In this document: one piece after another, positions 1 to 33,113 of the stretch
How the letters are laid out: every line of letters begins with the position of its first letter
How positions within the stretch are numbered: the stretch's first letter is position 1
NCBI GenBank assembly: GCA_014382905.1
Contig: JACNIU010000211.1
Span: 1-33,113, forward strand
Source of the DNA: Desulfobacterales bacterium
Lineage (GTDB): Bacteria; Desulfobacterota; DSM-4660; Desulfatiglandales; Desulfatiglandaceae
Direction of reading: 5' to 3'
Length of the DNA stretch: 33,113 bases
The notes under the pieces: model-generated
The model's input: the letters and a program-made list of their open reading frames with translations, nothing else
Databases searched by the model: none
What the model was told of the DNA's origin: nothing
Translations under genes and position numbers: made by a program

Positions 1-92
1 CCGCCCCCCAATCACCACGCCCACAGACCCGATGACGGGGTCGGGGGGCGAGATAACAGCGACGGAGGAAGGGGGAAGGGGGAGGGGGGGAA

Positions 93-1385
93 GTGGGGAG
101 AAGGGGAGGGGGGTGCAGCAATTGTCATGTTCTGGATGAGGAGAAAAAGGGGAGCGCTGAAAAAAAGACAACCGGCCACCCCAAGATGACGACAAGGATC
201 CCATCCCGCAACTGCATAAAGTGTCACAACAGGTCAGCAAGGATCGGCCTCTCCTATTTCGGAAGATTCGAATCCGCTGGATATGGAACACCATATGAAG
301 GAAATGGCCTGAGCGGCAGGAGGCTCTCCGGAAACCGTTTCTTCTTGAACCTGCAGGCGGATATCCATTTCAGCAAGGCTAATATGGAATGTATAGACTG
401 CCACACCGCCACCGGTCTGATGGGAGATGGGAGGCAGTACGATAAGATGGCCGCACAGATTGATATCTCCTGCCAGGCGTGTCATTCCCCGAAGTTTTCC
501 GTGATGGAAGGACCCGAGTCCTTAGCCGGTCGACTGGCTTTTCTTAACAAACGGGTCCCGAGAGGCATCGGAAAATCAATCGCTCTCAGCAAAAAGGGAA
601 CTCCCCTCTACAATCTCCAGAGAAAGGACGGCAAGGTAATCTTCTACCGCAAGATGGATGGCCTTCCCGTCGAGATGGATATCCGATCGTCGGACAAACC
701 TCATCACGGCCTGAAGGGGCACGAACGTCTCGCCTGTCAGTCCTGTCACTCTGCCTGGATTCCTCAGTGCTACGGGTGCCATCTGACATACAGGAAATCT
801 GAAAGGCAGACAGACTGGATAACTCATGAGTCATCGCCTGGAAGATGGAAGGAAGCACGCTCTTATCTCCGCTTTTCAAGGCCTGCCCTCGGTATTCGAA
901 ACGGTTTCGGGATTTATCCGATCTCCCCATGCCAGGTGTTCGTCTCTGTTTTTGACAGTTCGGGCAGATTCCGGAAGGATCAATCCTTCAAGACGATGAA
1001 CATATCAGCGTTTGATCCCCATACAACTTCAAAAAAATCCCGGACGTGCATTGAATGTCATCAGGACCCAAAGGTCATTGGATTGGGAGAAGGGATTCTT
1101 CATCAGAAGGGCAGCAAGCGGGTGTTCAGGGCGACCTATGACTCCTCCTCTTCAGGGATCGATGTTCCTTTCCCCTTGGATGGTTTTGTAGACCTGAGCG
1201 GGGAACCCCTCCAAACCGATTCAGGGAAGGGCGTAAGACCCTTCAACAGGGAGGAGATCGACAGGATTCTCGGGGTGGCGCCATGCCTCGGATGCCACCC
1301 GGGTTATGATGACAGGATCTACGGGGATTTTCGGGGATCGAAGGAACGATTTGAGATAGAGGCGGGACTGCCATGTTTGAAGTAA
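93..1385 (+). CDS. Multiheme c-type cytochrome (8 CxxCH motifs), probably 5'-truncated or corrupted at the window edge
   Basis: CxxCH motifs CSNCH, CIKCH, CIDCH, CQACH, CQSCH, CYGCH, CIECH, CLGCH. No signal peptide; called GTG start lies in a G-rich low-complexity stretch, with in-frame stops just upstream (33-35, 54-56). Confidence 0.85.
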   Translation: MGRRGGGCSNCHVLDEEKKGSAEKKTTGHPKMTTRIPSRNCIKCHNRSARIGLSYFGRFESAGYGTPYEGNGLSGRRLSGNRFFLNLQADIHFSKANMECIDCHTATGLMGDGRQYDKMAAQIDISCQACHSPKFSVMEGPESLAGRLAFLNKRVPRGIGKSIALSKKGTPLYNLQRKDGKVIFYRKMDGLPVEMDIRSSDKPHHGLKGHERLACQSCHSAWIPQCYGCHLTYRKSERQTDWITHESSPGRWKEARSYLRFSRPALGIRNGFGIYPISPCQVFVSVFDSSGRFRKDQSFKTMNISAFDPHTTSKKSRTCIECHQDPKVIGLGEGILHQKGSKRVFRATYDSSSSGIDVPFPLDGFVDLSGEPLQTDSGKGVRPFNREEIDRILGVAPCLGCHPGYDDRIYGDFRGSKERFEIEAGLPCLK

Positions 1386-3154
1386 GGATCTGCAACCACT
1401 CTCGTGCCCTGATGGTCACGGCCACCCGTCTCCTGACGGTCATGTGGGTTCTTCTGTGTATTTTCCTCATGCTCACCCATGCCCTGGCATCGGAAAAAAT
1501 CAATTATGCAGACTGTCTCGGCTGTCACAGGGGAATAGAATCGATCAGCCCCAGTCACCCATTTGCGTGTGCTGCCTGCCATATATGGCCCAAAGACCGC
1601 CAGAGCGACGCACTCACAAGTCATCAGGGGATTGTGCGGAACCCTTCAGCCCCTGAGCATGTGGAGGTCTTCTGCGTCCAATGCCACGAAAATGAAGTCA
1701 GGCAGGTCCGCAATTCCCTTCATTCGACCATGGCCGGTGTTATCAACCAGACACGATACCTCTGGGGGGCCCAGGGGACGGCGGCCCCGGCCGTTTACGG
1801 GTTGAGCGGGCACCTTAAACCGTTGCCGGACCCTCATGGATCGGTCTATCAGGAAACCCCGGCCATGCTGGTGGATGATTTCCTGAGGCGGCGATGCCTC
1901 AGGTGTCATATCCACAGTAAAGGCCCGGAAGCCCCGGGTCTTTACCGGGGGACAGGCTGCGCTTCCTGTCATATGGTTTATAATAATGACGGCCAATATG
2001 GCGGCATGGATCAGGCCATCGATCGATCCAAGAAGGGATACCCTGTCCGGCACACCTTCACAAGACTCATCCCCAACGCCCAATGCCTTCACTGCCATAA
2101 TCAGAATCATGTGGGCGCAGATTATGAAGGACTGTTCCAGCACGATTACAGCGATGGCTATCGGTCACCCATGGTGAACGGAAAACTGCGGCCGATGGTC
2201 TACGGGTTGGATCATCATCACTTGGCCAAGGACATCCATGCAGAAAAGGGGCTCTGGTGCGTCGACTGTCACACCCGGAAAGATGTTATGGGAGACGGGC
2301 GCATATACAGCTATGAAATCGAAGTCCCAAAGCGTTCCTGCATGGATTGTCATGGGGGCTTTGATCAGAAAACGCCGGATATGACGAACAAGGCGATCCG
2401 CAAGGTATCGGACGGATACCTTTTTATCTCCAAGAACGATGGAAAGAATCACGGGCTGCGCCAGTTCAGTGCGGATTCGATTGGCCACAGGGTCCAGGCA
2501 CACGCCAAGGTCCGGTGCAGCGCCTGCCACGCCCAATGGTCTTTTCAGGACTATGGGTTGAGTGTGATTCGCGAAGACCTGATCAATGACTACAAGTGGG
2601 ACCATCTTACAGCCCAGGGGGATCCCTATCTGCAGGAGAAATTGAAGGCGTACGTTGAGAGCCCGGAAACCGCCTATCCTTTTTCAATTGACCGTTTATC
2701 CGGTGAGGAAAGACCGGGGATCTGGTCTGTAGGATGGCGGTTCAGACGGTGGGAACAGATGCCTTTGGGTATGGATCATACCGGGAGGTATGCCATATTG
2801 CGACCCCTATATCAATATTTCATCTCCTATGTGGATCGCGCCGGTAATGTCGTTTTGGACAGCGTTGTTCCGTCAAGGGGGGATGGTACCGGTAAGGGAT
2901 GGGCGTTCATGCCTTATGTCCCTCACACCACAGCGCCCTTTGGGAGGGCGTGTGACGCCTGTCATCAGAACAGGGTGACTGCAGGACTCGGCATTCAGGA
3001 AGAGGTCACCATGGATAACGGCCTGACGATTCCATCTCCACCCGCGGTTAAAGGAATGCGCCTCCTGAATCCACGAGAGCAGCAAAGACTGCTCAAGCCA
3101 ACAAAGGAATGGCATAAGGAAAGGCTTAAGGCCTCAAAAACACATCACGAGTGA
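1373..3154 (+). CDS. Multiheme c-type cytochrome (10 CxxCH motifs) with N-terminal signal sequence
   Basis: CLGCH, CAACH, CVQCH, CLRCH, CASCH, CLHCH, CVDCH, CMDCH, CSACH, CDACH; hydrophobic leader ending ALAS; overlaps preceding gene by 13 bp. Confidence 0.92.
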   Translation: MFEVRICNHSRALMVTATRLLTVMWVLLCIFLMLTHALASEKINYADCLGCHRGIESISPSHPFACAACHIWPKDRQSDALTSHQGIVRNPSAPEHVEVFCVQCHENEVRQVRNSLHSTMAGVINQTRYLWGAQGTAAPAVYGLSGHLKPLPDPHGSVYQETPAMLVDDFLRRRCLRCHIHSKGPEAPGLYRGTGCASCHMVYNNDGQYGGMDQAIDRSKKGYPVRHTFTRLIPNAQCLHCHNQNHVGADYEGLFQHDYSDGYRSPMVNGKLRPMVYGLDHHHLAKDIHAEKGLWCVDCHTRKDVMGDGRIYSYEIEVPKRSCMDCHGGFDQKTPDMTNKAIRKVSDGYLFISKNDGKNHGLRQFSADSIGHRVQAHAKVRCSACHAQWSFQDYGLSVIREDLINDYKWDHLTAQGDPYLQEKLKAYVESPETAYPFSIDRLSGEERPGIWSVGWRFRRWEQMPLGMDHTGRYAILRPLYQYFISYVDRAGNVVLDSVVPSRGDGTGKGWAFMPYVPHTTAPFGRACDACHQNRVTAGLGIQEEVTMDNGLTIPSPPAVKGMRLLNPREQQRLLKPTKEWHKERLKASKTHHE

Positions 3155-3288
3155 AAGGCGTCACACCTATTTATAAACGATATTAGGCAATATTGCCGTT
3201 CCAATCGCTTCTTTCAACCCCAAGAGAGGGAAAAGAGGCTTTGAAATGGTCAACGGTCGCATGGAAAAAGCGCATGGGTTATTGTGTT

Positions 3289-3328
3289 GTATAAAAGCAA
3301 TAAAATGTTTCACATTGCTATTTTATAC
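3289..3328. promoter_or_regulatory. Imperfect inverted repeat upstream of the antitoxin gene (possible autoregulatory operator)
   Basis: GTATAAAAGCAAT ... ATTGCTATTTTATAC arms separated by 12 nt, about 40 nt upstream of the antitoxin ATG. Confidence 0.4.
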
Positions 3329-3368
3329 GGTATCGTTGCGTAAAACATCCTGATAGGAGGTAAATACA

Positions 3369-3587
3369 ATGACAAGCGCAGTAAGAGTTTCCGACGAGTT
3401 GGTACGGGAAGCAAGAATATTTAGCAAAATTGATCAACGATCTTTAACTGGCCAAATTGAGCATTGGGCAAAAATCGGCAAATGCGCTGAAGAAAACCCT
3501 GATTTGACTTATGGCCTGATAAAGGACATCCTTATTGGTCTTGTTGAGCTTGAACAAGGTGAATCATCAGAATACAAATTCGGATAA
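3369..3587 (+). CDS. ParD-like antitoxin of a type II toxin-antitoxin system
   Basis: 72 aa with the N-terminal pattern TSAVRVSDELVREAR...QIEHWAKIGK...; strong SD (aggaggt); immediately upstream of a RelE/ParE-type toxin start. Confidence 0.75.
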   Translation: MTSAVRVSDELVREARIFSKIDQRSLTGQIEHWAKIGKCAEENPDLTYGLIKDILIGLVELEQGESSEYKFG

Positions 3588-3593
3588 CCAGCA

Positions 3594-3770
3594 ATGAAGA
3601 TTTTACAGTCTCGGCAATTTGAAAGAAAGGTTAAAAAATTCACCAAACAAGAAAAAAAGTCGCTGACAATCCTGGCAGAACCTGGAAAGGACCGCTTCGC
3701 ATGCCCTAACCGTATTTTTTTTGTGAATTGGATCTGTGGTAATCCAGCCAAAGTTTTTCCGCTTGTGTGA
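3594..3770 (+). pseudogene. Truncated RelE/ParE-family toxin: N-terminal part only, C-terminus replaced by unrelated sequence
   Basis: ORF begins MKILQSRQFERKVKKFTKQEKKSL (toxin-like) then switches to non-toxin sequence TILAEPGKDRFACPN... that is antisense to a recombinase fragment. Confidence 0.65.
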
Positions 3771-3777
3771 TTTTCAT
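3664..3777 (-). pseudogene. N-terminal fragment of a tyrosine recombinase/integrase, frameshifted
   Basis: Minus strand reads MKITQAEKLWLDYHRSNSQKK, then after a frameshift in an A8 run NTVRACEAVLSRFCQDCQR (SAM-like N-terminal recombinase domain pattern); strong SD aaggaggg upstream. Confidence 0.6.
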
Positions 3778-3883
3778 TTTTTGCCCTCCTTGTCTTTGGG
3801 TTAATAATAGTGTGCTGTCAAGAGAACCTCACAGAGTAACCCGTGCCCGGCTTCTAAGGTACAAATACATTGAAGCGCTTTCG

Positions 3884-4210
3884 TCAGGACAGTTTTGCAC
3901 TGATAAGCCGGTTTAGACTTACGCCCTCTTCAGCAGCTTGGATTGATAGATTTCTATGGACTTCCGGTGGAATCCGCACAGAGAATTTGCCACTATATTT
4001 CTTATTGGATAAAGGCTCCGGGATTGGGTCACCATCGGCCTCCATAATTTTTATACCCTCCGAAACAACTCTACGGATACCTTTCAATGCCGCCTCCGGT
4101 GTTCCAGCCAGCCAACTGAGATTCGGGAATTCCACACAAAGGCCCACATACTCCCGGTCCCTATTTGACCATATCACTCGATAAGCATATCTATCATTTT
4201 TTAATGTCAT
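3884..4210 (-). CDS. hicB: HicB-family antitoxin
   Basis: 108 aa: YRVIWSNRDREYVGLCVEFPNLSWLAGTPEAALKGI HicB-like half plus C-terminal RHH-like segment GKFSVRIPPEVHRNLSIQAAEEGVSLNRLI. Confidence 0.85.
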   Translation of the reverse strand: MTLKNDRYAYRVIWSNRDREYVGLCVEFPNLSWLAGTPEAALKGIRRVVSEGIKIMEADGDPIPEPLSNKKYSGKFSVRIPPEVHRNLSIQAAEEGVSLNRLISAKLS

Positions 4211-4455
4211 TTTTCGTCCTCTAATTTATCAATGGCTCCCAGAACTTGTCTTGCCTGATATTCTTTGACTTTCCCCTTGAAATTTTGGATGTTTATTAGC
4301 GGAGGGTAAATCCGGGGCACCTTAAATATCCTATGGCTTGTGCCTTTTTGTCTTGGCTCCCCAAAATAATGATCACAAACTCTGCATACGTCTCCAAACC
4401 TTACATTAAAAGGGCTTAGCCTCATCTTTACCAATATTTTTTGAATGTCGGCCAT
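4207..4455 (-). CDS. hicA: HicA-like toxin
   Basis: 82 aa with GTSHRIFK motif typical of HicA; ATGA overlap with hicB. Confidence 0.7.
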   Translation of the reverse strand: MADIQKILVKMRLSPFNVRFGDVCRVCDHYFGEPRQKGTSHRIFKVPRIYPPLINIQNFKGKVKEYQARQVLGAIDKLEDEK

Positions 4456-4884
4456 CGGTTACATGATACCACTATTGGTGTCATTGTCAAGACAGAAATG
4501 CAGCATCTATTTTGGGACTAATGGGCAGAAGATCGTGAGCTTTCACCTTTTCTAAAGTTGCGATATCTGCTTCTATGAAGTACAACCAAAGCCGATACTG
4601 TGATATGCCAATCTATCCTTCCCTGGAAAGATTTCATTACGAACCTGTGGCAGGATGCGTATGTATGACAGAGAGGGAAAAAGAGGTTGAATTTGATTTT
4701 AGCCTTGCTTTTTTTATTTATTTGGGCTATAATAAACTAATTTATTAAGTTGAAAGCTTCCAACCTTAGGGCTACAGCCTTTAACGTGAGTTCGATGTTG
4801 TAATATCCGGATTTCAGGGTTCATGCTAAACAGTGAGGGAGGTTTTGACAGCAGGCACCGATTACTTTTCAGCATCGGGACCAC

Positions 4885-5427
4885 TTGGACAGGGATAGAG
4901 CTATGGAACAGGTTTTGCTCCTGAATACCACCTACGAACCGTTGAAGATCATCAACTGGAAAAAGGCGATAACCCTGCTCATGTTAGGCAAGGTGGAGGT
5001 CCTTGAAGAATATGGGCGGGATATCCATTCAGTCACCTTTACCATAAAACTCCCTTCGGTCGTCAGGCTCCTTATGATGGTGAGGAAGCCAAAGAACGCG
5101 GTCAAGTTCTCGCGGCAGAATATTTACGCCAGGGACAAGTACAGATGCCAGTACTGCGGCAGCAAGCTTCCTGTAGAAGACCTGAGCTATGACCACGTGA
5201 TTCCAAAATCCCGGGGAGGAAAAACCCTGTGGAGCAATATTGTCACCTGCTGCATGGTATGCAACAGGAAAAAGGGAGGCCGTGCACCCAAAGAGGCCAA
5301 TATGCGGCTTGTCCGTAAACCCTCCAAGCCCAAATGGTTGCCTGCCCTGAGAGTGACCATAGGTTTCAAAGAGGTTCCTACATCGTGGCGGGACTATCTG
5401 TACTGGAATGTGGAACTGCTTGAATAA
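4885..5427 (+). CDS. HNH endonuclease family protein
   Basis: CQYCGSKLPVEDLSYDHVIPKSRGGKTLWSNIVTCCMVCNRKKGG: HNH core with CxxC pairs. Translation may begin at the internal ATG MEQVLLLN. Confidence 0.9.
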   Translation: MDRDRAMEQVLLLNTTYEPLKIINWKKAITLLMLGKVEVLEEYGRDIHSVTFTIKLPSVVRLLMMVRKPKNAVKFSRQNIYARDKYRCQYCGSKLPVEDLSYDHVIPKSRGGKTLWSNIVTCCMVCNRKKGGRAPKEANMRLVRKPSKPKWLPALRVTIGFKEVPTSWRDYLYWNVELLE

Positions 5428-5845
5428 ACCTCAAAGCAGCCGCAATCCTATCGGCGGTCTCCTTGATCGCCTCCATATCTCCCTGCTTGAGCTCCCAGGT
5501 GGCCACTGGTAGTTCAGGGCCTCCGGCGATTCTGGGAATTAGATGAAGATGGTAGTGCAGCACCACCTGGTTCGCGCCGGGTCCATTCAATTGGACACAC
5601 GCTACGCCTGAAGGATTCAAGGCCTCTTGAATCGCTGCAATGATCTTTTTTGAGGCCAAGTGTACAGCCATGAGGTCGTCGCCCGGGATTTCCCACAGGT
5701 CTTGGGCGTGTCTCCTGGGGATGATGAGGGTGTGACCGGGTGAGATCGGATTTATGTCTTCAAAGGCAAAGACCTTTTCATCCTCATACACCTTGAAGCT
5801 GGGGATCTCCCCCTTAACGATTTTACAAAAAATACACGCGTCCAT
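5378..5845 (-). CDS. HIT (histidine triad) family protein
   Basis: CIFCKIVKGEIPSFKVYEDEKVFAFEDINPISPGHTLIIPRRH and triad HYHLHLIPR. Confidence 0.92.
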   Translation of the reverse strand: MDACIFCKIVKGEIPSFKVYEDEKVFAFEDINPISPGHTLIIPRRHAQDLWEIPGDDLMAVHLASKKIIAAIQEALNPSGVACVQLNGPGANQVVLHYHLHLIPRIAGGPELPVATWELKQGDMEAIKETADRIAAALRFIQAVPHSSTDSPATM

Positions 5846-5951
5846 GATACTCCTCCTTTTAACCCCCCTTGCCGACCTAAAACCTCAAAATATCAATCTC
5901 AATTTTGATTAATCACTCTCAATATTGCCAAATTATCTTATTTTTTATCTA

Positions 5952-6000
5952 CAATCCGCAATCCGCAATCCGCAATCCAAAATCCAAAATCCAAAATCCA
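5952..6000. repeat. 7-bp tandem repeat, 7 units (CAATCCG x3, CAATCCA, AAATCCA x3)
   Basis: Direct reading of the sequence. Confidence 0.9.
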
Positions 6001-6006
6001 ATATCG

Positions 6007-6033
6007 TGCCCGAACGGACTTTTCGTTCAGGCA
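6007..6033. terminator. Hairpin tgcccgaacg...cgttcaggca, possible terminator of the minus-strand gene ending at 6050
   Basis: 10-bp arms with one mismatch, 7-nt loop, located just 3' of the 6050-6352 gene; no clear poly-U. Confidence 0.35.
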
Positions 6034-6049
6034 GCAATTACCCTTCCAA

Positions 6050-6352
6050 TTACCCTGTTTGATTATCAATGAGTCTCTGGAGATTTGCCCTTCTTTCCTC
6101 GGGAAGATCGGGAGCCTTTCTGATGTTCATCGCCCTCATTACATCATATGTCCCATCCTCGAACAGGACCGGAATCTGAATGACGTAGTCGGGATTATGA
6201 CAGCACCCCGGCGCAAAATAATGACCCGGCCTCCTGCCCTCCTTCAGACTGTCTCTGGCCTTCGCGAAGATCTTTTCAGAAATTACCATTCCCGCCTGTC
6301 CTGTAAAGGTAGTTACGGTATCCCCCGACTCAAATAGCCTTTTTCTGTTCAT
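6050..6352 (-). CDS. Hypothetical protein (100 aa)
   Basis: Intact ORF with plausible composition, co-directional with the downstream-coordinate kinase gene. Confidence 0.65.
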   Translation of the reverse strand: MNRKRLFESGDTVTTFTGQAGMVISEKIFAKARDSLKEGRRPGHYFAPGCCHNPDYVIQIPVLFEDGTYDVMRAMNIRKAPDLPEERRANLQRLIDNQTG

Positions 6353-6390
6353 CGGTCACCTCAGTTCTTTACGCCAGCCGTTCAAAAATT

Positions 6391-7437
6391 TTACCCGCCT
6401 CGCCCCGGTATGTCGAGGATTTTCTTGTGAGACCTCAAGCCCGTTACCAGATCCCTGAGGCGGGAGATCTCTTTATCACGAACGTAGTGGAGCAAACCAT
6501 CAAGGGTTCTTAGGGCCTCGGGTATATAGGTCTCAAAATAGGTCTTGTTCATAACCATTGTCAGATAAGAAAAGGCGCCTAAGATCTGGAGATTCCGTTG
6601 AATCGCCAAATAGGGATAATACCTCTCAAAGGACTCCACCCACGCGGCATTATGCTCCCTGATCAGGGCCAGGTAGCGTTGGTATACCTCAATCTTCTGC
6701 CCCCGGGAGAGGCGGGTATAGGGATCAATTATCAGAGAGGCCAGATCATAGCCGAGTGGTCCGAGACGACCTCCCTGCCAGTCAATTATACCGACATTGC
6801 CCTTAGAGAGCATGATATTCCTGGACTGGAAGTCGCGGTGGAGAAAGAAGCTGCAATCCGCTTTCGAAGCGGTTTCAGCCAAATGACCAAATGCAGGCTC
6901 AAGCTCCGGCCACTCCGCTTTAAGCCCCAGATAACGACCCAAAAAGGCGTCTCTGAAATAGTGTGCCTCATATTTCAGCATGACGGTCGGGTCATATCTC
7001 TCCGTCTGACAGCACCAAGAGGGGTCAAAATCGTTTGCACCTTCGGTCTGGAGCCGGAAAAGATGGCTCACTACTTTTTCATAGGTCGGGAGCGGATCAT
7101 CTCCTGAAGATACAAGGTCCTGAAGGTTTTTCTGCCCCATATCTTCCATGATGAACCAGCCCTTTTCGGAGTCGTGCCTGTAGATTTCCGGAAGAGGTGC
7201 TCCTTTGCTAAGGAGGTGTCTTCCGATCATGAGATATGCCCGGTTTTCACGCCGTATGGTATTATCGGCAGGGGGATTGGCCATGGCGATAAAAGAGATG
7301 TCCGGTCGCTCTGCTGTAATCCGCCAGAATACGCGTCTTGACCCGTCGCCGGGAAGCTGCTGAAAGGTCACATCCTCTATTGTGCAACCTTCCTCTCTCA
7401 GGTATTTCAGGACGTATTCTCTCAGATCAGGGTTCAT
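6391..7437 (-). CDS. APH-fold phosphotransferase, AmgK-like sugar kinase
   Basis: FFLHRDFQSRNIMLSKGNVGIIDWQGGRLGPLGYDLASL: kinase catalytic HRD(F)xxxN and D-W motifs; overlaps a nucleotidyltransferase gene (ATGA). Confidence 0.82.
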   Translation of the reverse strand: MNPDLREYVLKYLREEGCTIEDVTFQQLPGDGSRRVFWRITAERPDISFIAMANPPADNTIRRENRAYLMIGRHLLSKGAPLPEIYRHDSEKGWFIMEDMGQKNLQDLVSSGDDPLPTYEKVVSHLFRLQTEGANDFDPSWCCQTERYDPTVMLKYEAHYFRDAFLGRYLGLKAEWPELEPAFGHLAETASKADCSFFLHRDFQSRNIMLSKGNVGIIDWQGGRLGPLGYDLASLIIDPYTRLSRGQKIEVYQRYLALIREHNAAWVESFERYYPYLAIQRNLQILGAFSYLTMVMNKTYFETYIPEALRTLDGLLHYVRDKEISRLRDLVTGLRSHKKILDIPGRGG

Positions 7438-8357
7438 AGGATTTTTCCGACAAGATCCTTCCGAACTTTTTTAGAGGACGTGACGATGCTGTCCACGACT
7501 CGGAGCCCCTTCCTGACGGTCACTCTTTCCCAGAGAACGGACCGGCGGATCTCCACGCCCTCTTCGAGATTTGTATCTTTACCGATGACGGCCCACTCTT
7601 TGAGTCTGGCAGACTCGTGGATCCGGCAACCCGGGCCAGACAAAAAGTGTGTTTCCTTCAACACCTCTTTATTGGCAAGAAGATAGCTGCCGATGGTTCC
7701 TACGTCCCGCCAGTAATGCCCGGTTGAAATATGGGCCCTGATCGGCCGGTCCTCTTTGATCAGCTCCAGGTAACAGTCTATGATATTGAAAAACCGTCTT
7801 TTGGGGATGCGGGAGAGGACCTCTGGTTCTATAATATGAATTCCGGTAAAGGCAAGCCTGCCGGGGCGGGCCTCGGACGCGATATCTAAAATGTCAAGAT
7901 GCTCATTTATCCGGATCTGGCTAAAGGGCGTATAGTCATGTAGAACAAGCGTGACCAGGTTTCCGGCCTTTTGATGTGCTTCCCAGGCCTTTCCCAGATC
8001 AATGTCGGTAAGGATATCTCCGTTAATGACGACAAAGGGCTCGTCATCCCAGAAGTCTTCGGTATTCCTGATGCCCCCGCCTGTTCCCAAAATCGTTGGT
8101 TCTATTTTGACCTGGATGTTCAGACCGAAAGGCCGGCCACCATCTAAATGGGCGACAAGTTGCTCTCTGTGATGATGGGCATTTACAATGACCTCACGTA
8201 TCTTGTATCTTTTAAGGTGCTCTATCACCCTGTCGATGATCGGCCTGTTCCCTATCGGCATGAGCGCCTTTGGCCTATCTAAAGTGAGGGGCCTCAGCCT
8301 TGTCCCGAGGCCGGCTGCGAGGATCATTGCTTTCATGGTATCTTTTTTCCGTTGCAA
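7434..8357 (-). CDS. NDP-sugar pyrophosphorylase / MurU-like nucleotidyltransferase with C-terminal beta-helix-like extension
   Basis: MKAMILAAGLGTRLRPLTLDRPKALMPIGNRPII signature; GTGGGIRN; VINGDILTDID. Likely start is the internal MKAMILAAG. Confidence 0.87.
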   Translation of the reverse strand: MQRKKDTMKAMILAAGLGTRLRPLTLDRPKALMPIGNRPIIDRVIEHLKRYKIREVIVNAHHHREQLVAHLDGGRPFGLNIQVKIEPTILGTGGGIRNTEDFWDDEPFVVINGDILTDIDLGKAWEAHQKAGNLVTLVLHDYTPFSQIRINEHLDILDIASEARPGRLAFTGIHIIEPEVLSRIPKRRFFNIIDCYLELIKEDRPIRAHISTGHYWRDVGTIGSYLLANKEVLKETHFLSGPGCRIHESARLKEWAVIGKDTNLEEGVEIRRSVLWERVTVRKGLRVVDSIVTSSKKVRKDLVGKIL

Positions 8358-8484
8358 TTATTTCTTACTGATTATACATCACTGAAAGCGATGTCAATAT
8401 GATATATTAAGACCTTATCATAAAGCCATATGGACAATCTGCTGTCGTTGTTAGACAAACACGATTTTTTAATTGTGAGATATC

Positions 8485-9558
8485 ATGCACTCCACCCTGA
8501 ATTTTTCAGAACTTGATGCCCAGATCGGCAGACTGTTCATGGCCGGGATTCCGGGCACACAATTGGATGAGGCCACTGAAGCGCTGATACGCGACCACTC
8601 CTTGGGTGGCGTCATCCTGTTTGCAAGGAACATAGAAGGCCCGGTTCAATTGGCCTCACTCTGCAGCAATTTGCAGGAGGTGGCGTTGAAGCACATCGGG
8701 ATCCCTCTATTTTTGGCGGTCGATCAGGAGGGGGGCAGGGTCGCCCGACTAAGAGAACCGTTTACGCGGTTTCCCGGAAACAGGGCCGTGGGAGAGGATC
8801 CGGAACCGGTGGAAAAGGCAGTGGAGTTCGGCACTATTACGGCAAGGGAGATGAGCCTGGTTGGTCTGAACATGAACATGGCTCCGGTTGTAGACGTCCG
8901 CAGGGGAGAGCCGGAAAGACACTTAGACGGAAGGATATTTAGCGATGACCCTGAAAAAGTTGCCCTTCTCGGGCGTAGTGTTGTGAAGAGCCTTCAGGAA
9001 AACGGTGTGCTGGCCGTGGCCAAACATTTCCCCGGCCTGGGCAGGGCCACACGCGATCCCCATCATGACCTTCCAACCATAGTTACGGATATAGGAGAGA
9101 TAGAGGCGGTCAATCTCCCGCCCTTCAAGGCGGCCATAGATCAAGGCGTCTCTGCTGTTATGACCTCCCATGCCATATACCCGGCATTGGATCCCGAATA
9201 TCCAGGCACCCTTTCACATAAAATCATCACCGGACTTCTAAGGGAAAAACTGGGCTTTGAAGGGCTGATTGTCACCGATGACCTGGAAATGGGGGCCATA
9301 AAAAAGGGGTGGGGAGTGGCCGGAGGCGCTGCTGCAGCGTTTGAAGCCGGGAGCGATCTCCTCTTGATATGCGAGGATCAAGAGAATGTCCTGGAGGGGA
9401 TGAAGACCTTGAGGGACCGTCTTCTCAGGGGAGAGATACCTTTGCAGAGGCTCCGTCAGTCGGTAAGAAGGATTATGGATGCAAAGGCCAGGTTCCTTGA
9501 AAAGGGGACGAAGATTTCCCTTGCAAGGGTCAAAAAGTATTTCAAGATAGACAGATAG
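8485..9558 (+). CDS. nagZ: Beta-N-acetylhexosaminidase, GH3 family (NagZ)
   Basis: DQEGGRVARLREPFTRFPGNRA, MNMAPVVDV, KHFPGLGRATRDPHHDLP, VMTSHAIYPALD, GLIVTDDLEMGAI. Confidence 0.93.
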   Translation: MHSTLNFSELDAQIGRLFMAGIPGTQLDEATEALIRDHSLGGVILFARNIEGPVQLASLCSNLQEVALKHIGIPLFLAVDQEGGRVARLREPFTRFPGNRAVGEDPEPVEKAVEFGTITAREMSLVGLNMNMAPVVDVRRGEPERHLDGRIFSDDPEKVALLGRSVVKSLQENGVLAVAKHFPGLGRATRDPHHDLPTIVTDIGEIEAVNLPPFKAAIDQGVSAVMTSHAIYPALDPEYPGTLSHKIITGLLREKLGFEGLIVTDDLEMGAIKKGWGVAGGAAAAFEAGSDLLLICEDQENVLEGMKTLRDRLLRGEIPLQRLRQSVRRIMDAKARFLEKGTKISLARVKKYFKIDR

Positions 9559-9593
9559 GGCCGGTTCTGAGCACCTCCGGACAGAGACTCCTT

Positions 9594-9768
9594 GAGACCT
9601 TTGCAAAACGCCCCCTATTGCCCAATCTCTACGCCTGCCCCGTAGCTCCGGAAGATGGTACTGGGGTCAGGCTCAAATTTTAATCCTCGAAATATTCAAT
9701 ATATTCCTGTGGTTAAAATTATCGCCTTCCTTGATCTTGACCAAAATTGAGCATTTTTCAAAGGTCTC
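9594..9768 (-). mobile_element. MITE-like element family A, copy 1 (175 bp)
   Basis: Terminal inverted repeats GAGACCTTTGCAAAA / TTTTTCAAAGGTCTC; flanked by perfect 5-bp direct repeat TCCTT (9589-9593 and 9769-9773). Inverted relative to copy 2. Confidence 0.85.
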
Positions 9769-9969
9769 TCCTTGTCAAAACGATGAAGTCGTACATAGGG
9801 AATCGTTTAATGAGGTCTCCATCACGCTGGCCAGGGTCTTGCGCATTTCCGGTGTATAAAGCGCATCGACTCTCCCTTGAAGGTGGTTTTCGGGCACATC
9901 AACTCATGACAATGCCATTTTCTTGTGTCCTCTAAAGAAAAGCCGTGAAATCAGGTTTTCTACGCCGAA

Positions 9970-10518
9970 TCAATCCACCAGCATGAGCGCGTAAAGGTTT
10001 TTCGGATCACCTTTTTCCTTTAATGTTTCGATAAAAAATCCGTTGTTTCGAACCGTCTGGTACACGTCAATTCCGACCGCCTCCATGGCCGGCCTGGCCC
10101 TGTCCCCGTGAAGGCAGGGCTCTCCCTTTCCCTTGGCACACTCTTTACAGAGGTGGCAGGGCCCTGCCAGGAAGAGCAGGGCCTTGTAATACCCATCCTT
10201 GAACATCTCCCCTTCCAGGTCGACAAGCATGTCGAAAAACTTCAGGACGCGGCGCCCGCCCTTTTCCTTGCTCCCCGGGATCGACTCGATGTGAAACAGG
10301 ATCGCCCTCTGGTAGCAGTCGATGGCGGCCTGCGTCTGCTCCGGGGTGGGGGTGTCCGGCGGGCAGCCGTACCGTTTCCCGTATCCGCCACAGCCGTATT
10401 GGCATTTCAGCCTGACCCAGGGGGCCGTCACCACTGTGCCGGGATAAATCGGTTGCGCGTGTGTGGCATAGCTTTCCAAGGCTTTGTCGCAGTATTTGTT
10501 CAAATCCGAGAGCTGCAT
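9970..10518 (-). CDS. DUF2284-type cysteine-rich metal-binding protein
   Basis: VRLKCQYGCGGYGKRYGCPPDTPTPEQT... and GPCHLCKECAKGKGEPCLHGDRARPAMEAVGIDV. Confidence 0.85.
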   Translation of the reverse strand: MQLSDLNKYCDKALESYATHAQPIYPGTVVTAPWVRLKCQYGCGGYGKRYGCPPDTPTPEQTQAAIDCYQRAILFHIESIPGSKEKGGRRVLKFFDMLVDLEGEMFKDGYYKALLFLAGPCHLCKECAKGKGEPCLHGDRARPAMEAVGIDVYQTVRNNGFFIETLKEKGDPKNLYALMLVD

Positions 10519-10538
10519 GTTCCCTCCCTAATAAGTCA

Positions 10539-11189
10539 TTAGATCGTGATTATCGCCCAACCCCCTTTCAGGAGATTACGCGTGCTCGGCGTTTCCCGTT
10601 TCTGCATCAGACACCTCCAGGCTCTGGGTGGATTTGGACGATGCGATCCAAAATGGCTTGACTGAAGTGAAAGAATCTCAAAATAAGGCTCTACTGTCAA
10701 GACTATATCTAATGCAGTCCGTTGTGGTGGGCCAGGACCTTGGCGATCCTCATCAGCATTGCCAACGATTGTTAGCCACAGGCCGGCTTCTTCCAAATGA
10801 GTAGCGACATTTTGTGCAAACCTTCTTCGATCATCTTCAGAACTGAATGAGTGAAAACAGCCTCTGTCAAATACAAAACCAAAAGGAGTTCCTTCTATTT
10901 TGTTCTTAAGAAAGTCAACATGTATAAAATCGCATTCAACGGTGGCTTTAGAAGCTTTTTCTTTTGCCTTCTCTATAGCAATGTCCGAAATATCAGTACC
11001 AATAACCTGAAAGCGGTTCTGAGCAAGCCATATGGAATTGTCTCCGGTTCCACAGCCAACATCTAAGACTTTGCAACTCAGAATAGGATTTTTGGTCACG
11101 ACTTCGATAAGATTGAAATCCGGCTGACCGGCGTCCCAGGGAGTGTCCCCTGATTTGTATCGTTCTCTGTAACGCTTTTCGATGGTCAT
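10539..11189 (-). CDS. Class I SAM-dependent methyltransferase
   Basis: PWDAGQPDFNLIEVV...VLDVGCGTGDNSIWLAQNRFQVIGTDISDIAI (motif I GxGxG-type). Confidence 0.88.
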   Translation of the reverse strand: MTIEKRYRERYKSGDTPWDAGQPDFNLIEVVTKNPILSCKVLDVGCGTGDNSIWLAQNRFQVIGTDISDIAIEKAKEKASKATVECDFIHVDFLKNKIEGTPFGFVFDRGCFHSFSSEDDRRRFAQNVATHLEEAGLWLTIVGNADEDRQGPGPPQRTALDIVLTVEPYFEILSLQSSHFGSHRPNPPRAWRCLMQKRETPSTRNLLKGGWAIITI

Positions 11190-12061
11190 CTGATTACACC
11201 TTATAGAAATGTTGTATTAAGCGATTGTACGGATCCGGATATCATGAGCTTCGTAACGTTATCCGTGCCAAAATGCTGGGCGTAGATGAAAAACAAATAT
11301 GAGCCGGTTGAGATATATTGAGAATACCACATGGGTTTCAGTTCTCCAAATAGTTGGAGACGTACAAGTCCTGAGAAGCATCATTCTGCTATTGTATCCA
11401 TGACGTATCTCAACCCTCGGTCCGCCCGTCTGAAAGGTGATATCACAGCTCTTCCGAGACTTGGCCTTATTCAGGCATCTGCAATCATTGTATATCCGAA
11501 TTTGGTTCGTACCCAAAATACTTTTAGTGATATTTTGATTGAAGCTTAATATAGGAAACCTTCACTTTGGATTAACAATCTGAAAAGGGCACGACCACAA
11601 GATGTAGTGGTTCTCCCATTCTGGGTTCATGGGGTCAATGGCCTACAATTTCTCTGAATATCCTATCCCTTTTTCATTTTAAACCGGGTCTGAGATACGT
11701 TGGAGTTATCACAGTTTAACAAAAAGCTCACCTGCCGGAAAATAGAGATGAACTTTTTATCCTTTTGGAACTTTATCTTTCCTATTGTTTCTGCGACTTC
11801 AGTGCCATTGATTTCCCGGTTAGGTGTAGCGACTTAGTTATAAACATCTTTTTGTTTTTTTTAACACTACAAGTTTATCTAAATGACTTCTGCTTTTTTA
11901 AAATATTATTGTATTTTTTGTAATATGTAGAAAACAATTATGACTATGGAATAAAGCGTAACGGGTAACTGTTATTAATATGGAATTTCCTACAAGTGCA
12001 ATTATTTTATGAAATTACTATTGCCTCAGGTCGAAAATTTTATTTACAAAGGACAACCAAA

Positions 12062-13381
12062 TCAATTTGAAGATGAAAGTCTTCCATATTCTTCGCCCAT
12101 TAAAAGATGTTCATAATCGCCATTCTTCTTAGATACGGTTAGTTGGAATTCCACCTTGCTCTGAAACAGCAAAATAATATCTGAACCTCCAAATAGAAAA
12201 TATCCAAGTAGATCTCCTTTTTTGACAACTTTACCCGGTTTGATATTTTCTTCAAAATTAATCGAAGATACCTGTGACATACCGACTGGTAATACACCGA
12301 CAAGGCCGTATTTATCGGTGTCGATGATCACAAGTCCGCGAGTCTGAATATTTTGCCAACCTGGACTGGCCGCGTCAAAGATATATTTGCCGCTTTTCGA
12401 ATCCCAGTTTACAAGGCCTCCCACTGCATCGTCTTCCTCAATGATACAAACATCTTTGACTGTTCCGCTAACAGGAAAATGATAGCGGTGATAATCGTTA
12501 ACATCAAGAAACATATGTGTAAAGGTTCCATTAGCAAAGGCATTTTTGTAGAGACATTTATTGCCAAGAAGTTCTGGAATGGACTTTAAACGAATCGACT
12601 TGACAACCACTCCGTCCTTATTAACGATATTGGAATTGCTATCTATCTTCCAAATCCCTTGAGATCTTGAATCTGCTGGAGCCGTAACGATAGCCGGATC
12701 ATTGGGGAAAACAATCGGTCTCTGGTCAGGAGACTTTAGATGTCTGGAAAAGAAGTCATTGAAGCTTTTCCAATTCGATGGTTTCTCATACCAACCTTTC
12801 TGTAAGCCGAAAGAATCATCGGCAAGCACTCGTTTGTAATATTCCTCATTCCAGGAATCTTTTTGGCTCAAATAGATACCCCAGTTCCTTGTAAAAAGAA
12901 TAAGCCACGAGCGATAGGGTTCATGATATTGCAGTGAATTTCGATAATATCCTTTGTCTTTCAATTCGGAAAGAGGTTGGTCATTAATGAAGTAAAAATA
13001 TGTCAGTCCCTGATAAGTCTGTTCATACAGGCTTGAGTAAGGAGTGTTCTTTAAAATCGTCCAAGGCATCGCTTTTGCTGCCCAATCCAGGAATTCATAA
13101 TACTCCCCAAGGGTTTGTGCCGGATTGGTTATTTTGTCTGGATTGCTTTTTTTAGCCATTTCAATTGAACGAAGAAGCATTTTTTTTAATTCCGGGCTGT
13201 GCTCCACGAAGATAATTAACTGTTCTGTAATTGGTTCGTGCTTTCCAGCTGAAGGCAGATTCTTTTCTATCTTATGCTGATTTATTTGATAATTCGACTG
13301 ACAGGAAGATAACAGTAAAATCGCTGTTAAACCAATAAAAAGCTGGGATACTATCTTTGTTTTAAATGCACAGGAGAGCAT
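12062..13381 (-). CDS. Phosphatidylserine-decarboxylase-family protein (PsiD-like architecture) with lipoprotein signal peptide
   Basis: Lipobox LLLSSC; FLDVNDYHRYHFPVSG (PSD D/H motif); GYFLFGGSDI (G-S self-cleavage motif); N-terminal PSD-associated domain-like region. Confidence 0.85.
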   Translation of the reverse strand: MLSCAFKTKIVSQLFIGLTAILLLSSCQSNYQINQHKIEKNLPSAGKHEPITEQLIIFVEHSPELKKMLLRSIEMAKKSNPDKITNPAQTLGEYYEFLDWAAKAMPWTILKNTPYSSLYEQTYQGLTYFYFINDQPLSELKDKGYYRNSLQYHEPYRSWLILFTRNWGIYLSQKDSWNEEYYKRVLADDSFGLQKGWYEKPSNWKSFNDFFSRHLKSPDQRPIVFPNDPAIVTAPADSRSQGIWKIDSNSNIVNKDGVVVKSIRLKSIPELLGNKCLYKNAFANGTFTHMFLDVNDYHRYHFPVSGTVKDVCIIEEDDAVGGLVNWDSKSGKYIFDAASPGWQNIQTRGLVIIDTDKYGLVGVLPVGMSQVSSINFEENIKPGKVVKKGDLLGYFLFGGSDIILLFQSKVEFQLTVSKKNGDYEHLLMGEEYGRLSSSN

Positions 13382-13863
13382 TATCTTATCCTTTCCTTAG
13401 AGGTTGTCATAGGTCCATATCTCCCATCCCTCAGGGTCGATCATTATGGTGATACATTGAGAATATCTCAAATTCCCTTACATGTCAAAAACAAGAGGTA
13501 TGGCTTTCAATATCGGGAAATGTGAGGGCGGATTCCGAGCCTGATTGGTGTTTTGCCAACCACAACATATAGGGGGCGGTCAATTTTCTGCTCATTCGGT
13601 CCTAGGAGAATGATTCTTGCATTAAGCACAAGTGCCTCGATAGAAGAGATTGCTTTGCATGCGAAACAATCCCAGCCTCATTTTAATGCTTTTATCTTGC
13701 CAGAAGTCACACATATCCGCAAGTTAAAAAAGCCGTGATATCCTCAATTCAGTTATATCGAGTGAACCTGGAATATTCTTATCAGAGTTTTATCCATAGT
13801 CCCGTGGAAGGAAAAGCCGAAAGATAAAGGATACACTTTGGCCTCCTTCAAAAAAAATCCATA

Positions 13864-15288
13864 TTAACGGTGACCGCCCCGAAAACTCCCACCTCCGGGT
13901 CCACCGGAAGGTATTCCTCCTCCGGAATGAATGCCGGATCTTGCCGAAGACCCCCAACTGCTCTGGCTGCGGATCTCACCGCCCCTCCCTATCCCTTTGA
14001 AAGCGCTTAGATTGTTGCTACGATCCACACCGGGAGGGGTAAGCGTCTGGCCGCCGGGTGGTTTGTTTGCGTTTGCCTGGGGCAATGGGGAAGGGGGATC
14101 TGACCCTGGGCCACCGGGCCTCCCTCTCATTTCATCGGGTCTGTTCTGCAAGGTACCAGGCCTACCTCCTGTGATTTCACCGGCCCTGCCCTGCACAGTA
14201 CCAGGCCTTGCTCCCGTGATTTCACCGGGTCTACCCTGCACAGTACCAGGCCTTCCTGTAATTTCACCGGGTTTGCCGGTTCCGGCAGCCGGCCTTCCGG
14301 CTACAGAACCGGGCCAGCCGGTGCGGCCATCGGGACCCTTGCCGAGGTTTCCCGAACTCCCGCGAAGGTCCTTTTCAAATCCGCGGAAATTCCGGCGGTT
14401 CTCGACAGCGCTGCGGTTCACCTGTGCGAACTGCTGGCGGGAGATCGGATCCCGGTAGGCAACACCCCTTCTATGGACTGGATCATGGGTCCAGTTTCCC
14501 AACTTCATGTTTCGCGTGTTGAAGTTTCTTCGGTTAATATTGATGTTTCGGTTGACGTTGACGTATATATTTCGGTTCCTCCAGTCACAGCGCCCCCAGG
14601 CATTGCCCCAGACGGGCCCTACAAAAAACCCGGGGCCAAACCAGAAGAATCCCGGAGACAGGACCACAGTGGGCCAGTAGGGATAGATGACAAAGGGCGG
14701 ATAGGCCGGCCACCACCAGGGACCGTAGACCCACCAGGGGTCGTAGGCGGGAACATAGACCACCTGTGGATTGGCTGACTGGACTACAATGACTTCTTTT
14801 TCCACGATCACCTTCTGCTGCTCCGTGGTCTTTAGATTGCCCGCCTCATAGGCCTTTTGTCGAAGGTTTTGAACGGTGGCCATGACGTCCTCTTTCTGCG
14901 CCAGAAAAGCGTCTCCCAGCATGGGGGTCCAGTCCAGTTTCTCGTTCATCATGGCCAGAACCTCCGGGAAAGGCACCAGGGCCTTCACGCTGGCATCCCA
15001 TGGCTGCTTGTCCAGGGCATCGTTCAGTTGGTCCTCTTGAAGGCCTTTGTTTTGCTTGACCCACCGGTCGGCCATGACCACCTCCAGAGGATAGGTTGAT
15101 GCAATCAGAATCTGGATAAGAAGCGAGTCCGGGTAGAGGGCGATAGGCGCCAACATCTGGTCAAGCTGCGCTTGGGAGAACCTTTTTGAACTGGCCGTTG
15201 TCTCCTGGGCAAATACCGTTAATGGTAGCCCCACCAGCAGGACCAAAAGAAAGATCATTGTCTGCCTTAAGGATCTTGATATCTTCAT
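13864..15288 (-). CDS. DUF3300 domain protein with signal peptide and C-terminal Gly/Pro/Arg-rich repeat region
   Basis: FSQAQLDQMLAPIALYPDSLLIQILIASTYPLEVVMADRWVKQ...QVVYVPAYDPWWVYGPWWWPAYPP. Confidence 0.9.
   Translation of the reverse strand: MKISRSLRQTMIFLLVLLVGLPLTVFAQETTASSKRFSQAQLDQMLAPIALYPDSLLIQILIASTYPLEVVMADRWVKQNKGLQEDQLNDALDKQPWDASVKALVPFPEVLAMMNEKLDWTPMLGDAFLAQKEDVMATVQNLRQKAYEAGNLKTTEQQKVIVEKEVIVVQSANPQVVYVPAYDPWWVYGPWWWPAYPPFVIYPYWPTVVLSPGFFWFGPGFFVGPVWGNAWGRCDWRNRNIYVNVNRNININRRNFNTRNMKLGNWTHDPVHRRGVAYRDPISRQQFAQVNRSAVENRRNFRGFEKDLRGSSGNLGKGPDGRTGWPGSVAGRPAAGTGKPGEITGRPGTVQGRPGEITGARPGTVQGRAGEITGGRPGTLQNRPDEMRGRPGGPGSDPPSPLPQANANKPPGGQTLTPPGVDRSNNLSAFKGIGRGGEIRSQSSWGSSARSGIHSGGGIPSGGPGGGSFRGGHR
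14154..14288. repeat. 45-bp tandem repeat inside the DUF3300 gene (PGEITGxRPGTVQGR repeat)
   Basis: TACCAGGCCTNNCTCCNGTGATTTCACCGG...CCCTGCACAG repeated, third unit shorter and diverged. Confidence 0.8.
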
Positions 15289-15735
15289 GGTATTTCCTCG
15301 TTCGTTTCAAGTTTTGATTTCATTCACCTTGATCGGCTGTAAGGATGGATTCGAGCTGGTTTCTTACTTCTGTATCAAGGGCTCTTAAGTCGTTGAAAAG
15401 GTCTTTACGGGCATTTTTTCCATTTGACAACCCCTTACCAAACCAAGAAGCAGATGAGGAGTCCTGAGCCCATACCGAGAAAGCATGTTCCAATCTAGTT
15501 CAACCACTGATCTCTACATCGAATGCGGATCAAGAATGGTTACAGATTTAGATTGGCTTTTGGAGGCAGGGCCGAAAAACAGTGGGATGGACAGAAAAAT
15601 CGTAACCTTTTCCGAGCAGCTTGCGATGTAGCAGGTAAACAGGGCGCCCGGGTCCGGAAGCGAATAGAATGCGGCAGCTCGCTGCATTCTCATGGTTACG
15701 GATGAAGAAGATATGATGAGGTTTTTATTGACGCG

Positions 15736-16236
15736 ATGGAAAGGAGAAGAACGATGAAAAAACAAAAAGTTGTGGGAATAATGCTTGTGATGTTCATGGT
15801 CCTGGCAGCGGGTACGGCGACCCTGGCTCATATGTATGGCATGGGTCCGGGCCCGGGCCCTCTGCGCGCCCTGATGGAGCTCGATTTATCCGACGCGCAA
15901 AAGGCACAGATCGCTGCGATAATGGCGGCATCCAAAGCGGAGAGGAAGACCGCAAAGCAGAAACATAAAGAGGTGAGAGACATACTGGCGCCTGTGTTGA
16001 AAGCCGAGGCGTTCAATGAAGAGAGTGTCCGGGCGGCCTTCCGACAGGCATCTGCTCTGATGGAAGACATCATGGTCATAAGAGTTAGAATTGGAAACCA
16101 GATCCGGGCGGTCTTGACGGACGAGCAGCGGCAGCTCATGGAGGAGCAGCGGGAAAAGGGCATAGCGGGCATGAAAAAGCATGCAGGATTTCGCGAAACG
16201 TTGCTGAATACCTGGCTCCAGACGACATCAGAGTAA
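15736..16236 (+). CDS. Spy/CpxP-like periplasmic protein
   Basis: Signal peptide; ALMELDLSDAQKAQIAAIMAASKAERKTAKQ...LTDEQRQLMEEQREKG. Start probably MKKQKV at 15754. Confidence 0.8.
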   Translation: MERRRTMKKQKVVGIMLVMFMVLAAGTATLAHMYGMGPGPGPLRALMELDLSDAQKAQIAAIMAASKAERKTAKQKHKEVRDILAPVLKAEAFNEESVRAAFRQASALMEDIMVIRVRIGNQIRAVLTDEQRQLMEEQREKGIAGMKKHAGFRETLLNTWLQTTSE

Positions 16237-16239
16237 TAC

Positions 16240-16283
16240 GTTCCCAGACCGGGGAGGCTTATCGAGCCACCCGATCTGGGAAC
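16240..16283. terminator. Hairpin gttcccagaccggg ... cccgatctgggaac downstream of the Spy-like gene
   Basis: 14-bp stem with one mismatch, 16-nt loop, just after the stop codon; no strong U tract. Confidence 0.5.
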
Positions 16284-16470
16284 AAAAGATGGGCGATTAA
16301 TGAAGAAGAACGGCGAATGAGACTGCAAGAAGACGAGAAGGTACATGGCAAGGCCTTTGGGAAATACCAAGAGACAAGCGGAGAGAACTGTTGTATATAA
16401 TTAAATTTGGGCTACCTTGAGAGATAGTCAATCGCTTCCTTCACGTAATTGTTTGAAAATGATACACTTA

Positions 16471-16612
16471 GAGACCTTTGAAAAATGCTCAATTTTGTTC
16501 GAGTTCAAGGAAGGCGAATATTTTAACCACAGGAATACATTGAGTATTTCGAGGATTAAAATCTGAGCCTGACGCAGAAATCGGGCAAAAGGGGGCGTTT
16601 TGCAAAGGTCTC
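16471..16612 (+). mobile_element. MITE-like element family A, copy 2 (142 bp)
   Basis: GAGACCTTTGAAAAATGCTCAA ... TTTTGCAAAGGTCTC; perfect 5-bp direct repeat ACTTA at 16466-16470 and 16613-16617; reverse complement aligns to copy 1. Confidence 0.87.
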
Positions 16613-16642
16613 ACTTATTGATAGCGTGATCCGTGATGAGAC

Positions 16643-17248
16643 ATGCAGGGCATGTTGGACGCACCCAGAGATTCAGAAATCGTACGCCGTATCCTTCAGG
16701 GAGATGTGAATGCCTTTGGGCTCCTGTTGGATCGGTACAAAGACCATGCCCTCAAGATTATCAAGAAACGCGTTCCCGCTTCGGAAGTGGAGGACATCGC
16801 TCAGGAGGCGTTTGTAAAGGCCTACCAGTCGCTGCCCGGGTTTGATCCTGAGAGTCATTTTAGAAAATGGCTCTCCACTATTACCGTCAGGACGTGCCAT
16901 GATTACTGGAGAAAGGCCTATCGCACACGGGAATTGCCCATGAGCGCCCTTTCTGAAAGGCATCGGGAATGGCTGGAGTGCGTGATCTCATCAGAATCAA
17001 ACGCTTCAGCGGACGGCAGGGCCCGGCAGGAGGAGGCAAAAGAGGTTCTGGCCTGGGCCTTGGATCGGTTATCACCGGAAGATCGCATGGTGGTGGAGAT
17101 GGTTTACTTGGAAGGGATGACAGGAAGAGAGGCCGCTGAGCTGCTGGGATGGAGCACGGCAAACGTGAAGGTGCGCGCTTTCCGGTCGCGCAGAAGGCTG
17201 CGAAAGCTGCTTACCGGACTCCTGGAAAGAGAGGAGGGGAGATTATGA
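16643..17248 (+). CDS. RNA polymerase sigma factor, ECF (sigma-70) family
   Basis: Region 2 DIAQEAFVKAYQSLPGFDPESHFRKWLSTITVRTCHDYWRK; region 4 LSPEDRMVVEMVYLEGMTGREAAELLGWSTANVKVRAFRSRRRLRKLL. Confidence 0.93.
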   Translation: MQGMLDAPRDSEIVRRILQGDVNAFGLLLDRYKDHALKIIKKRVPASEVEDIAQEAFVKAYQSLPGFDPESHFRKWLSTITVRTCHDYWRKAYRTRELPMSALSERHREWLECVISSESNASADGRARQEEAKEVLAWALDRLSPEDRMVVEMVYLEGMTGREAAELLGWSTANVKVRAFRSRRRLRKLLTGLLEREEGRL

Positions 17249-17574
17249 ACCTCAAAAGGGAGGACCTCAAGAAAGTCCAACGGGCAGTTTCGTCCGCCTA
17301 CAAAGAGGGGGAGAAGATTGAGATTGGAGATGTCTGGGAGGATCGCCTCATGGTTCGTATCCGGGGTCTGGGACCGCTGACATCCCGGCTTAGTTTCACA
17401 GCCCTCTTTGAACGCTATGCCTGGCGCTTCGCCCCGGTGGCTGCCCTGATACTCCTGATCCTCGGCGGTGTCCTCTACCAGCAGATGGACTTCCTGTCCG
17501 AGTGTGAGATGGCAAGGGTATTTGTGGAAAACCGGTTCGATGATTCACTATTTCAGGTTTTAGGTGCATCATGA
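17245..17574 (+). CDS. Single-TM protein, putative anti-sigma factor (CnrY-like position and topology)
   Basis: ATGA overlap with the sigma gene; about 60-aa N-terminal region, TM PVAALILLILGGVLY, short periplasmic tail. Annotated from internal ATG (MNLKRED). Confidence 0.7.
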   Translation: MNLKREDLKKVQRAVSSAYKEGEKIEIGDVWEDRLMVRIRGLGPLTSRLSFTALFERYAWRFAPVAALILLILGGVLYQQMDFLSECEMARVFVENRFDDSLFQVLGAS

Positions 17575-18014
17575 AAGGGAACAGATCAAAATTGAAATTT
17601 GCCGCGAGCGTGGGCCTTGTCTTTTTTGTCGGCGTGTTAGTTGGCGCATTAGGTGGCAATATCTATTTCAAGGCCCGAATCGAGAAGATCTTTCATGGCG
17701 GGCCGCCCAGAGGGGAGAGGATCCTTGAACGGCTCACGGAAGACCTCGATCTGACACCGACCCAGTTGGAGGAGATCCGGCCCATTGTCATGGCGTTTGA
17801 CAAAAAGACCTTTGATTTAAAGCGGCAATTCCTCCCGCAGATGAGGCACCTTCACGAGCAGATCACGGACCAGATCAAAACAAAGCTGGATGAAAAACAG
17901 AAAAGAAAGTTCGATAAAATCAATGAAAGATTGAAAAAGCGCTTTCGAGGGAGGCCGCCATTCCCTCCGCCCATTGAAGGCCCCCCGGAAAGGCCCCGCG
18001 GGATTAAAGACTGA
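17571..18014 (+). CDS. Membrane-anchored Spy/CpxP/CnrX-like periplasmic sensor protein
   Basis: N-terminal TM FAASVGLVFFVGVLVGALGG; LTEDLDLTPTQLEEIRPIVMAF...LDEKQKRKFDKI; overlaps preceding gene (ATGA). Confidence 0.75.
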   Translation: MKGNRSKLKFAASVGLVFFVGVLVGALGGNIYFKARIEKIFHGGPPRGERILERLTEDLDLTPTQLEEIRPIVMAFDKKTFDLKRQFLPQMRHLHEQITDQIKTKLDEKQKRKFDKINERLKKRFRGRPPFPPPIEGPPERPRGIKD

Positions 18015-18443
18015 TGAACTCATTTTCATTAATATTTGAATCGAGATAGCACAACACGTTGATCTATCCGCCTCTACCGCTAATTTTACCTGACCATTCC
18101 CAGCTTTCTTGTGGGCAAGAAGAGGATCGAAACCAACAAGTTCCCTCAGTCCGATGTGTAGGGGCCAAGTGTCTTTATCACGATTTGATCCTGATCATTG
18201 CACCAGACCCCGTACCGGAACCCGGCCTTTACGCTCAAGCGGCTGTCACCGGTTTCCTTATAAGGTTTTTCGTCTATGACCCTCACCGGAACAGGTTGCT
18301 GGATAGGGAAGTCGGCCTGCCCCGTGAGATGCGAAGCCCATCTAACTGGGGTGGCTTTGCTCAATCGGCGCAGCCAAATCTGACCTAAATCTGAGCGCCA
18401 ATTCTGGGAACCTATTTTTGCGCGAGTCCCAAGTGTTTCAGTT

Positions 18444-19409
18444 TTAATCCACAACATGCTTTCTATATTCGCGGTAGCGTTCCGGAAGTCGGGCAAGCTT
18501 CTTGGCGTCGGGATAACGCGACAGTTGTGTCCGGCATTTCTGAATCCGTTCTTTAAGCGGCGGATGCGTAGAAAACCACGACCCCTTTTTTGTGGATCCG
18601 GCCTCGATCTTTACCAGCGCCTTCAGCACTTCCATGAGACCTTCAGGATCGTACCCGGTCCTGTAGGCGGTCTCCATAGCACTAACATCCGCTTCAAATT
18701 CCATGTTCTGATCCAGGCCTTTGTCGAAAAGGGTGTTCTGAAGACCTCCGATCATATCCTCAAACTCTTTACCTTTTTCCCCTTTCATGTTGGCAGAGGT
18801 GATCTTTCCTACACCCTGAAAAAAACGTGCCCTCTGTATGGATTGCAGGGCATGCTTGTGTCCCACATGGGCCACTTCGTGGGCGAGAATCCCTGCCAGC
18901 TGGCCTTCGCTCTGGATGGTCCTCAGAAGACCGGAACTGACGAAAATAATGCCGCCCGGGCAGCTAAAGGCGTTTTGAAGCGGGCTTTCAATGACGACAA
19001 AGTTATAGGGGATCCCGGGACGAAGGGAATTTCGCGCTACTGCGTTCCCCACCAGGTTGACATATTCTTGCACTTTCCTGTCTTTCACCGGCATGCCGTA
19101 CCGCCGAAACCCCTCCAGGGCCAGGCTTTCCCCAATGGTCCTTTCGGATGGATAATCGATTTCCGTGGCAGATCCCAGGATGGACCCGACCCCCTGCAGG
19201 ATCTTGCTCTCCTTTGACTTGGGATCCATCAACTTGTCGAGCAGGCCCGCGAGTTGCACATGCGGTCTGTCATCGACCTTTGCACGCGAAGTCGCCTCTG
19301 CAGACAGAACGGTTTCAGAAAAACATAAAACCAGCCCAAGGCTATATGCAAGGCTGCACACCATCCAGAACCCATGTAAACCTCTTCTCATGGCTCCTCC
19401 CCCATTCAA
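18444..19409 (-). CDS. M48-family metalloprotease (periplasmic, BepA/LoiP-like)
   Basis: Signal sequence; HEVAHVGHKHA (HExxH); NMEFEADVSAMETAYRTGYDPEG; STHPPLKERI. Confidence 0.92.
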   Translation of the reverse strand: MNGGGAMRRGLHGFWMVCSLAYSLGLVLCFSETVLSAEATSRAKVDDRPHVQLAGLLDKLMDPKSKESKILQGVGSILGSATEIDYPSERTIGESLALEGFRRYGMPVKDRKVQEYVNLVGNAVARNSLRPGIPYNFVVIESPLQNAFSCPGGIIFVSSGLLRTIQSEGQLAGILAHEVAHVGHKHALQSIQRARFFQGVGKITSANMKGEKGKEFEDMIGGLQNTLFDKGLDQNMEFEADVSAMETAYRTGYDPEGLMEVLKALVKIEAGSTKKGSWFSTHPPLKERIQKCRTQLSRYPDAKKLARLPERYREYRKHVVD

Positions 19410-19450
19410 TAATACCCGAACGCAGAAAACATCAGGGAAACCTCAGCTTG

Positions 19451-19975
19451 TTATGGCGCATATTCTCCGATCTTGCCCGCCCTTAGAAATACCCCTAACT
19501 GTTCGTCTGTCACCCTGATTGCCAGCACCTGATCCAGGGCTTGCTTATAGGCCTCGGGTGTTTTCTTATTTTTGGTGTACTGTTCGGTTTCTTTGGAAAG
19601 CCCTCGTATGCTTCGGGATGTCTGGGCCTCGTCCGCGCTGATATTGCTCCCCCCAAGCCCCGAAAGAAGGTTCCCGGTGTCCCCGGTTTCCTTCTCTGGA
19701 GCCGTATCTGAAAGTTTGCCCCGGTAGATCCACCCCTCGCCCCCGGAAGCCGTTCGAACCCGGTACCAGCGGCTTTCCGATTCCAAAACGGTCACCCTGG
19801 TACCCATGGGGACCGCTGCAAGGGTCTCGGACGATGCCGAGTGATCCGCCTTGAGTTTGGCCCCTTCGGATGCGACCCACAGGGCGTCAGCGGCGTGGGC
19901 GGCAAAACCGAAAAGGCTGAGAAAGGCTGCCAACACCATGACAAGAATTTTTCTTTTCATCTTCTTCCACCTCAT
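19451..19975 (-). CDS. SH3-domain protein with signal peptide
   Basis: LWVASEGAKLKADHSASSETLAAVPMGTRVTVLESESRWYRVRTASGGEGWIYRGKLS: bacterial SH3b pattern. Confidence 0.85.
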   Translation of the reverse strand: MRWKKMKRKILVMVLAAFLSLFGFAAHAADALWVASEGAKLKADHSASSETLAAVPMGTRVTVLESESRWYRVRTASGGEGWIYRGKLSDTAPEKETGDTGNLLSGLGGSNISADEAQTSRSIRGLSKETEQYTKNKKTPEAYKQALDQVLAIRVTDEQLGVFLRAGKIGEYAP

Positions 19976-20023
19976 TGTTTTTTCATTCTAACCCATATCT
20001 CCGCATTTTTCAAACCCAAAGCA

Positions 20024-20178
20024 TGACGGCTTCGCAAAAAGTCCATCTACGGCGTTGCGCTTCATTTTTAGTCACTGCGACCTACTGATAAGTAGGCCTC
20101 ATTCCCAAAAATTCGCGCGCCTTGTATCTGGCGCTTTTTGCAAAACCGTCCAAAATTTGACTTTTTACGAGGTCATCA
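20024..20178. mobile_element. MITE-like element family B (about 155 bp) between CHAT and SH3 genes
   Basis: Ends tgacggcttcgcaaaaagtc / gactttttacgaggtcatca are imperfect inverted repeats (16/20); internal palindrome cctactgataagtagg (20081-20096); no coding potential. Confidence 0.6.
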
Positions 20179-20208
20179 ATCATGGGACACAGGCCGAAAT
20201 CTGCAATC

Positions 20209-23200
20209 TTATTGATAGTCTCCCACCAGCACGAAAGCCCCCCAGTAGCCAGGATGGGGGTAGCGGGTCTTGACGTGGAGCATGGCGCGTCTAAGACTAT
20301 CGGCCAATGGTTTGGCCTTGTATTCTCTGTAAAACTGTTTCACCAAAATGGCTGTGGAGATATCGCTCACCCGCCAGAGGCTCGATATGATGGCGTGGGT
20401 GCCTGCATAGAGAAAGGCCCTGTTCATTCCGATCACATCGTCCCCGCCGGTGATCTTTCCAAGTCCGGTCTGGCACGCACTCAACACCACTAATCCGGCC
20501 TTGATGTCCAGGCCAAACACCTCGGACGCCTGCAGATCGCCGTCGTCCGTGTCGTCCCTGGCCAGCTTCACGGCGGAAAAAAGCGGGTTGATGGGATCGA
20601 ATTCGCCATGAGAGGCAAGATGGATGATGCCGAATTTCGAGATATTTCGCACGACCCACCCTTCGGTGGCCTTTTCTCCGGTCAACACGGTGGTTTCCGG
20701 AAAGTTCCATCCGATGGATGAGACCTCTTTTTCTGCAAAAGGGAGGTCCAGACCAGGGTTCTTCAGATCGGGATTGCCAACGGCCAGGACCCTGAGGTTT
20801 TTCTCTTTCTGCCGTCTTTGATGCGTATAACGGAGAACGCTGGCACTGGGGAGAGAAAAGAGGGAAAAGGAATCCACAAGGTGGTCTTTCCCATTAAAGA
20901 GGGTGGCAAAAGATAGGTGGTGAAGCGTATCATGGGGAATGATCCCAAGCACCTTGACACCTTCCAACCTGGCACCTGAACGGGAGACAAGCCATTCGTA
21001 CAGTTGCCTGGACTGGGATTCCTGGGGCTCCAGGTTCTGGAGTGCTCTACGGTAGTCCAGAATGGTTTCCCGAAGGGTTTTACGGCCCAGCGGCGTGCGA
21101 AAGAGATCCACGTTTTCTCGGGTGATGAGCCAGCAGAGGATTTGGTCAGGGACCACGTAATAGGCCAGCATGGCCACCCCGGGTTCAAGAAGTTCCTGGA
21201 CTTGAGGGAGGGTCAGGGGGTTGACCGACAGGATGGAGCCCAGTTCGGGGTTCTTCATCTGGATCTCCAGCATGAGATCGCGGTATTCGTCGTTTGCCCG
21301 TTTTACCTCCCGCTCATAGACAGCACGTTCTTCCTTCTCACGGGCCTGAGCAAGGAGGATCTCCCCCTCAGAGATCCTTGCCCTCAGGGTTTTCTCCTTG
21401 TCATAAAGCTCCTGATTCACCACACCGTACAGGCTGAGGCGCTGGTTTCCCAGTAGATCAATCAGATTCCTGGCCCTGGAACGTTCCGCCACATAAAAGG
21501 CTTCCGACGTCTTTCCCATGTCCACCAGGAGGCTCACCAGGGCCTCATAGACGTCCATCTTGTTTGAGATGAATCCATCCCTGAGCTGGTCCAGCTTGAT
21601 GTCGGCCCTCATGGATTCAATGACCTCCACGGCCTGGGAGAGAAGTTCCCCGGCCTTTTCCCGATCTCCTTGCTTCAGTCTCAATTGAGCGAGCCCGTAG
21701 AGAGACCGCCACTCGGTTTCACGAAGGGCCATGGCGCGGGAGAGATCAAGGGCCTGTTTGAAAACGTCATTGGCTTCGGGAAACCGGCCCAGTGCGGCCA
21801 GGGCCTCGCCGTATCCGGCCAGGATCTTGGCCTGGTTGATCCTGTTGCCGATCTGGGCGGCCGTGGTCAGTGCTTCCTGAAAGAGCGGCAGGGCTTGTTC
21901 TGCCTTGCCCATGTGCAGGTAGGTCAGGGCCTGATTTTTCAGGTCGTAGGCAATGGCCCACCGGGAGTTGATCTCCCTGTCGATACGCAACGCTTCATCA
22001 AGGGCCTTCAGGGCCTTTTCATATTGGCCCATGTCGCGGTAGACCAGCCCCATGTTGTTCAAGGTGGTGGCCCTTTCGTCTTTGCGGGCCTTCAGGGTTT
22101 TTGCCTGGTCCAGCGCCTCCTCCAACTGGCGCAAGGCCCGAGGGTGGTCCCCCAGAGTCCACCAGATGAGGCCGGATGTGTTCAGGGCATTGACCTGTTC
22201 AAGGGCCCACTGGTTTTCCCGGGCCTTTTGGTAGACGTCTCTCTGGTGTTTGAAGGCATCCTGATATCGGGCCTGAAACCAGTCATTATTGGCCTGCTCC
22301 ATGGTAATATTTGCCCTGAGCCGCTGGTTTTTTTCACCCATTCCCGAAAGGGCCAAGGCCTTCTTATACTGCTCGCCGGCTTCCTTGAAATTCCCGAGGA
22401 GGCGGTTGCATCGTCCTGTATCCAAAAGGGCCTGGGCCATGTTTTCTTTTTCTGCGAGCGTTTCATAAAGTTTATAGGCCTCCATGTAATGCTGCTTGGC
22501 CTTGGCATATTGGCTCAACCGAAGATCGTAAATGCGCCCCATGCGCATATGCTGGTGAGCCAGGAGTTCCTGTTTGTTCAGGGTTTTGCTGAGGGCGGCT
22601 GCTGACTGGAATTGGGCCAGGGCACGGTCATAATCGGTTGCGTTTTCCAGCACCACGCCCAGATCGTTCAGGGCTTCCACCTGCCGGGCGCCCAATTCCA
22701 GACTGGCCATGATCTCGGCCCCTTCTTCCAGGGCGGCTATGGCCCGATCGTATCTTTCCATGCGGGCCTGAACCAGGCCCAGACTGATCAGGGCTTCGGC
22801 ATATTCCTTCGAATCCGGCTTTTTCTTGGCGAGCCGTTCCACTAAGGCCCTGGCATGATGTTGGGCCTCTTCATAGCGGCCAGCGGCATAGGCGCTTTCC
22901 CGGGCATACTGCTCGAGCTGCGGCAGGTAGCGCTCGAACTCCTGGACCTGGTCCGCCACCGTCAGGGCCTTTTGAAAGAAGATGAGGGCATGGAGAGGTT
23001 CCTGGTTCTTATAGGCTTTTGCCCCTTCTGTCACGTAACTCTTGAACCGCTTCTTGGCCAGGGACAAGGCTTCATCCGTGGTCATGCCCCGGGCACCAAA
23101 TCCGATCCATTCTTCTCTGCCTCCCTGTTGCGAGCCTGCCGTAAGAAGGGCTTCGTGGGAAGGGGAGGCCGCATAGGCTCGAAAAAAGGGTTCCACAAAG

Positions 23201-26200
23201 GTGGAACGGGTCAGGGGCTGGCGCGGAAGCATCAGGGTGGGAACCCCCATCAGGGAAAAGAGGTGGGCCAGAGGGTAGGCGTCCTCTACGGAGGCCCCGG
23301 GCAAAAGTGCCAGGGACGCGTCGGATACCTCATCAAACAGGCTGGTCAGCGGCACGCTTCGTCCCTGATCCAGACCCATGGCCGGGTACTGGAAAGGCAC
23401 CTGGCCGGGTCTGGTGGGCACGGAGCTTGCCATGTAGACCGGCCCTCCCAGCAGAAGACCCTGAATCCCCGGCAAGGCCTCTAAGAGATCCGCCTGATGG
23501 ATGGAGGAAGGGAGCGATACCACTTCAAAGGCCGAGGGAAGCGAGTATTCGGCGGATACCGCAAGGGTCTTTTTTTTGAAGGGCTTTTGGTTTCGTATGG
23601 ATCGTACCAGGTGCGTGGCGCTCAGGGCCAGTGGCGGGGTAACAGGGAAAGGCAGAGACGATGGATCTTCAAAGATAAGTATGGCCGGGCCATGTTTCAT
23701 TATCGGCAAAGGGGCCTCTTTCTCAAGGCTCCGAACGGTAATTTCCTCTGGGGTCACCATAAAGGCCTGCCATGCCTGCCCCGGGTCTCTGCTCCTGAAG
23801 AGCCGGATAGCGGTGCTTCCCCCGGGAAGGCTTTCCATCAGGTCAATGGCCTCCACCGGGTCAGGGGCGAAAATCGCAGAAATGCCCGGGTTGTCCTCTT
23901 TAGCCGCCCGGGCCCTCATTTTCTTCCACATGCTCCGGTACGACCTTAGCAGTTCACTGTATTGTTGTTTCAAGGCATCGGCTTCGGCCCCAGCGCCCGT
24001 CTCCACGGCTTTATCGCCCAACTGCCGGGCCTTCAGAGCCAATCCCAACATCATCAGCACCTGATGCTGACCGGCTTTGGATTTGGTCAGGCGGGCAGAC
24101 ACAGGGATCTGCGCACCATCGTCTCCCATGGCAGATTGTAAGAGATGCAGCTCCTGATCGATTCGTCGAAGAAGGTGAGGTCTTTCCGTCTTGTCCGCGG
24201 ACTTCAGGTCGCCTCTTAGTTGCTCTAATATCAGAAGCCTGGGAAGGACCCGAAGCAGCCACTGTTGTTCAGGCGGCGAAAGCCCTCCAAGAGCCAACGG
24301 AGTCAACCGTTGAAAACGCTCCATTTCCGATATCCGCTCGAGGAGGTTGAATGCGTCCTCTGTCTTGCCTTTAGCAATCAAATCAGACACCAGGGGGGCA
24401 AAGGCATCCAGAATTTCATTAGCTCCGCATCCAGCCTCCAGAAGGGGAACCGACTCCAGAACGGGAAGGGCATCCTTCAGATTGCCCAGACCTGTCAGGG
24501 CACGCCACTCGTACTGCGGGAGCAACCCTTTTCTTGAGATTTCAAGGGCCTTTTCCAAATGGGACTTCGCTGTTTCCGGCTCTTTGAGACGACCGGCCAC
24601 CGAGGCCATGTTGAGGTGAAGGGCCGCTTCAAGGCCCAGGGCCTTTCTTCCTTTTGGGCCTTTATGTTTTTGGAGTGATTTGAGACCCGAGAAAAAATGG
24701 GCCCCGGCCGCTTCCACTCCGTCCATCTCTTGAACTGCCGCTTCCAAATAACCCTGTCCCTGCTCCGGTTTGTTTTTCAGGATGAGCACGCCCATTGTAT
24801 TGTGATAGGAAGGGACCAGTAGAGGGTCCAGAACGTCCGAGAACCTCTCCAGCAGGCGCGTGGCCTCCCGGTCCAGGGCCAGCAGGTGTGCCCGATCTTT
24901 TCCGAAATCAGGGTCACGGGCCGGGATCCGGGACAGGGTCCAGGCCATGTTCTCCACGTTCAATGCGGCACTCACCGGATTTTTGAGACGTAAGGAGAGC
25001 CGGGCAGACCGCAGAAAGCCCTGAAATGCCTTTTTCAGGTCCCTTCGGGCGTACTTCAGATGGCCGTCCCGGTGGGAGAGAAGGGCCACCCCGTAAAGGT
25101 CCTCATCCGGGATGGTCCTGCCTGACGGGTATGGGCCTATTTGCCGTTCAATGGCCTTTTGGGCCTTTTCCAGGTCCCCTAACTCGGTCTCGATGCGGGA
25201 GATAAACGCCTGGGCCAACCGCTTTTCCTGTTCCGGGGAGAAGCCGTACATGGCCTGGGATGAAGCCGTTTTATCCAGAGACAGATCCAGAGAAACGTCT
25301 AAAATTGCCTGGGCCGGTCTGTCCGATGGGCCCTTACTTGCTTTCGATGTGGCCACGCCATATCGGTCTACCAGGGGCCCCACCGCCTGAAACCCCTTTG
25401 TCGCTGTTTCGAGCATCTTTGTCCGGGCCGCCCCGGACAGGACGCCGGCCTCCATGTAGGCATTGTATGCCGTTGAGCGCCGGTTGGCCGCCAGGTTTTG
25501 AAACCGCCCCAGTTTCTGGTTCAGTTGAAAGGCCCGCTCAAATGCAGCCCCGGCCTGGGTCCACTGACCGGCCTCCTGATAGGCCAGCCCCAGCCGGTCA
25601 AGCATCTCCGCCTTCAACTGGACCATCTCTTCGGGGAACTTGAGCGCCTCTCTGGCCCTGGTAAGCATGAACCCCAGGGTTTGATCGGTTTCTTCCTTCT
25701 TTTCAACCACCAATGGACCGATTTCTCCAAGGACCTTTTCCTGGTCGGCTATGATCGATTCCATGGCCGTTTTGTAGACGGCCCATTGGGGATCGGGCGG
25801 GGGGCCGAAGGTCCGGCCGGTGGAATCAAAAAGCCTTCGATTGATGCCGCTCTGGCGCTGGACCAGGGCCTCCGCCTTTTTGGCTGCATCGGGTCGCTTC
25901 AGGGCCGGTGTCAGAATCCGGTCAAAAATGGTTGTGTTGATTTTCCCCAGGATCTCTGAGGCACGTTTCTGATCGATCCGCTTTTCGATGAGCGCGAGGG
26001 CCCTGGAATAGGCCTCGACAGGCCGGTCGGGGTCCCGAACCTGGAAGGCGGCGGCGCCCAGACGGCGGAAAAAAAGGATCTCCGTATCTTCGTGATCAAA
26101 TGGTGTGTTCGATTCAAGACGTTCCAAATAGCTCTCAAGGGCCTTTGAATACTGGCCAAGCAGGAACGAGATGTTTCCGAGGTTGAGGGCCAGGTCGGCG

Positions 26201-28758
26201 GTGTTTTCTGGGTCCAACTCCGCGTTGTTCAGAAAATAGGCCTTCTGATAGCATTCAAGGGCCTTTTCCAGATACCCGGGTTGGTGATACACCGTCTCCA
26301 TCACTTCAAAGATGTACCCCAGGGTCTGGTGAAAATAGGCCACCTGCCCCTGCCGTTGAATGGCCTTTTGAATAAGGGAACGGGCCTCATTGAGGGGATC
26401 CTTCCCCTCCAGGTATGTTAAGCAGAGCCCTGTGGTGTAGAGGTTTACAGGATCATTCGGGGCCTTTTCCAACTGTTTTCGGTAGAGGGTCAGGGTGGGC
26501 TCCATCTGCTTCCTGGCAGCCGCGCAGCGGATATACCCGCGGTGGGCCTGTACTCGGGTGCGGTCCTCGCGGATCAGGTCTGCATAGAGGTTCTGTGCCG
26601 CGGGCACCTCGCCCAGGTGGTACAGGAAATCCGCGGCAGCAAGGGATTTCTGAATGTATGCGGCGCGAGTGAGGCGGTACAGATGGTCTTCATAGGGCTG
26701 CATGGCCATTCCGGCTTCATAAAGATCCAGGGCCTCCCGGAACAGCTCTTCCCGGTAGAGGATCTCTGCCAGGGCCAGCCGTGCTGCCGCGGCCTGTGTG
26801 GAAATCTCTCCGGCAGTCTGGCCGGCGGCCTGGGAATATTGATTCACCACCTGCCGGTACCAGGACTTGGCCTGTTTCCACTCCCCTGCTTCATAAGAGA
26901 TGTCGCCCATGCGGTTGAGGGCGCCCATGGCCAATTTGGGAACCGCGTTCTTGTAGGTCTGGGCCAGCCGGGCCAGCGCCTGGATCTTGTCTTCCCCAGT
27001 TTCCCTGTTCGGCTCCGACAGGGTCTTGTCGATGATCTGTTCCACGGAACGATCGGCCCATTCCGTATTGGGAAAGCCCTTGATGATTTTCAGGTAGGCC
27101 GGGACCACCTCGCCGGCCCTGCCGATCCGGCTGTTCAACCGGGCCTTGACGAACATGGCCTCTGCCAGTAATGACGCGGGGATTCCGGGTGTTTCCGCCA
27201 CTCTGTCCAGCAACTGGATGGCCTTGAGGAGGGATTGGGGATCTCGGCCCAGGTCTGTTAGCAACCGGGCCTGTTCCATGAGACTGCGGGCCCTGATGAT
27301 CGTCAGGCCGGCATAATCCACGTCTGTGCCGGGGAGGATGTCGGCCTTTGCCAGCGTTGCGATGCGGGTGAGGGCCTCATCTAAGATATCTCTGCGCTTG
27401 AGGTCCGTGGGGGCTTCCTTCCACCGGGTCCTGGTGAGTATCCCTTCGAGGCGGATGCGGGCAAGGGAGGCCTCGGGAAAAGTGTTTTCAAAGGTTTGCA
27501 CTACCTGTGCATAGGCCTGGCCCGCCTGCTCCGTCCGGCCCATCCGTTCGTACAAACGCCCGATCCGGTACGCTGCTTTTCCCCCGTAAGACCCTTCCCC
27601 GGAAAAACCCTCCAGGACCTTATAAAAGGCCAGGATGGTCAGGCTGTCGTCTCTTGGAACGTGAGAGTTCAGTGTCTCTGCCAGATCCATCTGTTTCCTG
27701 GCATCCTGCATCGGAGGGATCTGCCCTCCAGGGGGCAGGGACCACAGGTTGCTGGTGCGTTTCAGAGTGGAAAGAAATGAGAGCCCTGCAGGGGTGATAA
27801 TGGGCTGGTAGGCGGAGAAGGTCTCCGAGGTGAGGGGGTAAATGAGAGGGCCTGGACCGGCGGCAGGGACGCGGCAGATCACGGCGTTGTCATCTAATGT
27901 GACCTTTCCGTCCCGGTTTGTGTCTACCCCAAACCGTGAAAAATAAAGGGTGTGACCGTCCCCGGACCAGCAGGGATAGAGATCCCGGGCAGGTCCCCGG
28001 GTAACAGGATCCACGCGCCCGGTTTTCAGATCCATCACGAAGATATCTCCCCCGGGATCAGCTCGCACAGAGACAAAGGCACACCTCTGGCCGTCCGGGG
28101 AGATCGCCGGAAAAGCCGCGTCACCACCGGTTTCAAGGGGCCGTGGACGGGGGAGGTCCTGGCGCAGATCGAGGGTCGCCAGTTGCCGCAGGGTTTCGCC
28201 GGGACGGGACCGATGAAAATAGAGGATGTTACCGTCAGGAGAAAAACAGGGGGCGCCGTCTTCGGTCTCTCTCCCGGTAAGCCGCTTGGGAGACGCCTTT
28301 TCTGCATCCGGCGTCATAAAATAGATATCCCCTTTGGCATCATAGCCTGTGGCCACAAAGGCGATCCGGCGGCCATCGCGAGAAAGGGCAGGGGCTGAAA
28401 TTTTGCCCGGCCCTTCAACCACTTTTTTGGGGAGATCCATCCTGGATGGGTCCAGGGCCCTGAGCCACAAAGAAGAAGGCCCGCGGCTTTCCATGGTGTA
28501 AACCAGCCTGCCGCCGTCACCGGATATGGCCGCATAAATTACCGGATCTGCTTCAAAGGTGATCTGAACCGGCCTGTTCACTGGCAGAGGCCTTGGGGGC
28601 CGTTTGTTCCCCTTCCTGGAGAAAAGCCCGGAATCGGGGGCCTTAGCAGGGGGCGTGTCTTCTAACAAAGGCCTGGTGAACCCGGGCATGGCACAGGCAA
28701 GGAGAGCAAAGGTTAGCATGAAAAGGAGGATCTGGGTTTTTACGGTTTTACCGTCCAC
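20209..28758 (-). CDS. Giant lipoprotein: TolB-like beta-propeller, TPR array, degenerate CHAT-like domain, TPR array, C-terminal CHAT protease
   Basis: Lipobox FALLAC; propeller PALSRDGRRIAFVATG / CFSPDGNILYFHR / AISPDGQRCAFVS; many TPRs; C-terminal IIHLASHGEF (His codon about 20608) and LVVLSACQTGLGK (Cys codon about 20473), ending YWGAFVLVGDYQ. Confidence 0.93.
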   Translation of the reverse strand: MDGKTVKTQILLFMLTFALLACAMPGFTRPLLEDTPPAKAPDSGLFSRKGNKRPPRPLPVNRPVQITFEADPVIYAAISGDGGRLVYTMESRGPSSLWLRALDPSRMDLPKKVVEGPGKISAPALSRDGRRIAFVATGYDAKGDIYFMTPDAEKASPKRLTGRETEDGAPCFSPDGNILYFHRSRPGETLRQLATLDLRQDLPRPRPLETGGDAAFPAISPDGQRCAFVSVRADPGGDIFVMDLKTGRVDPVTRGPARDLYPCWSGDGHTLYFSRFGVDTNRDGKVTLDDNAVICRVPAAGPGPLIYPLTSETFSAYQPIITPAGLSFLSTLKRTSNLWSLPPGGQIPPMQDARKQMDLAETLNSHVPRDDSLTILAFYKVLEGFSGEGSYGGKAAYRIGRLYERMGRTEQAGQAYAQVVQTFENTFPEASLARIRLEGILTRTRWKEAPTDLKRRDILDEALTRIATLAKADILPGTDVDYAGLTIIRARSLMEQARLLTDLGRDPQSLLKAIQLLDRVAETPGIPASLLAEAMFVKARLNSRIGRAGEVVPAYLKIIKGFPNTEWADRSVEQIIDKTLSEPNRETGEDKIQALARLAQTYKNAVPKLAMGALNRMGDISYEAGEWKQAKSWYRQVVNQYSQAAGQTAGEISTQAAAARLALAEILYREELFREALDLYEAGMAMQPYEDHLYRLTRAAYIQKSLAAADFLYHLGEVPAAQNLYADLIREDRTRVQAHRGYIRCAAARKQMEPTLTLYRKQLEKAPNDPVNLYTTGLCLTYLEGKDPLNEARSLIQKAIQRQGQVAYFHQTLGYIFEVMETVYHQPGYLEKALECYQKAYFLNNAELDPENTADLALNLGNISFLLGQYSKALESYLERLESNTPFDHEDTEILFFRRLGAAAFQVRDPDRPVEAYSRALALIEKRIDQKRASEILGKINTTIFDRILTPALKRPDAAKKAEALVQRQSGINRRLFDSTGRTFGPPPDPQWAVYKTAMESIIADQEKVLGEIGPLVVEKKEETDQTLGFMLTRAREALKFPEEMVQLKAEMLDRLGLAYQEAGQWTQAGAAFERAFQLNQKLGRFQNLAANRRSTAYNAYMEAGVLSGAARTKMLETATKGFQAVGPLVDRYGVATSKASKGPSDRPAQAILDVSLDLSLDKTASSQAMYGFSPEQEKRLAQAFISRIETELGDLEKAQKAIERQIGPYPSGRTIPDEDLYGVALLSHRDGHLKYARRDLKKAFQGFLRSARLSLRLKNPVSAALNVENMAWTLSRIPARDPDFGKDRAHLLALDREATRLLERFSDVLDPLLVPSYHNTMGVLILKNKPEQGQGYLEAAVQEMDGVEAAGAHFFSGLKSLQKHKGPKGRKALGLEAALHLNMASVAGRLKEPETAKSHLEKALEISRKGLLPQYEWRALTGLGNLKDALPVLESVPLLEAGCGANEILDAFAPLVSDLIAKGKTEDAFNLLERISEMERFQRLTPLALGGLSPPEQQWLLRVLPRLLILEQLRGDLKSADKTERPHLLRRIDQELHLLQSAMGDDGAQIPVSARLTKSKAGQHQVLMMLGLALKARQLGDKAVETGAGAEADALKQQYSELLRSYRSMWKKMRARAAKEDNPGISAIFAPDPVEAIDLMESLPGGSTAIRLFRSRDPGQAWQAFMVTPEEITVRSLEKEAPLPIMKHGPAILIFEDPSSLPFPVTPPLALSATHLVRSIRNQKPFKKKTLAVSAEYSLPSAFEVVSLPSSIHQADLLEALPGIQGLLLGGPVYMASSVPTRPGQVPFQYPAMGLDQGRSVPLTSLFDEVSDASLALLPGASVEDAYPLAHLFSLMGVPTLMLPRQPLTRSTFVEPFFRAYAASPSHEALLTAGSQQGGREEWIGFGARGMTTDEALSLAKKRFKSYVTEGAKAYKNQEPLHALIFFQKALTVADQVQEFERYLPQLEQYARESAYAAGRYEEAQHHARALVERLAKKKPDSKEYAEALISLGLVQARMERYDRAIAALEEGAEIMASLELGARQVEALNDLGVVLENATDYDRALAQFQSAAALSKTLNKQELLAHQHMRMGRIYDLRLSQYAKAKQHYMEAYKLYETLAEKENMAQALLDTGRCNRLLGNFKEAGEQYKKALALSGMGEKNQRLRANITMEQANNDWFQARYQDAFKHQRDVYQKARENQWALEQVNALNTSGLIWWTLGDHPRALRQLEEALDQAKTLKARKDERATTLNNMGLVYRDMGQYEKALKALDEALRIDREINSRWAIAYDLKNQALTYLHMGKAEQALPLFQEALTTAAQIGNRINQAKILAGYGEALAALGRFPEANDVFKQALDLSRAMALRETEWRSLYGLAQLRLKQGDREKAGELLSQAVEVIESMRADIKLDQLRDGFISNKMDVYEALVSLLVDMGKTSEAFYVAERSRARNLIDLLGNQRLSLYGVVNQELYDKEKTLRARISEGEILLAQAREKEERAVYEREVKRANDEYRDLMLEIQMKNPELGSILSVNPLTLPQVQELLEPGVAMLAYYVVPDQILCWLITRENVDLFRTPLGRKTLRETILDYRRALQNLEPQESQSRQLYEWLVSRSGARLEGVKVLGIIPHDTLHHLSFATLFNGKDHLVDSFSLFSLPSASVLRYTHQRRQKEKNLRVLAVGNPDLKNPGLDLPFAEKEVSSIGWNFPETTVLTGEKATEGWVVRNISKFGIIHLASHGEFDPINPLFSAVKLARDDTDDGDLQASEVFGLDIKAGLVVLSACQTGLGKITGGDDVIGMNRAFLYAGTHAIISSLWRVSDISTAILVKQFYREYKAKPLADSLRRAMLHVKTRYPHPGYWGAFVLVGDYQ

Positions 28759-29327
28759 GATCCGTCCTCCTTTTGGACCTTTTCGCCGGGCAGGGCGTTT
28801 TCCCTGTTGAGCCTGGCAAGCACCCGGTGAATCTCAGGAAGGTCTTTTTCGGTGAGATCGGCGTTTGTCTCCACTACCCGCATCATGACGACCTTCCTGG
28901 CCCCGTTGACCTGCTGCACCACCGAGTCAAATTCCCCCTGTTGATACCGGGCGGCAAAGGGCTGGAGATCGTCCGGGACTTTTTCCTTATTCATGGGAAA
29001 AGGGGTAAGGAACCCCTTGTTGTTCTCACCAGCCCAACCCAGGCGTTTAAAGGCATCCACGTCATCCTGGTGAAAGGCAAGGGTCTCGATGGCATCAACG
29101 GCATTCTGGTATTCACGGCTTTTTCTGGGAGGTGTCTTGATCTTCCCGGAAGGGTCCACGCCCCTCACCGAAGCCACTAACAGCACGTCCTGGGAAAGGG
29201 CATTGTATGAGCCAAGGACCTGATTTTCGAGGGCGGTACGCTCGCTCACCACATTGACTTCAACCTTGGCGAGGGTACATCCGGCCATGACCATCAGGAT
29301 GAGCGTCAGGAAGCAGACTTTTTTCAT
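28740..29327 (-). CDS. DUF1318/YdbL-like lipoprotein
   Basis: Lipobox VMAGC; C-terminal VNGARKVVMMRVVETNADLTEKDLPEIHRVLARLNRENALPGEKVQKEDGSWTVKP resembles the YdbL C-terminus; overlaps both neighbours. Confidence 0.75.
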   Translation of the reverse strand: MKKVCFLTLILMVMAGCTLAKVEVNVVSERTALENQVLGSYNALSQDVLLVASVRGVDPSGKIKTPPRKSREYQNAVDAIETLAFHQDDVDAFKRLGWAGENNKGFLTPFPMNKEKVPDDLQPFAARYQQGEFDSVVQQVNGARKVVMMRVVETNADLTEKDLPEIHRVLARLNRENALPGEKVQKEDGSWTVKP

Positions 29328-32300
29328 GATCGTTCCTCCACAAAGCGGATCGTTGAGCCTGGTTCTATTAATATAGTGTCGGCGGATAGGGCTTTCAAGA
29401 TTTCCTTCAGGGGACCCAGCCGGTGCAGGATTTTCCCCAGTTCTCTGTGAATGGGGAGATTTGCTATATTCAACCGTTCAATGGGCGGCAACCCGATGCT
29501 CATGCCGCCTACGTCCACCTCTCCGGTCAGGGACAGTGTCCCGTATCGAATGTCCACGGTCACCCATCTGGGCGTTCCTTTTCTGAGCAGGGCCCGCTGT
29601 TTGACCATGGCTTCATTGCTTTCATAGGGGTCCATGGCGTAAAGGAGCCTTTCCATGGCCCTGGATCCGATGTGCGTCAACCGGATGGTTGCATTCAGGT
29701 TGTTGGTTACCACAAGGGAATCCTCGGAAATGGGCGATTGAAGCGACATCTGGCCGGACATCTGCGTATCTTCAGCCTGGCCTTCTCCCGGCTTCTTTTC
29801 TGAAGGGAGTCCCCCGGCCAAAAGCTGTCGCGCATCCAGGCCTGAAAACGCCCCGCTCATCTGGAGCAGATAGAGATCGCCCTGCCGGGAAATGCGAAGA
29901 TCGCCCAGCAGGGTTCCTCCGAGGATGTCGCACTGGAAATAATCAATGGCGGGCAAAGACCCGGCCAGCCGCAGTTGCATCTCATAGTTGGTTATCTCGA
30001 TGGGAAAAGGGCCGGTCTGCAGGCGGGCCCAGTGAAAAGATAGGGAAGGCGTCCGGTTGAGCCGGCCGCGAAGGTCTTCCATCAGCCTTTTTGTCAGGGT
30101 AGTGCTGGTTCCGGAACCTGGGGGGCCTCCCTTTGGCCTGAGCACCTGCAGCGAAAGGGGCCTCGATCCCGACTTGGGCATCCCCTTTTCTTTTTCATCG
30201 AATCGGATACGGTAGGCCTTGCCGATCCTGATATCGCTTTTCAGACCCCTGATCTCGGTTCCTTTGTCCGTGGCCACATCCATGCCGGTACTCTTCAAAG
30301 AGGTTTGGACCGAAACCGCCTCTCCGCCCGCCAATGTGATCTCCAGCCCGGCCTTCAAGGGGCCTTTCAGGGAAATTCCCCGCGTAAATTTAGATTTGGC
30401 AAACTGGGGGTCAAGGTTGACCTCGAGCCCTCCGGACACCGATCCCTCCAGATGCTTCAGGATCTCCTGCAACCCCGGTTCAACATCCCCTTTAAGCAGC
30501 CGGTTTAGCTTGTTCAAAGAAAGACGCAGGGTTTGATCCATCTGCAAGGGCTCCACATGCATGGACTCCGTGACCTCAACAGTGGTGAGATCCTGCTGTT
30601 TTGCCGTCAGGGACAGGGTAACGCCGAGGGGTGGGTTCTGTTTGCCCAGAGAGGGGAGCTCCGAGATCTCCTGGAATGTCAATTTTCCCCCAAGGGCCAG
30701 GGAGTCCAATCCCTTTGAGGTCTGTACGGTCAAGGGGGTTAGCGAGTTGATGCCGCGGGCAGAAAAGGCGGCCCCCTGTTTCAGGGGGAGATCGATGGCC
30801 ACATCCTTTAACCGGACCTCAAGATCCATTTTCTTCATGAAGTCCACGGCCCTGATCTTTTGAACAAGGGGGAGCTTCTTGTCTGAGAGCTTTTGCAGCT
30901 CCCCGGTTGTTGGCAGACGGCCCAGGTAGCGCCAATTCGCCTCTACTCTTCCTGAAAACCGACCATCGGGTTTTCGATGGGCGGGGATCAGGGCTGTGGC
31001 CTGCTCAAGATCCAGCCCCAGATGCCCTTCCATCCTGAGATCCTTTTTTCCAAGGGCCGATGCAACCCCTTTGATTTTAAGATCCACGAGGTCCCCGGAA
31101 TGGACACCGGCCTCGACCGCTCCCACGTCCACCATGAGGGGGTTCGTGTTCATGAGATTCAGGTCGTTTACCCGGGCCTCAAGGTTTATGCCATCTCTTA
31201 AGGGCCGTTTTGAAACCGAATCCAACTGCAAGGAGGGCGCCGAAACCGAGGCCCGGGCGGAAATCACCCGTGCCCCGGGACTGGCTGGCAGGTGGATGCT
31301 GGCGTCGAGAGCATGGGTGACCTGTGGCGCTTTTGCCGTCGAGGAGATGTCAACCCCTTCAAAACGGCCTGTTTCCTGAAGGGAGATCTTGCCTGCTATC
31401 CCGAGAAGGGCCTTGTCGGAGCGGGCAAGATCCGTTGCTGTCATCTGGACGGAAGCGAGCTTCAGCCCATCGAATCTCACGGATCGGGTCCCGGACAGGT
31501 GGACTTTTTTCATCTCTATATCGGCTCTTATATTCAACTCTGTGGGGAATCGGTCGTTGAGACGGACCTTTGCATTAGGTACCCGGATCGACAGGTTTTC
31601 CAGAGACACGGTGTTTTTTGAAAACGCGATGGCCAGCCCCGGGATATGCAGACTAAAGCCTTTCAAGTCCATACCCGCCGGACCGGAGGGAAAGGTTCCG
31701 CTCAGGTGGACTTCCCGGGTCTTCACTCCTTGAAACCCGGTTTTCTGGTGCCGGGAAAACCGAATGCCCGCCGGGATAAATTCACCTGTCAGACCCTGCA
31801 CCTCTCCCAGATCCACTGAAACGTCATTTATGGTCAGATCCGTTTCCAGACCGGATGTGTCCGCTGCCTTGACGCGGCCGTGCCAGGTTAGGTGCGTCTT
31901 TTCCTGAAGCCGGATCTCTCCTCTGGTGACATCCAAAAGCCGCTCAGACGGTTTCGCGCGACCGGTTTGCGACACCCTCACGGAAAAAGGCCCCAGCCGT
32001 TTTTCCTTGAGGGGGCCGCCCATGACCGTCAGTTCCTCGCCCTTAAAGGAGAAGTCAAAAGAGATGCTCTCATCTGTGTTCAGCGTGGCCTTCGTGGCCA
32101 ATTCGGCGCGGCCGGAAAGCGTGGGAAAGGAAGGCGGAAAAAGGGCCTTGACCGTATCTGTGAGGGGAGCAAGATCAAGGGCTGCCTTCGCCTCCACGCC
32201 CATTTTAGAGAGCCCCCCTTTCACGTTCAGTCGAAGGCCGGGGAGGGCGCCCTCGATCTGGACCGATGCGGTTTTGAGGTTGAGGGCGGGGGTGGCATCC

Positions 32301-33025
32301 ATTAGGTCCTGCAGGTGAAGGGAAAGCTCGAGCGGCGGAAGGGCCTTTCCGTCCATCTCCTGCCTGGAAGACAGGTTTAAGGTGATCGGTTTACGGATAA
32401 GGGAGGGGGTATCCAGTTGAAGGGTGATATCATGGATTTTCAGGGAGCGACGTTGGACCCGGTCATTTACCTCGATGGCGCCGTTCTCCAATCTGAAACG
32501 GACCTGAATGTCGCCTAACAAAGCGAGGGTCATTCTGAGCCAGTCTCCCTTTTGGGAAGGATCGGCGGGGGCTGCAGGCCCCTGGTCGGATGTGAGCTGC
32601 GAGAGCCACGCCTTCAGGTTGGTGCGGCCGTCCGCACCGCGAATCAGGTGGGCCTCAATGCCTTTTAGTTGAAAATCAAGCGAAAGGCGGCGATGGGTTC
32701 GTCGCTGAAGATCGAAGGTAAGAACGATGTCGTCAACCGAAATCAAGGGGCCCCTAAAAAAGGAAGGGTCATCCTCGATCCGGAGGCCTTCAGCTCGAAT
32801 GCCCCCGTGCCAGGTCCATTGAAGGTCCTTGAGGGTTACGGGTCTGTGAAGTACTTTTGACGCATGGGTCTCGATCTGATGTTTGAACCATTGGGTGGAG
32901 ACGATTTTCGGTGTAAAGAAAAGACCTGTGGCCGCCAGTATAACAACGAGAAGGACACTAACTATGAACCAGAGCAGCCATTTTATGACGTGGCGGAACA
33001 TGAGAACAATACCTCGAATTTCCAA
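29324..33025 (-). CDS. AsmA-like / YdbH-like large envelope protein (1233 aa)
   Basis: N-terminal TM anchor, then VSTQWFKHQIETHASKVLHRPVTLKDLQWTWHGGIRAEGLRIEDDPSF (AsmA N-terminal pattern) and long beta-rich repetitive body. Likely start MFRHVIKW at 33001. Confidence 0.85.
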   Translation of the reverse strand: MEIRGIVLMFRHVIKWLLWFIVSVLLVVILAATGLFFTPKIVSTQWFKHQIETHASKVLHRPVTLKDLQWTWHGGIRAEGLRIEDDPSFFRGPLISVDDIVLTFDLQRRTHRRLSLDFQLKGIEAHLIRGADGRTNLKAWLSQLTSDQGPAAPADPSQKGDWLRMTLALLGDIQVRFRLENGAIEVNDRVQRRSLKIHDITLQLDTPSLIRKPITLNLSSRQEMDGKALPPLELSLHLQDLMDATPALNLKTASVQIEGALPGLRLNVKGGLSKMGVEAKAALDLAPLTDTVKALFPPSFPTLSGRAELATKATLNTDESISFDFSFKGEELTVMGGPLKEKRLGPFSVRVSQTGRAKPSERLLDVTRGEIRLQEKTHLTWHGRVKAADTSGLETDLTINDVSVDLGEVQGLTGEFIPAGIRFSRHQKTGFQGVKTREVHLSGTFPSGPAGMDLKGFSLHIPGLAIAFSKNTVSLENLSIRVPNAKVRLNDRFPTELNIRADIEMKKVHLSGTRSVRFDGLKLASVQMTATDLARSDKALLGIAGKISLQETGRFEGVDISSTAKAPQVTHALDASIHLPASPGARVISARASVSAPSLQLDSVSKRPLRDGINLEARVNDLNLMNTNPLMVDVGAVEAGVHSGDLVDLKIKGVASALGKKDLRMEGHLGLDLEQATALIPAHRKPDGRFSGRVEANWRYLGRLPTTGELQKLSDKKLPLVQKIRAVDFMKKMDLEVRLKDVAIDLPLKQGAAFSARGINSLTPLTVQTSKGLDSLALGGKLTFQEISELPSLGKQNPPLGVTLSLTAKQQDLTTVEVTESMHVEPLQMDQTLRLSLNKLNRLLKGDVEPGLQEILKHLEGSVSGGLEVNLDPQFAKSKFTRGISLKGPLKAGLEITLAGGEAVSVQTSLKSTGMDVATDKGTEIRGLKSDIRIGKAYRIRFDEKEKGMPKSGSRPLSLQVLRPKGGPPGSGTSTTLTKRLMEDLRGRLNRTPSLSFHWARLQTGPFPIEITNYEMQLRLAGSLPAIDYFQCDILGGTLLGDLRISRQGDLYLLQMSGAFSGLDARQLLAGGLPSEKKPGEGQAEDTQMSGQMSLQSPISEDSLVVTNNLNATIRLTHIGSRAMERLLYAMDPYESNEAMVKQRALLRKGTPRWVTVDIRYGTLSLTGEVDVGGMSIGLPPIERLNIANLPIHRELGKILHRLGPLKEILKALSADTILIEPGSTIRFVEERS

Positions 33026-33113
33026 TTTCGTAATAGTTCAGCCACTAAGGCACCAAGACACCAAGATTATAATATAATTCTCTTGATACCGTTTTTAACA
33101 AGAGGCACGTTAA

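Follow-up and report, generated by a model that had tools for sequence, protein, structure and literature searches.

The window, i.e. the whole stretch of 33,113 nucleotides that was analysed, carries on its reverse strand an 8.5-kb open reading frame that encodes a giant protein. From the amino terminal to the C-terminal end, this protein consists of a signal peptide, a beta-propeller, a TPR array, a helical stretch, a degenerate CHAT domain, a second TPR array and a C-terminal CHAT domain (Table 1). It is the sole CHAT protein found in the source genome. The amino terminal sequence is MDGKTVKTQILLFMLTFALLAC, with the lipobox LLAC at residues 19-22, and beyond this signal no hydrophobic segment above threshold is present in the whole of the 2849 residues. 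An earlier note, made from the sequence alone, had described a reading frame with a lipobox signal, a TolB/PD40 propeller, two TPR arrays and a C-terminal CHAT domain. All of these are present, and the construct is kept at full length in orthologs. The note did not mention the degenerate middle CHAT or the conserved partner genes. Upstream of the giant gene are the genes termed P3 and P2, and downstream are genes for an SH3_3 protein and an M48 metallopeptidase. P2 as listed starts with TTG, and a later ATG is also possible.

Table 1. Positions of the giant gene, its predicted domains and motifs, and its partner genes in the window
Feature	Position	Strand	Remarks
Giant tandem-CHAT ORF, predicted exported	20209..28758	(-)	2849 aa; GTG start; uninterrupted
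Signal peptide with lipobox L19-L20-A21-C22	28693..28758	(-)	Ala at +2; from sequence, pattern search
TolB/PD40-type beta-propeller, ~residues 63-345	27724..28572	(-)	PD40 74 bits (Pfam); TolB matches in PDB
TPR array 1, ~residues 380-930	25969..27621	(-)	several Pfam TPR families; PDB matches to natural and designed TPRs
Degenerate CHAT (pseudo-protease), ~residues 1450-1890	23089..24411	(-)	hhalign, distant orthologs, model
Conserved VPTRPG motif, residues 1780-1785	23404..23421	(-)	near the place of the CHAT catalytic His; Pro1781 in 48/49
TPR array 2, ~residues 1900-2390	21589..23061	(-)	Pfam TPR; model pLDDT ~90
C-terminal CHAT, residues 2583-2847	20218..21012	(-)	PF12770 191-196 bits; curated cut-off 24
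Catalytic His2717 (predicted)	20608..20610	(-)	aligned with Csx29 H615; kept in 49/49
Catalytic Cys2762 (predicted)	20473..20475	(-)	aligned with Csx29 C658; kept in 48/48
P3, lipoprotein (lipobox MAGC) with C-terminal DUF1318 (YdbL-like)	28740..29327	(-)	195 aa; overlaps giant ORF start
P2, putative AsmA/DUF748-type, N-terminal membrane segment	29324..33025	(-)	1233 aa as listed; overlaps P3
SH3_3 protein with signal peptide	19451..19975	(-)	follows the giant gene in some family members
M48 metallopeptidase with signal peptide	18444..19409	(-)	follows the giant gene in some family members

Several other genes in the window deserve mention. A phosphatidylserine decarboxylase-like protein (12062-13381, reverse strand; 141.5 bits) has the lipobox LLSSC at its start and is apparently an exported homolog of this enzyme. 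Two adjacent multihaem cytochrome c genes are found at 93-3154 (forward strand), a HicB-family protein (56 bits) at 3884-4210 (reverse strand) and an LTXXQ/metal-resistance protein at 15736-16236. An ECF sigma factor gene opens a stretch at 16643-18014 (forward strand); next come a gene whose product has a single hydrophobic segment (17149-17574) and a small membrane-anchored gene (17571-18014) that has no Pfam match. A link of the giant gene to the nearby sigma factor gene was considered and set aside, as its position next to the CHAT gene is not conserved in the family.

How widespread is the giant protein? A single-sequence search of genome contigs found no relatives; an alignment-based search did detect loci. 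Named genomes, when scanned, yielded 80 loci, mainly in Desulfobacterota, including Desulfobacteraceae, Geobacter, Geomonas, Citrifermentans, Desulfonema magnum and NaphS2. Remoter loci of the family are in KSB1, Planctomycetota, Sumerlaeia and Gammaproteobacteria. Full-length orthologs in other genomes of the same bacterial family share 51-63% identity over ~2840 amino acids, and 49 full-length sequences, among them those of NaphS2, Geomonas spp. and Desulfonema magnum, make up the ortholog alignment. The reading frame is therefore more than a chance construct. Within the order its distribution is patchy, with the protein in 12 of the 85 genomes (one of these, G012, counted from CHAT fragments).

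Is the protein exported, and is it anchored? Export and lipobox assignments were made by pattern search. A hydrophobic signal-type segment opens nearly all of the 49 full-length orthologs, and the export part of the earlier prediction of an exported, membrane-anchored protein thus stands. The lipid anchor does not hold as a family trait: when the homologs were checked, 8 of the 49 showed a lipobox (L074 among them is doubtful), and the others look like signal-peptidase-I substrates. Two fragmentary relatives, G010 and G012, also have a lipobox. Among bacterial CHAT proteases, those studied best are part of intracellular antiviral systems. The earlier note set the protein against well-known CHAT systems that are cytoplasmic; this contrast was overstated, as DdvA is transmembrane and the same order holds other CHAT reading frames with a lipobox or signal peptide. 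Export of a CHAT protein thus has precedents. The giant protein is real and conserved, and its interest lies in its predicted envelope location together with its coupling to partners, not in export alone. Two further groups of CHAT proteins were seen. Six of ~740-820 amino acids carry an N-terminal lipobox, are mostly gammaproteobacterial and are without a P2/P3 neighbourhood (L105, L107, L109, L110, L113 and L115). In four others (L184, L185, L186 and L187) the amino terminal region resembles, by eye, a class III nucleotide cyclase, and the His motif was not found by pattern.

The C-terminal domain is apparently a live caspase-like protease. An HMM of this region places H2717 and C2762 on H615 and C658 of Csx29, where joint mutation of the two residues abolishes cleavage (PMC10028731). 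The E-value against the Csx29 PDB sequence is weak (0.067); the Pfam match is nevertheless decisive for the predicted CHAT assignment. Both residues are invariant in the orthologs, one of which ends before the Cys position and is left out of the Cys count. The intact His and Cys claimed earlier are thus borne out by alignment with the caspase-fold dyad, at the level of sequence.

The middle domain presents a different picture. In a profile comparison built on the 49 orthologs, hhalign aligned the middle region with the C-terminal CHAT at an E-value of 1.6e-9 over 358 collinear columns; reversed, shuffled and unrelated control regions gave p values of 0.018 to 0.9. The signal from the beta-part of the domain alone is modest (p 0.0012 vs 0.018 for the best control). 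With just 7-8 close orthologs, the profiles of the two CHAT regions did not match (probability 1.8%), and a Pfam search with the window's own middle region does not find CHAT. The middle region of the KSB1 ortholog is recognised as Pfam CHAT (65 bits), also without the dyad, and BLASTP aligns it with the live CHAT of the window at 1e-27; that of a Planctomycetota reading frame scores 38 bits. Structure prediction gives a strand and helix order that both CHAT regions largely share, although the first lacks some of the helices. At the Cys site a Cys is found in none of the 49 orthologs. A His occurs somewhere in the His region in 7/49 and an HG motif in 0/49, the exact register there being uncertain. 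The middle domain is, judging from these alignments, a CHAT homologue that has lost its catalytic residues. The invariant dyad of the C-terminal CHAT, set beside the loss of both residues from the first copy, is difficult to account for unless catalysis is under selection. A reading of the middle domain as the counterpart of the pseudo-protease part of separase was dropped, because the CHAT1 of Csx29 appears to sit within a single ordinary CHAT unit.

The main structure model covers residues 1648-2847 (1200 residues; mean pLDDT 85). Its best Foldseek matches are DdvA, separase and Csx29/Craspase, with low TM-scores that are attributed to the long superhelix. The first model of the middle domain is weak (pLDDT 69) and superposes poorly (TM ~0.2), although its top match is still a CHAT protein; DdvA is the best match for both models. 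Could the giant protein be an envelope sensor or scaffold, whose C-terminal CHAT binds instead of cutting, and which passes signals on as DdvA may do? The prominence of DdvA among the structural matches would agree with this, as would the presence of one CHAT copy that is already dead and a repeat scaffold that forms the bulk of the protein. However, the idea is unlikely in view of the contrast between the invariant His and Cys and their loss from the first copy, and the giant protein is without a further hydrophobic segment or an anti-sigma domain.

The neighbouring genes offer a hint of function. P3 of the window matches DUF1318 at 29.2 bits (cut-off 27), and other P3 proteins score up to 39.8. 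P2 matches DUF748 at 52.8 bits, just above the cut-off of 50, and other P2 proteins score below it; as this match is marginal, any role in lipid transport is carried over from what AsmA-type proteins do. For full-length orthologs whose flanking sequence is sufficient, P3 lies directly upstream of the giant gene in 36 of 43, usually with an overlap of a few bases, and P2 is upstream in 31/40. The SH3 and M48 genes are both downstream in 24 of 38, and a third of the loci are without them. Co-occurrence was scored across genomes as well. Of the 85 genomes of the order, 11 have the CHAT protein and P3, one has CHAT only, none has P3 only and 73 have neither. A sample of 345 Desulfobacterota genomes, in which CHAT was scored by the middle domain and P3 by a full-length match (12 genomes each), gave 11 with both, one with CHAT only, one with P3 only and 332 with neither. 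Fisher tests give 6e-13 and 8e-19 for order and phylum, respectively, values that are not corrected for shared ancestry. The exceptions are G144, with P3 and no CHAT protein, and G320, with the CHAT protein and no P3.

Does the association depend on linkage? In eight genomes P3 was not seen at the CHAT locus, and in all eight it is encoded elsewhere, which provides independent support for the coupling. For seven of these the available upstream flank exceeds 1 kb; the eighth (L102) offers just 190 bases and is not informative on linkage. In the complete genome of Desulfonema magnum the two genes are ~0.9 Mb apart. P2 adjoins the unlinked P3 in two of the three loci read, L199 being the exception. 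The giant protein is thus coupled to P3 and mostly to P2. At L194 a full-length P3 (8288-8848, forward strand) is present, but the search for the CHAT middle domain found none in that genome; the next downstream reading frame has 349 amino acids. At L095, from a Planctomycetota MAG (6170-11359), a single reading frame joins an N-terminal lipobox and ~25 P3-like residues to a degenerate CHAT, which TPRs and another CHAT accompany.

The partner set also bears on two other explanations. A surface-exposed or released protease with extracellular targets would account for the signal peptide and lipobox, and sequence cannot tell location beyond the inner membrane. It is nonetheless quite improbable, as most orthologs are without the lipobox, Pfam recognises no surface-export or C-terminal sorting domain in the protein, and the dedicated partner P3 is a small envelope lipoprotein. 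A suicide effector in the envelope, directed against phages or competitors, is less probable still: CHAT proteases do act in antiviral defence, as in the Craspase system (PMC10028731), and the spread within the order is patchy, but PADLOC returns generic TPR matches only, the partners are AsmA-like and DUF1318 proteins and not defence genes, the co-occurrence with P3 persists when the genes are unlinked, and phages give a single weak partial match and plasmids only matches of <60% identity.

What, then, might the giant protein do? The domain order, the export signal, the dyad conservation, the dead first CHAT and the coupling to P3 and mostly to P2 are computed properties. From the partners P2 and P3 we infer that the protein serves an AsmA-type envelope apparatus. 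In E. coli, the ydbH-ynbE-ydbL locus affects the outer-membrane barrier and bears on outer-membrane lipid homeostasis (PMC8593681). The main reading, to which we give a probability of about 0.5, is that an exported, scaffold-type giant CHAT protease acts in the envelope with P2 and P3, and often with the SH3 and M48 proteins. P2 and P3 would make up, or adjust, a lipid path of the YdbH type that links the membranes. The giant protein would reside in the periplasm; in the lineage of the window a lipid would anchor it, most likely in the outer membrane. With its propeller and TPR superhelices it may read the state of the P2/P3 apparatus, and the first CHAT, having lost its dyad, would be a binding or regulatory module. 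The last CHAT would be held inactive until a trigger is received and may then cut a chosen envelope protein. A more specific version, rather doubtful at present, adds the caspase-type protease as a dedicated third member to an inter-membrane lipid-transport apparatus of AsmA/YdbL type; the protease would cleave an envelope protein when transport fails or is completed.

The findings suggest that many Desulfobacterota have a caspase-type protease operating in their cell envelope. The protein combines a CHAT domain whose dyad is intact with a dead copy, is predicted to be exported and is tied, across many genera and also where the genes are unlinked, to two envelope proteins of a type linked to lipid transport. 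This provides a putative envelope caspase with concrete partners in bacteria that can be cultured, e.g. Geomonas and Citrifermentans.

How does the giant protein compare with known systems? DdvA (PDB 8rot, 8rw5) is likewise a membrane-linked protein with a CHAT domain. It differs in having ~990 amino acids and in being described as a transmembrane anti-sigma factor, whereas the giant protein has a propeller, two TPR arrays, two CHAT domains and a cleavable-type signal, and shows no anti-sigma domain by Pfam and no transmembrane helix after the signal peptide. Csx29 (TPR-CHAT) of Craspase, from type III-E CRISPR systems, shares the combination of TPR and CHAT, the aligned His/Cys dyad and a pseudo-caspase part that accompanies an active one (PMC10028731). 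Unlike Csx29, the giant protein is predicted to be exported, and its dead CHAT is a whole extra domain, separated from the live one by a TPR array; the pseudo part of Csx29 is, by our reading of the alignment, CHAT1 within one CHAT unit. No Cas gene, such as Cas7-11/gRAMP, is found among the window proteins scanned. Separase (Peptidase C50), which is among the top structural matches, also joins a long helical-repeat superhelix to a caspase-fold protease, but the giant protein is bacterial, predicted to be exported, built on other repeats and not matched by Pfam Peptidase_C50. Other exported CHAT proteins of 800-1100 amino acids (L039, L040, L178, L105, L107) have a lipobox or signal peptide and a C-terminal CHAT; they are much shorter and, where searched, are without the P2/P3 neighbourhood. 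As in the E. coli YdbH-YnbE-YdbL system, a putative AsmA-type protein (P2) adjoins a DUF1318 (YdbL-type) protein. The window locus has no separate YnbE gene, with P2, P3 and the giant reading frame overlapping, and it departs from the E. coli arrangement in that P3 is itself a lipoprotein and a CHAT protein has been added.
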